Both the position numbers and the translations under genes were made by a program. Of a stretch of DNA of 64,000 nucleotides, positions 1 through 64,000 are shown one piece after another. Each line of letters opens with the position of its first letter. Position 1 is the first letter of the stretch. Origin of the DNA: Hyphomicrobiales bacterium (GTDB lineage Bacteria; Pseudomonadota; Alphaproteobacteria; Rhizobiales; Rhizobiaceae); NCBI GenBank assembly GCA_900472785.1, contig UCJH01000032.1, positions 1 through 64,000 on the forward strand, written 5' to 3'. Below the pieces are notes generated by a model that was not told where the DNA came from, did no database searches, and was given only the letters and a program-made list of their open reading frames with translations.

Positions 1-1
1 G

Positions 2-658
2 GAAGGTGAATTTCTTCTGAGCTATGCCCGCGGGTTGCTCCCCACAGCCGAGGAGGCAATGGACTTCATGCGTAAGCCCGCCACACCCAAGACCGTGAGA
101 CTTGGTGTTCCCGAGGACTTTGCCGGCCGCAGACTAATCGATCTGCTGTCGGGTTTTTCCGCTATCTCACCGAACATAAGGCTTGACACCGTCAGCGGCT
201 GGAGCGTGGAGTTGCGCCGCCTTCTTGATACCGGCGAGATTGATCTTGCGCTCATAAAGCGGGAGCCTGGTGATGGTGCCTCCCTGGCCACTTGGACAGA
301 GGAGTTGGTCTGGGTCGAAAGCACACGCCGGCCAGTGAGGGATGAGCCGATTCCGCTCGCCGTCTTTCCTGTGGGGTGCATCTATCGGGAAAGAGCAATC
401 CGCTTCATCGAGCGCAGCGGATGGCGCTGGCGTATTGCCTACACGAGCCAGGGACTGATGGGCGTGCAAGCGGCCGTTGCCTCGGGTCTCGGTATCAGCC
501 TGCTGCCCTTAGATGCCGTTCTGCCGGAACATCACCAGCTTGGTGTAGCGGACGGGTTCGATTCGCAGCCGGCATCTGAGCTTGCTCTCGTCAAGGGAAT
601 GCTGCGTCTCTCGGCTGAGAGCCGGTCGCTCGCTGATTTTCTCGCTGCCAATATTTAG
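2..658 (+). CDS. LysR-family regulator, 5'-truncated by window edge
   Basis: This is the effector-binding part of a LysR-type transcriptional regulator. The reading frame is open from base 2, and the first residues (EGEFLLSYARGLLPTAEEAM) match the linker helix that follows the winged HTH in LysR proteins, so the DNA-binding domain lies before the window. The rest reads as the periplasmic-binding-like domain: RLGVPEDFAG opens it, and GVQAAVASGLGISLLP is the usual late motif. The TTG at 35 is not the real start. The ligand cannot be told. No partner gene lies immediately downstream. Confidence 0.85.
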   Translation, partial: EGEFLLSYARGLLPTAEEAMDFMRKPATPKTVRLGVPEDFAGRRLIDLLSGFSAISPNIRLDTVSGWSVELRRLLDTGEIDLALIKREPGDGASLATWTEELVWVESTRRPVRDEPIPLAVFPVGCIYRERAIRFIERSGWRWRIAYTSQGLMGVQAAVASGLGISLLPLDAVLPEHHQLGVADGFDSQPASELALVKGMLRLSAESRSLADFLAANI

Positions 659-1113
659 GTCGCGAGAGAACAAAGCGAGTGTCGAAGGCGCGTTGAGGCT
701 CATCTGCGCCCGTCGCGCGCGTAAATTCCGTTGGTGATTGACACTTCGGTTGACAATGCGGTGGTGCGCCAATTTCGCCTCCTAAGGCTTGTTCCGTCGG
801 ACGCGCGACAACCTTGCTGATGGCGATGCGTCCGGGATTGGCAATGAAAGGGCCACGGTTGTTGCGGGTTCCTCTGCTGCTCGCCGAACTTTGTGATGAA
901 GCCATCCCACTGCCCGACCGTCTGCAGGCTGATTGTCCTCACGCCTCAAGTGGCCAGGATGCTGCAAAATCTGTTGTAGTCGGTGACGTCCCAGGGAGTG
1001 GCTTAGCATTCGGCTGGGGCCGCGCGGATCAATCTCAGGTAAAGTCCAGTCGTTGCAAAACAAAGGGGTGGCCAGAACGTTTGCCACCCCGGCTACGCAG
1101 CGAGGTCGAATCG
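659..1113. other. Gene-free stretch
   Basis: About 455 bases between the LysR gene and the convergent SDR gene. Several overlapping frames are open on the minus strand, but none has a convincing start, ribosome site or recognisable motif. It may be a decayed gene. I see no RNA gene or clear terminator. Confidence 0.4.
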
Positions 1114-1836
1114 CTACCAGGGGACCACTGCGCCATCGAAGTAAAAACCGCCTGATGGACCATCTTCGTCCAACGTCGCAAGCCAGACAATTCCGCTCGC
1201 AGCCTGCTCAACTGTCCGGTAGCCCGAATGTCCGTTGAAGTCGGTAGCTGTGTAGCCAGGGTCGGCCGAATTGACTTTGATGCCTAATCCCGCAAGTTCT
1301 TTTGCGAGAGCCACTGTGACGGCGTTTAATGCAGATTTGGAACTGTTGTAGCCGAGGAAGTTGACGCCGTAGAATTGGTTATCCGGATCTGAAAGCCATC
1401 CAAGCGAGCCAAGACCACTGCTTACCATGACGATATTTGCGCCACCTGCATTTTGCAAGAGAGGCAAAAAGGCTTGAGAGACGCGGATGGGGCCAAACAC
1501 GTTTGTCTCGTAGATATTGCGGATGTCGTCGACGGCCTGCTGTGAAGGCGTAACCATCTGCCCGGGTATCCCAGCGTTGTTGATCAGGACGTCGAGCTTG
1601 CCGTCCTCGCGCTCTACCTGCGCCGCTGCCCCTCTCACAGATTCGTCGTCCGTTACGTCGATCTTCAGCGGCCTGACGTCGATCCCTTCCGCAGATAGCG
1701 TTCGCACGGCGTTTGCCCCACGCGCGTCATCCCGGCTGCCGAGCCATATAGCGTATCCCAAACGACCGAGTTGGCGGGCCGTTTCAAATCCAATGCTTTT
1801 GTTGGCGCCCGTGATTAATACTGTTTTTTTCTGCAT
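1114..1836 (-). CDS. Short-chain dehydrogenase/reductase (SDR)
   Basis: A classical SDR of 240 aa, expected to be a cytosolic NAD(P)(H)-dependent oxidoreductase. Visible motifs are the dinucleotide-binding TGANKSIG near the N-terminus, NNAG (LINNAGIPG) and the YNSSK pair of the catalytic Tyr-x-x-x-Lys. The cofactor turn is unusual in reading ANKSIG. The ATG at 1836 has GGAG about 9 bases upstream, and the protein there begins MQKKTVLITGA as expected; longer upstream readings are not family-like. It is divergent from the LysR gene at 1933 across about 96 bases, the usual arrangement for a LysR regulator and its target. The substrate is unknown. Confidence 0.85.
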   Translation of the reverse strand: MQKKTVLITGANKSIGFETARQLGRLGYAIWLGSRDDARGANAVRTLSAEGIDVRPLKIDVTDDESVRGAAAQVEREDGKLDVLINNAGIPGQMVTPSQQAVDDIRNIYETNVFGPIRVSQAFLPLLQNAGGANIVMVSSGLGSLGWLSDPDNQFYGVNFLGYNSSKSALNAVTVALAKELAGLGIKVNSADPGYTATDFNGHSGYRTVEQAASGIVWLATLDEDGPSGGFYFDGAVVPW

Positions 1837-1932
1837 GAGATTTCTCCGTTGAAGCGATCCACCTATCATCCGGTCAAGATATCTGATGGGAGGGGTATCG
1901 ATAACCACTCGAAAACGCATAAGCTGATCGTC

Positions 1933-2847
1933 ATGGCGAACAATGAAGAACATCCGAGTTTCGACGACTTATCGGTCTTTCTCGACATCTGCGACACCGG
2001 CGGCTTTCGTACAACCGCGCAAAGAATGGGCCTGTCTCCATCATCGGTGAGTGAGAAAGTGAAGCGCCTGGAACTGAGCATCGGAGTTCCTCTGCTGACA
2101 AGAACCACACGAAGTGTCTCGCCAACCGACGCGGGAAGAGCTCTCGCGGACAGGCTCTTGCCGCTCTATCAGGAAGCGCGTGCCGCCCTGAACGATGCGG
2201 CAAGCTCTCACCTTGAATTTCGAGGCCTTCTGAAACTGAATGTAACCGGCGCGGTCATGGTAGACATTCTTCCGCCGCTCGCCGACCGCTTTCTTTCCGC
2301 TCATCCGGGCATACGGATGGAACTTGTCGTTGAGGACAGGTTGGTAGACGCTGTTGCAGCCGGTTGCGATGCTGGCATCCGCTATGTCGAGCATCTCGCT
2401 CAGGACATGATCGCGATACCAATCGGTCCTAGGACGCAACGGACCGCACTTGCGGCGGCTCCGTCTTATCTTGCGCGTCATGGCAACCCAACACATCCTG
2501 ATGAATTGCCCGAACATGAATGCATACGCCTGCGCTTCTCCAGCGGTGCGTTCGTACCTTGGGAACTCGAGCGGGACGGCGAGGCGATCATTGTGGATCC
2601 ACCGGGTCGGCTGATTGTCGGTGTAGATGGGGCAGGTGCGGCGATCGACCTTGCCCGTTTTGGCCGGGGGCTGATCTACACTTTCGAGAACTGGCTCGAG
2701 CCGCATTTTTCTTCCGGCGAACTAGTGCCTGTGCTTCCCGATTGGCGGGCGAGCTTTGAAGGGCCGCGCCTCTATTTCTCCAGCAGGTTTATGCCCGCGC
2801 CCTTAAGGGCGTTCGTCGATTTTATAAAATTAGATGCTGCTGGGTGA
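1933..2847 (+). CDS. LysR-family transcriptional regulator
   Basis: Full-length LysR regulator (304 aa from the ATG at 1933). The N-terminal winged HTH is clear: FDDLSVFLDICDTGGFRTTAQ, then LSPSSVSEKVKRLE and LLTRTTRSVSPTDAG. The C-terminal half is the effector-binding domain, of the aromatic/oxidative CrgA-like type (DAGIRYVEHLAQDMIAIPIG). The frame is open 28 codons further upstream, but the family-like sequence starts at MANNEEHPSF. Divergence from the SDR gene suggests it controls that gene and itself. The last 18 bases overlap the end of a small minus-strand gene. Confidence 0.88.
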   Translation: MANNEEHPSFDDLSVFLDICDTGGFRTTAQRMGLSPSSVSEKVKRLELSIGVPLLTRTTRSVSPTDAGRALADRLLPLYQEARAALNDAASSHLEFRGLLKLNVTGAVMVDILPPLADRFLSAHPGIRMELVVEDRLVDAVAAGCDAGIRYVEHLAQDMIAIPIGPRTQRTALAAAPSYLARHGNPTHPDELPEHECIRLRFSSGAFVPWELERDGEAIIVDPPGRLIVGVDGAGAAIDLARFGRGLIYTFENWLEPHFSSGELVPVLPDWRASFEGPRLYFSSRFMPAPLRAFVDFIKLDAAG

Positions 2848-3210
2848 GATGGGCATTGCGCGGCCAGCAGCCGCGACGTGAGGATGCTGGCGTACGTGTC
2901 GGACCATCGTTGTCATCCTTACATTCTCTCTTTGCTGGGGCTCAAGGACGCCATTGTTGCGGGCGACTGCCATCAGTTCCCGGTCGAGATAGAAAGCTAG
3001 ACTGATCAGGGCTGAATGCTTGAACGCTCGTGGGAAGTGACCGAGCCACTGGGCGCGGAGGTCGACATCTTCCGCGTAGAGCCTCACATGGTTGGAGTTG
3101 TTGTGTGCGGCCTCAAACACTCGTCGGGCCTCTTTCAAGTCACCAGCGCGAGCGAGATACTTATCGTAGCAGAACGAGCAACCGCCGGGTGTGGGTTGCG
3201 CGGCCGCCAT
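2830..3210 (-). CDS. Hypothetical protein at the end of the cio operon (possible HEPN-like)
   Basis: 126 aa, starting one base after the DUF2474 stop codon and in the same direction as cydAB, so probably co-transcribed. No clear Shine-Dalgarno is visible. The N-terminus has a Cys pair (GGCSFCYDKY). The middle, HFPRAFKHSALISLAFYLDRE, resembles the helix of HEPN-like proteins that reads RHS-x-hydrophobic-YxxLE. I do not recognise the family with confidence, and the C-terminus is low complexity. It overlaps the 3' end of the LysR gene by 18 bases. It could be spurious; its exact packing against the upstream stop argues for a real gene. Confidence 0.4.
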   Translation of the reverse strand: MAAAQPTPGGCSFCYDKYLARAGDLKEARRVFEAAHNNSNHVRLYAEDVDLRAQWLGHFPRAFKHSALISLAFYLDRELMAVARNNGVLEPQQRENVRMTTMVRHVRQHPHVAAAGRAMPISPSSI

Positions 3211-3211
3211 C

Positions 3212-3316
3212 TTAGATCAGGAGCGTACGGATCAACAGGCCGACAACCGTGACCGTTCCGACTCCTGCGAGCCACAGTCCAGCAAACCACTTCAACTTTC
3301 TAAGGCAGCCGCTCAT
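3212..3316 (-). CDS. DUF2474 small membrane subunit (CydX-like)
   Basis: A 34-aa protein, MSGCLRKLKWFAGLWLAGVG and onward, with one transmembrane helix and the short basic N-terminus typical of DUF2474. Such peptides are encoded directly after cydB/cioB and are thought to act like CydX, stabilising the bd-type oxidase. The start codon overlaps the cydB stop as ATGA, so translation is coupled. It is too short for ordinary gene callers. The family assignment rests on size, position and the KWFAGLW...LIRTLL pattern. Confidence 0.8.
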   Translation of the reverse strand: MSGCLRKLKWFAGLWLAGVGTVTVVGLLIRTLLI

Positions 3317-4320
3317 CAGTGGTAACCTTCCTCCGGATCGACCTTTCCGCGGAACACCCAGTAGGCATAGCCTGTGTAGGCGAGGATCATAGGAAGGAGA
3401 ACGACCGCCCCGACAAGGAGGAATTTTAGTGAGCTCTCCGGTGCTGCGGCATCGCTGATCGTTAAGACGCCGGGGATTATGTAGGGGTAGAAGCTAATGC
3501 CCAATCCTGCAAAGCTTAGAACGAAGAGGCCGAGCGCTGCGAGGAAAGGCTGAAGATGCTTGCCGTGGATAAGGCCGTGCCAAAGCGCGGAGGCGCAGAC
3601 AGCGAGCAGCAGTGGCACAAACGACGAGAAGAAGGCGGTCGGCCAGCCGAACCAGCGTTCGAAGTACATCTCGTTGATAAACGGCGTCCACACGGAAATT
3701 GCACCTATCAAGGCCAGGAGGCAGACGCTTAGAGGACGTGCGAGCTTCGCCGATCGCGCCTGGATGTCTCCCGAGGTCTTGAGATTGAGCCACGTCACGC
3801 CGAGCAGCGCATAGCCGACGAGAACCGCGACGCCGGTCAGCGCCGAGAAAGGCGTCAGCCAGTCCCACCAGCCGCCCGCGTACCGCCTGCCTTCTACGGC
3901 GATACCTTGTACCAGTGCGCCGAGCGCGATTCCCTGCATGAGAGCAGCGACCGAGGACCCGATCCAAAAGCCGAAGTCCCAAAGGTGTGACTCATGGTGC
4001 GTGCGCCAGCGGAACTCGAAGGCCACTCCGCGGAAGATCAGGCTGACCAGCATCAGGATAATCGGCATGTAAAGTGCCGGCATGATAATCGCATAGGCGA
4101 GCGGGAAAACGGCCATGAGACCACCGCCGCCGAGGACCAGCCACGTTTCGTTGCCGTCCCAAACCGGGGCAATCGAGTTCGTCATCACGTCGCGGTCGCG
4201 CCTTTGGCGGAAGAAGGGGAAGACGATCCCGATCCCGAGGTCGAAGCCGTCCAGCACGACATAAGCAAGGACCGCGAAGGCGATGATGCCGGCCCAAATG
4301 AACGATAGGTCAATGGCCAT
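3316..4320 (-). CDS. cydB: Cytochrome bd-type quinol oxidase subunit II (CioB/CydB)
   Basis: Subunit II (334 aa) of the bd-type quinol oxidase, an inner-membrane protein without haem ligands of its own. MAIDLSFIWAGIIAFAVLAY, then VLDGFDLGIG, then WDGNETWLVLGGG are diagnostic CydB motifs, and eight or so hydrophobic helices follow. The ATG at 4320 has GGAGG 7 bases upstream and overlaps the end of cydA by 11 bases, indicating coupled translation. The length fits CioB. No cydDC transporter genes are adjacent, as is common for cyanide-insensitive oxidases. Confidence 0.95.
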   Translation of the reverse strand: MAIDLSFIWAGIIAFAVLAYVVLDGFDLGIGIVFPFFRQRRDRDVMTNSIAPVWDGNETWLVLGGGGLMAVFPLAYAIIMPALYMPIILMLVSLIFRGVAFEFRWRTHHESHLWDFGFWIGSSVAALMQGIALGALVQGIAVEGRRYAGGWWDWLTPFSALTGVAVLVGYALLGVTWLNLKTSGDIQARSAKLARPLSVCLLALIGAISVWTPFINEMYFERWFGWPTAFFSSFVPLLLAVCASALWHGLIHGKHLQPFLAALGLFVLSFAGLGISFYPYIIPGVLTISDAAAPESSLKFLLVGAVVLLPMILAYTGYAYWVFRGKVDPEEGYH

Positions 4321-5734
4321 GATGTCCTCCAACGGGGTGATCCTGTGCAGCACCCGGCGTGATGCCCGTGGTGCGGATCGGACCAGCATCCAGTTTCCGA
4401 TCCGTGTCCAGAGGCGTCGGCGGCCGTCGCATGAGTTTCAGCAGGTAGTAGACGCCCACGCCGAAGACCACGAAGTATACGGCGATGAAGATGAGCAGCG
4501 AAGTGCCAACCGCGGGAGCGGAAACCGGAGAAAGGCTGTCGGCAGTTCTCAGATGTCCGTAGACCGTCCAGGGCTGGCGGCCGACCTCGGTCGTGTACCA
4601 GCCGGCTAGCACTGCCACGAAGCCTGAACCTCCCATGGCTACCGCGACGCGATGGAGCCAGTGCGTGTCGTACAGGTTCCCCTTCCAGCGCGCCCACAGA
4701 GACCAAAGCCCGACGCCGAGCATCAGGAAGCCGAGGCCGACCATGATGCGGAAGGTGATGAACGGCATCAAAGCCGGAGGACGCTGGTCGCGCGGCCACT
4801 CCTTCAGTCCCTTGATCTCGCCGTTCAGTTCGTGCCTCAGGATCAACGAGCCGAGATTCGGAACCTCCACCGCGTAGCGGGTGGTCTCCGCCTCGTCGTC
4901 CGGAATACCGAACAGGACAAGAGGAGCACCATCCTTATGCGTCTCGTAATGTCCCTCCAGGGCCGCGATCTTCGCAGGCTGGTGTTCCAGCGTGTTCAGG
5001 CCATGCAGGTCGCCGACGAAGATCTGGATCGGAGTGACGATGGCTGCCATCCACATGGCCATCGAGAACATGATCCGGGCCTGGCGGTTCGTGCGGTCCT
5101 TCAGAAGGTGCCACGCGCCGACGGCGCCCACGGCGAAGGCGGTGGTCAGGAAGGCCGCCATCACGGTATGGGTCATCCTGTACGGGAAGGACGGGTTGAA
5201 GATGATCTGCCACCAGTCTTCCGGCACAAAGACGCCGTTGGCGTCGATGCTGAATCCGGCAGGCGTATGCATCCAGCTATTGGCCGCCGTGATCCACGTC
5301 GCCGAAATCAGCGTGCCGATCGCCACCATCGCGACCGCCACCATGTGTGCGGTGTCTCCGACGCGCTTGCGGCCGAACAGTGCGATACCAAGGAAGCCCG
5401 CTTCCAGGAAGAACGCCGTTAGGACCTCGTAGCCCATCAGCGGGCCGATGACCGGACCCGCCTTATCGGAGAAGGCAGACCAGTTGGTGCCGAACTGGTA
5501 ACTCATCACGATCCCGGAAACGACGCCCATGGCGAAGGTGACCGCAAAGATCGTCTTCCAGTATTCGAAGAGCTTGAGATAGGCCTCTTCGCGCTTCCAC
5601 AGCCAGAGTGCGTTCAGGACAGCGAGGTAGCTCGCCGTCCCGATCGAGAAGGCTGGGAAAATAAAGTGGAAAGAGACGGTGAACGCGAATTGTATTCGCG
5701 CGAGCATCTCGGCTTCCAGACCAAAGAAGGTCAT
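4310..5734 (-). CDS. cydA: Cytochrome bd-type quinol oxidase subunit I (CioA/CydA)
   Basis: Subunit I, 474 aa, oxidises quinol and reduces oxygen at haems b558, b595 and d without copper. Visible haem residues are His23 (SFHFIFP), His189 (RMTHTV) and the pair Glu103/Glu111 (GYEVLTAFFLEAG). The periplasmic Q-loop is short, around GDLHGLNTLEHQPAKIAALE, which fits the cyanide-insensitive CIO subgroup more than the E. coli long-loop form. The C-terminus is His-rich (GGHHGH). It is followed by cydB, DUF2474 and a hypothetical gene. Upstream lie cytochrome c, Sco and PCuAC genes in the same direction, which suggests a respiratory block tuned to copper status. Confidence 0.95.
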   Translation of the reverse strand: MTFFGLEAEMLARIQFAFTVSFHFIFPAFSIGTASYLAVLNALWLWKREEAYLKLFEYWKTIFAVTFAMGVVSGIVMSYQFGTNWSAFSDKAGPVIGPLMGYEVLTAFFLEAGFLGIALFGRKRVGDTAHMVAVAMVAIGTLISATWITAANSWMHTPAGFSIDANGVFVPEDWWQIIFNPSFPYRMTHTVMAAFLTTAFAVGAVGAWHLLKDRTNRQARIMFSMAMWMAAIVTPIQIFVGDLHGLNTLEHQPAKIAALEGHYETHKDGAPLVLFGIPDDEAETTRYAVEVPNLGSLILRHELNGEIKGLKEWPRDQRPPALMPFITFRIMVGLGFLMLGVGLWSLWARWKGNLYDTHWLHRVAVAMGGSGFVAVLAGWYTTEVGRQPWTVYGHLRTADSLSPVSAPAVGTSLLIFIAVYFVVFGVGVYYLLKLMRRPPTPLDTDRKLDAGPIRTTGITPGAAQDHPVGGHHGH

Positions 5735-5965
5735 GATGGCTCCAATTATCTAGGGACCCTCGAACGTCATGCCGAGAGGCTAGTTGCAGTTGCGTTATTC
5801 GCTTAGGTAGCTGCCGACACACGCGTCGCGCTGTAGAATGACGTGTCGATGTGACCCGGGCCCCGATGCTCTTTTATGAGCGCATGGACGATCTCACGTG
5901 TTTAAAGAGCGGGTTCGTTGTATGCGGAGGCGAGGCTCCTTTGCTTTTTCCAGCCTTGTCTTCAG

Positions 5966-6079
5966 TCACCGTTCGTTGATAAACCTTCCCACTGGAATAA
6001 ACGCGCCGATAAGCAGCCGCGCGACGTCGCTCGTGGCCTCTGCAGCAGCAAGCAATCGGAGGGTTCTGCCTCGCGTCAT
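5966..6079 (-). CDS. Possible 37-aa peptide
   Basis: An ATG at 6079 follows a good ribosome site (AAGGAG 7 bases upstream) and opens a 37-codon frame (MTRGRTLRLLAAAEATSDVA and onward) between cytochrome c and cydA. It has no recognised domain, and a moderately hydrophobic middle. The ribosome site is the only support. It could equally be leader sequence of the cydA transcript. Confidence 0.25.
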   Translation of the reverse strand: MTRGRTLRLLAAAEATSDVARLLIGAFIPVGRFINER

Positions 6080-6198
6080 AAGATTCTCCTTAGAGAGATC
6101 GTTTAGCCGGATAGGTGTTGTCGGCTCTACTGTCATGCCGCTGTATCGCGCGTCGACATCCCATGCCACAAACCGGAGCAGACCGCTTTTCGCCGCCG

Positions 6199-6648
6199 TC
6201 ATTCGCCAGACCTTACGGAGCGAATGTAGTTCAGCAACTCAGTGATATCTGCATCCTTAAGGCCTGCGAACGCCATTCTGGTGCCCGGGACCAGCTTATG
6301 CGGATTGCTGAGAAAAGCGCGAAGCGTCGTCTCATCCCACACGAGGCCACTCTCGCGCATCGCTTTTGAAAAAGGATATGAGGTCGATGCGGCCGGACGA
6401 TCGATAAGACCAGTGAGCACCGGTCCCGTCGAGTTTTGCGCGCCGCGTCCGATCTGATGACAATGGGCGCAGGCGGCGAAGATGGGGGCGAACGTCTCTT
6501 TCGGAGGCGATGCGACCAAATTCGCCAACGATGCTGTCTCAGGGGTGCTTTCCGGGTTGTCACTTAGCAGGTACGTCATGCCGACAAGGGCTGCCAATCC
6601 AAGTAGGCCGGCACCTAAAATGTAAGAGGTTTTCAAGTGTAAATCCAT
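6199..6648 (-). CDS. Membrane-anchored class I cytochrome c
   Basis: A c-type cytochrome of 149 aa with an uncleaved N-terminal helix (residues 8-28), so it is held on the periplasmic face. Haem is attached at CAHCH (Cys60, Cys63, His64), and the axial Met is probably Met125 in PGTRMAFAG. The layout matches CycM-like cytochromes that pass electrons to terminal oxidases. The ATG at 6648 was chosen because the longer reading starts with TTG and adds 16 residues before the signal anchor. It lies between sco and cydA in one direction. Its partner oxidase is not encoded here, since bd oxidases take quinol directly. Confidence 0.88.
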   Translation of the reverse strand: MDLHLKTSYILGAGLLGLAALVGMTYLLSDNPESTPETASLANLVASPPKETFAPIFAACAHCHQIGRGAQNSTGPVLTGLIDRPAASTSYPFSKAMRESGLVWDETTLRAFLSNPHKLVPGTRMAFAGLKDADITELLNYIRSVRSGE

Positions 6649-6726
6649 TTTTGCCGCAGCCGTCTCCAGCAATCGGGCGATAAACAAAAGCCGCAATGAG
6701 ATTGCGCATGGGCGAGTAAATACCGT

Positions 6727-7344
6727 TCACGGGTTCAGAAGGTTTCGTATCTTCTTCACCGCTACCTCCGACTCCTCGCCATACGAAATCGTTCCCTTCA
6801 TCTTTCCGTCTGCATTGACGACTATGACGGAAGCCGTGTGGTCCATCGTGTAATCACTGCCGTCATCCGCGGCCGGAATTTTCTTGGCGTAGACACGCCA
6901 AGCCTTTACCGCCTTTTCCATCTCAGCCGGATCGCCCGTGAGCCCGCTTATCCTATCTGTGAAATTCGATATGTAGGTGTGCATCATCGGCGCCGTGTCC
7001 CTCTCTGGATCGACCGTAAAGAAGTAGGCCTTGAGACCGTCGGCTTGCGGCCCAAGTGTCTTGAACCAGGTCGTCATTTCGTAAAGGGTGGTGGGGCAGA
7101 CGTCAGGGCAGTGCGTGTACCCAAAATAGACCAGCGACGGGTGTCCCTTGATAAGCTCCGGCGTCCACGCCTTTCCGGTATCGTCAATAAGGCTGTATGA
7201 GATTTTCTCGTCAGGTATTGACGAGCCGCTACTTGCAAGCTGATGCTGCGGGTTTGCGAAGAAGCCGGAATAGATTATTTGGACCGCTAGTCCTACGATC
7301 GCGACCGCGGAAGCAATAAGTACGATGTTCCTGACTTTCGTCAT
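6727..7344 (-). CDS. Sco1/SenC/PrrC copper chaperone
   Basis: 205-aa thioredoxin-fold protein anchored by an N-terminal helix (residues 6-26). It carries the copper motif CPDVC (Cys79, Cys83) and the distal His169 in MDHTAS, the three ligands of Sco proteins. Sco delivers copper to the CuA or CuB site of haem-copper oxidases or acts as a thiol redox partner. It lies 68 bases after the PCuAC gene and 78 bases before cytochrome c, all on the minus strand, so an operon is likely. The pairing of PCuAC with Sco is a known copper-delivery pair. Confidence 0.93.
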   Translation of the reverse strand: MTKVRNIVLIASAVAIVGLAVQIIYSGFFANPQHQLASSGSSIPDEKISYSLIDDTGKAWTPELIKGHPSLVYFGYTHCPDVCPTTLYEMTTWFKTLGPQADGLKAYFFTVDPERDTAPMMHTYISNFTDRISGLTGDPAEMEKAVKAWRVYAKKIPAADDGSDYTMDHTASVIVVNADGKMKGTISYGEESEVAVKKIRNLLNP

Positions 7345-7412
7345 GATGACCTCAATTTTCTAGAAAAGTCGTGGGCCTGATTGCTCCACTGGATTGGGGG
7401 AGCGAGGGGCAA

Positions 7413-7913
7413 TCAGTGTGCCCGCGCTTTTTCCGACATCGACATAGACGCAGGTTTTCCGCCGGCCAGACCCGCCACTGGAACGTCGAGGGTTATGCTT
7501 CCCGCTTTCTCGAACGTCAGTGTGGTCCTGACAGATTCACCCTGCTTGAACGGGACTGGCACCTTGAGATACATGATGTGATACCCGCCGGGCTTAAGTT
7601 CGACGGTCTCGCCAGCCGGGACCTCCAGTCCATTCTGCATCTCGCGCATGATCATCACGTCGTTCTGTATTTTCATTTCGTGAACCGCGACCTGACCAGC
7701 TCGATCAGATTGCGCCGAAATTAGGCGATCGTCGGCCTTCCCGGCATTGGTAATCGCCATATAGCCAGCACCCACCGGTGCATTGGATGCCATTGCTCGC
7801 GTGTAGGGCTCGAAAATTTTTAGATCACCCAGTGTGACCTCTGCAGCGTGGACGAATCCATTGCAAAGCAGCGAGACTGCCAGGGTGATTGAGGTAGTGC
7901 GCATGTATTGCAT
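7413..7913 (-). CDS. Periplasmic PCuAC copper chaperone
   Basis: 166 aa with a signal peptide ending near VHA-A (residue 23). The PCuAC copper site is visible: His78/Met80 (VHEM), Met residues at 87-92 (VMIMREM) and His112/Met114 (GGYHIMYL), matching the His-Met spaced motif of the family. It binds Cu(I) in the periplasm and supplies Sco and oxidase assembly. AAGGAA lies 7 bases before the ATG at 7913. The C-terminus is Met/His-containing (SMSMSEKARAH). It heads the PCuAC-Sco-cytochrome c run. Confidence 0.92.
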   Translation of the reverse strand: MQYMRTTSITLAVSLLCNGFVHAAEVTLGDLKIFEPYTRAMASNAPVGAGYMAITNAGKADDRLISAQSDRAGQVAVHEMKIQNDVMIMREMQNGLEVPAGETVELKPGGYHIMYLKVPVPFKQGESVRTTLTFEKAGSITLDVPVAGLAGGKPASMSMSEKARAH

Positions 7914-8226
7914 CGTGTGTTCCTTGAAACGCGCTTAGGCTGCGCTGCTCGCAGATGGCCAGCGAGACGGAGGGTCGTGGGTTTGCGAGAGCGCGTAACG
8001 TCGTTGAGATCTCGGTCCGAACCCGTCTAATTGGAGACACCGACGTCAACGACGCAAAGACGTCAGATGAAACGACCCGGCGTCATCGCTCGGCACCAAT
8101 GGGCTGGAGCAATCAGACGGCGTCTGTAATGCTGCAACGTATCGAGGGAAGCGGCGATTGGTTGATGTTCCGCAAATCGGCTGCTGCTGACAGCACAGAG
8201 AGTGCTGCTCGCAGGCCATAGTTGGT
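7914..8226. other. Intergenic region upstream of PCuAC
   Basis: About 310 bases between a DUF2946-like gene and the PCuAC gene, both on the minus strand. It should hold the promoter or leader of the copper block. I see no clear operator or open frame worth calling. Confidence 0.35.
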
Positions 8227-8628
8227 TCAGCTAACCATGTCGGAAGGGGGCGCGCGCGGTGAATTGTTAGGGGGGAAAAGCTTGCGGTAGGATGCCTCGG
8301 TTCGAAGAGGCACAATGGAGACGATTTTACTACGGATCGGCACCCCGATCCCATCCACTGGTGTCGGCAACACAACCGAAGCCGTCAGACGGCAGACTTC
8401 GCAACTTGAACCGAAATGCGGCTTGCCGTGAAGTGGCTTTCCGTCGTTCGAAGGCAAACAGAGAACCGGAACAGATCCGTCCGGCAGAGTGTACTGGGAC
8501 AGTTCGCTAGCCGGTATCGAGTGCGCATAGAGGGCCGGGGGCTTATGGGCGAATCCGATAAACAGAAGAGCCATCACGCAGATAATGCGTGCGGCCCAAT
8601 GTTTGGAAAAGATCGATCGCCTTGCCAT
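8227..8628 (-). CDS. DUF2946-like exported Cys-pair protein
   Basis: 133 aa with an N-terminal hydrophobic segment (IICVMALLFIGFAHK) that could be a signal or anchor, followed by a soluble part with FGSSCEVCRLTAS. A lone CxxC in a small exported protein near copper genes is the pattern of DUF2946 proteins. That family call is tentative. The ATG at 8628 is favoured because GTGGGG lies just upstream; an ATG at 8646 adds six residues. It is in line with PCuAC, Sco and cytochrome c, which suggests a role in copper or periplasmic thiol chemistry. Confidence 0.6.
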   Translation of the reverse strand: MARRSIFSKHWAARIICVMALLFIGFAHKPPALYAHSIPASELSQYTLPDGSVPVLCLPSNDGKPLHGKPHFGSSCEVCRLTASVVLPTPVDGIGVPIRSKIVSIVPLRTEASYRKLFPPNNSPRAPPSDMVS

Positions 8629-8717
8629 TCTTGCCCCACGTGCCATGTGGCACGCCGTCGACCATATCCATAAGAGACCGGCAGCTCAATGCGGCAATTC
8701 GTGCCAGCCGGAACCTA

Positions 8718-9611
8718 TTAAACATCGGCAGAGAAAAACAGTATCAGCGCCGACAGCGCAGGAGAAATATGCCGATTCTTTGGGTAGTACATTTGCCAGC
8801 CAGGAAAGCTTTGACACCACTCATCTAACACCTTGAGCAAACGCCCCGTCCTCAGGTGATCCAATACCGTCGCTTCCGTAATGCAGGCAATGCCGACGCC
8901 GTCCAGTGCTGCCTGTATCAGAAGATCGCTGTCGTTCGAACAAAGCGGGCCGTCTGGCTCAAGCACCATTGTTTCTTCACCAAAACAGAACTCCCAAGGG
9001 AGCAGCCGCCCACTCGGAGCGAGCCGATAATTAAGACATTGAAAGCTTAGAAGATCACGCGGGGACATAGGTCGGCCATTTGTCTCGAAAAAGCGCGGAG
9101 ACCCGACTACCGCACCCTTCAGTGGCCCGCTTATGTCCGCGGCCAACATGTTTCGAGACACCTGCTCGTTCAGCCGTATACCGGCGTCATACCCTTCTGC
9201 GACGCTATCGATCAACGCGTCATCCACAACAACGTCAAGCTTGATCTCGGGATACATGGTGCAGAAATCGGCAATCCTAGGAGCAATTGCCATTTGAACA
9301 GCTACCCTGGGTGCTGTCAGTCGAACAGTTCCCGAGGGCCTCCCTCGTTCCGCAACAGCCTCATCCAGTGCATCAGTAATCTCGAGAAATGCTGGATCCA
9401 GCCTTCGCTGCAGCCGTAGTCCTGCATGGGTAAGTGCTACGCTTCTCGTTGTTCTGTTGAAAAGGCGGACCCCAAGACGGGCCTCTAACGCTCGCAATGT
9501 GTGACTTACCGCTGAAGGCGAAATCGCTAGCGAATCTGCGGCACGGCGAAAGCTCCCCAAGCGCGCCACGGCTAGGAAAGTTTCCAGTTCGGCATACTCT
9601 ACACCACGCAT
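8718..9611 (-). CDS. LysR-family transcriptional regulator
   Basis: Full-length LysR regulator, 297 aa. The HTH reads YAELETFLAVARLGSFRRAA, then ISPSAVSHTLRALEARLG and LFNRTTRSVALTHAG. The effector domain contains DAGIRLNEQVSRNMLAADI, typical of the subgroup that faces SDR or oxidoreductase genes. The ATG at 9611 has GGGAG nearby. It is divergent from the SDR at 9710 over about 98 bases, a region that contains a TATAAT at 9643-9648 on the plus strand. It probably regulates that SDR. Confidence 0.88.
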   Translation of the reverse strand: MRGVEYAELETFLAVARLGSFRRAADSLAISPSAVSHTLRALEARLGVRLFNRTTRSVALTHAGLRLQRRLDPAFLEITDALDEAVAERGRPSGTVRLTAPRVAVQMAIAPRIADFCTMYPEIKLDVVVDDALIDSVAEGYDAGIRLNEQVSRNMLAADISGPLKGAVVGSPRFFETNGRPMSPRDLLSFQCLNYRLAPSGRLLPWEFCFGEETMVLEPDGPLCSNDSDLLIQAALDGVGIACITEATVLDHLRTGRLLKVLDEWCQSFPGWQMYYPKNRHISPALSALILFFSADV

Positions 9612-9709
9612 TGCTGCTCCCTGCTCATCAGTGTCATGCGGATATAATGGATTGTTTCGGGAGACAAAAAGCCCACTTTCATCGCGATATTCAAAGGAGA
9701 ACGGAGAAG

Positions 9710-10489
9710 ATGGGTTTGAATCCAAGACTTTCGGGAAAAGTGGCACTGGTTACAGGGGCCGGGACAGGTATCGGTAAAGCGGCGGCGCTGAAATTTGCCG
9801 CAGAAGGTGCAGCCGTCGCACTTACGGGACGGCGAGAGGCTCCCCTCAAAGAGGTCGCTGCGATGATCGCGAAAAATGGCGGAAGTTCCGTCGTCTTACC
9901 GTCTGATATCGCTGATGAGGGTGCGGTTGAAAAGCTGCTGTCCGACCTCCAAACCGCACTTGGTCCACTGGACATCGCCTTTAACAATGCTGGGATCATG
10001 GGGCCATACAAGCCGATACTGGAAATCGAGCCGCATGAATTCGACACTGTCATCGCAACGAACCTTCGAGGTGTCTGGTTGCTTGCACGGGCGCAGATCA
10101 AATCATTTGCGGCTTCTGGTCGGAAAGGAGCGATTGTAAATACATCGTCATTCGTGGCGGACGCGGCGACACCAGGCATGACAGCCTACGCGCCAAGCAA
10201 AGCTGGGCTCAACGCTTTGACACGAGCACTTGCTCTCGAAGTCGGCGCACAGGGAATTCGCGTCAACAACGTCGCGCCAGGTGTCATCCGGACACCTATG
10301 TCAGACGGGCTGACTCCAGAGGCTTACCAGGCTCTTGCAGATCACGCTGCACTTAAACGCCTGGGCGCACCTGAAGACGTTGCGGACGTAGCAGTATGGC
10401 TTTGTACAGATGAAGCTCGCTTCATTACGGGGCAGACGGTCCGCTGTGATGGCGGGTTCTCAATACCAGGACTTCACTCGAATGGATAA
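9710..10489 (+). CDS. Short-chain dehydrogenase/reductase
   Basis: 259-aa classical SDR: TGAGTGIG cofactor motif, NNAGIMG, active-site Ser in NTSSF and Tyr/Lys in YAPSK, ending with the family motif ITGQTVRCDGG. The Arg after the strand-2 region (LTGRREA) favours NADP(H). The ATG at 9710 follows AAAGGAGAACGGAG. It sits opposite the LysR gene at 9611, its likely regulator, and is followed by a glutathione transferase gene 164 bases downstream. The substrate is unknown. Confidence 0.9.
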   Translation: MGLNPRLSGKVALVTGAGTGIGKAAALKFAAEGAAVALTGRREAPLKEVAAMIAKNGGSSVVLPSDIADEGAVEKLLSDLQTALGPLDIAFNNAGIMGPYKPILEIEPHEFDTVIATNLRGVWLLARAQIKSFAASGRKGAIVNTSSFVADAATPGMTAYAPSKAGLNALTRALALEVGAQGIRVNNVAPGVIRTPMSDGLTPEAYQALADHAALKRLGAPEDVADVAVWLCTDEARFITGQTVRCDGGFSIPGLHSNG

Positions 10490-10507
10490 GACTGGGCGTT
10501 TGGTGTT

Positions 10508-10527
10508 GGGCGTGGCCGCTCACGCCC
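10508..10527 (+). terminator. Hairpin after the SDR gene
   Basis: Perfect 7-bp arms (GGGCGTG and CACGCCC) with a 6-base loop, 18 bases after the SDR stop. No T-run follows, so if it terminates transcription it is a weak intrinsic or Rho-assisted site. Confidence 0.35.
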
Positions 10528-10653
10528 GATGTCTTACATGTAGTCTTCTGCCCGGAGATCACATCGTAGCGGACCGTGCATCCAAGGTGTGAGCAAAAGG
10601 CAAGATTTGAAAAAAGCAAAGCAGTATTGCACGCTCGCATTGGAGCCAGCCAA

Positions 10654-11265
10654 ATGTTGCTATACCAGTTCCGGATGGGAACAAATCCCCGCCGTGTGAT
10701 CATCTACCTTTCTGAAAAAGGCCTCGAGATCCCCCGCTACGAGCTAGATTACGCCCGCATGGAGCACCGAAGCGAGTGGTACCGGACGATCAATCGGGCA
10801 GGTAGGGCGCCTACGCTCGTGACGGATGAGGGGGTCTCAATTACGGACTCAGCAGCCATCGTGGAGTATTTTGAGGAAATTTACCCTGAGCGATCCATGA
10901 TTGGTTCTGATCCGCTTAAGCGTGCGAAGGTTCGATCGCTCGAACGCCTTGGGACTGATCTGGTTGTGAGAGCACAGCTATGGTTTTGGAACACGACCAC
11001 AGCGTTTCCGGCGAAAGAGGCGGAACCTTCATCCGAAACGTCGACAAAACTCTACCACTATGTCGGCGAGATCCTCGAAGTATTGGAGAACGCGATAGGC
11101 AGTAATCAATTCTTGGCAGGCGATACCCCAACAATCGCCGACTTCACGGTCTTTCCGGTTTTTCAAACGGCTCGCGAGCGGTTCAATCTCTCGTTCGGAG
11201 ATGAATTTCCTCTGCTGGACGCATGGTACCAAAACTTCCGACGACGCCCGAGCGCGGACTATTAG
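10654..11265 (+). CDS. Glutathione S-transferase family protein
   Basis: 203 aa with the two GST domains. An N-terminal thioredoxin-like part (LLYQFRMGTNPRRVIIYLSE, then APTLVTDEGVSITDSAAIVE, which holds the cis-Pro and the Asp/Ser pair that binds glutathione) is followed by an all-helical C-terminal part (FLAGDTPTIADFTVFP, the N-capping box region). GSTs conjugate or reduce electrophiles in the cytosol. The ATG at 10654 has GGAG 9 bases upstream; an earlier ATG at 10576 would add an unlike 26-residue lead. It sits between an SDR and a TetR gene in one direction. Confidence 0.88.
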   Translation: MLLYQFRMGTNPRRVIIYLSEKGLEIPRYELDYARMEHRSEWYRTINRAGRAPTLVTDEGVSITDSAAIVEYFEEIYPERSMIGSDPLKRAKVRSLERLGTDLVVRAQLWFWNTTTAFPAKEAEPSSETSTKLYHYVGEILEVLENAIGSNQFLAGDTPTIADFTVFPVFQTARERFNLSFGDEFPLLDAWYQNFRRRPSADY

Positions 11266-11382
11266 GTCGAACTAAGGGCCCAATGCATGAGCTCGTGTTG
11301 AGCTAAAGTTTGAGCTGCAGATGGCTAAGCGCTGGCGGGCGATCCCACCGCGGTTGCAGGAGGAGCTGTCCTGAGATATATA

Positions 11383-11408
11383 ACGAACGATGCAAAAATA
11401 CCGTTCGT
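11383..11408 (+). promoter_or_regulatory. Inverted repeat over the tetR start (candidate operator)
   Basis: Perfect 7-bp arms, ACGAACG (11383-11389) and CGTTCGT (11402-11408), with a 12-base spacer that contains the ATG of the TetR-family gene. TetR proteins commonly autoregulate through such repeats, so this is a candidate operator. Binding is inferred only. Confidence 0.45.
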
Positions 11409-12064
11409 CTCAGGATCTCGAAAAAAGGCGGCCGCTACCGCGCGGTCGACCTAGGGCATTCGATCGTGATGCTGCTCTCACCGCTGCGACGCACCTCTTC
11501 TGGAGGAAGGGATATGAAGCTACATCGATTGCAGATCTGATCGAAGCGATGGGCATAGGTTCCCCGAGCCTTTATGCAGCGTTCGGTTCGAAGGAAGCCC
11601 TGTATGCGGAGGCCATCGGGTTTTACGGTCGTACTTACGACTCTCTCGTTTGGGCGAAATTCTCCTCTGCTTCCAGCGCTCGCGAGGCAGTTGAAGCATT
11701 TCTATTCGATTCTGCTGCGGTGTTAACGGGCGCAGTATTGGATATTCCTACTGGATGCATGCTGACGTTGTCTGCTGTCGGAAGCGAAGGACATTCAGAC
11801 CTTGGGGAGTTGGTGCGTGCCGGTCGTGCGGGAACCCTAGCGCGTATCAAAGGCCGTATCGAACAAGCAATTGAGCATGGTGAGCTTCCCCCCTCGGTCG
11901 ACGCCCATGCTTTGAGCCGATTCATCCAGACCGTGCAGAATGGCATGTCGCTTCTTGCCCGGGATGGTGCAACCAGTTCCGAGCTTAAATCTGTCGCTGA
12001 ATTGGCTATGGGCGGATGGGACGCTCGGGTTGAGCATGCCGCGACTTCCATGCCCAGCGACTAA
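11390..12064 (+). CDS. TetR/AcrR-family regulator
   Basis: 224 aa. The N-terminal HTH is clear: [53 protein letters not shown]. The C-terminal ligand domain begins at about residue 95 and is of the type found near oxidoreductases. The protein has a 20-residue basic N-terminal arm ([20 protein letters not shown]). The start at 11390 falls inside an inverted repeat that may be its own operator. The nearest candidate targets are the GST and SDR genes just upstream. Confidence 0.88.
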
Positions 12065-12118
12065 TTCCGGCCTCGAGGGAAGGTGAGCATTGGGGTCAGT
12101 TTAACCGTAACCGGTGTG

Positions 12119-12172
12119 CCGCCCCAAAATTGGGCGACTATCGCCTCGCTTATCGAGACCTGCAAACTCAAT
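12119..12172 (+). pseudogene. IS66 tnpC relic, left part
   Basis: Reads PPQNWATIASLIETCKLN, the C-terminal domain motif of IS66 transposases. The frame is broken at 12172 by insertion of another IS66 element and continues in phase at 14769 once one copy of the target duplication is removed. Nothing of the older element is recognisable further left. Confidence 0.75.
12165..12172. repeat. Target-site duplication, left copy
   Basis: The eight bases AACTCAAT lie directly before the left terminal repeat and recur exactly at 14761-14768 after the right one. Eight bp is the usual IS66 duplication length, so the element inserted as a unit and has not been rearranged since. Confidence 0.92.
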
Positions 12173-12202
12173 GTAAGCGCGAATTTCTCCGCACCTTCTG
12201 CA
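12173..12202 (+). repeat. IS66 left terminal inverted repeat
   Basis: The first ten bases, GTAAGCGCGA, match the right end exactly; similarity then continues imperfectly for about 15 more bases (for example GCACC in both). It lies 54 bases before tnpA. Confidence 0.85.
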
Positions 12203-12256
12203 ATTGATTGAGCTTTGGCATGAGGTGTCCACTTAAAAAGAGGTGGACACCAAGTT

Positions 12257-12703
12257 ATGGATGAAGGTCAAAAGCTCGCGGTACGGCTGGTCGGTCGGAA
12301 TGGAAGACGCCGCTTCGATCAAGGGTCGAAGGATCGCCTTGTTGCTGCCTGCCTTGAGCCCGGCGCATCGGTATCGAAACTAGCGCGAGAACATGGGGTC
12401 AATGCGAACCTCGTTTGGAAATGGATCAGGAAGCACACCCAGACCTATCTATTATCGCCGTCTTCGATATCTGCGTTTGTCCCCGTTCAGGTCGCCGCTC
12501 CCAGCAGGGAGCTCGACATTGAGATGCCTGCGGTGGATCGCGAAAAGCGATTGCCGAGAACCGACAGGAACGGTCCTCTTTCCTCTCCAGCGAAGGTGAG
12601 CGCGTCACTGCCCAATGGTGTGAGACTGACGCTGGAGTGCAATGATCTCAACGGATTGACGGCGATAATCGGAGCGTTGGGTCATGTTCAGACTGGGCGC
12701 TGA
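12257..12703 (+). CDS. tnpA: IS66 accessory protein TnpA
   Basis: 148-aa IS66 OrfA. It carries a helix-turn-helix of the transposase-8 type (FDQGSKDRLVAACLEPGASV, then SKLAREHGVNANLVWKWIRK) for DNA binding, and a divergent C-terminus. It is required with TnpB for IS66 transposition in studied elements. It overlaps tnpB by 20 bases, as usual for translational coupling in this family. Confidence 0.92.
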   Translation: MDEGQKLAVRLVGRNGRRRFDQGSKDRLVAACLEPGASVSKLAREHGVNANLVWKWIRKHTQTYLLSPSSISAFVPVQVAAPSRELDIEMPAVDREKRLPRTDRNGPLSSPAKVSASLPNGVRLTLECNDLNGLTAIIGALGHVQTGR

Positions 12704-13037
12704 TCTGAAGGTCTACCTGCATCGGGAACCGATCGACTTCCGGGCCGGCATCAACAGCCTTGCGGTCCTGGTCCAGGAGACAATGGCGCTGGACCCGTTT
12801 GCTCCTGCAGTTTTTGCCTTTTGCAACCGGCGACGTGACCGTGTGAAGCTGCTGTTCTTCGATCGGTCGGGCTTTGTGTTGATCCTGAAGCGGTTGACGG
12901 AAGACAAGTTCCGGTGGCCGCGCCGAGAGGTGCCGGTGGTTACACTGACGACCGAGCAACTGCATTGGATTCTCGACGGGATCGATATCGATGCGATGAT
13001 CCGCCATCCCGTGCGGCAATATCAGATCGCCGGCTGA
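12684..13037 (+). CDS. tnpB: IS66 accessory protein TnpB
   Basis: 117-aa IS66 Orf2 protein. It is highly typical: LGADLKVYLHREPIDFRAGINSLAVLV, then FCNRRRDRVKLLFFDRSGFVLILKRLTEDKFRWP. It is an accessory factor for transposition of unclear mechanism. It ends 52 bases before tnpC. Confidence 0.95.
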   Translation: MFRLGADLKVYLHREPIDFRAGINSLAVLVQETMALDPFAPAVFAFCNRRRDRVKLLFFDRSGFVLILKRLTEDKFRWPRREVPVVTLTTEQLHWILDGIDIDAMIRHPVRQYQIAG

Positions 13038-13089
13038 GGCGGGGAATTGAGCTGTTGACGCGGCGACGCGGCTCAGATTCAAAACTGAG

Positions 13090-14682
13090 ATGACCCGAAC
13101 CGGCGAACCGAGCGTTGCAGCGCTGATGGCGCAGTTGGCGGCAAATGCCGCCGAAATCGCTGCGCTCAAAGCCGAGAAGGAAGCGCTCTCGCAGCGGGTC
13201 GTCAAGCTGGAAGAAGAACTGGCGCTCGCAAGGCTGCATCGTTTTGCACCCCGCAGCGAAAAGCACGTCAATCGCATCTTCAACGAGGCCGAAGAGGCCG
13301 CAGACGAGGATGATCCTGATGATGGCGACGAGGTTGTCGCCGATCTCCCGGATACAGGCTTGCCGTTGGTCGATAGCGCGGCGGGAAAGAAGCGTGGCCG
13401 TAGACCCTTGCCGGAAAACCTGCCGCGCGAACGTGTCGAATACGATCTGCCCGACGATCAGAAAGCTTGCCCTTGCTGCGACAGTCAAATGCATCGCATG
13501 GGCGAGGCCGTTACCGAGCAGCTTCATATCGAGGTTAAGGCTAAGGTTCTGCAGAATGTGCGGTTCAAATACGCCTGCCGCCACTGCGATCGCACCGGGA
13601 TCAACACGCCTGTCGTGATCGCACCGATGCCGCCGCAACCATTGCCGGGCAGCATTGCCACCGCCTCGACGCTGGCCTTCGCACTCGTCCACAAATACGT
13701 CGATGGCACGCCGCTCTACCGCGTGGCGCAAACGTTCGAGCGAGCCGGCGTTCCCATCAGCCGTGGCGCTCTTGCTCACTGGGTGATCGGTTCGAGCGAG
13801 AAGCATCTACATCGCATCTACGACGCTCTGAAGCTGCGGCTTCGATCGCAGCCTCTTGTTCATGGCGATGAGACGACAGTTCAGGTGCTAAAGGAAAAGA
13901 ACAAGGAAGCCACCAGCACGTCGTACATGTGGGCTTACCGCAGCAGCGAGGACAGTGACGAGCCAATTGTACTGCTCGACTACCAGCCGGGCCGCGGCCA
14001 GGTCCACCCGCAGGCCTTTCTCGGCCACTACCGCGGCATATTGGTGAGCGACGGCTACACCGCCTGGCGCACATTACATGGCGCAACCCATGTCGGGTGC
14101 ATGGCCCATTCCCGGCGGCGCTTCGTCGAGGCCCTCAAAACCCGGAAGAATGGAGGCGGACCACCGGAACAGGCACTCCGGTTCTTCGAGCAGCTCTACC
14201 GGATCGAAAAGCAGGCGCGAGACAGAAAGCCCGACGCCGGTGACACGCAGGCCGATTGCGTTCGCCGTTTCCGGCAGCAGCACAGCCTACCTGTCCTGAA
14301 CGCGCTCAAGTCATGGCTCGACGATATCGCGCCGAGGGTCGTGCCGGATACCAAGCTCGGCGATGCCGTGTCCTACACCCTGAACCAATGGGGTTATCTG
14401 ACGCGCTACATCAGCGACGGCAGGATGCCGATCGATAACAACATTCTGGAACGTGACATAAGAGTTTTCGCGACCGGAAGAAAATCGTGGCTGTTCAGCG
14501 ACACCGCTGACGGAGCAAAGGCCAGCGCCGTGATCTACAGTCTGATGCTGACCTGCCGCGCCTGTGGCGTCGACCCACTCATCTGGCTGCGCCATGTGCT
14601 CACTGAGTTGCCGCAGCGCGACGAGAATGCCGACATCGGCGACCTAATGCCCTTCAACTTCTCCAAGGCCTCCGCTGCCTGA
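13090..14682 (+). CDS. tnpC: IS66 transposase TnpC (DDE)
   Basis: 530-aa DDE transposase. An N-terminal coiled coil (residues 12-50, leucine/alanine rich) is followed by zinc-binding pairs (CPCC at 127-130, CRHC at 163-166). The catalytic core has Asp260 (VHGDET), Asp321 (VSDGY) and Glu454 (NNILERDIRVFATGRKSWLF). It catalyses strand transfer at the element ends. The protein stops at LMPFNFSKASAA and lacks the longer LLPWN-type tail seen in the relic that flanks the element. Confidence 0.95.
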   Translation: MTRTGEPSVAALMAQLAANAAEIAALKAEKEALSQRVVKLEEELALARLHRFAPRSEKHVNRIFNEAEEAADEDDPDDGDEVVADLPDTGLPLVDSAAGKKRGRRPLPENLPRERVEYDLPDDQKACPCCDSQMHRMGEAVTEQLHIEVKAKVLQNVRFKYACRHCDRTGINTPVVIAPMPPQPLPGSIATASTLAFALVHKYVDGTPLYRVAQTFERAGVPISRGALAHWVIGSSEKHLHRIYDALKLRLRSQPLVHGDETTVQVLKEKNKEATSTSYMWAYRSSEDSDEPIVLLDYQPGRGQVHPQAFLGHYRGILVSDGYTAWRTLHGATHVGCMAHSRRRFVEALKTRKNGGGPPEQALRFFEQLYRIEKQARDRKPDAGDTQADCVRRFRQQHSLPVLNALKSWLDDIAPRVVPDTKLGDAVSYTLNQWGYLTRYISDGRMPIDNNILERDIRVFATGRKSWLFSDTADGAKASAVIYSLMLTCRACGVDPLIWLRHVLTELPQRDENADIGDLMPFNFSKASAA

Positions 14683-14730
14683 CAGACCAGGATATCGCTT
14701 CGAAAAGGCGCTGGTTCAGAGATGCCGCCT

Positions 14731-14760
14731 ACGGCAGGGTGCATGGAAAATCGCGCTTAC
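14731..14760 (-). repeat. IS66 right terminal inverted repeat
   Basis: The complement of the left end: TCGCGCTTAC closes the element at 14760, immediately before the second AACTCAAT. Confidence 0.85.
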
Positions 14761-14870
14761 AACTCAATCACAACGAGCCGCCAGCCTATCTGACCGCCAT
14801 ACTCACTGCTATCGTCAGCGGCCACAAACAGGGCCGCATTGAGAGCCTACTGCCGTGGAATGACCACTGA
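14761..14870 (+). pseudogene. IS66 tnpC relic, right part
   Basis: After the duplicated AACTCAAT (14761-14768) the frame continues the left fragment as HNEPPAYLTAILTAIVSGHK and ends RIESLLPWNDH followed by TGA at 14868-14870. The LLPWN tail is the standard C-terminus of IS66 transposases. Joined with 12119-12172 it gives an uninterrupted C-terminal domain, so an older IS66 copy was the target of the younger one. Confidence 0.85.
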
Positions 14871-14916
14871 AGCAATTTTAGCTAAGGAAAGTGGTCGGCT
14901 GCGGGCAATTTGATAC

Positions 14917-16047
14917 TTATTTGCTGTGACCCCTCCTGAAGAGGGCGACCACGCTGTGAGGGGCTTCATCGCCGAAAAATCGGCTTAGGTTTTGTGCGGC
15001 CTGATCGGCAAGTTGAGTGCTTCTAGGAAATAAATGGTTTTCATATGACGCCAGTGCGGTCTCGACGTCAGCAGGATTAGAAATGAGTGATTTCGCTAGT
15101 TCTGCCCCATCATACAAGGCAAGGTTTGCACCTTCGCCTGCAAACGGCGACATGAGATGCGCCGCATCTCCCAGCAGCGTTACACCGTGTACCCGCCTCC
15201 ATCGGTGTCCCACTGGGAGCGCGTAAATCGGCCAAATCACAGGATCGGTTTCGCAGTCGGTGATAAGAGCTGTTAGCTGTGGCGCCCATCCTTCGAATTG
15301 ATTCGCAATAAGCCACAAACCGACTTTCCGGTCAGTGAAGTCGATCGAATTCATCCAGTCCTTTGGCTTGTTCAATGCCGCATAAGTGTGCAGCGTACTG
15401 TCTGCATACCGGTGTGCCAGGATGCCCTTGCCGGGTGCAACAGCCATCAGTGTGCCATGGCCTATTGCGTCGGCACTCGCTTTATGGCGCGTGTCGCTGT
15501 CGAAAAGAAAAGTTTCGATGAATGACGTGCCTGAGTAAATGGGGTGGGAATTTGAGACAAGCGGACGAACCTTCGACCATGCTCCATCTGCTCCCACGAG
15601 CACGTCAGTGGTGCTTTTAGCGCCATTGGCAAAAGTGATGTCGTGCCGACCGGCCCCGCGCGAAACGACTGCCGTGACCTTGTGACCCCACTTGATCGCA
15701 TCCGAGGGAATCGAACCAATAAGCATGTTTCGAAGATCACCCCGGCCTATTTCGGGCCGATTGCTGATAGGGTTGCCGGGACTCTCGAACAAAACACGGC
15801 CATCGTAGTCAACGATGCGTTTTGCATCCTCGCCGGAGCGCACAAGACCAAGGAAGTTCGCATAGAGTCCAGCGGCTTTAAGGGCCATCTGGCCGTTGTC
15901 ATGGATATCGAGAAGCCCGCCCTGCGTTCTTACGTCCGCAGAGGCTTCGGCCTCGTAGATCGTAGCTGGAATGCCATTGAGATGAAGAACTCGTGCCAGC
16001 ATAAGGCCACCAAGGCCAGCGCCAATAATTGTAATTGGATACCGCAT
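14917..16047 (-). CDS. TetX-like FAD-dependent monooxygenase
   Basis: 376-aa flavoprotein monooxygenase. The FAD Rossmann motif is at the start ([17 protein letters not shown]), followed by [35 protein letters not shown] and [20 protein letters not shown]. These segments line up one by one with the tetracycline-inactivating enzyme TetX, more closely than with ubiquinone hydroxylases. Whether it accepts tetracyclines or a plant or soil aromatic is unknown. AGGAG lies 8 bases before the ATG at 16047. It sits beside the IS66 relic and 400 bases downstream of an MFS exporter gene. Confidence 0.85.
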
Positions 16048-16447
16048 TGTAGCGCTCCTGTAACTGCAACGCATGCAGCGCCAAAGGACGATGATGATTT
16101 GCTGCCTGATCTTGTCAGGCTGTTGCTTTGGGAGACGCTGGTCGAGCTAGATCAAATTGCTCCGCTGACTTGTATTCGACGGCAAAAATGGGCCGGTCGT
16201 TTTTCGCGACAGGAATCCAATATACTTGGAAGGTCGAATTATGCAAACACATTTGCTGACCATGTCAACGCCGGAAGATATCAGGTATCTGTTCCCGAAC
16301 ACAATCCCACGACCAAGGTGTGTGCGTAACATCGCTCACGTTTATGCCGACGCTGGTCCCGGCGCACTCAGACTATTGGATCCCGCCCTCCTCGCATGGT
16401 GGGCCAACCGCAGAGATACTGCGCCCGATGCTTCAAAGCCGTTTTTC
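16048..16447. other. Intergenic region, no gene called
   Basis: About 400 bases between the MFS gene and the TetX-like gene, both on the minus strand. A plus-strand frame at 16226-16504 is open, but it runs into the MFS 3' end and has no recognised motif. The stretch probably carries the promoter of the monooxygenase gene. Confidence 0.35.
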
Positions 16448-17641
16448 TTAAGCTCTTGGCACTCGCCGTGTCCCTACCAGCGCAGAGCCGAGCAACGCGG
16501 ATAGGCCGGCGAGAACGAATACAGCATTCGGGCCTGCAGTTTCTATGACGAGTCCTCCGGCAACTGCTCCGCTTGAAATCCCGATTTGGAAAGTAGTCAA
16601 CATGAGGGCGCCTGCGCTTTCTGGTTCATCGGAGGCACCTTCCGTTAAGAAGCTCTGGACGCTGACCGGCAAGGCGCCAAATGCAAATCCCCAAAACGCT
16701 GTCGCTGCTGACGCAACGAAGACCGAGGAACCAGCGAAGCCAAGCATGAATAATGCGATTGCTATTCCAGCGGCCGCCAAGGTCATGGACAAAGACGCGC
16801 TCCGCTCAGAAACAAAGCCGCCGGCAAAGTTGCCAAAAAAGCCTCCGATGCCGAAAACGAGCAGGAGAGCCGAGACGCCTTCAACCCCGAATTTAGGTAC
16901 CTGCTCCAGGAACGGCCGCACGAAGGTGAACGCGGCGAAGTGCCCTGGCACGACCAAAAGCAGCGTGAGCAGACCGATACGAATTGACGGGCGTCGCAGT
17001 ACGAGCGCCATTGTTCCTAGCCCAGACGGGCCACTTGGAGGCATTGCCGGGAGGGTAAAAGCTTGAGCTAAGAACGCGGAAATGCCCAACATACCGGCAA
17101 CAGCGAATGTAAACCGCCATCCCATGATATCGCCAAGCCAAGCTCCGACGGGAGCCGCACATACCGTCGCAATAGAGACGCCCCCCATGATGATGGCCAT
17201 AGCGCGCGCCATGAGCCGTTCGGGGACGAGGCGCATCGCCAATGCCAGCGACATAGCCCAAAAACCGCCAAGACCTACCCCAAGGAGTGCACGAGAAATC
17301 AGGAGAACGGTGATGTTTGTCGATATGGCTGCTAGGAAGCTAGAAAATATCAAAGTAGCGGTGAGGGCTAGTAAGGTCAGGCGGCGATCAAATCTACTAG
17401 ACCCCAAAACCACCGCTGGCCCTGCGAAAGCGCCAACAACAGCGGTCATCGTGACCGATTGCCCTGCTGCGCCGATGCTGACGCCTAAGTCGTTTGAAAT
17501 CGGCGTCAGCAGGCTCGCCGGGAGAAACTCGGCGGTCACAAGTCCGAATACGCCAAGTGCGAGCGACACGACGCCGGCCCAAGAGGTGGTCGCCCCAACA
17601 TCGGAATCTCCTGGCAACGATGTTCTCAGATTACTGTGCAT
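16448..17641 (-). CDS. MFS transporter (drug/sugar efflux, DHA1-like)
   Basis: 397 aa with twelve predicted membrane helices in two halves. It shows the DHA1 features GRALLGVGLGGFWAMSLALAMRLVP (motif-B/C-like region) and QSVTMTAVVGAFAGPAVVLG, resembling the AraJ/NepI/YdhP group of exporters. It probably drives proton-coupled export of a small molecule. The ATG at 17641 follows AGGAGA. It lies 116 bases after the epoxide hydrolase-like gene and may belong to the same transcript. The substrate is not evident; linkage to a flavin monooxygenase and SDR suggests a xenobiotic or secondary metabolite. Confidence 0.87.
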   Translation of the reverse strand: MHSNLRTSLPGDSDVGATTSWAGVVSLALGVFGLVTAEFLPASLLTPISNDLGVSIGAAGQSVTMTAVVGAFAGPAVVLGSSRFDRRLTLLALTATLIFSSFLAAISTNITVLLISRALLGVGLGGFWAMSLALAMRLVPERLMARAMAIIMGGVSIATVCAAPVGAWLGDIMGWRFTFAVAGMLGISAFLAQAFTLPAMPPSGPSGLGTMALVLRRPSIRIGLLTLLLVVPGHFAAFTFVRPFLEQVPKFGVEGVSALLLVFGIGGFFGNFAGGFVSERSASLSMTLAAAGIAIALFMLGFAGSSVFVASAATAFWGFAFGALPVSVQSFLTEGASDEPESAGALMLTTFQIGISSGAVAGGLVIETAGPNAVFVLAGLSALLGSALVGTRRVPRA

Positions 17642-17757
17642 GGGGTCTCCTAGACTTGCCAAAAGGCGCCGCCTGATGGCGGCGGAACGCTCATCGAGTC
17701 CGCGATATCGCGGCGCGCAGTAGTTGGAAGACGGCCAACATGTGACCGTCCTCATGT

Positions 17758-18810
17758 TCACTTCTTATCCACGGTGTCGAGAAATTCGGTTATGTACTGA
17801 CCGACTTTTTCGGGCTCTTCCTCGGCGACATAGTGTCCAGTATCGGGCAGAGGTTTGAACTGCGGGGTTTTGATCCTCGCTTTCATAAAGTCGACAAGAA
17901 GGCCATTGCCAATCCCGCCGATACCGAGAGATGGCACATCGATCTTCTCTGGGAATTTTCGGTTATCCTCAAGATCCTGAGGGAACGATTGGTACCAGCC
18001 ATCGCCGGCTCTGATCGCATCCTTGCTATTATAGGCATGCGCGTAGACGGCACGATCGCGTTCCGATAGTGCCTCCTGCTTGAAAAGAAGCGAATCCCAG
18101 AACCACTTCTGGTAAATATGGGCGCGTCCCTCAATCAGTTCAGCCGGCATATCATGCACCTGATGGAATGCGAACCACCAGATGAAGAAGTTTTCACGGA
18201 AGGGAGTAGATGTATCCTTTTCCGGAAGCAGCTTAATGTCGCGCACGTAATCAGGCAGGCCAGCCACATCAAGGTAAGTCGTTGATATGGTCGCTTCGGG
18301 ATACATCGCTGCGAAAGGGTAGGCCATATGAGAGCCGATGTCGTGCCCTACAATGTGGGCTCGGTCGTAACCTAGTTTCTTGATAAGCTCGTAGATGTCA
18401 CGAGCCATATTTTTCTTGTCATAGCCGGATTTGGGTTTGTCCGATGATCCCATGCCGCGGATATCGACTGCAATGACATGATGTTTTTCGGCTAGCTTGG
18501 GCATTATCTGGTGAAACGCCCACCACGTCTGCGGCCATCCCGGCAACAAGACGACCGGCGTGCCCTGGCCCCCTTCGACATAATGTAGGCGGGTCCCGTT
18601 CACCTCTGCAAAACCGTTCTTGAAACCCTTGAGTTCTTTGACGAGAGTTTCGTCGGAGACATCAAAGGCGCTATAAGGATTGCCCTTGTCAGTGGTCTGC
18701 GCAGACGCTCCACCGACCACCAGTGCCACGAGACCCATTGCGAAAGATATCGAAAGAGCGAGGTGGCGTGGTCGGTGCGAGCGACGCAGGAACTTGGAAA
18801 AGTTAGGCAT
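17758..18810 (-). CDS. Exported alpha/beta hydrolase, epoxide hydrolase-like
   Basis: 350 aa with a Sec-type signal peptide (LALSISFAMGLVALVVGGAS, cleavage near ASA-Q). The alpha/beta hydrolase core has an Asp nucleophile in VGHDIGSHMAYPFAAMYP, the epoxide hydrolase/dehalogenase type, and a catalytic His in PDTGHYVAEEEPE. The oxyanion segment reads PGWP where most epoxide hydrolases have HGxP. The start at 18810 has GGAGG upstream and overlaps the SDR stop by 8 bases. Epoxide hydrolase, haloalkane or fluoroacetate dehalogenase and ester hydrolase are all possible. Secretion sets it apart from the cytosolic members. Confidence 0.85.
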   Translation of the reverse strand: MPNFSKFLRRSHRPRHLALSISFAMGLVALVVGGASAQTTDKGNPYSAFDVSDETLVKELKGFKNGFAEVNGTRLHYVEGGQGTPVVLLPGWPQTWWAFHQIMPKLAEKHHVIAVDIRGMGSSDKPKSGYDKKNMARDIYELIKKLGYDRAHIVGHDIGSHMAYPFAAMYPEATISTTYLDVAGLPDYVRDIKLLPEKDTSTPFRENFFIWWFAFHQVHDMPAELIEGRAHIYQKWFWDSLLFKQEALSERDRAVYAHAYNSKDAIRAGDGWYQSFPQDLEDNRKFPEKIDVPSLGIGGIGNGLLVDFMKARIKTPQFKPLPDTGHYVAEEEPEKVGQYITEFLDTVDKK

Positions 18811-19543
18811 TGTATCCTCCATCTACCGTCAATACGGATCCCGTCACGAACCCGGCGTCCGGATTTGCCAGGAAAGACACAGCTCCCGCGATATCAGCGG
18901 GTGTCCCGTAGCGGCCGACAGCTGTCAGGCGTCGATTCATGTCCGCCATTTCGCCCCCGTTTGCAGGGTTCATGTCGGTATCGGTTGGTCCCGGCTGCAC
19001 AACGTTGACCGTAATGCCCTGTGGGCCTAATTCGCGAGCAAGATGACGGGTCAAAGCCAATAGAGCAGATTTCGTCATCGAATATGCAGCCAGGCCTGGG
19101 AAGGGAGCGCGTTCAGCTGCGTTAGAACCGATGGAGATGATCCGCCCGCCTTCACCCAGGTGTGGGATTGCAGCCTGAATGGCGACCATAGTCGCGCGGA
19201 CGTTGACGCTTAAAAGGGCGTCGATGTCTTCGAGACTGAGGTCCACGAAGTTGCCCATTCGCGCGGTTCCAACGCTGTTAACAAGAATATTCAGTCCGCC
19301 CAGCGATCTGACTACTTCTTCGACAGAATTTTTGACCGCGACGGGATCGGCGCTATCAGCCTTGATGGCGATAGCCCTCCGTCCAATCTTCTCAATGGAC
19401 CTGACGACCTCGGCGGCACGATCGGGAGAATTGGCGTAAGTGATCGCCACATCCGCCCCTTGCTGCGCTAGTCCAAGGGCAATACCCGCGCCAATTCCCC
19501 GTGACCCGCCGGTGACGAGTGCGCGCTTTCCATCCAACTTCAT
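18803..19543 (-). CDS. Short-chain dehydrogenase/reductase (FabG-like)
   Basis: 246-aa SDR: TGGSRGIG, VNSVG in place of the common NNAG, Ser in ISIGSN, YSMTK catalytic pair and FVTGSVLTVDGGYNA end. It probably reduces a ketone or oxidises an alcohol with NAD(P)(H) in the cytosol. A ribosome site (AAAGGAT) precedes the ATG. It is the first gene of the SDR, epoxide hydrolase-like and MFS run. An inverted repeat 65-90 bases upstream is a candidate operator. Confidence 0.9.
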   Translation of the reverse strand: MKLDGKRALVTGGSRGIGAGIALGLAQQGADVAITYANSPDRAAEVVRSIEKIGRRAIAIKADSADPVAVKNSVEEVVRSLGGLNILVNSVGTARMGNFVDLSLEDIDALLSVNVRATMVAIQAAIPHLGEGGRIISIGSNAAERAPFPGLAAYSMTKSALLALTRHLARELGPQGITVNVVQPGPTDTDMNPANGGEMADMNRRLTAVGRYGTPADIAGAVSFLANPDAGFVTGSVLTVDGGYNA

Positions 19544-19607
19544 AGACTTATCCTTTCTGTGGTGATCGTTATATAAATCGAATACCTGATCTATCGTCTA
19601 TGTCAAC

Positions 19608-19633
19608 ATTTATGTATCGATCGACACATAAAT
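19608..19633. promoter_or_regulatory. Inverted repeat upstream of the SDR operon
   Basis: Perfect 8-bp arms, ATTTATGT and ACATAAAT, separated by 10 bases. It lies 65-90 bases before the SDR start in an AT-rich stretch, where a TetR- or MarR-type operator would be expected. The regulator is not adjacent. Confidence 0.45.
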
Positions 19634-19840
19634 AGGTCCGTTTTCGTTCGGGGAGCTTCCGCACAGTTCCTGCAACAACGGGATGCCGGCCGTACCAACC
19701 GTCGACAGACCATATGACTAGCCACGCTGTGAGGTCGCGCAATCCGCAGTCCGAGTAGGCATTGCTCTGCGAGGCGAAATGTTAGGCTCGGCGGTCATCC
19801 ATTGCCTAACGCTCCTAAGTCTATCATTGCATACGGCTTG

Positions 19841-19875
19841 AAAAAGCGCCTCGCAGGAAAAAACCCCAAGGCGCT
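19841..19875 (-). terminator. Rho-independent terminator of the pao operon
   Basis: On the minus strand, a stem with arms AGCGCCT and AGGCGCT is followed by TTTT, just after the molybdenum subunit stop at 19881. The loop is long (17 bases) and contains a T-run. Confidence 0.65.
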
Positions 19876-19880
19876 CGCAT

Positions 19881-22253
19881 TCAAACCATAAGCTTATCGA
19901 GCGTGATCGGGAGGTCACGTACCCGCTTACCGGTGGCGTCGTAGACGGCATTCGCCAACGCCGCCGATGCGCCGTTCATTGAGATTTCCCCAACGCCTCG
20001 TGCCCCGGTTGGCGCGTGTGGATCCGGGATGTCGGTCCAGGCAACGTCGATCAATGGGACGTCAAGATGCACGGGCATGTGATATTCCGCCATGCTAGCG
20101 TTGATTATGCGTCCCGTGCGCTCGTCAAATTGTGTTTCTTCCATCATCGCAAGGCCGAGCGACATTATGATCCCGCCTCGGAACTGGCTTGCCGCCGTTT
20201 TGGCGTTGAGAATTTTGCCGCAGTCATACACACCGGTTACGCGTGAAACGCGCAGTTCCCTAGTGTCGGCGTTTACGCGAGCTTCACAAAACACCGCGCC
20301 GTAGCTGTGCATCGACCAAGTCTCAGCTGCTGTCGGCGTTGCTGCGTCAGCCTCTATTGTGATCGCTTGCAGGCCTGCGCGCGCGAGGAGTTCCTTATAC
20401 CCGATGTGCACCGAAGGGCGTTCGGTGAGAGCGATGCCCGCGCGGACCGTTGTAAGACCAGTCGATGAGAGACCCGCCCATGGCGTACCTTGAGGCGCGA
20501 TCTTTGCAAGCTCAGCTATCATTGCCGTATTAGCTGCCAAGATCGTGGCGCCTATCGATGCCGTCTGTTGCGACCCTCCGGCCGGATGTGAGCCCGGGAG
20601 TAGGCTGTCGCCGTAGCGTACCTCGACATCTTCGAAGTCGATACCGAACCTTTTAGCAGCGATGATTGCTGTCGTGGTTGCCGCGCCGACGCCTTGCTCA
20701 TGGGCTGCCAGCTCGACAAGCAGTTTCCCGTCGGCGGTGATCGTAACGCGCGCCGCGCCGCCCGGGAAATGGTAGTGCGGATAGTATGCGCTGGCCACGC
20801 CGGTACCAACCAGCCACTCGCCTTCCCTGCGGCCGAGCCGCTGCCCTTTCCTCGGTATCCAGCCGAACCGCTCTGCGCCCATCTGGTAGGCTTGAACCAG
20901 ACCACGTTGTGAGAAACGTTTGCCATTCGTTGGATCGACATCCGGCTCGTTGCGCAGTCGTAATTCAATCGGATCAATTGTGAGCTTCTCTGCCAGCTCG
21001 TCCATAGCCGTTTCGAGAGCATAGGTGCCGACTGCTGAGCCAGGTGCGCGCATGAAGGTGTTGGACAACATATCCATGTGGGCAGCCCGAACTTCAATCC
21101 TGGCGGTCTCCGAACTATACAGTCGTTGTGTCGCCTCGATAAAGGGCTCTGTCATCGCATTCTGCTGAATCTTCGGTGTAAACCCCGTATGGATGAGCGC
21201 CTTTAACCGTCCGTCTTTGTCAGCGCCCAGCGCCACCCTTTGCTCAGTCGGAGCACGTCCACCGCACATGCGGAAGACGCCCTCGCGAGTTACGTTCATC
21301 CGCACTGGACGTCCGCTCAGCTTGGCAGCCGCTGCGGCGACGATGTGATACTGCCACAGGGTCTTTCCCCCAAAGCTGCCGCCAACAAATTCGGCGGATA
21401 CATGCACCTGCGCCGGCTCAATGCCAAACACCTTGGCAATTGTTGCAGCGGTTAGCGACAGACCTTGATTGCAGTCGTACATACGCAGGGTTTTGCCCTG
21501 CCATGCGACTGTCACGGCATGTGGCTCGATCTGATTATGGTTATGACGGGGACTAGAAAAAGAAACATCGATTTTGACGGGCGCTGCTTCCAGAGCTGCA
21601 TCTGCGTCCCCGCGGACGGTCTGAAGTTTCTCGCCGCCGAATGTCGCGACTGTTTCCAACTGCTTTGCTTCGGAAAAACGCGTGACTGATGTTTTGGCTT
21701 GATAGGTTATTTGGATCAAGCGGGCGGCTCGGTCAGCTTGCTCCTGCGTTTCAGCCAAGACTACCGCGATCGGCTGTCCATTCCAAAAAACTTCAGCGTC
21801 CTGCATGACCGGGTGGGAACTGCCCGATGCACCAGTGGGCGTAGCAAGAAAAGGCTCCGGCGCCCCCATCCTAGGCGCATTGAGGTGTGTCATGACCAAC
21901 ACAACGCCTGGCGAGGTCTCCGCATCACGGGAGTCGATTTCGCTGATTGAGCCGCGCGCTATCGTGCTGAACACGAGCGCGGCGTAGGTCATGTCTTTTA
22001 AGTGATGCTCAGCCGCGTACCGTGCACCGCCCTTAACCTTCAGTGGACCGTCCCTGCGCGAACGTGGTGTGCCCAATTGGCCAGGTCGTTCGATAAGGGG
22101 GTCAAGTACGGTCTTCGGCACAGTGCTGTGCGACGTTGTCGGAGCTGCCGACAATGGTTTAGTGGCGATCGCGCCAAGCACGATAGCGCCTCCAGCCAGC
22201 GCCTCCCGCCGCGTGATCGATGACCCTTTTCCTAAGTTCTTCGAGTCAGTCAT
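19881..22253 (-). CDS. Molybdenum hydroxylase large subunit (PaoC-like)
   Basis: 790-aa molybdopterin-binding subunit of a xanthine oxidase family enzyme. It shows the first-domain start GPLKVKGGARYAAE, cofactor segments EFVGGSFGGKT and MRAPGS, and the catalytic base Glu756 in GARGVGEIS. Together with the FAD and [2Fe-2S] subunits it resembles the three-subunit aldehyde oxidoreductase PaoABC. The N-terminus has a twin-arginine pattern (TRREALAGGAIVLGAIATKP), so the folded complex may be exported. It overlaps the FAD gene by ATGA. The substrate is probably an aldehyde or N-heteroaromatic. No XdhC- or PaoD-type maturation gene is adjacent. Confidence 0.9.
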   Translation of the reverse strand: MTDSKNLGKGSSITRREALAGGAIVLGAIATKPLSAAPTTSHSTVPKTVLDPLIERPGQLGTPRSRRDGPLKVKGGARYAAEHHLKDMTYAALVFSTIARGSISEIDSRDAETSPGVVLVMTHLNAPRMGAPEPFLATPTGASGSSHPVMQDAEVFWNGQPIAVVLAETQEQADRAARLIQITYQAKTSVTRFSEAKQLETVATFGGEKLQTVRGDADAALEAAPVKIDVSFSSPRHNHNQIEPHAVTVAWQGKTLRMYDCNQGLSLTAATIAKVFGIEPAQVHVSAEFVGGSFGGKTLWQYHIVAAAAAKLSGRPVRMNVTREGVFRMCGGRAPTEQRVALGADKDGRLKALIHTGFTPKIQQNAMTEPFIEATQRLYSSETARIEVRAAHMDMLSNTFMRAPGSAVGTYALETAMDELAEKLTIDPIELRLRNEPDVDPTNGKRFSQRGLVQAYQMGAERFGWIPRKGQRLGRREGEWLVGTGVASAYYPHYHFPGGAARVTITADGKLLVELAAHEQGVGAATTTAIIAAKRFGIDFEDVEVRYGDSLLPGSHPAGGSQQTASIGATILAANTAMIAELAKIAPQGTPWAGLSSTGLTTVRAGIALTERPSVHIGYKELLARAGLQAITIEADAATPTAAETWSMHSYGAVFCEARVNADTRELRVSRVTGVYDCGKILNAKTAASQFRGGIIMSLGLAMMEETQFDERTGRIINASMAEYHMPVHLDVPLIDVAWTDIPDPHAPTGARGVGEISMNGASAALANAVYDATGKRVRDLPITLDKLMV

Positions 22254-23236
22254 GCCTGCTCCTCCGCCAATGTGCGGAGAACCGCTGCAATCGTTCGCGC
22301 CGCGAGCTCCGGTTTGAAAGCATTATCTCTTTGCGTTTGAGCCGCGCGCAATTCAGCGCGAGCCGCTGCCAAGAATGTGTCGTAAGTGGCCGGCTGTCCC
22401 ACTAGCGCTCTCTCGGCGATAAGCGCACGCCACGGCTTATGGGCAACGCCACCCAACGCGAGACGGACATCGGTTACTCGATTGTCGTCGACGTGAAGTG
22501 CTGCAGCAACTGATATCAGCGCGAAGGCGTAGCTCGCCCGATCGCGCACCTTTCGGTAAGCCGAGCGTCGCGCCAGTGCAAGTGGAGGAAGCTCGATCGC
22601 TGTTATCAGTTCACCTGGGTCAAGGGCCGTCTCGATTTGAGGTGTGTCACCCGGATCTCGATGTAGCTCAGCCAGCTTAATGCTCCGACTGCCCCCATTG
22701 GCAGCCAGATGAACGATCGCGTCGAATGCAACGAGCGGAATGCACATGTCGGAAGGATGCGTTGCGATGCAATGAGAAGACGTTCCAAGCACTGCGTGGT
22801 AACGATTGAAGCCCCCGATCGCATCACAGCCTTGTCCTGGATCGCGTTTGTTGCACCGTGCGCCGTTCACGTCATAAAAGTAGCGACAGCGAGTGCGTTG
22901 CAAGATATTACCCCCCACTGTCGCCATATTGCGGATTTGCGCTGAGGCACCGGCGAGTATAGCGCGCGACAAAGCTGGATAGCGATTGCGCACAAGCCGA
23001 TGCTCGGCGACGGCAGCGTTGCTGGCTGCCGCACCAATAAGAAGACCACCCTCGGCAGTTTCGACGATCGTTTGAGAAAGCCCCGTCACATCGACGAGGG
23101 CAGAAGGGCGCTCGATGCCCTCCCGCATCAAATCGACAAGATTGGTACCGCCCCCGAGGAACTTTGCCCTTGAAGGGGCCCCGGCAATAACCGCTGCCTC
23201 GGGATTATGCGCCCGCTCATAAGTGAAAAGCTCCAT
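22250..23236 (-). CDS. Molybdenum hydroxylase FAD subunit (PaoB-like)
   Basis: 328-aa FAD subunit. The flavin-binding loops FLGGGTNLVDLM and ATVGGNILQRTRC are clear, with the CO dehydrogenase flavoprotein C-terminal domain after about residue 220. An insert with four cysteines (Cys117, Cys128, Cys137, Cys156 in CRYFYDVNGARCNKRDPGQGC and SHC) matches the extra [4Fe-4S] site of PaoB. It moves electrons from the Fe-S centres to an acceptor. Start and stop overlap both neighbours by ATGA, so the three subunits are translationally coupled. Confidence 0.92.
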   Translation of the reverse strand: MELFTYERAHNPEAAVIAGAPSRAKFLGGGTNLVDLMREGIERPSALVDVTGLSQTIVETAEGGLLIGAAASNAAVAEHRLVRNRYPALSRAILAGASAQIRNMATVGGNILQRTRCRYFYDVNGARCNKRDPGQGCDAIGGFNRYHAVLGTSSHCIATHPSDMCIPLVAFDAIVHLAANGGSRSIKLAELHRDPGDTPQIETALDPGELITAIELPPLALARRSAYRKVRDRASYAFALISVAAALHVDDNRVTDVRLALGGVAHKPWRALIAERALVGQPATYDTFLAAARAELRAAQTQRDNAFKPELAARTIAAVLRTLAEEQA

Positions 23237-23736
23237 CAGAGCGTCCCCCTGACATAACTGCTAATTGCCTCGATGATGCCGTTGTTCGCGCCGCAACGAC
23301 AGATGTTGCCACTCATTCGCTCGCGGATTTCTTCGTTAGACGCTTCCGGAACATCCTCGAGACGCGGAGTGACATGGCTAGGAGCACCACGTTGCATTTC
23401 TCCTCGTAGCGCGATACCGCTCATTATCTGGCCAGGCGTGCAGTAACCGCACTGAAAACCGTCCGTCTCGATGAAGGCTGCCTGTAGTGGGTGCAGACTA
23501 TCCACCTCCGAGATAGCCTCGATAGTTGTTATATCGTGGCCGTCGCACTGCACGGCGAGTGACAAGCATGAAAGCTTGCGCTGACCGTCGATGAGAACAG
23601 TGCAGGCGCCACACGCACCTTGGTTACAGCCTTTTTTGGTCCCGGTAAGATCGAGACGCTCACGGAGTAGATCGAGCAGAGAAACTCGAGGATCGGCCGG
23701 AGCGGCAACGTCATGCCCATTGATGATTATTGGCAT
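23236..23736 (-). CDS. Molybdenum hydroxylase [2Fe-2S] subunit (PaoA-like)
   Basis: 166-aa small subunit with two [2Fe-2S] clusters: the plant-ferredoxin type (Cys37, Cys42, Cys45, Cys57 in GCNQGACGACTVLIDG) and the helical C-terminal type (Cys96, Cys99 in CGYC, Cys146, Cys148 in CRC). It relays electrons from molybdenum to FAD. AGGAG precedes the ATG at 23736. Unlike E. coli PaoA there is no N-terminal signal here; the twin-arginine pattern is on the large subunit instead. Confidence 0.92.
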   Translation of the reverse strand: MPIIINGHDVAAPADPRVSLLDLLRERLDLTGTKKGCNQGACGACTVLIDGQRKLSCLSLAVQCDGHDITTIEAISEVDSLHPLQAAFIETDGFQCGYCTPGQIMSGIALRGEMQRGAPSHVTPRLEDVPEASNEEIRERMSGNICRCGANNGIIEAISSYVRGTL

Positions 23737-23915
23737 TTCAATCTCCTGTGATCTTTCAATTCGGGGCAAGCTGAAGTCTTAGCTGGAGAGAAAGAGCCTT
23801 AGAATCCGAAGGCGTGCGTTAAGTATCAACGGCTTCACGTTGACTAGTAAGCGAAATCAAAAAGCTGAAGATTTATCAGGATAAAGACCAGCTTTTCAGG
23901 AATGAGGCGTACTAC

Positions 23916-24314
23916 TCAACTGCGTGGTCGGAGTTGCTTAGCGACCGCAGCGGAGTCCAGCAAAAACCACATGTCGACGAATTGGCCATCCCGGATGCGG
24001 TATGACGCGAATTCCATAACGTCGAGCGTTGCTCCTGTCGGATTGTATCCGAGGAACGGCTTGATCGGGGTCCCATAGTCGCGCAGCCGCACCGCCACCC
24101 GATCTTCCTCCGCAAATAGATCTTGGATCGTCCATGTCCAATCCGGCGCTATTTCTGAAAAGCTTTGAAGCGAAGCGATTACATCTTCGCGCGTTCGAGC
24201 AACTCCGTTGATGTGGACTTTTTGAGCAACAAGTTCCTCAACGATATCGAACCTTTGACAATTAATGGCCTCAATGTACCGCCTGTACATCTCTTTTAGA
24301 TCTTGACTGGACAT
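23916..24314 (-). CDS. SnoaL-like polyketide cyclase family protein
   Basis: 132 aa in the NTF2-like/SnoaL fold: MSSQDLKEMYRRYIEAINCQ at the start, DWTWTIQDLFAEEDRVAVRL in the middle and a strand reading FASYRIRDGQFVDMWFLLDS near the end. Such proteins are small cyclases, isomerases or binding proteins that act on diverse metabolites. The ATG at 24314 follows AAGGGAT; the longer frame has no ribosome site. It lies 180 bases upstream of the paoABC genes on the same strand, so it may share their promoter region. Confidence 0.8.
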   Translation of the reverse strand: MSSQDLKEMYRRYIEAINCQRFDIVEELVAQKVHINGVARTREDVIASLQSFSEIAPDWTWTIQDLFAEEDRVAVRLRDYGTPIKPFLGYNPTGATLDVMEFASYRIRDGQFVDMWFLLDSAAVAKQLRPRS

Positions 24315-24913
24315 TTCGATCCCTTTGAACATTGATACTCGAGCATCAAGGGTGCCGTATTGCTGGGTTTCATTACAGCATCGCGATCGCTTCACTGGAA
24401 CATTGACAGGGAAATTGCGTGCTTTGTCTTACGTATCTGCGATGGGCCTGGTGTATATTACTGGGCCACTGACGCGAAGCCGCACGTTGGCGCCCTCGAG
24501 CTGCAAATCGTGAAAGTCTGTCTCCTCATCATCCACTCCTGGAAACGCCACCTGCACTCCCTGCTGTCACGGACAGTTCGCCGAAACAGTCTTCAAAAGT
24601 AGGCTTGGACCACCAAGTAAGCGGTTCGAGACTACCCTCCTCATTGGCTAGCTCTGCACATAGGACACCTTTGTGACTAGACAACACTTAATCATGCCAA
24701 GTCAATTAAATTTTGTCCAAACGTATGGGGGCTGATTGTCTTACGTCGGGCCAATTTTCATTATAGCAATCTTTTTGGCCCCCCCCACCGGCCGTTTGAT
24801 CGAACCCGAGCCACTGCCGACGGTGAGGAAGCATTCCTTCTGCAACCAAAGGTTCTAAACATAAACTAACGTGTTCTAGTGCCCTGCTGCAGTGAGATGG
24901 ACCGCGGAACTGA
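24315..24913. other. Intergenic region, no gene called
   Basis: About 600 bases between the SnoaL-like gene and the chemoreceptor 3' end. It contains a run of eight C (near 24779) and an AGACAA box at 24679 (GACTAGACAA, also found before sdaA) but no credible gene. The promoter of the SnoaL-like gene should lie at its left end. Confidence 0.35.
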
Positions 24914-24940
24914 CGTCCGCGCAGGCATTACGCGCGGACG
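24914..24940 (-). terminator. Strong hairpin after the chemoreceptor gene
   Basis: Nine-bp GC-rich arms (CGTCCGCGC and GCGCGGACG) with a 9-base loop, 14 bases after the stop codon. No T-run follows on the minus strand, so termination may need Rho. Confidence 0.5.
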
Positions 24941-24953
24941 CAAGATGTGGGTG

Positions 24954-26777
24954 TCAAGCCGCGGCTCTTGCCAATGGCATGCTTGTCGTGACTTGTGCAT
25001 GCAACTGAAAGCGCGACAGTAGGTCCTGCAACTGGATGTTCTGCTCGGCCAGCATCCGACTGGCTGCGGTCGTTTCCTCTACCATAGCGGCGTTTTTCTG
25101 TGTCATCTGGTCCATATGATTGACCGACGCGTTAATCTCCTGAAGTCCTGTGGCCTGCTCACGCGCCGCGGTGGCGATCGTATCAACATGCGCGTCAACT
25201 CGTTCCACGAGGATCGCAATTTCGACTAGAGCATCGCCGGTTGACCGCACCAGCGCGACGCCATTTTGCACGTCAAGCGCCGAGTTACTGATCAAACCCT
25301 TGATCTCCTTCGCTGCTGTAGCTGAGCGCTGCGCTAGTTCGCGAACCTCTTGCGCAACCACTGCGAAACCTCGACCTGCCTCTCCAGCGCGCGCCGCTTC
25401 GACACCAGCGTTAAGAGCGAGCAAATTTGTCTGGAAGGCTATTTCATCGATGACGTTGGTTATTTGATTGACGCGATTGGATCCCTGTTCAATACGACCC
25501 ATTGCGTCAATGGCGTTGCGAACGATTTCTCCTGACCGCCGGGCGCTAGCCTTCGTCTCGCTGACCATAGCACGAGCTTCAGAGGCGCGTTCGGATGCGG
25601 TGCGCACCGTGGCAGTGATCTCATCGAGGGCGGCTGCGGTCTGTTCGAGCGCGGCCGCCTGTTGCTCGGTTCGCTTAGAGAGGTCGCTGGCGGCGGTCGA
25701 GATACTGAACGAGTTGTCACGCACGACCAAGCTACTTTCCGTGATTGCTATGACAGCCTCACGCAGCGATGATACTGATGCGTTGAAATCCTGCTGGAGC
25801 TTGCTGTAGTCTTCACCCATATCCTGAAGTGAGAGCACAAGGTTGCCAGATGAAAGGCGCTCTAGTGCAGTGCCGAAAACGGTTATTGCATGTTCGTGTC
25901 TCTCAGCAGTTTTTAGCATCGCGTGCTCATTGGTCGTACGCTCCTCTAGGATTATCCGCTGCTGCTCAACTTCTCGTTGTTGCAATGCTGCGCGTTCTTC
26001 GACGCTGTTGCGGAGTACCGATAACGCGTTTGCCATGTCGCCGATCTCATTCTTTTGTCCGGCGCAGGGAACTTCGACGAGAGTTTGTCCACGCGCGATT
26101 GCTTGAAGAGCAAACCGTATCTTTGCCAGCGGGCTGGTGACGCTCTTTACGGCTATCCATGCGCCTCCGATCAAAGCTGCTGCTCCAACTCCGAAAATCA
26201 CCGCGAATTTGATGGCGTCCCGGCGAACGATTGCCTTTAGGTCATCGACGTAAACCCCGGTCCCAATAACCCAACTCCAAGGTTCAAAGCCGGCGACATG
26301 AGAGTATTTCTCGACTGGCTCCTCAAAGCCCGGTTTTGGCCAATGATAATCTACAAAGCCTTTTCCTTGATCTCTCACCGTAGCGACGAATTCCAGAAAC
26401 AAGAATTTGCCAGACGCATCTTTGTCGTTGCTGAGGTCCTTACCGTTAAGGTCCGGCTTTATAGGGTTCATCACCATGCGGGGCGTCATGTCATTGATCC
26501 AGAAGTATCCGGCTCCACCCCCATACCGGATATTCGCTATAGTAGCCTTGGCTTCGCTCTGAGCCGCTTCCCGGCTCATAACGCCGCTGTTCTCAAGCGC
26601 ATGGTATTTTTTTACGACCGACAAAGCGATATCGTTGATTTGTGCGAGCCCGGCTTTCCGTTCGTTTTGCAGTGAGTTGTGGCTTTCAAGCAAACTCATG
26701 ATCATAGATATCGCCAGCACAAGGAGTGCCAACGCGACGAGACAGTAAAGGCGGGCAGTAATCGTCAAACGCTGCAT
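24954..26777 (-). CDS. Methyl-accepting chemotaxis protein with single Cache domain
   Basis: 607-aa chemoreceptor. TM1 is near residues 8-28. A periplasmic sCache_2 domain follows ([20 protein letters not shown], then [14 protein letters not shown] and GYHWPKP-like [10 protein letters not shown]). TM2 is near 188-210, then HAMP and the signalling hairpin, whose tip reads [20 protein letters not shown], then [21 protein letters not shown]. sCache_2 receptors often sense small organic acids. The promoter region holds AGACAA boxes like those of the glycine island, so it may sense the same nutrient. No CheB/CheR-binding pentapeptide is seen at the C-terminus. Confidence 0.93.
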
Positions 26778-27119
26778 TTAATTCCCCGAAATTTAATAAG
26801 CTTAAAGCGCGCTATAGACATGGATCGAGAGATCGATAAGCGATCGGATGCACTCACGAGTTCCGAGACAAGTCTTCAACGTTTGTGTTTGTCTTATTTT
26901 GTCTCGGATGTTTTAATTAAATGTTGCTAATTGTTGGGTTTTATCTGCTTGTGTCTGGATAACTACGTTCATGGGTGTGACGTTGATGATCACGCAACGG
27001 CAAAAAAGCGCCCTGAAATGAAGTTAAACCTGCGCATTACGGCCGATAACCAGTTCACAAGCAGCGCAGTATGCCGTGTAGATCTCTTCAAGCCTGCCGC
27101 GTTCACGGAGTACCCAACA
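26778..27119. other. Upstream region of the chemoreceptor gene
   Basis: About 340 bases of AT-rich DNA between the M20 hydrolase stop and the receptor start. It holds a large inverted repeat (26862-26908) and no credible gene. Confidence 0.5.
26862..26908. promoter_or_regulatory. Inverted AGACAA boxes upstream of the chemoreceptor
   Basis: Perfect 10-bp arms TCCGAGACAA (26862-26871) and TTGTCTCGGA (26899-26908), spacer 27, with another TTGTCTT in between. On the gene's strand it reads GAGACAAAATAAGACAAA. The GAGACAAAATA core also occurs upstream of the dienelactone hydrolase gene. It is probably the same regulator's site. Confidence 0.5.
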
Positions 27120-28265
27120 TCAGAGGGGATCATCAAGCCCCTTGGAGTACTCGCTTATTAGTCTCCGATAAATCGACTGGGCTTCATGAAGGCGGGCGAT
27201 GGATACCCATTCATCCGTTCGATGGGCCATCTCCGGTGCTCCCGGACCAATAATAACGACAGGAGCGTTGCACATCTGCTGCAACACCGCGGCGTCGGTA
27301 AAAAATGGCATCCCTAATGTCTCGCGGTGATCCGTAGGGCCAAGTGCACGGCGGCAGCATGCAACGAAGGGATCATCTTCTGACGTCCAGACAGGCGCAA
27401 GGTCCGTTAGCACTTCAATAGAAACCTCTGGTCCTGCAGTTGTCGTTACCTTTTGCAGAACTGTTTGGTGATCCATTCCCGGAATAGTGCGGACGTCCAG
27501 CGTGAAGCGCGCACGATCTGGAACAGCGTTTACAGCATGCCCCCCCGATATCACGCCCACATTCCTAGTGGGGTAGCCGAGGATCGGATGATCGGCCGTG
27601 CCAAGATCCAAATCCCGCAGTCGCAAGATTACCTCGCAAGCAGTATAGATCGCGTTGCTGCCTCGGTCCGGCATGGACGAATGTGCGGTGACGCCCGAAC
27701 TCGTCAAGGCAAGAAAAAGCCCGCCCTTATGGCCAAGAGAGAGATTATTATTCGTCGGCTCTGCAACGAGATAGGCGCCGATGTTTCGCAACGGATAGCT
27801 TTGATCTCGCAGAGCTATCATCCCTTCGCACCCGCATTCCTCGCCTGCTGTGATGACGAAGACCAAATCCCGCTCAAGCGGTCCCTCGGCGATGAGTTCG
27901 AGGGCGGCGCAAATGAACGCTGCGACGCCGCCTTTCATGTCGGTGGTACCGCGACCATACATTCGATCGCCTTCGACGACGCCCGCGAAGGGCGGCCAGT
28001 TCCAAGGCTTGGCGCCAAGGGGTACGGTATCGAGATGACCGGTGAAGCACAGAGCAGGTCCTGGTCTCCGCCCTCTAAAGGAAGCGATTATGTTCGAACG
28101 ATTTTCGGCAAAGGGTTGTACATCGACGTTGAAACCCGCCTTGGTGAGCAGAGGCGCGACTACCTCGACAGCGCGCGCCTCGTTTCCGGGTGGATTGGTC
28201 GTATCGATCTCGACAAGCCGACGGGTCAGAGAAACAACGTCGATATCAGTTGCGGATTGCATCAC
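27120..28265 (-). CDS. M20-family amidohydrolase (ArgE/DapE-like)
   Basis: 381-aa zinc-dependent deacylase or peptidase. Metal ligands are visible: His77 and Asp79 (GHLDTVP), Asp109 (GRGTTDMKGG), the Glu142/Glu143 pair (TAGEECG), Glu169 (VAEPTNN) and a C-terminal His in MAHRTDEWV. A dimerisation domain lies between about 180 and 290 (KGGLFLALTSSGVTAHSS). The closest themes are acetylornithine deacetylase and succinyl-diaminopimelate desuccinylase, but the natural substrate may be another N-acyl or N-formyl amino acid. It follows the dienelactone hydrolase by 30 bases as a two-gene operon. Confidence 0.88.
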   Translation of the reverse strand: MMQSATDIDVVSLTRRLVEIDTTNPPGNEARAVEVVAPLLTKAGFNVDVQPFAENRSNIIASFRGRRPGPALCFTGHLDTVPLGAKPWNWPPFAGVVEGDRMYGRGTTDMKGGVAAFICAALELIAEGPLERDLVFVITAGEECGCEGMIALRDQSYPLRNIGAYLVAEPTNNNLSLGHKGGLFLALTSSGVTAHSSMPDRGSNAIYTACEVILRLRDLDLGTADHPILGYPTRNVGVISGGHAVNAVPDRARFTLDVRTIPGMDHQTVLQKVTTTAGPEVSIEVLTDLAPVWTSEDDPFVACCRRALGPTDHRETLGMPFFTDAAVLQQMCNAPVVIIGPGAPEMAHRTDEWVSIARLHEAQSIYRRLISEYSKGLDDPL

Positions 28266-28295
28266 GTAGCCTCGGCCTTCAGGGATTGCAACAAA

Positions 28296-28976
28296 TCAGT
28301 GAGTGATGAGGTGCTTGGAAAGGAATGAGATAGCGCGTTTCCAAGCGAGTTCAGCTGCTTCGTGGTCGTGCACGGTAGCGCGCTCCTCGTTGGCGAATGC
28401 GTGGTCTGCGTCGTAGCGGAAAACTTCGACAGTCTTGCCCGCCGCTACTGCGCCTTCTTCGAACCTGTTAACGAGTTCAGGCGTGCACCAGTCATCTTTA
28501 TTGGCAAAATGGCCTTGAACCGGGATCTTGATCTCACTCGGTTTGGTAACTGATTCCGGAGGAAGACCATAAAATGGTACAGCGGCGGAAAGTTCGGGAA
28601 TACGTGCAGCCCCGATCACTGCTATTGCGCCGCCCATGCAAAAACCGGTGATAGCAACGCGCGCGCCATCTTTGGCCAGCAATTGCACCGCGCCTCGTAC
28701 TGTCTGCTCAGTAGCATCCTGGAAGTCGAGAGAGTTCATCGCTTCTTCTGCGGCCGCTGTATTATGATAGGGAACGGTAAGACCGCGAAAGAGATCGGGG
28801 GCCAACGCATTGTAACCTGCGTCTGCGAGCTTATCACAGACAGATTTGATTTGGCCCTGGACGCCCCACCACTCCTGAATTACCACAACGCCAGGCGCAT
28901 TTTTCCCAATTGCCGGAGCTAGATATCCAGACTCTTCCTTGCCATCCGGCCTAACGATTTTAACGGTATTGCCCAT
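28296..28976 (-). CDS. Dienelactone hydrolase family protein
   Basis: 226-aa alpha/beta hydrolase with the dienelactone hydrolase triad Cys113 (GFCMGG), Asp161 (NKDDW) and His192 (DADHAF), plus Glu36 (IQEWWGVQ) that activates the Cys in this family. It would open a lactone or cleave an ester or thioester. The ATG at 28976 has AGGAAA upstream; the longer frame adds 12 unlike residues. It leads the M20 gene, and its promoter carries three AGACAAAA-type boxes. The true substrate is unknown. Confidence 0.87.
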   Translation of the reverse strand: MGNTVKIVRPDGKEESGYLAPAIGKNAPGVVVIQEWWGVQGQIKSVCDKLADAGYNALAPDLFRGLTVPYHNTAAAEEAMNSLDFQDATEQTVRGAVQLLAKDGARVAITGFCMGGAIAVIGAARIPELSAAVPFYGLPPESVTKPSEIKIPVQGHFANKDDWCTPELVNRFEEGAVAAGKTVEVFRYDADHAFANEERATVHDHEAAELAWKRAISFLSKHLITH

Positions 28977-29056
28977 ATTTCCTGACCCTTCGGTGTCCTT
29001 TGTCGCGGGCATGCCCGCTACGATTCATTCGGCTCTATGGCCCCGAGCAATAAACG

Positions 29057-29095
29057 AGACAAAATAGCATTATGTCAAGACATAAATAGACAAAA
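29057..29095. promoter_or_regulatory. AGACAAAA box array upstream of the dienelactone hydrolase operon
   Basis: AGACAAAA at 29057 and 29088, and AGACATAA at 29078. The 15 bases TGTCAAGACATAAAT (29073-29087) recur exactly upstream of the isonitrile hydratase gene at 42298-42312, with an AGACAAA box 21 bases before AGACATAA in both. It lies 81-119 bases before the hydrolase start, in the divergent gap to the MocR gene. It is a candidate MocR site. Confidence 0.6.
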
Positions 29096-29415
29096 CAGGG
29101 GCCTGCGCATTTTACTGATTGCGCATTGCCCGCGTCTCGCGTGCCAACTCATCGAGTAGCTCGGAGGCCGCCCGAAGCGACCGGTCGCCTTTTGACCGTA
29201 GATCACCCACGCGGTTCCGAGAACGTAACGCCGAAGTTGCAGTTACATCACTTTAGAAAGGAACGAAAACAATCGTCGAGCCACTTTGCCGGACGAGAGT
29301 TTATGCTTATAACATAACGAGATCACCTCGCTGCCGCGAACGGGGCATAGACCCCGAGCTTCCGGGCTTTGAAAATCGGCCGAGGCTTGGGACGGAATAT
29401 CGAAGGAAGCGGAAG

Positions 29416-30789
29416 TTGCAGGATAAGTTACTCGACGACAAAACGAAACAAAGCGAAGACAAAATAGACCTGCCAAGCAGCTTGTCGAGGCTTGGTTCGT
29501 CCAGCTCAATCTCGGATATAGCAGGGATACTGAAGTCCGCAATTCATACCGGTGAGATACGCGATGGTTCGCCACTACCGACCATCCGGACCCTCGCTGA
29601 TGCAATCGGCGTTAATCGGAACACAGTTGCTTCCGCCTACCGCAGCCTTTCGGAAATGGGGTTGATAGAGGGCAAGGGCCGTCAAGGCAGTCGAGCCAGA
29701 AGCCCGGGCCCAGTGAGTTCAGCGCGACTGGAACAAGGCATATATGATCTTGCCGGGGGCAACCCTGACCCTCTGCTTCTGCCGGACTTCAATAAGATGC
29801 TAGCCTCGGTGCCTCTACGAGCTCGCAATTATGAAGATGCTCCGATAAATAAGGATCTGATCGACGTCGTCGATGCGATCTTTAAGAGGGACAGCATTCC
29901 CAGCGGTCAGATCTGGCTCGCAAATGGCACATTCGATGCGCTGCAGATTATATTGCGCGTGTCATTGTCGGCGGGTGACGCAATCGCAGTGGAGGATCCC
30001 TGCTTTCTGACGACCGTCGGACTGCTACGCGAGGCAGGTTACAAAGGAATTGCTATGCCAGTTGACGCGGGAGGTGTTACGCCGGATGCGTTGAAAGCGG
30101 CTTTAGCGCAAAATGTCAAAGCAGTCATCCTCACGCCTAGAGCGCATAACCCAATGGGAGGGTCATGGACGCCTGAACGTAGAGATGATCTGCTCAAAGT
30201 AATGCGCGATCATCCTGACGTCCTACTGATCGAAGATGACCATTTCGCGCCTCTGTCGTCGTTTGCGCCGGTTACATTGGTCGAAGAACGGCAAACGCAG
30301 TGGGCAGTGATAAGGTCTGTCTCGAAATACCTCGGTGCCGATTTGCGCTGCGCTTTCGTAAATTCCAGTCCGCAACTTGCCAAGGCTGCCAATAATTTTG
30401 CTGCTGTCACATTCCGGTGGGTGAGCGGGATCCAGCAGTCTGCAGTCTTATCCGCGCTGACCTCTTCTGATTTCGAGACGATGATCGCGAACGCGTCGAA
30501 AGCGTATGCTTCAAGACGCCAGCACATTATCAAGGCTCTGGCCGGTTACGAGATTGACGCCTTTGGCGCCGACGGCATCAATGTCTGGGTACCGGTGGAT
30601 GATGAGCAACTCATGTACCGACATCTGTTGCAGCACGGGTGGATCGTCAGAGCCGGCTCGATCTTTCGGATGGTGAGTGACCAGGCTATTCGCATCAGCA
30701 CGAGTACGATGACCGAGGCGATGGCCACCGAGTTGGCCCGCCAGATTGCGACGGTCCACCGCATGGGCAACGTGGAGCGGGGTGCATGA
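29416..30789 (+). CDS. MocR-type regulator (GntR HTH fused to aminotransferase)
   Basis: 457 aa. A GntR winged HTH (DIAGILKSAIHTGEIRDGSP, then TIRTLADAIGVNRNTVASAYRSL) is joined by a linker to a fold-type I aminotransferase domain (LANGTFDALQIILR, EDPCFLTT, IEDDHFAP). The PLP lysine is Lys304 (SVSKYLGADLR). MocR proteins sense amino acids or vitamers through PLP. The start is TTG at 29416 after GAAGGAAGCGGAAG; there is no in-frame ATG before the HTH. It is divergent from the dienelactone hydrolase operon and upstream of sdaA-glyA. It is the best candidate for the regulator of the AGACAAAA boxes. Confidence 0.9.
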   Translation: MQDKLLDDKTKQSEDKIDLPSSLSRLGSSSSISDIAGILKSAIHTGEIRDGSPLPTIRTLADAIGVNRNTVASAYRSLSEMGLIEGKGRQGSRARSPGPVSSARLEQGIYDLAGGNPDPLLLPDFNKMLASVPLRARNYEDAPINKDLIDVVDAIFKRDSIPSGQIWLANGTFDALQIILRVSLSAGDAIAVEDPCFLTTVGLLREAGYKGIAMPVDAGGVTPDALKAALAQNVKAVILTPRAHNPMGGSWTPERRDDLLKVMRDHPDVLLIEDDHFAPLSSFAPVTLVEERQTQWAVIRSVSKYLGADLRCAFVNSSPQLAKAANNFAAVTFRWVSGIQQSAVLSALTSSDFETMIANASKAYASRRQHIIKALAGYEIDAFGADGINVWVPVDDEQLMYRHLLQHGWIVRAGSIFRMVSDQAIRISTSTMTEAMATELARQIATVHRMGNVERGA

Positions 30790-30815
30790 ATCTCGAAATA
30801 ATCGGCAAGAGCTGT

Positions 30816-30847
30816 TTGACAAATTGTCTTTAATCGACTAGACAAAA
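30816..30847 (+). promoter_or_regulatory. Putative sdaA promoter with AGACAAAA box
   Basis: TTGACA at 30816-30821 is followed after 17 bases by TAGACA, a possible -35/-10 pair. An AGACAAAA box (30840-30847) overlaps the -10 position. The predicted transcript would begin about 25 bases before the glycine riboswitch, giving both promoter-level and RNA-level control. Confidence 0.5.
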
Positions 30848-30875
30848 ATTGCTTTTGACTTCCGACCTCCGGTGT

Positions 30876-31045
30876 CAGGGCGAGTGGATGGAAGAGATCG
30901 GTCCTGCGCCGACGCCGAAGGAGCAACCGCCCCGGAAACTCTCAGGCAAAAGAACCTCCCCGCTCGGAGACAATCTGGAAAGTGAACGTGTCGCGACACG
31001 ATCCGCCGAAGGGATAATAATCTCAGGCATCAAGACAGATGGGGC
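30876..31045 (+). promoter_or_regulatory. Tandem glycine riboswitch upstream of sdaA
   Basis: Two glycine aptamers in series. The first contains GGAAGAG, GCCGAAGGAGCAA and CTCTCAGGCAAAAG; the second contains TCTGGAAAG, GCCGAAGGGATAA, ATCTCAGGCA and a closing CAGATGGGG. These are the conserved glycine riboswitch blocks in the right order and spacing. The element ends about 25 bases before the sdaA start, so it probably controls translation or an expression platform over the ribosome site. Glycine would be expected to turn the gene on. Confidence 0.93.
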
Positions 31046-31069
31046 CACTCGTTCAAATGAGGGGTCACC

Positions 31070-32488
31070 ATGCTGTCAAACACCAAGAAGATTCACCGTC
31101 CTGCCGATGTGGAGGACGATGGAAGTCGACATGTCTGTGCCGCGTTCTCGGAAATATTCAAGATTGGCATCGGCCCGTCCTCGTCCCACACCGTCGGGCC
31201 AATGGTTGCTGCAAACCTTTTTATGAAAGATTTGCCGGCGGAAACATTCAGGGTCTCTGCCACCGCCTTCGGTTCTCTAGCTTGGACCGGTAAGGGACAC
31301 GCAACTGATAGCGCGCTGGTTTTGGGACTTGCTGGATATCGGCCTGATCAAATCGATCCCGACGATATCGAACTGCTGCTCCAGAAGATTAACCGCGACG
31401 AGCGCATCATCCTGACAGGCGGGCGTGCAATTCAATTCATTACGGCGCGCGACATCATCTTTGACAAGAAGGTCAGCCACAAACGTCATCCCAACGCCCT
31501 GCGGTTCCAAGCCTTCAACGAGGCCTCTGAAATCATCGTTGATGAGATGTTTTATTCCGTTGGCGGGGGGCTCGTGGTCCGTGGAGATGAAACAACCAAA
31601 ACTTCCTTAACCGTTCCGCCGTTCGCGTTTGTCGATGCGGGCTCGTTGCTTGATCAATGCGAGCGTAACCAACAGACCATCGCTCAGCTTGTGATGGCAA
31701 ACGAGCGTGTCTCTCGAAGCGATGATGAAATTGTGCAACAAATCGACGCTGTGATCGATGTCATGATGAATTGCATCGACAGGGGCATGTCGCGGTCGGG
31801 GATCTTGCCAGGCGGGCTGAATGTCGATCGCCGCGCAAAAATGCTGCACGATCGCCTGCTTCAAGAAGATGAAACGCAAAGTCACCACCCAGCTCAAAGA
31901 GGCATGGAGTTCGTGTCTGCATTCGCGATTGCGGTCAACGAGGAGAACGCGTCGGGGGGGCGCATTGTAACAGCGCCGACCAACGGCGCAGCAGGGGTCG
32001 TGCCTGCGGTTCTTCGTTACTACCGAGATTTCTGCAAAGGATCGTCAAGAGAGGGAATGCGAAAGTTCCTTCTGACCGCAACAGCAATCGGGGGGTTGAT
32101 CAAGGGCAACGCTTCAATTTCCGGTGCGGAGGTCGGCTGCCAGGGCGAGGTCGGCTCTGCGGCATCGATGGCCGCTGCAGGACTTGCAGCGGCTTTGGGC
32201 GCAACTGCGAGACAAACTGAAAACGCGGCCGAGATCGCAATGGAGCATCACCTCGGAATGACGTGCGATCCTATCGGTGGTCTCGTCCAAATCCCATGCA
32301 TCGAACGAAATGCATTCGGAGCTATCAAAGCCATTAACGCCGCCATGTTGGCTTTGCGCGGCGATGGCACGCATCACGTCTCGCTGGATCAGGTCATCAA
32401 GACCATGTGGCAGACCGGCCAAGACATGAAAAGTAAGTACAAGGAGACCTCCAGAGGAGGCCTCGCGATCAACGTTCCCAACTGCTAA
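31070..32488 (+). CDS. sdaA: L-serine ammonia-lyase
   Basis: 472-aa single-chain iron-sulfur serine dehydratase: L-serine to pyruvate and ammonia in the cytosol. The beta domain starts with [16 protein letters not shown], and the alpha domain carries the [4Fe-4S] ligands Cys357 ([11 protein letters not shown]), Cys399 (TCDPIGG) and Cys410 (IPCIERN). The length matches the type with both domains fused. A glycine riboswitch precedes it, and glyA follows after 11 bases, so glycine would be turned into serine and then pyruvate. A ribosome site (GAGGGG) lies 7 bases before the ATG. Confidence 0.95.
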
Positions 32489-32499
32489 GGAAAAAGCGT

Positions 32500-33786
32500 A
32501 TGAATTATATTGCACAGCCTCAAGTCGGCTCGGACGTGGAGATCGATCCTATCTTCCACATGATTGATAGGGAGTTTATTCGGCAAGAGAGCCAGATCGA
32601 ACTGATTGCTTCCGAAAATATCGTGTCCGCCGCCGTCCTGCGTGCGCAGGGCTCCGTTTTAACTAACAAGTATGCCGAGGGTTATCCTGGCAAGCGATAC
32701 TATGGCGGTTGTGAAGTCGTCGACGAAGTCGAGGCGCTTGCCATTGAGCGAGCCCGGGAATTGTTCGGCTACCAATATGCCAACGTGCAACCGCATTCTG
32801 GCGCTCAGGCCAATACAGCCGTGTTTTATGCGCTGATGCAGCCGGGGGACACGTTTCTTGGCCTGTCGCTCGCCCACGGCGGTCATCTGACGCATGGAGC
32901 AGGGGTTACGGTATCGGGCAAATGGTTCAAGTCGGTCCACTATCAGGTTCGCGAGGACAACCATTTGATCGACATGGATGAAGTGCGCGACTTGGCGCGC
33001 GCCAATAGTCCTAAAGTCATCATCGCCGGCGGATCTGCCTACCCGAGGACAATCGATTTTGCGGCGTTCCGTGCTATCGCTGACGAGGTAGGCGCCAAGT
33101 TGATGGTCGACATGGCGCACTTTGCAGGTCTTGTGGCAGGCGGGACCTACCCGTCACCCTTCCCACATGCCCACATTGCAACAACGACCACCCACAAAAC
33201 CTTGCGAGGTCCACGTGGTGGAATGATCCTGACGGATGATGCCGATCTTGCAAAGAAAATCAATTCGGCCGTATTTCCAGGTCTTCAAGGCGGTCCGCTC
33301 ATGCATGTCATTGCTGCCAAGGGCGTTGCATTTGGTGAAGCGTTGAAACCCGAATTTAAGCTGTACGCCCGTGACGTCATTGACAACGCCAGAGCCATGG
33401 CTGCTCCACTTGTAGAGAGCGGTCTATCGCTCGTTTCTGGCGGAACAGATTGCCATCTCTTGCTCGTTGATCTTCAAAACAAGAATGTCACCGGCAAGGA
33501 TGCAGAGGCCGCTCTCGAACGCGCCGGTCTGACGTGCAACAAGAATGGCATCCCCTTTGACCCCCAGAAGCCGGCGATCACTAGCGGTATCAGGCTTGGC
33601 ACGCCAGCCGGAACAACCCGCGGATTCAAGGCGAGAGAGTTCACTCAGATCGGCGAATGGATTTCGAAAGTATTGGATGGTTTAGCGAGAGACAGTGCTA
33701 ATGGGAACAACGGCCTGGAGCGGTCGATCCGTTCCGAGGTCGCAACGCTGTGCGCGGCGTTCCCATTGGCAGAAAAGTTCCGCTAA
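32500..33786 (+). CDS. glyA: Serine hydroxymethyltransferase
   Basis: 428-aa PLP enzyme that interconverts serine and glycine with (methylene-)tetrahydrofolate. Key motifs are [33 protein letters not shown] and the PLP lysine Lys233 in [21 protein letters not shown] precedes the ATG. It shares the riboswitch-controlled transcript with sdaA. A housekeeping copy is expected elsewhere in the genome, so this one is probably catabolic, making serine from glycine and GCS-derived methylene-THF. Confidence 0.96.
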
Positions 33787-33795
33787 GCCGCAGAA

Positions 33796-33819
33796 GGCCG
33801 CCAGTGAAAGCTGGCGGCC
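33796..33819 (+). terminator. Hairpin terminator after glyA
   Basis: Perfect 9-bp arms GGCCGCCAG and CTGGCGGCC around TGAAAG, starting 10 bases after the glyA stop. The stem is very GC-rich but only a weak T-rich stretch follows. Confidence 0.7.
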
Positions 33820-34161
33820 CATTGTCAGCGTAGATCGCCGCAGCGACATCAGCTACATCTCAGTATCGCCGCTGCGAAGGATTATTAGGTTATCCGGCAA
33901 TCACCTGAGGGCTCGAGAAGTGCCTTAGTGGCGAACTATTTTAATCAGTCGGCTGACCGTATTACTCAGTAATATCGCAGCGTTTTGATTAAGGCGAAGG
34001 CTCAAACATATTTGGTCTAACTGAGTATTGATCGCATGGGTGGCTATGTATGCGAACATATTACCTAACCTAAACGCGATTTTGTAACTGTGCGGATCGC
34101 CAGGAAGCCTATCGACTTGAGTTATTTAACGTGAGCCGCCAGCTTCTGCAGTTGGATGGGC
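33820..34161. other. Convergent intergenic region
   Basis: About 340 bases between glyA and the 3' end of lipA. It is AT-richer than its surroundings and holds an 8-bp inverted pair TACTCAGT (33963) and ACTGAGTA (34020) but no gene. It may be the junction between separately acquired blocks. Confidence 0.35.
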
Positions 34162-35148
34162 TTATTTTTGAATTTGTTGGGCTGCCTCGTGAAGTTTCTT
34201 TTTGCGATTGGCCTTGAGGCGCGCGAAGTCATCGCCAGCGTGGTGCGACGAGCGCGTCAGCGGACTCGACGACACCATCAAAAACCCCTTGGTATAGGCG
34301 ACAGTCTCGTAGGACTTGAACCCCTCCGGGGTGACGAAGCTTTCGACCTTGTGATGCTTACGGGTGGGCTGAAGATACTGGCCGATAGTCAGGAAATCGA
34401 CGTCCGCCGTGCGCAGATCGTCCATCAGTTGCAGGACTTCGTTACGTTCCTCGCCGAGACCCACCATGATACCCGATTTGGTGAACACGCTGGGATCCAG
34501 TTCCTTCACACGCTGCAGCAGGCGGATGGAGTGGAAATAACGGGCGCCGGGACGCACAGTCAGATAGTTGCCCGGCACGGTTTCCATATTGTGGTTGAAG
34601 ACGTCCGGCTTTGCAGCGACGACGCGCTCCAGCGCGCCGGGCTTCTTGAGAAAGTCTGGGGTCAGGATTTCGATCGTCGTGTTCGGCGAGGCGACGCGGA
34701 TTGCCCAGATCACCTTTTCGAAATGCTCTGCGCCACCGTCTGCAAGGTCATCGCGGTCGACGGAGGTGATGACGACATGCTCCAGACCCATCTGCTTGAC
34801 GGCCTTGGCGACGTTTTCCGGCTCGTCCATGTCAAGTGCATTCGGCTTGCCGGTTGCTACGTTGCAGAAGGCACAGGCGCGGGTGCAGATCTCGCCCATG
34901 ATCATGAACGTCGCGTGCTTCTTGTCCCAGCACTCGCCGATATTGGGGCAGCCTGCTTCTTCGCAGACCGTCACCAGCTTATGTTCCTTCACGATGGAGC
35001 GGGTTTCCTGATAGCCCTTGGAAACCGGAGCGCGCACGCGAATCCATTCCGGTTTGCGCATGACCTCGTTGTCGGGCCTGTGCGCCTTTTCCGGATGGCG
35101 GATGCGCTTTTCGTCGGAGAGAGCCGTTTTGTCGAGAATGGTGACCAT
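34162..35148 (-). CDS. lipA: Lipoyl synthase
   Basis: 328-aa radical SAM enzyme that inserts two sulfurs into octanoyl groups on lipoyl domains such as GcvH. Both clusters are intact: auxiliary Cys62, Cys67, Cys73 ([14 protein letters not shown]) and radical SAM Cys88, Cys92, Cys95 (ICTRACAFC). The C-terminal Ser ligand region [11 protein letters not shown] is present. In rhizobia the housekeeping lipA normally lies with pyruvate dehydrogenase genes, so this is probably a second copy dedicated to the glycine cleavage proteins beside it. No lipB is visible. Confidence 0.95.
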
Positions 35149-35228
35149 AACGCGCCTTAAATCAACTAGATTTCGTTACATCCGCCTGGAGGCTTTCTGC
35201 CCGAAAGCGAAGCAGTCTGTTGGATTGG

Positions 35229-36674
35229 CTAGGAGTTGAGAACACGCCCATACGCATCGAGGACGCTTTCCTTAATCGTTTCCGAGATCGTAGGATGCGG
35301 GAAGATGGTGTGCATGAGGTCAATTGAAGACGCCCCAGCAGTCATTGCAACCACAAAACCCTGAATCAGTTCGGTCACCTCGGCGCCAACCATGTGGGCG
35401 CCTAAAAGCTCATCGGTCTGTTTGTCGAAGATCGTCTTGACCATGCCTTGGCTTTCGCCGAGCGCCACCGCCTTGCCGTTCGCCGCAAACGAGAAGCGGC
35501 CGACGCGGATGTCGCGGCCCTGTTCCTTCGCCTTGGCTTCGGTCAGACCGACCGAAGCGACCTGCGGATTGCAATAGGTGCAGCCCGGGATCTTCAGCTT
35601 GTCCGTCGGATGGACGTTCGGCAGGCCGGCGATCTTTTCGACGCAGATGACGGCTTCATGCTCGGCCTTGTGGGCGAGCAGGGGCGGGCCGGCGACGTCG
35701 CCGATCGCGTAGATGCCAGGCACGTTGGTCTTGCCGTAGCCGTCGATGACGATGAAGCCGCGATCGGTCTTCACGTCGACGGCCTCAAGGCCGATGCCTT
35801 CGATATTGGCCTGCACGCCGACGGCGGAGATCATCCGGTCGGCCGTGATCTGCTGCGTCTTGCCGTCCTTCAATTCGATGGTCGCGGTGATCGAGTTGGC
35901 GGCCTTCTCGACCTTGGCGACCTTGGCTTCGAGCAGGATCTTCATGCCCTGGCGTTCGAACTGCTTTCTGGCGAGCGCGGAGATTTCCGCATCCTCGACC
36001 GGCATGACCTGGCTCATGATCTCGACGACCGTGACCTCGACGCCCATGGTGCGGTAGAACGAGGCGAATTCGATGCCGATGGCGCCCGAGCCCATGACGA
36101 GTAGCGACTTCGGCATTTCCTCCGGCTTCATCGCCTCGAAATAGGTCCAGATCAGCTTGCCGTCCGGCTCGATGCCCGGCAGCGCGCGCGGACGGGCGCC
36201 GGTCGCGACGATGATGTGCTTGGCGGTATAGGTGCCCTCGCCCAGCGTGTTCTTGGGGATCGGGCCGACCGGCTCTACCGGCTTCTTGGCGGTCTTCGAC
36301 ACCACGACTTCGCCGGGCTTGGTGATTTTCGCCTCGCCCCAGATGATATCGACCTTGTTCTTCTTGAACAGGAAACCGACGCCGTTGTTCATCCGATGGG
36401 CAATGCCGCGCGAGCGGAAGACGATCGCCTTGACGTCCGGCTTGATCGTGCCTTCCAGCGTCAGGCCATAATCCTTGGCATGGGTCGCGGTATGCATGAC
36501 ATCGGCGGAGCGCAGCAGCGCCTTGGTCGGGATACAGCCCCAGTTGGAGCAGATGCCGGCGAGATGTTCGCGCTCGACGACGGCAACCTTCATGCCGAGC
36601 TGGGATGCGCGGATGGCGGCGATATACCCGCCCGGGCCTGAACCGATAACGATGAGGTCGTAGGATTGAGCCAT
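35229..36674 (-). CDS. lpdA: Dihydrolipoyl dehydrogenase (L-protein/E3)
   Basis: 481-aa flavoprotein disulfide reductase that reoxidises dihydrolipoyl-GcvH with NAD+. It has FAD motif GSGPGGY, redox-active Cys42 and Cys47 in ICSNWGCIPTKALLR, NAD motif GSGAIGIEFASF, and the C-terminal His-Glu of HTIFPHPTISE. It lies between gcvP and lipA on the same strand and so is probably the L-protein of this glycine cleavage system. Codon use changes within the gene: the last 230 bases are less GC-biased than the rest. Confidence 0.95.
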   Translation of the reverse strand: MAQSYDLIVIGSGPGGYIAAIRASQLGMKVAVVEREHLAGICSNWGCIPTKALLRSADVMHTATHAKDYGLTLEGTIKPDVKAIVFRSRGIAHRMNNGVGFLFKKNKVDIIWGEAKITKPGEVVVSKTAKKPVEPVGPIPKNTLGEGTYTAKHIIVATGARPRALPGIEPDGKLIWTYFEAMKPEEMPKSLLVMGSGAIGIEFASFYRTMGVEVTVVEIMSQVMPVEDAEISALARKQFERQGMKILLEAKVAKVEKAANSITATIELKDGKTQQITADRMISAVGVQANIEGIGLEAVDVKTDRGFIVIDGYGKTNVPGIYAIGDVAGPPLLAHKAEHEAVICVEKIAGLPNVHPTDKLKIPGCTYCNPQVASVGLTEAKAKEQGRDIRVGRFSFAANGKAVALGESQGMVKTIFDKQTDELLGAHMVGAEVTELIQGFVVAMTAGASSIDLMHTIFPHPTISETIKESVLDAYGRVLNS

Positions 36675-36785
36675 AGTCTTGGATCTCTTCAGTCGTGACT
36701 TTGGTCACGAAACACAAGCTCTTTCACTCACAGCTATCAATAGGGCGTGCGGGGAGCTTTCGGCCTGATGTGTCGTGCTGCTAGT

Positions 36786-36816
36786 TTTTTCGGGGAGGGA
36801 ATTCCTTCCCGAAAAA
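36786..36816. other. Palindromic hairpin between gcvP and lpdA
   Basis: TTTTTCGGG and CCCGAAAAA flank a nearly self-complementary core, giving a long stem. Read from either strand the T-run comes first and the A-run last, so it is not a classical terminator. It may be an mRNA-processing or partial-termination element setting the gcvP to lpdA ratio. Confidence 0.45.
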
Positions 36817-36822
36817 GCGTCC

Positions 36823-39687
36823 TTATTCCGCCGCCTCTGCATAATTTTCCAATGGGGGGCAGGTGCAGATGAGGTTGCGGTCGCCGACAACATTGTCGAT
36901 GCGGTTGACCGGTGGCCAGTATTTGTCGACCCGGAAGGAGCCCGGTGGGAAGGAAGCCTGTTCTTTAGAGTATGGACGATCCCATTCTCCAATCAGGTCT
37001 TCCACCGTATGGGGTGCGTTCTTCAGCGGGTTGTTCGTCTTGTCCATCCGCCCGTCCTCGATGGCGCGGGCCTCCTCGCGGATCGCCAGCATGGCATCGC
37101 AGAAGCGATCGATCTCGGCCTTGGTCTCCGACTCGGTCGGTTCGATCATCAGCGTGCCGGCGACCGGCCAGCTCATGGTCGGCGCATGGAAGCCGCAGTC
37201 GATCAGGCGCTTGGCCACGTCATCGACGGAAACGCCGGCCGACGCATTGAGCGGCCGCGTGTCGATGATGCATTCATGCGCGACACGGCCTGCTTCGGAC
37301 TTGTAGAGGACATCGTAGGCCCCCTTCAGGCGTGCGGCGATATAGTTGGCGTTGAGGATCGCCACCTTGGTCGCCTGTGTCAGCCCCTCGCCGCCCATCA
37401 TCAGGCAATAGGACCACGAGATCGGCAGGATGGAAGGCGAGCCGAACGGGGCGGCCGAGACCGCGCCATCGCGGCCATCGCTTTCCGGGTGGCCGGGCAG
37501 ATAGGCTGCCAGATGCGCCTTGACGCCAATCGGACCCATGCCAGGACCACCGCCGCCATGCGGAATGCAGAACGTCTTGTGGAGGTTGAGGTGGGAGACG
37601 TCCGAGCCGATGTCACCGGGACGCGACAGGCCGACCATGGCATTCATGTTGGCGCCATCGAGATAGACCTGGCCGCCATGGGCGTGGGTGATTTCGCAGA
37701 TCTCTTTCACCGTCTCCTCGAACACGCCGTGTGTCGAAGGATAGGTGATCATGCAGGCCGAGAGGTTTGCGGCGTACTGCTCCGCCTTGGCGCGGAAATC
37801 GTCGAGATCGATATCGCCGTTTTCACGTACCTTCACGACGACCACCTTCATGCCGACCATCTGCGCAGACGCCGGGTTGGTGCCGTGAGCCGAGGTGGGG
37901 ATGAGGCAGACGTCGCGATGGGTATCGCCATTGGCGATATGGTAGTTGCGGATGGTAAGGAGGCCGGCATATTCTCCTTGCGCACCGGAATTCGGCTGCA
38001 TGGAAAAGGCGTCGTAGCCGGTGATCTGGCAAAGCTTTGCCGACAGATCGTCGATCATCTCCTTGTAGCCCAGCGCCTGATCGACCGGCACGAAGGGGTG
38101 GATGTCGGCAAATTCCGGCCAGGTGATCGGCAGCATTTCCGCCGTTGCATTGAGCTTCATCGTACATGAACCGAGCGGGATCATCGCCCTGTCGAGCGCG
38201 AGATCGCGATCCGAAAGCCGGCGAATATAGCGGGTCATCTCGCTTTCGGCTCGGTTCATGTGGAAGATCGGATGGGTCATGTAGGCCGACTTGCGCAGAA
38301 GCGTATTCGGAAGGCGGTATTCCGGTTCGAAATCGGAGACCTTGAAATCGCCGCCGAAAGCGCGCCAGACGGCTTCCAGCGTCGCAGGCCGGGTGCGTTC
38401 GTCGAGCGACATGCCGATCTTCGTTTCGCCGACCTTGCGCAGGTTGACGCCCTCCGCCACGGCGGCGCGCATCACGAGGCCCTGCATGTGGCCGACTTCT
38501 ACGGTGATGGTGTCGAAGAACGTGTCCGGCTCGACGCTATAGCCGAGCTTTTCGAGCCCCTTGGCCATGAGAACGGCCTTCTTGTGAACCTGCTGGGCGA
38601 TCGCCTTCAACCCTTGAGGACCATGGAAAACGCCGTACATGGACGCCATGACGGCCAGCAGCACCTGGGCGGTGCAGATGTTGGAGGTCGCCTTTTCGCG
38701 ACGGATATGCTGTTCGCGGGTCTGCAGCGACAGGCGGTAGGCGCGATTGCCGCGGGCATCGACCGAAACGCCGACGAGGCGGCCGGGCATGGCGCGCTTG
38801 TGGGCGTCCTTGACCGCCATATAGGCCGCGTGCGGGCCTCCGTAACCGACTGGAACGCCGAAGCGCTGCGACGAGCCGATGGCGATGTCGGCGCCCATTT
38901 CGCCAGGAGATTTCAGCAGCGTCAGCGCCAGCATATCGGCCGCGACGGCCGCAACCGCGCCTGTCTGGTGCAGGCGGGAAATCAGGCCGGTGAAATCACG
39001 CACATGGCCGTGGGTGCCGGGATATTGGAAGATCGCGCCGAAGACATCGACCGGATCGAGATCGGTCATCGGGTCGCCAACGATGACTGTCCAGCCGAGC
39101 GGGGCCGCACGGGTTTCGATCAGCGCAATGGTCTGCGGATGGCAGGCATGGTCGACGAAGAAGGCGGTTGCCTTCGACTTGGCCTGGCGCTGGCAAAGCG
39201 CCATGGCTTCTGCCGCAGCCGTCGCTTCGTCGAGCAGAGACGCGTTGGCGACGTCGAGACCGGTCAGGTCGCAGACCATCGTCTGGAAATTCAAAAGCGC
39301 CTCGAGGCGGCCCTGGCTGATCTCCGGCTGGTAGGGCGTGTAGGCCGTATACCAGGCGGGATTTTCCAGAATATTGCGCTGGATCACCGGCGGGGTGATG
39401 GTGCCGTAATAGCCCTGGCCGATCAGCGAGACGAGCGCCTTGTTCTTGTTCGCCGTATCGCGCAGCTTGTCGAGTGCTTCACGCTCGGTGAGCGCCGGAC
39501 CCCAAGCGAGCGGCACGCCCTGACGGATAGACGAGGGGACCGTTGCATCAATCATTCGGTCGAGCGTCGGGTAACCGATCACCTTCAGCATCTCGGTCAT
39601 TTCAGACGGTGAGGGGCCGATATGGCGACGGTTGGCGAAGTCGTAGGGCTGGTAGTCGGTGAAATGGAAATCGGTGGAATCGCTCAT
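36823..39687 (-). CDS. gcvP: Glycine dehydrogenase (decarboxylating), P-protein
   Basis: 954-aa PLP-dependent P-protein of the fused, homodimeric type. It decarboxylates glycine and transfers the aminomethyl group to lipoyl-GcvH. Features are [14 protein letters not shown] at the start, [35 protein letters not shown] in the N-terminal half, and the PLP lysine near residue 705 in [17 protein letters not shown]. It overlaps gcvH by ATGA. The base composition is the high-GC core-genome type. It ends 149 bases before lpdA. Confidence 0.97.
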
Positions 39688-40046
39688 GCGATGAGATCCT
39701 TGTAAGCGGCTTCGTCGAGCAGCGCGTCGGCATCGGCAACGTTCTTCAGCTTCAGCTTGAAGAACCAGCCAGCGCCCTGCGGGTCGGAATTGACGAGCGA
39801 CGGGTCATCAACGATCGCCTGGTTGACTTCGACGATCGTGCCATTCAGCGGACAATAGACATCGGAGGCCGCTTTGACGCTCTCGACGGTGGCACCGTTG
39901 CCGTCTTTCACCAATTCCTGATCAACTTTGGGAAGCTCTACGAAAACGAGGTCGCCAAGCTGCTCGGCGGCGTAGCTCGTGATGCCGACGGTCGCGACGT
40001 CGCCGTCTAGTTTCAACCATTCGTGTTCGGCGGTAAATTTCAACAT
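39684..40046 (-). CDS. gcvH: Glycine cleavage system H-protein
   Basis: 120-aa lipoyl carrier. The lipoylation site is Lys58 in [20 protein letters not shown] near the start and [15 protein letters not shown] near the end are typical. It shuttles the aminomethyl group between P-, T- and L-proteins. It lies 19 bases after gcvT and overlaps gcvP. LipA encoded nearby can supply its cofactor sulfur. Confidence 0.97.
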
Positions 40047-40065
40047 GAGTTCCTCCGGGATATTT

Positions 40066-41202
40066 TCAGCGTTTGTAGGTTGGGGTGATGAAAGGAAGGG
40101 TCGCGACGGTCATGGGCAAGTATTTGCCACGAACTTCCGCAAACACCTGGGTGCCGGCGGCAGCGTGGGAGGTGGGCAGATAGCCCATGGCAACCGGGCC
40201 TTCGACCGTCGGGCCAAATGTGCCGGATGTCACTTCGCCAAGTTCTGTGTTGCCTTCCGCATCCGCGAAGAGCTTGGCGTGCGAGCGCACCGGCGCCTTG
40301 CCTTCCGGCTTCAGGCCGACGCGGCGGCGGGTGGTGCCGTTGGCGAGTTCGCCCAGAATGCGTGCGGCTCCGGGGAAGCCACCCTCACGGTCGCCGCCAG
40401 CCTTGCGGGCTTTCTGCAGTGCCCATTCGAGCGAGGCTTCGATCGGCGAGGTCGTGGTGTCGATATCGTTTCCGTAAAGACACAGGCCGGCTTCGAGACG
40501 CAGCGAATCGCGGGCGCCGAGGCCGATTGGCTTACAGTCCTTGTGTTCCAGCAATGCCGTTGCCAGCTCGAAGGCGTGCAAGGCAGAAATTGATACCTCA
40601 AAGCCATCTTCGCCGGAGTAGCCTGAGCGAGCGACGATGCAGGCTGCACCGTGGTAAACTAGTTCTCTCACGTCCATGAATTTCATGTGAGCGACGTCCG
40701 GCCAGATCGCAGCGAGGACAGCTTCTGCGCATGGGCCCTGAAGGGCTATCAAGGCACGGTCTTCGATTAGCTCGACATCGCAGCTGATCAGTTTCGCCTT
40801 CATATGAGCGACGTCCTGATCCTTGCAGGCCGCGTTGACGACGACGAAGAGATGATCGCCGCGATTGGTGATCATTAGGTCGTCGAGAATGCCGCCACTT
40901 TCATCGGTGAAAAAACCATAGCGCTGGCGTCCGGGCTTCAAGCCAAGAATATCGACAGGCACAAGCTTTTCGAGCGCAAGCGCTGCATCCTCATAGCTGC
41001 CGCTCTTAGCCTTCACAATGACCTGGCCCATATGGGAAACGTCGAACAGGCCGGCGGCGGCGCGGGTGTGGAGATGTTCCTTCATCACCCCCGCCGGATA
41101 CTCTACTGGCATTTGATATCCCGCAAACGGGACCATACGACCCTGAAGGAGTAAGTGAAGCGTATGCAGGGGTGTTTGCTTCAATTGTGTCGATTGTTGC
41201 AT
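40066..41202 (-). CDS. gcvT: Aminomethyltransferase, T-protein
   Basis: 378-aa T-protein, releases ammonia and makes 5,10-methylene-THF from aminomethyl-GcvH. Motifs include [30 protein letters not shown] and the folate-site Asp in [10 protein letters not shown]. The ATG at 41202 follows GGGAG; a TTG seven codons earlier was rejected. It is the first gene after a tandem glycine riboswitch and heads gcvT-gcvH-gcvP. The first half of the gene is visibly less GC-biased at third positions than the second half. Confidence 0.95.
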
Positions 41203-41261
41203 CTGAGAGCTCCCGCTCGCCAAGCATCAGCTTGACGGCCTATTGCCGTGCGTTACCGCAC

Positions 41262-41430
41262 CGGGAGCCCCATCTGTATCTTTGCCTGAGATTGTTATCC
41301 CTTCGGCGAGCTCGGTTTCGACCGAGACTACTTTCCAGATTGTTGACAACGAAAGGTCCACTTTGCCTGAGAGTTTCCGGGGCGGTTGCTCCTTCGGCGC
41401 CGGCCAAGGCCGATCTCTTCCGATCGTTTT
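41262..41430 (-). promoter_or_regulatory. Tandem glycine riboswitch upstream of gcvT
   Basis: On the minus strand: a first aptamer with GGAAGAG, GCCGAAGGAGCAA and CTCTCAGGCAAAG, then a second with TCTGGAAAG, GCCGAAGGGATAA and ATCTCAGGCAAAGATACAGA followed by TGGGG. It is the normal gcv position. The GAAGGAGCAACCGCCCCGGA block is identical to the one before sdaA, so the two leaders are closely related. Confidence 0.95.
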
Positions 41431-41468
41431 TCTGTTTAGACTGCCTCGCCAGACGGCAAGGCGAGGTG

Positions 41469-41490
41469 GCCCGGCGGCCAGCCGCCGGGC
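41469..41490 (-). terminator. Hairpin after the isonitrile hydratase-like gene
   Basis: Perfect 10-bp arms GCCCGGCGGC and GCCGCCGGGC with a 2-base centre, 7 bases past the stop codon. There is no T-run. It probably limits read-through into the gcv riboswitch region. Confidence 0.5.
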
Positions 41491-41496
41491 ACGTTG

Positions 41497-42216
41497 TCAT
41501 TCTGCTGCTGCCGGTCTCGTAAGGCCAAGGCGAGCATCAATCCGCTTTGCGGTCTCAATGCGCTCGGCGGTCAGCTTCGCTACCGACGTCCGAGACCGCT
41601 CGAGAATATGAGCGGGCGCGCGGTCGGGCGTGCCACTATCGAAGGGCGGCTCGGGATGATATTGCATATACAATTGGATCTGCTTGGCAACATCTTCGCC
41701 GCGCACCATCGCAGCGAGCTGGAGAGCGCCGTCGATACCAGAGGTAACGCCGGCCGCGAATACCCAGTTGCCGTCGATGACAACACGTTCATTTACTGAA
41801 ATTGCGCCGAGATGCGGCAGGACGTCCATTGCAGCCCAGTGCGTGGTTGCTCGGCGACCTTTGAGGAGGCCCGCAGCACCAATGAGCAAGGCACCGGTGC
41901 AGACAGAAAGAACGTACTCTGACTGTTCGGCATGCTTACGAATGAAGCCGAGGATTTCCTCGTCCTCCATAAATGCCTGCTGTCCTGGCCCACCTGGAAC
42001 ATGAAGGATGTCAAGCTTAGGCATCTCATCCAGCGTTAGGGTCGGGTAAAGCGGAAGACCATGGAAATCCTTTACGACCTCCATCTTCTTGGCAGCCACA
42101 TGGACCGTCGCGTTAGGGATCGCCGCCAAGACCTCATAGGGTCCAGTAAGGTCAATCTGATCTAGACCTGGAAAAAGCAGGGAACCGATCTGCAGGTGTT
42201 TGTCCGGTGCAAACAT
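41497..42216 (-). CDS. inhA: Isonitrile hydratase-like DJ-1/PfpI protein
   Basis: 239-aa DJ-1 superfamily protein. The order of motifs follows Pseudomonas isonitrile hydratase closely: QIDLTGPYEVLAAIP (Asp22), DILHVPGGPG, the nucleophile Cys106-Thr107 in SVCTGALLIGAAGLLKGRR then ATTHWA, and PPFDSGTPDRAPAH. InhA hydrates isonitriles to N-formamides. Activity on that substrate is inferred, as related GATase1-like proteins may serve other roles. It is transcribed toward gcvT and divergent from the permease genes, and its promoter shares a 15-base exact match with the dienelactone hydrolase promoter. Confidence 0.8.
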   Translation of the reverse strand: MFAPDKHLQIGSLLFPGLDQIDLTGPYEVLAAIPNATVHVAAKKMEVVKDFHGLPLYPTLTLDEMPKLDILHVPGGPGQQAFMEDEEILGFIRKHAEQSEYVLSVCTGALLIGAAGLLKGRRATTHWAAMDVLPHLGAISVNERVVIDGNWVFAAGVTSGIDGALQLAAMVRGEDVAKQIQLYMQYHPEPPFDSGTPDRAPAHILERSRTSVAKLTAERIETAKRIDARLGLTRPAAAE

Positions 42217-42281
42217 AAAGAAAAACTCCTCTCAAAGTGCCTGTGCCAGCACTCAAACGTCCCGGCTAGGAACGTAATCAC

Positions 42282-42313
42282 AGACAAAGAGAGTCTTTGT
42301 CAAGACATAAATT
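42282..42313. promoter_or_regulatory. AGACAAA/AGACATAA operator upstream of inhA
   Basis: AGACAAAG at 42282 and AGACATAA at 42303, a 21-base step, including TGTCAAGACATAAAT (42298-42312) identical to 29073-29087. It lies 66-97 bases before the inhA start, in the same orientation to the gene as the copy before the dienelactone hydrolase. Confidence 0.6.
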
Positions 42314-42388
42314 TCAAAGTCTAAGCCAAAAATAGGCGCTTTTCCGTACGTGCGATCAAAAATTGCCGATAGCCCGGCCCTTGCGTGC

Positions 42389-42426
42389 AGACAAAAAACA
42401 TTGTAGCCAAACAATGCTAGACAAAA
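42389..42426. promoter_or_regulatory. Paired AGACAAAA boxes upstream of the permease operon
   Basis: AGACAAAA at 42389-42396 and 42419-42426, about three helical turns apart, ending 29 bases before the DUF485 start. CTAGACAAAAAT also occurs before sdaA. Direct repeats of this sort fit MocR-type dimers. Confidence 0.55.
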
Positions 42427-42455
42427 ATAGCAAAGGGAACAGTAGGAGGAAAAAT

Positions 42456-42740
42456 ATGTCTGCCAAGCCCCGTTATCTGGTTCATCCAGCTATAGTGGAC
42501 GCAATCCGCAAAAGGCGGTCGATCACGCTCACTTTGAGCGTGATTATGATCGTGCTCTATTTCGCATTCATGTTCACGTTCGGTTTCAACAAGCCGCTTC
42601 TGAGCACCATGATTACGCCTGAACTTTCAATCGCACTGATCAGTGCACCGATTTTGATCATAAGCTCAGTCATCCTTTCACTCATCTACGTTTTATGGGC
42701 CAATCGCGTGTTCGATGTGACCCTTCGCGATAATCGATAG
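42456..42740 (+). CDS. DUF485 membrane protein
   Basis: 94-aa protein with two transmembrane helices (TLSVIMIVLYFAFMFTFGF and ISAPILIISSVILSLIYVLW). DUF485 proteins are encoded directly before ActP-type sodium/solute symporters and are presumed partners of the transporter. It has a strong ribosome site, TAGGAGG, before the ATG at 42456, and an 7-base gap to the permease gene. Confidence 0.9.
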   Translation: MSAKPRYLVHPAIVDAIRKRRSITLTLSVIMIVLYFAFMFTFGFNKPLLSTMITPELSIALISAPILIISSVILSLIYVLWANRVFDVTLRDNR

Positions 42741-42747
42741 GTGCAGC

Positions 42748-44355
42748 ATGAATCCGTCACAAAACCCGCTTGCAATTCTATTCTTTGGGGTCTTCATAGC
42801 TCTAACATTGGGGATCACATACTTCGCCGCCCGCCGGACGAAAACAACTGAACATTTTTTTGCCGCTGGAGGCAATATCACGTCGTGGCAGAACGGATGG
42901 GCACTTGCGGGGGACTTCCTCAGCGCCGCGGCTCTTCTTGGCATAGCGGGCACGATCACCGCAAATGGATTTGATGGAATGATCTATTCCATCGGATGGC
43001 TCGTTGGCTGGCCGATCATGCTCTTTCTCGTGGTCGAGCCTTTGCGAAACATCGGGAAGTTTACCATTTCGGACGTCGTTGCATATCGCTTGCAGCAAAA
43101 GTGGATCCGTTCTGCGGCGGCACTTGGCAGTCTAACTGTCATCGTCTTTTACTTGATCGCTCAAATGGTCGCCACAGGTAGCCTCATCAAGTTGCTGTTC
43201 GGGCTTTCGTATCCGGCGGCGGTTGTCATCGTCGGCTCAGCGATGCTTGCATATGTTTTGTTTGGCGGGATGTTGGCCACGACGTGGGTCCAAATCGTAA
43301 AAGCGGTTCTGCTGATGTGCGGCGTTGGCATCATGGCCGGTCTTGTACTCGCCAGATTCAATTGGAATCCGCTGGAACTTCTGGGGGCAGCCTCTGCCCA
43401 ATTCGGTGAGCGTGTCCTTGTCCCTGGGACAAAGGTGGTGCCAGCTGGTTGGGAAACAATATCTCTTGGGCTCGCACTCATGTTTGGGACTGCTGCCATG
43501 CCCCATATCCTGATGCGCGTCTATACAGTGAGCGACGTAAAGGAAGCGAGGCAGTCGATCCTGTATGCGACTGGCATCATCGGCACATTCCACCTTATGG
43601 TTTTCATCATCGGGTTTGGCGCCATGGTGATTGTAGGTCCCCAAGTGGTCGCAACCGCGGGGGGTGGGGGCAACATGGCGGCACCGCTCCTGGCCCTCGC
43701 AGTAGGCGGAAATGCCTTCTTTGGCTTCATCTGCGCGGTCGCGTTCGCCACGATGCTTGCCGTCGTCGCGGGCTTGACTTTGTCCGGCGTCGCCACGCTA
43801 ACGCACGATATCTATGCGAACGTAGTCCGTGCCAACACCTGTACCGACAGCGAAAAAATGCGCGTCGCGCGCCTATCGACCGTTGCAATTGCTGTCGCCG
43901 CCGTCCTGCTTGGCATCCTTTTCGAAGGTCAGAACGTCGCATTCATGGTGGGCTTGGCATTCGCCGTCGCTTGTTCTGCAAACTTCCCGACGCTGATGCT
44001 TGGCATCCTTTGGCGAAAACTGACGACAGCTGGAGCCGTATCGAGTATCTTGGTCGGTACTGTCGTCACAGTGACGATGATCATCTGCTCGCCCACCATT
44101 CAGGTTGATGTCTTGGGACGCACAGTCGCGGAACTTGCTGACAAGTGGTGGTTCATCTCTCTCAGGAACCCCGCGATCATTTCAATGCCGCTTTCCTTCC
44201 TGACCGCTGTCGTAGTTTCGTTGGTTACCCGTGAGCGAGAAGCGGAAGCGAAGTTTGAAGAGATGCGCCATAAGATCGTCTTCGGGGACGTTCCTGAGCG
44301 ACAGGTCGTCGAACCCACGAACGTCAATGACGCGGTAGTAGCGCGCGGTCTGTGA
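42748..44355 (+). CDS. Sodium:solute symporter, ActP-like
   Basis: 535 aa, about 13 membrane helices, SSS family. Segments such as TTEHFFAAGGNITSWQNGWALAGDFLSAAALLGI and GFICAVAFATMLAVVAGLTLSGVATLTHDIYANVV match the acetate/glycolate permease ActP group. It should import a small monocarboxylate; in this setting glycine, glycolate or an N-acyl or N-formyl glycine is conceivable, but the sequence alone does not decide. It is coupled to DUF485 upstream and closed by a terminator before pyc. Confidence 0.88.
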   Translation: MNPSQNPLAILFFGVFIALTLGITYFAARRTKTTEHFFAAGGNITSWQNGWALAGDFLSAAALLGIAGTITANGFDGMIYSIGWLVGWPIMLFLVVEPLRNIGKFTISDVVAYRLQQKWIRSAAALGSLTVIVFYLIAQMVATGSLIKLLFGLSYPAAVVIVGSAMLAYVLFGGMLATTWVQIVKAVLLMCGVGIMAGLVLARFNWNPLELLGAASAQFGERVLVPGTKVVPAGWETISLGLALMFGTAAMPHILMRVYTVSDVKEARQSILYATGIIGTFHLMVFIIGFGAMVIVGPQVVATAGGGGNMAAPLLALAVGGNAFFGFICAVAFATMLAVVAGLTLSGVATLTHDIYANVVRANTCTDSEKMRVARLSTVAIAVAAVLLGILFEGQNVAFMVGLAFAVACSANFPTLMLGILWRKLTTAGAVSSILVGTVVTVTMIICSPTIQVDVLGRTVAELADKWWFISLRNPAIISMPLSFLTAVVVSLVTREREAEAKFEEMRHKIVFGDVPERQVVEPTNVNDAVVARGL

Positions 44356-44361
44356 TCGAGC

Positions 44362-44392
44362 CAAGAGTGCTGGAAGAAAACTCCAGCACTCT
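44362..44392 (+). terminator. Intrinsic terminator after the permease
   Basis: Perfect 11-bp arms AGAGTGCTGGA and TCCAGCACTCT around a 7-base loop, followed by TTTC, 7 bases after the stop. It separates the permease unit from pyc. Confidence 0.8.
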
Positions 44393-44466
44393 TTCACAAA
44401 TCCAGAACAATTTGGCTTGGAAAGCATCGCGTGGTGGATTCACGCGGGGCGCCATGTCCATCAACT

Positions 44467-47400
44467 ATGGCGTCCGCTGTGAAAGTCAGAAAAATACTGG
44501 TTGCCAATCGTTCCGAAATTGCGATCCGCGTATTCCGCGCCGCCAATGAGCTCGGAATCAAGACCGTGGCGATCTGGGCGGAGGAGGACAAGCTTTCGCT
44601 GCACCGGTTCAAGGCGGACGAAAGCTATCAGGTCGGCCGTGGCCCACATCTGGAAAAAGACATGGGGCCAATCGAAAGCTATCTTTCGATTTCCGAAGTG
44701 ATCCGCGTGGCAAAGCTGTCCGGCGCCGATGCGATCCATCCGGGCTACGGGCTTTTGTCGGAAAGCCCGGAATTCGTCGAGGCCTGCAATGCCGCCGGCA
44801 TCATCTTCATCGGCCCGCGGCCGGACACGATGCGCCAGCTGGGCAACAAGGTGGCGGCCCGCAATCTCGCGATTTCCGTCGGTGTCCCGGTCGTGCCGGC
44901 AACCGAGCCGCTGCCAGACGACATGGCGATCGTGGCCCGCATGGCCGAAGATATCGGCTACCCGGTCATGCTCAAGGCCTCCTGGGGCGGCGGCGGACGC
45001 GGCATGCGCGCCATTCGCGATCCGAAGGATCTGGCCCGCGAAGTGGTGGAAGCCAAGCGCGAGGCGATGGCGGCCTTCGGCAAGGACGAGGTCTATCTGG
45101 AAAAGCTGGTCGAGCGCGCCCGCCACGTGGAAAGCCAGATCCTTGGCGACACGCATGGCAATGTGGTGCACCTGTTCGAGCGTGACTGCTCTATCCAGCG
45201 CCGCAACCAGAAAGTCGTCGAGCGCGCGCCGGCGCCCTATCTTTCCGAGGCGCAGCGCCAGGAACTGGCCAGCTATTCGCTGAAGATCGCTGCTGCGACG
45301 AATTATGTCGGAGCCGGCACCGTCGAATACCTGATGGATTCCGATACCGGCAAGTTCTATTTCATCGAGGTCAATCCGCGCATTCAGGTCGAGCACACGG
45401 TGACCGAGGTGGTGACCGGCATCGATATCGTGAAAGCGCAGATCCATATCCTCGAAGGGTTTGCCATCGGCACGCAGGAATCGGGCGTCCCGGCGCAGGC
45501 CGATATCCGCCTCAACGGTCATGCGCTTCAGTGCCGCATCACGACGGAAGACCCGGAGCACAATTTCATTCCGGATTACGGCCGCATCACCGCCTATCGG
45601 TCGGCGGCGGGCTTCGGCATCCGTCTCGACGGCGGCACTGCCTATTCCGGCGCGGTCATCACCCGCTATTACGATCCGCTGCTGGTCAAGGTGACAGCGG
45701 CCGGCTCCACGCCGCAAGAGGCGATCAGCCGCATGGACCGGGCCTTGCGCGAATTCCGCATCCGCGGTGTCGCAACCAACCTGACCTTCCTGGAAGCGAT
45801 CATCGGGCATCCGAAATTCCGCGACAATTCCTATACGACGCGGTTCATCGACACGACGCCGGAGCTGTTCGAGCAGGTGAAGCGGGCCGACCGCGCCACC
45901 AAGCTTTTGACCTATCTCGCCGATGTCACCGTCAACGGCCACCCGGAAACCAAAGGGCGGCCGGAACCGGCGGCGCAGGCGGCAAAGCCGGTTCTGCCTT
46001 ACATCAACGGCGATATACCCGACGGCACGAAGCAATTGCTGGATATGCTCGGCCCCAAGAAATTCGGCGAATGGATGCGCAATGAAAAGCGTGTGCTTCT
46101 GACCGATACGACGATGCGCGACGGGCACCAGTCGCTGCTGGCGACGCGCATGCGCACCTATGACATCGCGCGCGTGGCCGGAGTCTATGCCCGGGCGCTG
46201 CCGAACCTGTTTTCGCTGGAATGCTGGGGCGGCGCCACCTTCGACGTGTCGATGCGGTTCCTCACCGAGGATCCGTGGGAGCGCCTTTCCATGGTTCGCG
46301 AAGGCGCGCCGAACCTTTTGTTGCAGATGCTGCTGCGCGGGGCCAACGGCGTCGGCTACACCAACTATCCCGACAATTTGGTGAAATACTTCGTTCGCCA
46401 GGCCGCCCGTGGCGGCATCGATCTCTTCCGGGTTTTCGACTGCCTGAACTGGGTCGAGAACATGCGCGTATCGATGGATGCGGTGCAGGAGGAGAACAAG
46501 CTGTGCGAGGCGGCGATCTGCTATACGGGCGATCTGCTGAACTCCGCGCGGCCGAAATACGACCTCAAATATTATGTCGCGCTTGCCGAGGAACTGGAAC
46601 GGGCCGGGGCGCATATCATTGCGCTGAAGGACATGGCTGGATTGCTGAAGCCGGCGGCTGCGAGGGTTCTGTTCAAGGCATTGCGGGAAGCAACCTCGCT
46701 GCCGATCCATTTCCACACGCACGACACGTCCGGCATCTCGGCTGCTACAGTGCTGGCTGCTGTGGATGCCGGCGTCGATGCCGTCGATGCAGCGATGGAT
46801 GCTTTTTCGGGCAATACCTCACAGCCTTGCCTCGGTTCGATCGTCGAAGCGCTGGCAGGATCGGAGCGCGATCCTGGCCTCGATTCGGAATGGATCAGGA
46901 AGATATCGTTCTACTGGGAAGCGGTGCGTGGCCAGTATGCGGCGTTCGAGACCGATCTCAGGGGGCCGGCATCGGAAGTATACCTGCATGAAATGCCGGG
47001 CGGCCAGTTCACCAACCTCAAGGAACAGGCTCGTTCGCTCGGCCTCCACACGCGCTGGCACAAGGTGGCGCAGACCTATGCGGACGTGAACCAGATGTTC
47101 GGCGACATCGTCAAGGTGACGCCATCGTCGAAGGTGGTGGGCGACATGGCGCTGATGATGGTCAGCCAGGACCTGACGGTTGCCGATGTCCAAAATCCGG
47201 CGAAGGACATCGCTTTCCCCGATAGCGTCGTCTCGATGCTGAAGGGCGATCTCGGACAGCCTCCCGGCGGCTGGCCAGAAGCGATCCAGAAAAAGGCGCT
47301 GAAGGGCGAGGCGCCTTATACGGAAGTGCCCGGTTCGCTGCTGGCCGATGCGGATCTCGATGCGGAACGGAAGGTCATCGAGGACAAGCTGGAGCGCAAG

Positions 47401-47940
47401 ATCGACGATTTCGAATTTGCGTCCTACCTGATGTATCCGAAAGTGTTTACCGACTTCGCGCTGGCTGCGGATACCTACGGTCCCGTCTCGGTGCTGCCGA
47501 CGCCCAATTATTTCTACGGGCTGAAGGACGGCGAGGAAATGTTCGCCGACATCGAAAAGGGCAAGACGCTCGTCGTGGTCAATCAGGCGATGAGCGGCAC
47601 GGATGCCCAGGGACTGGTGACGGTCTTCTTCGAACTGAACGGCCAGCCGCGCCGCATCAAGGTGCCGGACAGGGCGCATGGAGCATCCGGCGGCGCCGTT
47701 CGCCGCAAGGCGGAACCGGGCAATGCCGCGCATCTCGGCGCTCCCATGCCGGGCGTGATTTCCCGCGTCTTCGTGACGGCGGGCCAGGCGGTCAAGGCCG
47801 GCGATGTGCTATTGTCCATCGAAGCGATGAAGATGGAAACCGCGCTGCATGCGGAAAAGGACGGCACCGTCGCCGAAATTCTCGTCAAGGCCGGCGATCA
47901 GATCGACGCCAAGGATCTGCTGATCATTTATGGCAGCTGA
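44467..47940 (+). CDS. pyc: Pyruvate carboxylase
   Basis: 1,157-aa biotin enzyme, pyruvate plus bicarbonate to oxaloacetate with ATP. The order is biotin carboxylase (KILVANRSEIAIRVFRAANE, ATP loop KASWGGGGRGMR), carboxyltransferase (LLTDTTMRDGHQSLLATRMR, metal site HFHTHDTSG) and C-terminal biotin carrier with EAMKMET. It is highly similar throughout to Rhizobium etli Pyc. The start is set at the ATG at 44467, since a GTG at 44431 adds 12 residues with no family likeness; no strong ribosome site is seen. In this island it would feed serine-derived pyruvate into the TCA cycle or gluconeogenesis. The housekeeping copy would be elsewhere. Confidence 0.97.
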   Translation: MASAVKVRKILVANRSEIAIRVFRAANELGIKTVAIWAEEDKLSLHRFKADESYQVGRGPHLEKDMGPIESYLSISEVIRVAKLSGADAIHPGYGLLSESPEFVEACNAAGIIFIGPRPDTMRQLGNKVAARNLAISVGVPVVPATEPLPDDMAIVARMAEDIGYPVMLKASWGGGGRGMRAIRDPKDLAREVVEAKREAMAAFGKDEVYLEKLVERARHVESQILGDTHGNVVHLFERDCSIQRRNQKVVERAPAPYLSEAQRQELASYSLKIAAATNYVGAGTVEYLMDSDTGKFYFIEVNPRIQVEHTVTEVVTGIDIVKAQIHILEGFAIGTQESGVPAQADIRLNGHALQCRITTEDPEHNFIPDYGRITAYRSAAGFGIRLDGGTAYSGAVITRYYDPLLVKVTAAGSTPQEAISRMDRALREFRIRGVATNLTFLEAIIGHPKFRDNSYTTRFIDTTPELFEQVKRADRATKLLTYLADVTVNGHPETKGRPEPAAQAAKPVLPYINGDIPDGTKQLLDMLGPKKFGEWMRNEKRVLLTDTTMRDGHQSLLATRMRTYDIARVAGVYARALPNLFSLECWGGATFDVSMRFLTEDPWERLSMVREGAPNLLLQMLLRGANGVGYTNYPDNLVKYFVRQAARGGIDLFRVFDCLNWVENMRVSMDAVQEENKLCEAAICYTGDLLNSARPKYDLKYYVALAEELERAGAHIIALKDMAGLLKPAAARVLFKALREATSLPIHFHTHDTSGISAATVLAAVDAGVDAVDAAMDAFSGNTSQPCLGSIVEALAGSERDPGLDSEWIRKISFYWEAVRGQYAAFETDLRGPASEVYLHEMPGGQFTNLKEQARSLGLHTRWHKVAQTYADVNQMFGDIVKVTPSSKVVGDMALMMVSQDLTVADVQNPAKDIAFPDSVVSMLKGDLGQPPGGWPEAIQKKALKGEAPYTEVPGSLLADADLDAERKVIEDKLERKIDDFEFASYLMYPKVFTDFALAADTYGPVSVLPTPNYFYGLKDGEEMFADIEKGKTLVVVNQAMSGTDAQGLVTVFFELNGQPRRIKVPDRAHGASGGAVRRKAEPGNAAHLGAPMPGVISRVFVTAGQAVKAGDVLLSIEAMKMETALHAEKDGTVAEILVKAGDQIDAKDLLIIYGS

Positions 47941-47991
47941 TGCGAAATTGTTGAACCGCACACTCTGCTACTCCAAAGGTGAGGCCAAGAC

Positions 47992-48876
47992 TTGAAATCG
48001 TTTGTTCTGATTGCATCATTCCCTTCGAAAGGTGGCGCGTTAGCGCCTTTCATAGATTATATCGAGCGTGCGGAATGCGATATTATAGAAAGCTCTCTAT
48101 TTACCGATGAAGAGCAAGGGAAGATCTTCATCCGCATCGTTTCTAAGTCTCCAGCTAATATCGATCTGGCAGTGCTAGTGAGCGGAATTGGCCCTATAGC
48201 TAAGAAGTTCGGCATGGAATGGCATGTATTTGATGCGGATGAGCGCATGAAAGTGCTGCTGATGGTCTCTCGTTTTGGCCATTGCCTGAATGACCTTCTC
48301 TATCGCTGGAAGATTGGCGCCCTTCCGATCGACATCGTCGGCGTCGTTTCCAACCATTTCGACTACCAGAAACTGGTCGTCAACAACGACATTCCTTTCC
48401 ACCACATCAAGGTGACGAAGGAAAACAAGCCGCATGCCGAAGCCCAGTTGATGGAAGTGGTCGAATCCTCCGGCACCGAACTTGTCGTGCTTGCCCGCTA
48501 TATGCAGGTTCTGTCCGACCAGCTCTGCCAGAAGATGTCGGGCAAGATCATAAACATCCACCACTCCTTCCTGCCGAGCTTCAAGGGTGCCAACCCTTAC
48601 AAGCAAGCCTATACCCGCGGCGTCAAGCTGATCGGCGCAACCGCGCACTATGTCACCGCCGATTTGGATGAAGGCCCGATCATCGAGCAAGATACGGTGC
48701 GGATCACTCATGCGCAATCGGCGGAGGATTATGTTTCGCTCGGCCGCGATGTGGAGAGCCAGGTCCTGGCCCGTGCCATCCATGCGCATATCCATCACCG
48801 CACTTTAATCGATGGCAACCGGACCGTCGTTTTCCCGCCGAGCCCGGGCTCGTACGCCTCTGAACGAATGGGATAG
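47992..48876 (+). CDS. purU: Formyltetrahydrofolate deformylase
   Basis: 294 aa: an N-terminal ACT-like domain (residues 1-85) and a formyltransferase-fold catalytic domain with INIHHSFLPSFKGANPY and ATAHYVTADLDEGPIIEQ. It hydrolyses 10-formyl-THF to formate and THF, freeing folate when one-carbon supply from glycine is high. The start is TTG at 47992 after GGTGAGG. Composition shifts near 48310: the first 300 bases are AT-richer with different codon use, and the rest is high-GC core type. It follows pyc by 51 bases. Confidence 0.93.
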   Translation: MKSFVLIASFPSKGGALAPFIDYIERAECDIIESSLFTDEEQGKIFIRIVSKSPANIDLAVLVSGIGPIAKKFGMEWHVFDADERMKVLLMVSRFGHCLNDLLYRWKIGALPIDIVGVVSNHFDYQKLVVNNDIPFHHIKVTKENKPHAEAQLMEVVESSGTELVVLARYMQVLSDQLCQKMSGKIINIHHSFLPSFKGANPYKQAYTRGVKLIGATAHYVTADLDEGPIIEQDTVRITHAQSAEDYVSLGRDVESQVLARAIHAHIHHRTLIDGNRTVVFPPSPGSYASERMG

Positions 48877-48901
48877 GCACCACATGAGTTCCATAATAGA
48901 A

Positions 48902-48921
48902 GTTATGCCATATGGTATAAC
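48902..48921. promoter_or_regulatory. 20-bp near-perfect palindrome
   Basis: GTTAT, a central CCATATGG and ATAAC form a palindrome with a single mismatched pair, in AT-rich DNA 26 bases after purU and 68 before the next start. It could be an operator for the small gene downstream. Confidence 0.4.
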
Positions 48922-48988
48922 ATTACAAGGCACTGTGCATTGAAGCGACCTCGGACGCTTGGCGCCATAACTTCAACGGAATGCGACT

Positions 48989-49186
48989 GTGAATTTAACC
49001 ATCGAACAACTGAAAACCGAAATTTCAAACCAAGTCCTCCGTAATCGAGACATGGCTCTTGCGTTGGCTAAGGATGGAAAGACCCGATCACTCGATCTGG
49101 CGGCCTTTTTAGAAGATATAGCAAACGCTTATCAAAATTTGTCGGACGAGATTGGGAAACTCAGAGCGCGAGCGGAAGAGCATTAG
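48989..49186 (+). CDS. Small hypothetical helical protein
   Basis: 65 aa from a GTG start, MNLTIEQLKTEISNQVLRNR and onward, then LAAFLEDIANAYQNLSDEIG. It is charged, soluble and probably two helices, with no known domain recognised. The ribosome site is weak (CGGA). It stands alone between purU and an HTH gene. It could be part of the plasmid-like module that follows. Confidence 0.5.
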   Translation: MNLTIEQLKTEISNQVLRNRDMALALAKDGKTRSLDLAAFLEDIANAYQNLSDEIGKLRARAEEH

Positions 49187-49305
49187 CTACAGCCTCGTTT
49201 GACAGCCACCGTCAAGCCGACTTCGACATTCGACCCCAGTTGTGCAACAAGGCCCACAGGTAAGCCCGCGAACACCCGTGTGCAAGCATAAGTTGGCAGA
49301 GTCGA

Positions 49306-49653
49306 ATGAAGGATCAAGAGCTGAATAAGGCAATTGGGCAGCGATTGCGGGAAACGAGAGTTGCGCGAGGGTTGAAGCAGTCGGACCTGGCGAAGCACAT
49401 CGATGTCGCGTTTCAGCAGATCCAAAAATATGAGAACGGGTCCAACCGACTTTCGGTGGCTGTCCTGCTCCGTTTATGCGCTTTTATGGAAATCGATCCG
49501 GGAGTGTTTCTTAAAGAGATCGACCAGCCTTTTGACGCTGAAGCTCCTGAGGACGTTCAGGTCGTGGCGGAAACGCTACGCAGAATCTCGAATCGTACAG
49601 TTCGCGTCAACCTTTGCGCATTGATCCGATCTCTGGAAGACGAGCAGAGTTAG
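49306..49653 (+). CDS. XRE-family HTH regulator
   Basis: 115-aa Cro/CI-type DNA-binding protein. The HTH spans about residues 8-65: IGQRLRETRVARGLKQSDLAKHIDVAFQQIQKYENGSNRLS. The C-terminal 45 residues are unassigned. Proteins of this form are common in Rhizobiaceae on chromosomes and plasmids. The target is unknown. Confidence 0.88.
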   Translation: MKDQELNKAIGQRLRETRVARGLKQSDLAKHIDVAFQQIQKYENGSNRLSVAVLLRLCAFMEIDPGVFLKEIDQPFDAEAPEDVQVVAETLRRISNRTVRVNLCALIRSLEDEQS

Positions 49654-50159
49654 TCTATTCGAGCTGGCGGTATAAACGTCCGCCTGGCTTAACGAGCGGC
49701 TCTGCCGCCATGAGCGTGCTGGCAGCCATGCGTTGTATGATCGTTCGTTCAGGTAACCGCACAGGGCTCACTGTGGACTGCAGCGCCCCGCCGACAAACG
49801 CCGGCGCCCCCGACCCTCGAGCGCTCCTCCTCCTATCCTTCGAGCTGACGAGCCATGTTTTACGCTGGTCGAGTTGCCGGAACCTTGCTAAAACTCAGGG
49901 AAGCGGCCATTATTTTCCAAAATAGTGTTCTGGAGGTGGGAGAAACTACTACCCCAAGGTGGGAGATGAATTTGGCCCAGGTGGGGATCAGAACGTTACC
50001 ACTAAGCAGCGCAATCCATTCAGCCCTATAAGCCAGGTAGACGAAACACGGATAGGCAGGTGCGGTAGAATTCTGGCCCACCAAGCTGCGACCGCCCTAT
50101 TGAAGCACGCGGGTTCTTCCATCACATTCTCGCTACGTTCAACATTTGCGAGACTTCCA
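49654..50159. other. Intergenic region with iteron-like repeats
   Basis: About 500 bases between two HTH genes with no credible gene. The right half holds three AGGTGGG-type direct repeats (see 49934-49990), which could be an origin or operator. Confidence 0.45.
49934..49990 (+). repeat. Three direct repeats spaced 22-23 bp (iteron-like)
   Basis: AGGTGGGAGA at 49934, AGGTGGGAGATGAA at 49957 and AGGTGGGGATCAGA at 49979. The spacing of about two helical turns on one DNA face is like plasmid iterons or a cooperative operator. They lie 170-226 bases before a winged-helix gene that could be the binding protein. Confidence 0.5.
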
Positions 50160-50651
50160 ATGACCACTCAAGACAATACCGTCGTCGCCTTCCCGACGAA
50201 GCCTGACGAACCAGCCCCAAGTAGCTTCGACAAGATCTGGGGCAAGAAGATCAAGAGCCATGGCTATGCCGCCATCCCGACGATTCTCATCCGCTCCCAG
50301 CACCGGCTCGGCATCAACAGCACGCAGTTCTGCCTATTGATGCACCTGCTTGACCTCTTCTGGTCCCCGGACCGTCCGCCCTTCCCCACCAAGCAGCAGT
50401 TGGCAGACCGGATCGGCATCAAGCAATCCAGCATCAAGCCCAACATGAAGGCGCTGGAGAAGGCCGGTCTGATCCAGAGAGTTCAGCATAAGACATCCTC
50501 TGGCGACTGGGGTGCCAACACATATCACCTCGATGGGCTGATCCAGCGCATCAAAGACCTTGAGCCTGAATTCGCCCAGGAGAAGGCCAAGCGGCGGGCC
50601 GAAAGGAAGAGGGTGGAGACACCCAAGGGCAAGCGGCCCAACCAGCAATAG
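50160..50651 (+). CDS. Winged-helix DNA-binding protein (replication/regulatory)
   Basis: 163 aa. The centre is a winged HTH: LGINSTQFCLLMHLLDLFWS, then PFPTKQQLADRIGIKQSSIKPNMKALEKAGLIQRVQ, then GANTYHLDGLI. The C-terminus is a basic, charged helix and tail (EKAKRRAERKRVETPKGKRP). Similar short proteins occur on rhizobial plasmids and islands. The function, regulator or replication accessory, is not established. The ATG at 50160 was chosen because the longer frame runs through repeat DNA. Confidence 0.75.
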   Translation: MTTQDNTVVAFPTKPDEPAPSSFDKIWGKKIKSHGYAAIPTILIRSQHRLGINSTQFCLLMHLLDLFWSPDRPPFPTKQQLADRIGIKQSSIKPNMKALEKAGLIQRVQHKTSSGDWGANTYHLDGLIQRIKDLEPEFAQEKAKRRAERKRVETPKGKRPNQQ

Positions 50652-50728
50652 GCCAGGACCGAAAACAAATCACCCCGGCCGCATGCCTAGGGCAGAGACG
50701 GTACCGGGGTTTACGAAGCAAGATATAT

Positions 50729-50757
50729 ACAGGGGTGGGGGATAAATCAACCCCTGT
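50729..50757 (+). promoter_or_regulatory. Hairpin just upstream of the Abi-like gene
   Basis: Perfect 8-bp arms ACAGGGGT and ACCCCTGT, loop 13, ending 5 bases before the ATG at 50763. In the mRNA this would sit over the ribosome-binding region, so it may limit translation; an operator for a dimeric repressor is the alternative. Confidence 0.45.
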
Positions 50758-50762
50758 GGCCT

Positions 50763-51455
50763 ATGACGAGCACCATGAGCATAGACGAGACCATACCCTA
50801 TCCCGGCATAGAGGACATCCTGTCGGCTGACAGATTCGGTACCTACCTGGCATGGGCGGGTGGTGATCGCAACAAGGCGGTCGCCCTCTATACCCTCAAT
50901 GCCCTGCTAAGCGAGAGCCTGCAGCTGCCCCTGCATATGCTCGAGGTGTCCCTACGCAATCGCATCCACCAGGTCATGACCAATGCCCATGGGGGCACCT
51001 GGTTCGACATGCCCGAGCACCAGTTGAACGCCACCCAGGCCGAGATGCTCGCGAGAGCTCGCCAGGACCTCACCGACAAGGGTAAGGACGACACCCCTGC
51101 CCGGCTCGTCGCCGCCCTTACATTCGGCTTCTGGACGGCGATGCTCGGCAAGGAATACGAAAATCTTTGGCAGCAGACATTAAAGGATATCGCCCGGCGG
51201 GAAGATGGAAAGGGTTTACGTCGCAAAGATTTCACCAAGTCGCTCGGCGCTATCCGGACCCTTCGTAACCGCCTCGCCCATCATGAGACCGTGCTCTACT
51301 GGGACCTGCCGAAGCACTATGGCAATATCCTGCAGATGATCGGCTGGCTGTCGCCGGTCGCGCTCGACTGGTGCCAAGCCTATTGTCGGTTCCCGAGCCT
51401 TTATCCTGTCGAGGGTATCACATTGGATGTAGGGGCTGCTGAAGGCCTGGCTTGA
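50763..51455 (+). CDS. Abi-like protein with HEPN-type motif
   Basis: 230 aa resembling the Abi_2/AbiD-AbiF group. It has an N-terminal helical part (YPGIEDILSADRFGTYLAWA, LYTLNALLSESLQLPLHMLEVSLRN) and a C-terminal IRTLRNRLAHHETVL, which contains the RNxxxxH arrangement of HEPN RNases. Family members cause abortive infection or act as toxins. A second ATG is four codons downstream. It stands between a winged-helix gene and the convergent T4SS operon, a usual place for defence cargo. No antitoxin is obvious unless the winged-helix protein serves. Confidence 0.8.
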   Translation: MTSTMSIDETIPYPGIEDILSADRFGTYLAWAGGDRNKAVALYTLNALLSESLQLPLHMLEVSLRNRIHQVMTNAHGGTWFDMPEHQLNATQAEMLARARQDLTDKGKDDTPARLVAALTFGFWTAMLGKEYENLWQQTLKDIARREDGKGLRRKDFTKSLGAIRTLRNRLAHHETVLYWDLPKHYGNILQMIGWLSPVALDWCQAYCRFPSLYPVEGITLDVGAAEGLA

Positions 51456-51588
51456 AGTTCCGCTCCTCACCCCGGGGCTAATCTGAAGCTTTCCGCCGCA
51501 AACACGACGGTTAGGGCACTGCTATTGCTGGTCATGGATGCGATGGACCCTTGTCGGGCGCGCCACATCGCGGTCTGCGAGTCGCCTG

Positions 51589-53715
51589 TCACTCGTCGAC
51601 AAGCGCGGCAGCAACCTCTTTCTGAAGCCGTTTTGCCGCTCTTTTTTTTGCCGGAGCATCCTGAATTAGCGCCAGGAATTTCTCCACCGATTGATCAGCC
51701 ATGCTCCGGCGTTTTGCACTTTTCTCCAGGGCCGATTTAAAGTTGGGTTTGCCCAATTCCAGTTTCGTATCGACACCAGCGTCCCGCTCACGCACCGCTT
51801 GGTGCTGGCCGAGCTGCTGCCGTCCCGCCTGCGAAGCAGGACCGATGGCCTTCGCCAGACCAGAAGCGGCAGAGCTCCGCGCCAAAAACTTTACGCCGGC
51901 TTTGGCCTTCATGGGGACCGCAGTCTCAGACGCCTTTGGTTGCGCTGCTTCGATCGCGGCGCCAGCAACGATACCCGGCGACGGCAAATTTCGCTCCGAG
52001 GGGCGGATTGGAAGCCAGGCTTTTTTCCTCAACTCCTCATCGGCGTAATAAATGTTTCGCAGCCCAAAGATCGGTTGCTGATTGCGGAGTTTGATAATGC
52101 AGCGAGTCTCGTTCATTGCCCCAAGTTCATCTGGCCGCATCAGCGGCCTCATCGCCGTCTTGTGCGACATAGTTGAGCTTTTTCGATCGAAAAGCGTCAC
52201 GCCGGTTGACACAGCTTTGTCGACAGTGACTTCCTTCCGCTCGCCGAGCAACTGCGATACGTATCGCTGATCTTCCGGGTCCTGCGCGCCAAGAAAGATT
52301 TGCGCACGAGCGGAATTGACAAGCGTCTGCCGACCTTCGCGGGTGTAGACGTTGTCGATCGAACGGAGCGACTGGACGAAGAACCAGCAAGGAATGCCAT
52401 ACCCGCCGAGAACGGTCGCGACCGTCAATGCATTCTCAAGCTTACCCAGGTTCTGGAACTCGTCGAGCAGCACCAGCACGCGGCGCTCGCCGCGTTTCAT
52501 CATGTTGCGTGACATGTAGTCCATGAATTGGACCATCAGTACGTTGAAGATCGGTCCGATCGAGGCTACTTGCTGGATGCGGAAATCGAGGTAAAGGCTC
52601 ATATTTTCACGCCGCATCGCTCGGATATCAAAGGTCGATCGAGCAGTGGCCCGCAGAATGCGATTGTTCTTGAACGGTCGGACCGCTGCGGCAAGAGAGC
52701 CATAGACACCGTCAAACTGCTTGGCTGCCATGACGGCGAAGCGCGCGAGAGTCGTATAGGTGAAGGAACTGATCCACGTGGCACGAAGCTCGGGATTGGC
52801 AACCCCTTCCAGCCAGTCGCGCAAGGGCTGATCACCACCCTCGACAACATTGAGAACCGTGCCAAGGTTCTTGTTCCTGTCGAGGATATTGGGATTTTCC
52901 AGAACCCACGACGTCACACCGGCAAACAAAGCCCGCGCGTCTGAAATCCAGTAGGCATCACCCTTTGGCGTCGGGAGCAGCGCGGTAGCGATCGAGTTAA
53001 TGTCGATGTCGCGCTGGTCGGGATCGACGGCAACGAAATCGAGCGGATTGTAGCATTCCGTCTCACCATTTTCGTCGGCGGGTGAAAAGCGAAGCACTCG
53101 CGAGAAACTCGAGCGATAGCCCGCCGTCGCCTCATAGGTCTCTCCGCGCATGTCGAGCACTACAATGCTGTCGGGCCAGAGAAGGCAGTTGGGAACGATG
53201 ATTGAAGCGCCCTTGCCCGATCGCGGCGGTCCGATGACGAAGCCACCGACATCGTCCCCGTCGATCCAGAGCTTTTTTCCGCCAAACAGTCTCGGTTTCG
53301 TCAGACGTCGCCGACCGGAACCGCGCTGGGTAAATCCACCGGGCACCTTGATGAGGCTGCCTCCGATCCGGCCAACGAACACGCCGCCGGTGCGCGTCAG
53401 GCCCAGTGCCCGAGCCTCCAGCGTGCTGAGGAAACGGGCATCCGTCGAGCGTTTCTTGCCGGTCGCGACTGTGACCAACATGGCAAGTCCGGCGATCGAA
53501 CCAGCAGCGGCTGCCAGTCCGGGCCGGTACCAATCGCCGGCAGCCAGGTCGAGACGTGCCGCCTTGTAAGAGGCGAGCAAATCCTCCTGCAGCGCCCGAA
53601 ACATCTCAAAGGAGTTATCGAAAGCATAATATGTCCCCGCATAGACGAGCGACGCCACGAATGCGGCCATGGCGAATGCGATCACCACGCCGAACAACCA
53701 GAGAAATGGATTCAT
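51589..53715 (-). CDS. virD4: Type IV coupling protein VirD4/TraG
   Basis: 708-aa inner-membrane ATPase that recruits substrate to the T4SS. There are two N-terminal membrane helices (residues 5-30 and 67-84), Walker A GPPRSGKG at 162-169, Walker B in VLVLLDEFQNLG, and NSARAQIFLGAQDPEDQRYVSQLLG near the end of the motor domain. A C-terminal extension of about 130 residues is low complexity. It overlaps virB11 by ATGA and is the last gene of the operon. A VirD4 with a complete virB set usually means conjugative DNA transfer, though effector export is possible. Confidence 0.95.
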   Translation of the reverse strand: MNPFLWLFGVVIAFAMAAFVASLVYAGTYYAFDNSFEMFRALQEDLLASYKAARLDLAAGDWYRPGLAAAAGSIAGLAMLVTVATGKKRSTDARFLSTLEARALGLTRTGGVFVGRIGGSLIKVPGGFTQRGSGRRRLTKPRLFGGKKLWIDGDDVGGFVIGPPRSGKGASIIVPNCLLWPDSIVVLDMRGETYEATAGYRSSFSRVLRFSPADENGETECYNPLDFVAVDPDQRDIDINSIATALLPTPKGDAYWISDARALFAGVTSWVLENPNILDRNKNLGTVLNVVEGGDQPLRDWLEGVANPELRATWISSFTYTTLARFAVMAAKQFDGVYGSLAAAVRPFKNNRILRATARSTFDIRAMRRENMSLYLDFRIQQVASIGPIFNVLMVQFMDYMSRNMMKRGERRVLVLLDEFQNLGKLENALTVATVLGGYGIPCWFFVQSLRSIDNVYTREGRQTLVNSARAQIFLGAQDPEDQRYVSQLLGERKEVTVDKAVSTGVTLFDRKSSTMSHKTAMRPLMRPDELGAMNETRCIIKLRNQQPIFGLRNIYYADEELRKKAWLPIRPSERNLPSPGIVAGAAIEAAQPKASETAVPMKAKAGVKFLARSSAASGLAKAIGPASQAGRQQLGQHQAVRERDAGVDTKLELGKPNFKSALEKSAKRRSMADQSVEKFLALIQDAPAKKRAAKRLQKEVAAALVDE

Positions 53716-54710
53716 GACGCGCCTGCCTTGGTGAAGACGATTTCTGAAACGGTACGACGCCCGTCGGGCAAGCGGGTCAACTGGACGACGACGGGGATGA
53801 CGTCCTGGAGGTAGTCGATAATCTCCTGCTTCCCCAGGGCCACGCCGCTCTGCATGACCATCAACGCAAGACGGTCATAGGCAGAATACGGCGAGTTGGC
53901 ATGGACGGTCGTAAGAGAGCCAGGATGCCCGGTATTGATCGCCTGCAGGAAAGAGAAAGCTTCGGCGCCTCGCAATTCGCCGAGCATCAGCCGATCGGGG
54001 CGCATGCGCAGCGACGCCTCAAGCAACTGTTGTGGCGTCACCTTGGCGCGACCCTGATCACCCTTCGAGGCGAGAAGGGCAACAGTGTTCGGCGTGACCG
54101 GCTTGAGTTCTCGCGTGTCCTCGATCGTGACGATACGCTCCTCTTCCGGGATCTCCTTCAGGAGTGCGTTAAGGAAGGTCGTCTTGCCGCTCGAGGTGCC
54201 GCCGGAAACGGCGATCGAGACGCGAGACCGCACCGCAGTCCTGAGAAACTGCATGGCATCAACATCGCCGCGCAACATCGTAGCCAGTTCCTCTTCGGCG
54301 TCCGACAGTTTGAGCTGGCCGCCGATCCGAGTTTCGGCAAATGCGCCGCGGCTCTTATAAACGTCAAGCCCGATGTCATGGATGACCTGCTTGCGGATGG
54401 AGACGGCGCCGCCATCGGGTGCGGCGGGCGGCAGAACACACTGGAATCGCTCCCCGGTCGGCAAGGAGGCCGAGAGGATAGGGTGCTCCTCGTTGACGAC
54501 CTGGTTGGTGGAGCCGGCGACACGCTCGCTCAGCGTCCGGATCCACTCGGCGGAGAATTGTTCGTCCGACACCTGCTCCATGCCACTGACCCCGAGACGC
54601 TCGATAAACAGCCTGCCTGGCCGATTGACCGAGATTTCCGAGACACGTTCATCGGCCAGATAGGACTTCAGGCGTTCCAGCGCCTTGTCGAGAAAGGGAA
54701 ACTGGCTCAT
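53712..54710 (-). CDS. virB11: T4SS hexameric ATPase VirB11
   Basis: 332-aa traffic ATPase. Walker A GGTSSGKT at 170-177, Asp box IVTIEDTREL, His box INTGHPGSLTTVHANS, and Walker B-like RPDRLMLGELRG. It powers pilus assembly and substrate passage from the cytosolic face. Four-base overlaps with both virB10 and virD4 show a tightly coupled operon. Confidence 0.97.
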   Translation of the reverse strand: MSQFPFLDKALERLKSYLADERVSEISVNRPGRLFIERLGVSGMEQVSDEQFSAEWIRTLSERVAGSTNQVVNEEHPILSASLPTGERFQCVLPPAAPDGGAVSIRKQVIHDIGLDVYKSRGAFAETRIGGQLKLSDAEEELATMLRGDVDAMQFLRTAVRSRVSIAVSGGTSSGKTTFLNALLKEIPEEERIVTIEDTRELKPVTPNTVALLASKGDQGRAKVTPQQLLEASLRMRPDRLMLGELRGAEAFSFLQAINTGHPGSLTTVHANSPYSAYDRLALMVMQSGVALGKQEIIDYLQDVIPVVVQLTRLPDGRRTVSEIVFTKAGAS

Positions 54711-56131
54711 TTGTAGACCGGAGCGACCGGATAATAGGGCGTCGGATCGATGGCCCGGCGGATCTGCCCGCCACTCTTGAGGCGCATCATCTCTTGCCTG
54801 ACCGGGTCGGCATAGAATGCCGAGAAATCGAGATCGCGCCTGAGAAAGACGATAATCGACTCCCCCTGCGGCACGTAGATCGTCGGCGGGATGTTCTTGC
54901 TGTCCTTGAATGCCTCGGCGGCGATGTCCTGCAGGATGGCAGAGGATTTTTCGGCCGCGATCTGGCGCGCCGCTGTCTCGGTCTGACTGGGCTGGGTCGT
55001 AATTGTAGTCACCGCACCGGTGACAGGATCGACGGTCGAAATCGTGTTTGCCGTGGTGCTGCTGGTGTTCTGGCCGAGCGTCGACACATATTCTGCAGCG
55101 CCGCCGATCACCGAGAGCATGATGGCCGAGCCAAACCGTTCCCAGAAATGGGTATCGACCTCACCTGTCAGCCCTGCCCTCCCCAATCGGTCGGCACCTG
55201 GCGACGCAATTTCAGCCGACAGACCATCGGAGCGGATGACCCGCGACCAGACGATGAAGACGCGTTTTTGGCCACGCGCCAGGCCGGATTTGTATTCACC
55301 GACCAGTCGTGACCCCTTTGGAATCAGGATCCGGCTGCCGTCGAGAGACCGGACATCTTCGCGCACAACGGCCCGAACCATGCCGGGCAGATCGGTATTG
55401 ATGGCGGTCTCCAGAAACCCGCGGATCATCGTGCCTTGGGCGACAAGGGCATCCGTCCGGTCAAAGCGGGTCGCCTTGACGATGCCCGCCGTCTGTTTCT
55501 CCGACTGCGCTAGAAACGCCTTGTTGGCATCGGTTTCGGCGCCCGGCACCGGGACGAGTTGTCCATCGTTCGCGATCATGACGGACTTCTCGGCATCAGA
55601 GCGCGTCTCGCGACCCGATCCGTCGAGCACGATCTGCTCGGATCGCAGCCGCTCCCATTTCGCCTTCTCTTCCTGCTCCCGACGCTTGGCATCGAGCTCC
55701 GCCAACCGGGCCTGTTCTTCCGCGCGCCGACGTGCTTCCTCACGCGCGAGACGCTCCTCATCGGCCCGCCGACGCGCTTCTTCAAGCTGCCTGAGTTTTT
55801 CGAGATCCTCGCCCTGATTGACCGTGACGTCGACATCGGCCGATTGCACGGGCTTCTTCTCGACCGTCGGGATTTGCACCAGGTTGGGGGCGGCTGCCTC
55901 CCTTGCCGGCTCCTCCGGAAAATTGCGGATACTGGAGTTCGAGGTCTCGAAGGTCTCTGCGGTCCCTTCGTTCAGGCCGGGGTTCTGCGGCCCGTCCGGC
56001 CAATTCACATAGGCAAGCACGCCGGCACCGAGGACGAGCAGCAACGGTAGGGCCGCCTTGCCGAGGCGCCCATTGCGATCGCCGGCGACGTGGCTCTGTC
56101 CATCAAGATGGTCGAAGTCGATCTTGCTCAT
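54707..56131 (-). CDS. virB10: T4SS core complex protein VirB10
   Basis: 474 aa. A single membrane helix at about 25-43, then a long Arg/Glu-rich coiled coil (residues 110-168), then the TrbI-like beta-barrel ([20 protein letters not shown], then [20 protein letters not shown]) and the conserved [12 protein letters not shown] tail. VirB10 spans both membranes and senses ATPase state. The coiled coil replaces the proline-rich spacer of many VirB10 proteins. It overlaps virB9 and virB11 by four bases. Confidence 0.96.
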
Positions 56132-56913
56132 CTCTGCTGATCCTTGTTGAGCCCAAGTTTTTTAGGACCATAAGTGTCCTCGACGAGATCAAACGAGCGG
56201 CGATTGGCCTGACGGTTGTAGAGGCACAGCCACTTGTTGCCGGCGCGCAGCGTAAACTGAGCCGCGATCTTGTCGACCACGACGTATTTCCCTTGCGTGC
56301 GGAGATTGACGAGTGACTCCTCTTTCTTTCCCTCGACCACGAAAATAGCCGGGATCTCGCCCGGAAACTCCAAGTACATCTGCGTTCCGTCGTCGAAGGC
56401 GACGCGCGGCTTCAGGCTGATATCGCCCCGAAAAACGTATTCGTAATTCAGCCGGCTGGGATCGAGGCCTTTCAGGAGCGGATCCTTGGCACTCTCCTGC
56501 GCGGCGGCGAGCAGGCGGGCATTTACATCTTCGTCGGGATATTTGAAACGGACCTGGAATGCCGCTCGCAGATCGGCGGCGGCAGACCCTTTGAGAAGAA
56601 GTGCGTAGACGCGTTGATTGGTAACGACGTTGATATTGGTCTCAGCATTCTCGCGCAGCGGTTTGACGAAGAGGATCCCCGAGCCCTTCTTCGGCACAAT
56701 CGACCAGCTTGCCGTATCGCCGGCCGAGATCGTCTCGATTACTTCCGAGCTGCCCAGCTGAATCATGGTGGAGACGCCGAGCCCCGCCGGGACTGTGACG
56801 ACCGCATTGTTATTGAAGGTGATGTAGCGGATACGCGGGTCGGCCGCCTCGGTCGTGCCGATCATGGTCATGAACGCGGCCAGCGCGGTGAAAATCAATA
56901 AAGCTCTGTGCAT
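56128..56913 (-). CDS. virB9: T4SS core complex protein VirB9
   Basis: 261 aa with a Sec signal peptide (cleavage near TEA-A, residue 23). It has the N-terminal VirB9/CagX domain ([20 protein letters not shown]) and C-terminal domain ([30 protein letters not shown]). With VirB7 and VirB10 it builds the outer-membrane ring. Its start overlaps the virB8 stop as TAATG. Confidence 0.96.
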
Positions 56914-57647
56914 TATCGCGCCGCCTTGTCTGCCGGTAGGATTTCCGGCAGCGACTCCTGGTCACGCCGGTATTCGAGAACCTGGAAGCCGAGTGGATTG
57001 TCGAACCGGTATTCATTCTTGAGCGGCGCTGTCGTGTAGCGGAATCGGACAACGGAGACCCAATGCTCGCGGCGAAGTGTGTTGTCCTTACGGGTCTCAG
57101 TCGAAAAGCGCACCGTCGCCGTCGATGCGTTCAGGAACGAGACCGACTTGATCGTCACCGCGATGCGGGTGTCGCGGCCGAGGACCTTGTCCTTCGATTG
57201 CGGGTTCGAAGGCTCGAATTCATGCCGAAGATCAACGGAGGCCTGACCGGTCGAATAGAGTTGAGCAAGATCGTAATTATCTTTCAGCGCGCGGGGGTCG
57301 TAGGTTTCGCGCGCACGAATATAGCGCACCACGTTCGCCGTCTTGATCGCGTCATTCTCCGAGAGTTTGCTTTCGTCGAGCGAGCGCGCGACTTCGACGA
57401 ACCCCGTCGTTTTGTCCGCGATGACCACAACGGCCTCGAACTGCTTCAGGGGAACGAGCAGATTGAGGGCCGACAGGCTCAAAAGAGTGCTGATCCCCGC
57501 CACCGCCGCGACGGTCCAGGCAATCCTGCGCGAACGGCGTTCCTTGCGGTAGAGTTCCGCCTCCCATGAAGCCCCTGCCTTCCAATAGCTGGTAAGATCG
57601 TGCGATTCCTTTTCGGGCTGTTCTGCTGTCAGTTCTGCGTCGCTCAT
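56913..57647 (-). CDS. virB8: T4SS inner-membrane protein VirB8
   Basis: 244 aa with one membrane helix at about 42-65 and a periplasmic NTF2-like domain ([20 protein letters not shown], then [18 protein letters not shown] and [12 protein letters not shown]). VirB8 nucleates assembly. A gap of about 140 bases precedes it, in which the minus strand has a TATAAT at 57682-57687, so an internal promoter for virB8-virD4 is possible. The cytoplasmic tail is longer than average. Confidence 0.95.
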
Positions 57648-57787
57648 GTCCTGCTTTCCGATGATCGCCCTGCGGCGATTTATTATAATTTATCTTGTGG
57701 TCACGAGGAGACCGAGCCGACCGCGTCGGACCAGAATGGAGTTCGATTTCCTGACTAACCAGTTCCGGCGCGACACTGTCGTGGAGG

Positions 57788-58159
57788 CTAACTGCACCAC
57801 TTCATCAGGGTCTTTCGCGAGGTTGTATTGGAGAAGGAGAAGGACCTTGCGTCCTCGACCTCTATCCGCACGGTATCCGGGTCACCCTCTGCGTCAGCGG
57901 ATCCCGCCTCGACCCAGAGAACATCCAGCACATAAGTATCGCCATCGCGCTTGACCGACTTCACCTTGCCGGTGGTCTTGTTCGCGCCGATGTCATTGTC
58001 CTCGATGTAGATGAATGCGGCGGCCGCTACGTCGCACCCAGCCGACGCCGGCGCATAGGCGCCTTTGAGCACAGGAACTATAGCGCTCAACGATTGCGCA
58101 GTGGCTAGACCAGGTTGAAGCGTCACGATGAGCCCAAGCGTTATCCAAACTTTCTTCAT
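57788..58159 (-). CDS. Exported hypothetical protein in the T4SS operon
   Basis: 123 aa with a signal peptide (MKKVWITLGLIVTLQPGLAT, cleavage near ATA-Q). The mature part has two Cys (GCDVAAAAF and the C-terminal WCS), a likely disulfide, and a beta-rich stretch (TGKVKSVKRDGDTYVLDVLW). No family is recognised. It lies between the small membrane protein and virB8. A periplasmic accessory factor is a reasonable guess from position only. Confidence 0.75.
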   Translation of the reverse strand: MKKVWITLGLIVTLQPGLATAQSLSAIVPVLKGAYAPASAGCDVAAAAFIYIEDNDIGANKTTGKVKSVKRDGDTYVLDVLWVEAGSADAEGDPDTVRIEVEDARSFSFSNTTSRKTLMKWCS

Positions 58160-58171
58160 CAGAGTATCCTG

Positions 58172-58405
58172 CTACAGGCCGATCATCGTACCAATGCTAT
58201 GAACGTATCCAGCAAGCGCGTTGTACAGGTCGATGAAATATTCGGCGATGGGCTTGAGGAAGGTCACCAGCATAATGAAAGCCAGGTAGCCAAACCCGCT
58301 GCCGGACTTCACATTGCGGCGATCACTCTCGGTGATTTCCTCGTTGATGCGGTTCTGCTCATCATTGGCAGCGAACCGGCGGCGGTCATGGTCCCAAGGA
58401 TACAT
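58172..58405 (-). CDS. Small membrane protein in the T4SS operon
   Basis: 77 aa. A charged N-terminal half (MYPWDHDRRRFAANDEQNRI) is followed by a hydrophobic half (FGYLAFIMLVTFLKPIAEYF, then LYNALAGYVHSIGTMIGL) that makes one or two helices. AAGGAG precedes the ATG at 58405. It has no recognised family. It is encoded directly after virB6, so it may be an inner-membrane accessory. Confidence 0.72.
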   Translation of the reverse strand: MYPWDHDRRRFAANDEQNRINEEITESDRRNVKSGSGFGYLAFIMLVTFLKPIAEYFIDLYNALAGYVHSIGTMIGL

Positions 58406-58459
58406 AGCCTTCTCCTTTCGAGAAACTATAATTAGCACCGGGCACGTCATACGACCACA

Positions 58460-59479
58460 CTAAAGCTGCCCATTCTTTTCGGTTTCGCGCTGGATAGCCC
58501 GGGCGCGAGCGGCGTGAACGTCAGCAGATGTTCGGCGCCTCCCAAGTCCCGATCTCAATATTCTTGCGCGTCCAGATACTTGTCTGTCAGCGAAGGCGAT
58601 CGAGCTTCTCCCTCCTGCGAAAGCAGAGTCTCCTGCACCAAGAGCGCTACCACCTACAATGGTGGCCGCGAAGGCGGGGATAAACCGGAACACGACGATG
58701 CCGAGCAGGCAGACGATGACGAAGGGTGCCACATAAGAGAGCTTGCTCTCTGTCGCGGTATTGTTGGCCGTTTTGATAGCAAGTTCGATCAACTGGTAGA
58801 GGAAAGCCAAAAACGTCATCATTAGGGTCTGCGTCACCATGAGGTTGACCATCAGCACCAACCATCCGTCAGTGAAGCGGAAAGTCCACCGATAGAGCGC
58901 CAGAATAATAAACACCGGCGCCAGCGCCAACGTGATGAACAACATCAGCTTGGCCGCAAGGATCGCTGCGGCCGCGACCGCGATGAAGATCATCGCCACG
59001 ACGAAGACGATCGCGCCGATCAGGGCGCCGACAAATTCGAACGTGCCGGTCGCCACCTGCTCATAGATCTTTCCTGCGGTTTCGAAGACGGCGTCGAGGA
59101 TTTTTACCACGCCGGTGGTGTCGCCTGTGCCGCCATCGAGCGTTCCGCCGGAACCTGCGATCGACTCGATAATGGTATCGGAGATGAGGTTGGGTACCTC
59201 CTGCACAAGTTTATAGAGGGTGGCGGAAAACGCGCCCCAGTTGGTCGCCATGTAATAAATGAAGAAGGCGCGCCCAAGCCGCCAGGCCGCCTCGGGCACT
59301 GAAAATCCGTCTCGGCCGGCGAGGATCATGTAACCCCACCAGAGGACATAGAGCGTCAGCATCGACCCGAACACGACATTAACCTGATGTGCCAGACCCT
59401 CATAGGCGTTCTGTATGAACGTCTCGCCGATGTTGTCGAGCTTCTCGAAAATGTCCGATATGATCGTGGTCGTTGCCAT
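58460..59479 (-). CDS. virB6: T4SS polytopic membrane protein VirB6
   Basis: 339 aa with five or more membrane helices, the TrbL/VirB6 pattern: VNVVFGSMLTLYVLWWGYMI, then ALIGAIVFVVAMIFIAVAAA and LMLFITLALAPVFIILALYRW. It lines the translocation path in the inner membrane. The C-terminal 60 residues are soluble and Arg/Ala-rich. The ATG at 59479 lies 4 bases after the virB7-like stop; the longer frame is not VirB6-like. Confidence 0.93.
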   Translation of the reverse strand: MATTTIISDIFEKLDNIGETFIQNAYEGLAHQVNVVFGSMLTLYVLWWGYMILAGRDGFSVPEAAWRLGRAFFIYYMATNWGAFSATLYKLVQEVPNLISDTIIESIAGSGGTLDGGTGDTTGVVKILDAVFETAGKIYEQVATGTFEFVGALIGAIVFVVAMIFIAVAAAAILAAKLMLFITLALAPVFIILALYRWTFRFTDGWLVLMVNLMVTQTLMMTFLAFLYQLIELAIKTANNTATESKLSYVAPFVIVCLLGIVVFRFIPAFAATIVGGSALGAGDSAFAGGRSSIAFADRQVSGRARILRSGLGRRRTSADVHAARARAIQRETEKNGQL

Positions 59480-59483
59480 CGGC

Positions 59484-59657
59484 TTAATCCTGCAGCACCG
59501 AACCGAATGCGTCATTGACCGGCAGAGCCGGGCCGCACAGATCCTCGTCGGGAACATAGCCCGAAATCGGCGGGCACGGCGCCTTTTTCTCGCCCTTTGT
59601 CTGGCAACCGGCCAGCGCTACGAGGCCGGCCAGCATTGTCGCAACAATCAATCGCAT
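59484..59657 (-). CDS. virB7: Small lipoprotein, VirB7-like
   Basis: 57 aa, MRLIVATMLAGLVALAGCQT and onward, with a lipobox LAGC (Cys18) for outer-membrane anchoring and two further Cys (KAPCPP, EDLCGP). Size, lipidation and position between virB5 and virB6 fit VirB7/TrwH lipoproteins that clamp VirB9. The gene is packed between neighbours with gaps of 6 and 4 bases. Entry-exclusion lipoproteins of similar size are the alternative. Confidence 0.8.
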   Translation of the reverse strand: MRLIVATMLAGLVALAGCQTKGEKKAPCPPISGYVPDEDLCGPALPVNDAFGSVLQD

Positions 59658-59663
59658 GCCGCC

Positions 59664-60380
59664 TCACTTGAACGGGTTGACGTCTTTGTATTGCAGCAGC
59701 TTGGCGGTTTCGGATTGCTGCGTCAGCCGCATCTGCATTTCCGTATTCAGGGCCGACACCGTGCCATTCGAGACACCGATCAACTCGTTGATCGTGCGAG
59801 CTGTCTCGAGCGTCATTCGAGTGTTTGCATCGACCGATCCTTTGACATCTTCCTGTGAGCCGATCTGGCCCGTCACCGATTGCAACGATTGCTCGCGTTG
59901 CGTCACGCCTTGTGTCGCCTGCTGTGTCAACGCCGAAAGCAGGGCGACCGTATTTACCCCGCCAGAATAGGCCGAGTTCATGGCGCTCGCATCCTCGCCT
60001 TGGACGATTGCCTTGACCTGCTTGACCAGTTGCAACCCGTTGATCAGCGTGGCCGCGATGTTCTGCGAGTTCGCGTCAAGCCCGCCGAATGACAATGTCC
60101 CGCCGTTCATAATCGATGAAAAAGATGGAGCGGCCGAGACAGACATATTGCCACCAAGGCCGCTCGAGGAAATCCCCATCGTTCCGTCGCGCGCTCCCGA
60201 CAACGCGGTCAGGATCTCACTCGTCTTGGCAAGGATGTCTGTATTCGTATTCATGATCTTGCCGGTATTCTCGGCATTCTTCTTGGCGATGGTGAGGTTG
60301 GCTTTGTCGATGACGGGAACGTCGGCAAGCGCCGGCACCGAGACGGCCACGAGTGCGGTAGCCAGTACCAAAGATTTCAT
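59664..60380 (-). CDS. virB5: T4SS minor pilin VirB5
   Basis: 238 aa with a Sec signal peptide (cleavage near ALA-D, residue 19) and a mostly helical mature part ending MRLTQQSETAKLLQYKDVNPFK. VirB5 sits at the pilus tip and contacts recipient or host cells. The middle is Gly/Ser-rich (GTMGISSSGLGGNMSVSAAP). The assignment rests on length, fold pattern and position before virB6. Confidence 0.85.
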   Translation of the reverse strand: MKSLVLATALVAVSVPALADVPVIDKANLTIAKKNAENTGKIMNTNTDILAKTSEILTALSGARDGTMGISSSGLGGNMSVSAAPSFSSIMNGGTLSFGGLDANSQNIAATLINGLQLVKQVKAIVQGEDASAMNSAYSGGVNTVALLSALTQQATQGVTQREQSLQSVTGQIGSQEDVKGSVDANTRMTLETARTINELIGVSNGTVSALNTEMQMRLTQQSETAKLLQYKDVNPFK

Positions 60381-60390
60381 GGGAATCTCC

Positions 60391-61554
60391 TTAATCGACC
60401 GCGTTGGCGGCGTTCTGGATGGATTGAAGATTGTCGTTTATCGCACCGTCATTGGCGCCAGACGACAGGACGGACGATTCTGCCTCAGCAGTGGCACCCA
60501 TCGCGCAGTTCGGCCAATCCTCGGGCGGCACTTTCATTTCTGCGAGAATAACCGGATCGCAGCTGTAAGGGTTGACCTTGGCGTCTGATTTGAGCGACTT
60601 GCTCGTCTCCGATGTCTTCGACAGGTTCATCTGCATCCGCGCCTGCAACAACTCGTTGAACAGAGTGCGGGTGATGATCAGATTGTTGAGTAGCTCGGCA
60701 TTGACCGCACGCGCCTGCGTGTTGTCGTCCCAGGCATCCTGATAGATTTCGGACGCACCGACCGATGACGAAAGCGCATCGAGGCGCCGGTTGGCTTCCT
60801 GGACCTTCGCTGTGCTGAGGTCGAGCCCCGATGTCGCGCGATCGACGGCGCCAAGTGCCGCCGTGTTGGAACTGCGCGTAGCGTCCGATCCGTAGTCGAC
60901 GCTGGTCTTGTAAGACGGTGAAGCGATATCGCCGATGTTCGATCCGCCGGCGTAGGCGTTGAACCAAGTGTGGTTTCGCCCGACCTTGCCGGCCCAGTTC
61001 GCCTGTTCGGTCGGGGTTGAGCCATTGTACCAGGAGGCCAGGCATGCATAGTTGGTGCTGCCGCATTTGCTGACGCCCATCCCGAGATATTTGACGCCGC
61101 CCTCGATATTCTCTTCGTTGATGTCACGGTCGAAGCCCATCCCCTGGCCGGTCTTCTTGGTGAGCTGCATGACGCCCTTCACGCCGGTCGGCGAACCGGA
61201 GCACGTTGAGATTCCAGACTCCGCATGCGCGACGGCCAGCGCGAGGCCGACAGGAACGTCATATTTCTCGGCATAATGCTTGATCAACTCGACGTTTTTG
61301 GAGTCCTCCTTCACCGCTTGCGCCGGCGAGCGATACAGGCGCCGGTTCTTCTCTTTCTGGGAGATGTTGCAATTGGTAACGCTCTGCTCTTCCAACTGGT
61401 CGGCCTGCGTCTCAGTGTCCTTAGCCGAATGATTTTCGTCATCGGCCCGCTTGTCCTTCGTATCGTCATCGAGAACGGGAACATCCGCCCATGCCGCCGA
61501 TCCCGGGGCGATCGCCAGCGACGCGTACAGCAAGAAGATCATCGCCCTACGCAT
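60391..61554 (-). CDS. virB1: Lytic transglycosylase VirB1-like, long form
   Basis: 387 aa. Signal peptide to about residue 23, an acidic linker, then an SLT lytic transglycosylase domain with catalytic Glu112 (AVAHAESGIS), GVMQLTKKTG and CLASWYNGS. It opens the peptidoglycan for T4SS assembly. About 180 residues after the enzyme domain form a helical extension with Cys residues that is absent from compact VirB1 proteins. The ATG at 61554 overlaps the virB4 stop by 8 bases; the longer frame lacks a signal peptide. Confidence 0.88.
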   Translation of the reverse strand: MRRAMIFLLYASLAIAPGSAAWADVPVLDDDTKDKRADDENHSAKDTETQADQLEEQSVTNCNISQKEKNRRLYRSPAQAVKEDSKNVELIKHYAEKYDVPVGLALAVAHAESGISTCSGSPTGVKGVMQLTKKTGQGMGFDRDINEENIEGGVKYLGMGVSKCGSTNYACLASWYNGSTPTEQANWAGKVGRNHTWFNAYAGGSNIGDIASPSYKTSVDYGSDATRSSNTAALGAVDRATSGLDLSTAKVQEANRRLDALSSSVGASEIYQDAWDDNTQARAVNAELLNNLIITRTLFNELLQARMQMNLSKTSETSKSLKSDAKVNPYSCDPVILAEMKVPPEDWPNCAMGATAEAESSVLSSGANDGAINDNLQSIQNAANAVD

Positions 61555-63958
61555 CGTTTGCCCCCGTCTCCGCCCAACCGCAGAAGTGTGGAAGCCAGGC
61601 CGCCGGCTCATCGCCATAGGCCTGACGCAGAGCCTCGCACTCGCGGACGGTCTCGGGGCGACCTGAAAGGACCTTGACGAGATCAGGCATGGCGGAGAGA
61701 TCGAGGCGTGCGATAATCGAATCCTGCGCATGTTTGATGAGGAAGGTACGGCTGGCCTTGTCAGCCTGCTTGACGAAGCGGAACTCCTTTTCCGACAGAC
61801 CGAAAGCCTTGCGGTAACTCTCCTCGTCGGCCGAGGCGTTCGGAAAAAAGATATTGGTCATCGTCTGCTCGATGATCGTGTTGCGCAGGTCTGATCGCAC
61901 GACGTCCGCGGCAGATTGAGTGCCGAAGCCCACAATGCCGTTCATCTTGCGGATGGTTTTCAGCCAGTCCTTGATGAAGCCCGAGAACACGTCGTCGTCG
62001 AGAAGTCGCCATCCTTCGTCCAGGAAGATCATCGAGGGCGTGCCGTCGAGGATTTCCTGAATGCGGTGGAACATGTAGAGCAGCGCCGCCGACCGAGTGC
62101 GCTTGTCGGAAAGGATCTCGGTCATGTCGAAGCCGATGACCGACCTGGAAAAATCGAGCTCGTCGCTCGAATTGTTGAAAAGCCAGCCCTTGTCGCCTGA
62201 CGTCCATTCCTTCAAGCGATCAGCCAAGTCACCGATGCCCGAGCGCATGCGGCCCCGCAGAGCTTCGGCCAGCATATCGAGCCGCCGCTGCGATCGCTCA
62301 AAATCGGTATAAATACTGTCCACGGCATCGGAGATGACTGCCATTTCCTCGGCGTTGAGCACGCGGTCCGACGGTGTGACGAGGTAGGAGACCAGCGTCT
62401 TGCCGAAGCTTCGATTCGCTGGGGTATCCTCGAGTTGAAGCGGCGCGAAACCCGTTGGCTCGCCGGGAGACAGCCGCTCGTAGCGGCCGCCGATGGCGCG
62501 CACGAAAATCTCGCCGCCACGGTCCTTGTCGATGAACACGCAGCGCGGCCGCGGCTCTACCCGCATGCCCTGAGCCAATAGGAAAGACAGGGCCACCGTC
62601 TTGCCAGAGCCGGTCGGACCGATGACAGTAAAGTTTCCGACATCGTCTTCGTGGAAATTGAAGAAGTATGCAGTCTGGCTGGTTGTCTCGAGCAGCGAAA
62701 TCGGTGTTCCCCAATGAACCTTCTGCGCTTGGCCGGAGGGAAAATTGTGGGCAGAGAACAGGCCAGCGAAGTTGACCGACGAAATCAGTCCCTGCCGTGC
62801 CACATAGGCGAAATTCGACGGAAGTTGCGCCCACCAGGCCGCTTCCTGATTAAGATCCTCGCGTACGGCGACAACACCCATTCGGGCAAGTTCCGCCGTC
62901 ACGTCAGCAACGGCCCGGTTCAGGCCGGGCAGTTCGCACGAAAGCACCGCGACGGTCATGTGATGCTTGCCGAACACCACCTCGCCGGACGCTAGCCGAT
63001 CGCGTGCCGTCTCGATATCGTCCTCAACCACCGTACCCCCATCGTCGGAATTGGAGATCTGCCGGCTTATCGTGGCGATCGCTTCGGTGACGGTGGTGCG
63101 ATCCTCCGGCGCGAAAGAATGTGTGACGATAAACTCGTAGGGCAGCCGAAGGAGTCCGTCGAGCTGACCAGGCGTCGTCATCGGCGGATATTCCTTGATC
63201 GACACCATGGCAGCTACCTTCGAGGTCGCCCCATCCGCCGCCCAGATCTCGGTCGCCTTGCGACCAAAAAGGATACGGCCGGTCCCGACATAATCGGCGA
63301 GCGACATCCGAGGCAACGGCATTGCCCGCTCGTCACCGGCTGCCAGGATCTTGGCGAAGAACTCAGCCGGTTCGGAAAAGATGCCGCCTTCGCGGGTGAC
63401 GCAGGACAGCACTTCCGGACGATAGGTCCGGAAGTCGCCGACGATCCCCGACACCATGTCTTTGAGATCGCGGAGCACCTCACCCCTCGCCTCGATCTCG
63501 TTGTCGGCCATGCGGAAGACGTCGAACATCCGATCGACCTTGCCCGCCCTGCCCGTCATCGGGCGCCGGATCACGGTCAGATAGAGTTCGTTGACGAACA
63601 TCGTCCGGTGTGTGAGGCCCTCCATGTAACGGGCGTTCAGTTCATCGGCGAAGGCGTTCTCGAATTCGCCCTCGATGTGGGGCGCGATCTGCCGGCGGAT
63701 GATCGTGGCGTAAAGTGCAAAGCGTGAGGAACCGAGCGCCCGGACCGTCATATTGCGGTTGGCGAGACGCGCGTTGATCTCGGCCTGATCCATGGTCTGG
63801 TAAGGCAGTCCGGAGAGCCGGATCACCTGCAGGAGCATACCCGTCTTGGTGACGATGGTTTCCTCGTCGACGTGCCGCAGATAGGGCACGTGCGTGCTGA
63901 TACCCATTTCTCGTGCGCGTTCGCGGCCATACTTGAGATCGTGATTGACGATGTTCAC
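61547..63958 (-). CDS. virB4: T4SS ATPase VirB4 (start uncertain at window edge)
   Basis: 803-aa CagE/TrbE/VirB4 ATPase that energises pilus biogenesis. N-terminal domain VPYLRHVDEETIVTKTGMLLQVIRLSG, Walker A GPTGSGKT near residue 450, Walker B MIFLDEGWRLLDDD, and the C-terminal GFGTQSAADVVRSDLRNTIIEQ. The start is taken as GTG at 63958 with GGGAG upstream, but the frame stays open to the end of the window, so the gene may begin a little further out. virB2 and virB3 are expected just beyond. Confidence 0.93.
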   Translation of the reverse strand: MNIVNHDLKYGRERAREMGISTHVPYLRHVDEETIVTKTGMLLQVIRLSGLPYQTMDQAEINARLANRNMTVRALGSSRFALYATIIRRQIAPHIEGEFENAFADELNARYMEGLTHRTMFVNELYLTVIRRPMTGRAGKVDRMFDVFRMADNEIEARGEVLRDLKDMVSGIVGDFRTYRPEVLSCVTREGGIFSEPAEFFAKILAAGDERAMPLPRMSLADYVGTGRILFGRKATEIWAADGATSKVAAMVSIKEYPPMTTPGQLDGLLRLPYEFIVTHSFAPEDRTTVTEAIATISRQISNSDDGGTVVEDDIETARDRLASGEVVFGKHHMTVAVLSCELPGLNRAVADVTAELARMGVVAVREDLNQEAAWWAQLPSNFAYVARQGLISSVNFAGLFSAHNFPSGQAQKVHWGTPISLLETTSQTAYFFNFHEDDVGNFTVIGPTGSGKTVALSFLLAQGMRVEPRPRCVFIDKDRGGEIFVRAIGGRYERLSPGEPTGFAPLQLEDTPANRSFGKTLVSYLVTPSDRVLNAEEMAVISDAVDSIYTDFERSQRRLDMLAEALRGRMRSGIGDLADRLKEWTSGDKGWLFNNSSDELDFSRSVIGFDMTEILSDKRTRSAALLYMFHRIQEILDGTPSMIFLDEGWRLLDDDVFSGFIKDWLKTIRKMNGIVGFGTQSAADVVRSDLRNTIIEQTMTNIFFPNASADEESYRKAFGLSEKEFRFVKQADKASRTFLIKHAQDSIIARLDLSAMPDLVKVLSGRPETVRECEALRQAYGDEPAAWLPHFCGWAETGANDA

Positions 63959-64000
63959 GGGCTGTAGCTCCCGGCTTTCCAGAACCGCCTGTTGCGGATC

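Follow-up and report, generated by a model that had tools for sequence, protein, structure and literature searches.

The InhA-like gene analysed here belongs to a rare, co-regulated gene set that probably feeds some nitrogen compound into glycine/serine breakdown. Our best explanation, held with about even confidence, is that positions 24954-48876 of the window (the whole stretch of 64,000 nucleotides analysed; Table 1) form a mobile catabolic regulon under its own MocR, that is, a MocR-controlled island in which an amidohydrolase, together with an enzyme of the InhA clade, sets free an amino acid for combustion by a dedicated glycine/serine route. The island looks like a compact MocR-inhA-M20-DLH-ActP module combined with a private route that leads from glycine via serine and pyruvate to oxaloacetate.

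Table 1. Features of the catabolic island in window coordinates, with the evidence for each
Feature	Position	Strand	Evidence
Chemoreceptor (MCP with Cache domain), probable regulon member	24954..26777	-	Pfam MCPsignal 1.3e-48, dCache_2, sCache_2
Three AGACAA repeats 5′ of chemoreceptor gene	26866..26905	.	AGACAAA at 26888 and 26898
M20 amidohydrolase (ArgE/DapE type)	27120..28265	-	Pfam Peptidase_M20 4.5e-34; 53% to L098; metal-site motifs intact by eye
Dienelactone-hydrolase-family protein (DLH), first gene of DLH-M20 unit	28296..29012	-	Pfam DLH 1.7e-50
Operator-like region 5′ of DLH-M20	29057..29094	.	perfect TTTATGTCTTGAC (29074-29086, -) between two AGACAAA
MocR-type regulator, GntR and aminotransferase domains	29416..30789	+	Pfam GntR, Aminotran_1_2; NCBIfam PtsJ 361 bits, cut-off 573
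Operator-like inverted AGACAA pair ahead of sdaA riboswitch	30824..30848	.	2 mismatches to box
Tandem glycine riboswitch of sdaA-glyA	30878..31048	+	RF00504, 51.7 and 40.8 bits
L-serine ammonia-lyase SdaA	31070..32488	+	TIGR00720 617 bits
Serine hydroxymethyltransferase GlyA	32500..33786	+	PRK00011 624 bits
Lipoyl synthase LipA	34162..35148	-	TIGR00510 368 bits
Dihydrolipoyl dehydrogenase (L protein)	35229..36674	-	phmmer 2eq6 4.2e-102
GcvP	36823..39687	-	PF02347 600 bits
GcvH	39684..40046	-	phmmer 2ka7 9.6e-38
GcvT	40066..41223	-	phmmer 3gir 1.4e-85
Tandem glycine riboswitch of gcvTHP, 65 bp past inhA stop	41264..41432	-	RF00504, 53.7 and 37.2 bits
InhA-like DJ-1/PfpI protein, intact	41497..42216	-	ORF, ATG start, 239 aa
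Operator-like region 5′ of inhA	42282..42311	.	perfect TTTATGTCTTGAC (42299-42311, -) and AGACAAA (42282)
Two AGACAAA 5′ of DUF485-actP	42389..42425	.	motif scan
DUF485 membrane protein	42456..42740	+	Pfam DUF485 1.6e-15; ATG picked by eye inside ORF 42363-42740
ActP/MctC-like sodium:monocarboxylate symporter, under ActP cut-offs	42748..44355	+	Pfam SSF 6.2e-93; PRK09395 625 bits vs 750
Pyruvate carboxylase	44431..47940	+	phmmer 2qf7 2354 bits
Formyl-THF deformylase PurU	47992..48876	+	TIGR00655 299.5 bits, cut-off 285.95

The InhA-like protein and its clade

The inhA frame is preceded by an AGGAG-type ribosome-binding site, read by eye, and its product matches Pfam DJ-1_PfpI (1.7e-25), the top PDB matches being the isocyanide hydratase (ICH)/InhA chains of P. 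fluorescens (6ni5, 1.5e-63; 3non, 5.3e-63). Alignment with the P. fluorescens ICH gave 108 identical residues out of 224 aligned (48%) and placed Asp22, Cys106 and Thr107 at ICH Asp17, Cys101 and Thr102, respectively. PPFDSG (190-195) falls inside the proline-rich stretch aligned to ICH 185-190, and the IJ-linker residues P188, P190, P191 and F192 are retained. All of the residues from which the initial annotation had read an ICH-like pattern (Asp22, Cys106-Thr107 and PPFDSG) were located as claimed. Equivalents of D17, C101 and T102 are invariant in the three groups compared within a 55-row alignment (10/10, 15/15 and 13/13 rows), and Thr102 belongs to the catalytic set of ICH along with the other two. 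The mechanism of ICH, including the roles of Asp17 and Cys101, has been described, as has the proline-rich IJ linker that distinguishes ICH homologues within the DJ-1 superfamily (PMC10971408, in part). The window InhA retains the catalytic machinery of ICH with some of its surroundings altered. ICH is a bacterial enzyme that detoxifies isonitriles, converting them to N-formamides. The label "isonitrile hydratase-like" is correct for the window protein, the hydratase activity itself being only putative. With the Pseudomonas enzymes the protein shares the DJ-1/PfpI family, the Asp-Cys-Thr set and the proline-rich linker; it differs from them in belonging to a long-stem sister clade and in its MocR-M20-ActP context, and is known from its sequence.

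A maximum-likelihood tree of 55 rows (the window protein, ICH and 53 loci) did not group the window InhA with the characterised ICH, but placed it in a separate sister clade of 25 rows, whose support is 100/100 and whose stem measures 0.55 changes per column, with ICH outside it. Several positions mark this clade against the ICH side, where 13 of the 19 other rows were compared and six long-branch rows were excluded, among them D19, which is fixed (25/25 rows), G163 (25/25), R172 (24/25) and H72 (23/25), each against 0/13 ICH-side rows.

The window protein is the sole full-length homologue in the host genome; five weaker in-genome matches, which cover only part of the query at 30-32% identity and come from open frames of 331-372 aa, are probably AraC-type regulators. 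Homologues were found in 15 of 81 genomes close to the host at 1e-30 and in 64 of 397 genomes of the order at 1e-60, the host counted in both, and within the genus in 4 of 25 other genomes at no more than 46% identity. The nearest named relative is that of Rhizobium lusitanum (79%), followed at 66-70% by those of a Rhodospirillales MAG, a Rhodobacteraceae MAG, Aquabacter sp. P-9, a Rhizobiales MAG and Xanthobacter tagetidis; the InhA of a Thalassospira marina plasmid is 67% identical to the window protein. This patchy spread suggests horizontal transfer.

The operator-like motif and the MocR regulator

The window contains 16 copies of AGACAAA, where shuffled sequence gave 5.06 (0/100 shuffles reach as many); the 2333 intergenic bases of the island contain 8, where base shuffling gave 0.34 (0/2000 reach as many). 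The AGACAAA / TTTWTGTCTTGAC motif lies 5′ of inhA, DLH-M20, sdaA-glyA, DUF485-actP and the chemoreceptor gene. The full box, TTTWTGTCTTGAC, is perfect at four places in the 5.38 Mb host genome, two of which precede DLH-M20 and inhA; the other two, one close to an ABC transporter and one close to a cytochrome c1 gene, have no evident link to the island pathway in their surroundings. A reversed control pattern was found at 5 places in the host genome, against 10 for the box. At the promoter of mocR itself, the nearest AGACAAA besides one inside the 5′ coding end of the gene are the DLH sites, about 330 bp off, and the 65-bp leader gap of gcvTHP has no motif. A consensus scan of 41150-42760 gave no sigma-70-like match, so no promoter was assigned there. 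The initial annotation had regarded the M20 gene as co-regulated with inhA, and the operator-like motif common to the two promoters bears this out at the level of sequence. We infer that MocR binds this candidate operator.

Related genomes repeat the arrangement (L numbers denote loci). The box stands 5′ of inhA at 0-1 mismatch in L096, L097, L098 and L111 and at 2 mismatches in L099, 70-83 bp ahead of the inhA match start in all five. At 0-1 mismatch it was found at no place in 38 control loci totalling 702 kb; one 1-mismatch box in L078, outside the control set, is about 2.4 kb from inhA and not 5′ of it. All five box-bearing genomes encode a MocR at least 46% identical to that of the window, adjacent in L096, L098, L099 and L111. 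In Aquabacter (L097), which has the box 5′ of inhA, a MocR of 50% identity is encoded elsewhere in the genome, in a neighbourhood (L139) of aldo-keto reductase, MFS and TctC-type genes with no M20 or inhA. At 1e-60 no such MocR was found in R. lusitanum (L094), which also lacks the box, and L095 has the MocR and only a partial motif with no full box. The Cupriavidus MocRs are only 33-36% identical to that of the window, and their promoters show other repeats. No other MocR-inhA island was found at E 1e-95 among 396 genomes of the order and 384 of the class, in a search that scored four candidates per genome and from which distant ones could escape.

The arrangement resembles the known MocR-TF regulons in having the MocR beside its putative targets, a repeated candidate operator and PLP-enzyme targets, which in those regulons include GlyA-family SHMT (Suvorova & Rodionov 2016, PMC5320631, in part). 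It differs in content, since the words glycine, hydratase, nitrilase and PtsJ are absent from the main text of that survey. PtsJ, a MocR-like regulator of B6 salvage, is the best NCBIfam match of the window MocR; however, the score is under the cut-off (Table 1) and the gene has no B6 gene context. From the gene set we predict a MocR regulon so far undescribed, recognised by a specific operator, and an island that would be gated by a PLP regulator together with glycine riboswitches.

Glycine and serine genes

Both tandem glycine riboswitches exceed the RF00504 gathering score. As in known glycine-riboswitch gcvTHP operons, tandem aptamers stand ahead of gcvT, whereas the window copy differs from those operons in being a duplicate carried by an accessory island and in following inhA. 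Because the gcv riboswitch lies downstream of inhA and ahead of gcvT, it is not in the inhA leader, which corrects such a placement. Two strong, consecutive, GC-rich hairpins without a U-run (41425-41510; -38.2 kcal/mol, z -2.9) lie between inhA and this riboswitch and may or may not end the inhA transcript, so that read-through from the inhA promoter into gcvTHP, possible from the sequence, is uncertain.

Second genomic copies of GcvP (contig C51), SHMT, SdaA and pyruvate carboxylase lie outside the island, and a second tandem glycine aptamer pair is also present on contig C51. This duplication supports glycine as a sink in the host. Within the host genome the link to glycine is strong, resting on the second copies, on the motif plus riboswitch at sdaA-glyA and on the motif heading DUF485-actP-pyc-purU, and glycine is a plausible destination in this host. 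PurU converts 10-formyl-THF to formate and thereby releases it, so formate would be an outlet of the route rather than something consumed by it; among the 16 annotated island genes there is no formate consumer. Of the earlier proposal that the neighbouring genes handle both glycine and formate, the glycine half is upheld by the second copies and the formate half has to be given up. The island pyruvate carboxylase is a full-length match to the solved 2qf7/3tw6 enzyme.

Outside the window the association is different. None of 52 other inhA neighbourhoods (11-21 kb each) contains gcvT, gcvH, gcvP, sdaA or purU, and glyA was found in one only, L096, where it stands at the contig end and heads a Liv-type transporter row. 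Linkage of inhA to gcv, sdaA and purU was seen in this window only, and homologous islands keep inhA and M20 without the glycine genes. Such a distribution would suit two neighbouring insertions, the glycine genes and the MocR module, with sdaA and gcv under general riboswitch control of glycine overflow and their closeness to inhA accidental; gcv and pyc-purU are also found separately on rhizobial replicons. We regard this as quite unlikely, as an AGACAA pair stands ahead of sdaA-glyA and AGACAAA ahead of DUF485-actP-pyc-purU, the genes of the module are interleaved with the glycine genes, and in L096 it is glyA that heads the transporter row.

As a separate observation, lipA (90% and 77% identical to that of the window, respectively) lies near inhA in L094 of R. 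lusitanum (5744-11575), where it is followed by lipoyl-domain hydrolase and PDH E1 genes, and in L089 (3198-4205; inhA at 9603-10259).

Partner enzymes in other genomes and candidate substrates

Among the other 24 InhA-clade loci, MocR lies near inhA in seven, ActP in six, M20 (at least 42% identity) and nitrilase in five each and a metallo-beta-lactamase-fold hydrolase in three, against none of any of these in the 29 other tree loci; L113, which is another slice of the L115 region, is excluded from both groups. On two Cupriavidus necator plasmids inhA and M20 are immediate neighbours, and in L095, L096 and L098 they lie no more than 3 kb apart, so the expected co-occurrence of inhA with M20, sdaA and gcv genes holds for M20 and fails for sdaA and gcv (0/52). 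InhA, M20 and MocR occur together in three alphaproteobacterial islands and on two Cupriavidus plasmids. On the plasmid of C. necator C39 the order is DLH, MocR (divergent), inhA, M20, DUF485 and actP, a set that matches that of the window. On pBB1, MocR, inhA, M20 and actP are side by side, with a DUF485-sized ORF in the place of DUF485 followed by an FAD oxidoreductase. A DLH search of plasmids at 1e-60 found none, despite the presence of a 45% homologue beside MocR-inhA-M20 in L116. A Liv-type ABC transporter is also found in L095, L096 and L099.

The inhA-linked M20 proteins come from more than one branch of the M20 family, that of the window grouping with those of L096 and L098. A precedent for deformylation of an N-formyl amine is the YlmB-type formylaminopyrimidine deformylase of thiamin salvage, an M20 protein. 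In Bacillus, YlmB converts FAMP to AmMP (PMC10470507, in part). M20 relatives at 43-44% identity lie beside TenA (L117) or beside a putative thiamine gene and an ABC transporter (L118); the window M20 stands apart from both, and thiamin salvage was rejected because the TenA-linked M20s fall in a different branch. Also set aside were the M20 genes near inhA in eight f31-family loci (L050, L080, L081 and L083-L087; 28-32% identity), which were not counted as linkage since the M20 of L081 (neighbours from L086) is an acetylornithine deacetylase in an argD-argF-hsp33 row.

A nitrilase gene lies within 6 kb of inhA in L095, L099, L074, L075 and L079, and the last four of these loci have no M20. The FPE, HHRKLVPT and CGEN motifs of the inhA-linked nitrilases look intact, with 54-83% mutual identity among the four aligned (L075 is not in the alignment). 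Nitrilases in five related loci point toward N-acyl or nitrile-derived compounds, which are candidates for the substrate alongside isonitriles; that an isonitrile is the first substrate we consider doubtful, though well short of far-fetched. Isocyanoacetate and N-formylglycine are speculative candidates. The nitrilases, together with the separate clade on its long stem and its marker residues, would also fit an InhA clade that is not an isonitrile hydratase but an altered-pocket DJ-1/PfpI enzyme whose substrate is an electrophile of a different kind (an aldehyde, or a nitrile-derived or activated acyl compound) in a MocR-run pathway, the M20 or nitrilase carrying out C-N hydrolysis. All ICH catalytic residues and the IJ-linker prolines are retained, however, and 48% identity is in the range where chemistry is often conserved, so that we see this as a serious but somewhat unlikely alternative.

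Stand-alone detoxification was also considered, in which InhA would destroy chalkophore or antibiotic isonitriles under the same regulator with no metabolic tie to M20 or glycine. Many homologues do stand alone or beside an AraC/GlxA-type regulator, and antibiotic or copper-binding activity is frequent among natural isonitriles (PMC10971408, in part). The recurrence of window-clade InhA with M20, ActP and MocR, and the presence of their operator-like motif at inhA, speak against such a role and make it very unlikely.

In the preferred reading, that of a MocR-controlled catabolic island, MocR would bind the motif and sense a pathway amine or amino acid, probably through its PLP domain as is usual in the family, and ActP/DUF485 would import a small carboxylate. 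The InhA-clade enzyme would hydrate this carboxylate to an amide-type product by attack of Cys106 with Asp22 as the acid; M20 would then hydrolyse the product to free glycine or serine, with DLH also taking part in the case of an ester or lactone substrate. By way of the second GcvTHP/Lpd/LipA, GlyA, SdaA and Pyc, glycine would be converted via serine and pyruvate to oxaloacetate; PurU would discard surplus one-carbon units as formate. With a tandem glycine riboswitch in the leaders of both gcvTHP and sdaA-glyA, signals from both MocR and glycine would be required before the route is expressed. A narrower form, assimilation of a small isocyano or N-formyl acid through chemoreceptor, ActP-type import, InhA2-clade hydration and M20 deformylation to glycine, which a dedicated glycine system under MocR and riboswitch gating would burn, is in our view decidedly unlikely.

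The structure of isonitrile hydratase has been studied in depth; in the literature examined, no established physiological role for the enzyme was found. Searches on isonitrile/isocyanide hydratase, isonitrile catabolism, isocyanoacetate and N-formylglycine deformylase, with most subscription papers outside their coverage, showed no report of such a pathway among the matches listed. For isocyanoacetate as a bacterial substrate, the matches listed looked like synthetic chemistry and a stricter search gave none. The recurrent regulated set, in which an InhA-clade enzyme is accompanied by a carboxylate symporter, an amino-acid sensor and either an amidohydrolase or a nitrilase, is a concrete place to seek a physiological role of the enzyme. 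If isocyano or N-formyl acid assimilation were true, isonitriles would be a nutrient and not just a poison, and even a substrate other than an isonitrile would mean a new route into glycine.

Several further genes were noted around these loci. A three-subunit molybdenum aldehyde oxidoreductase (Pao-like) row (19881-23769) adjoins the island, an IS66 family transposase (13090-14682) lies upstream of it, and an abortive-infection-like Abi_2 protein (50763-51455) is encoded directly past it. On the Thalassospira plasmid (L111, 13011-17310), a molybdenum hydroxylase row with maturation genes lies beside MocR-inhA and is followed by a second MocR-type gene. Within 9 kb, Cupriavidus pBB1 (L113, 923-9485) carries four genes of the DJ-1/PfpI family, including one for an AraC-type regulator.
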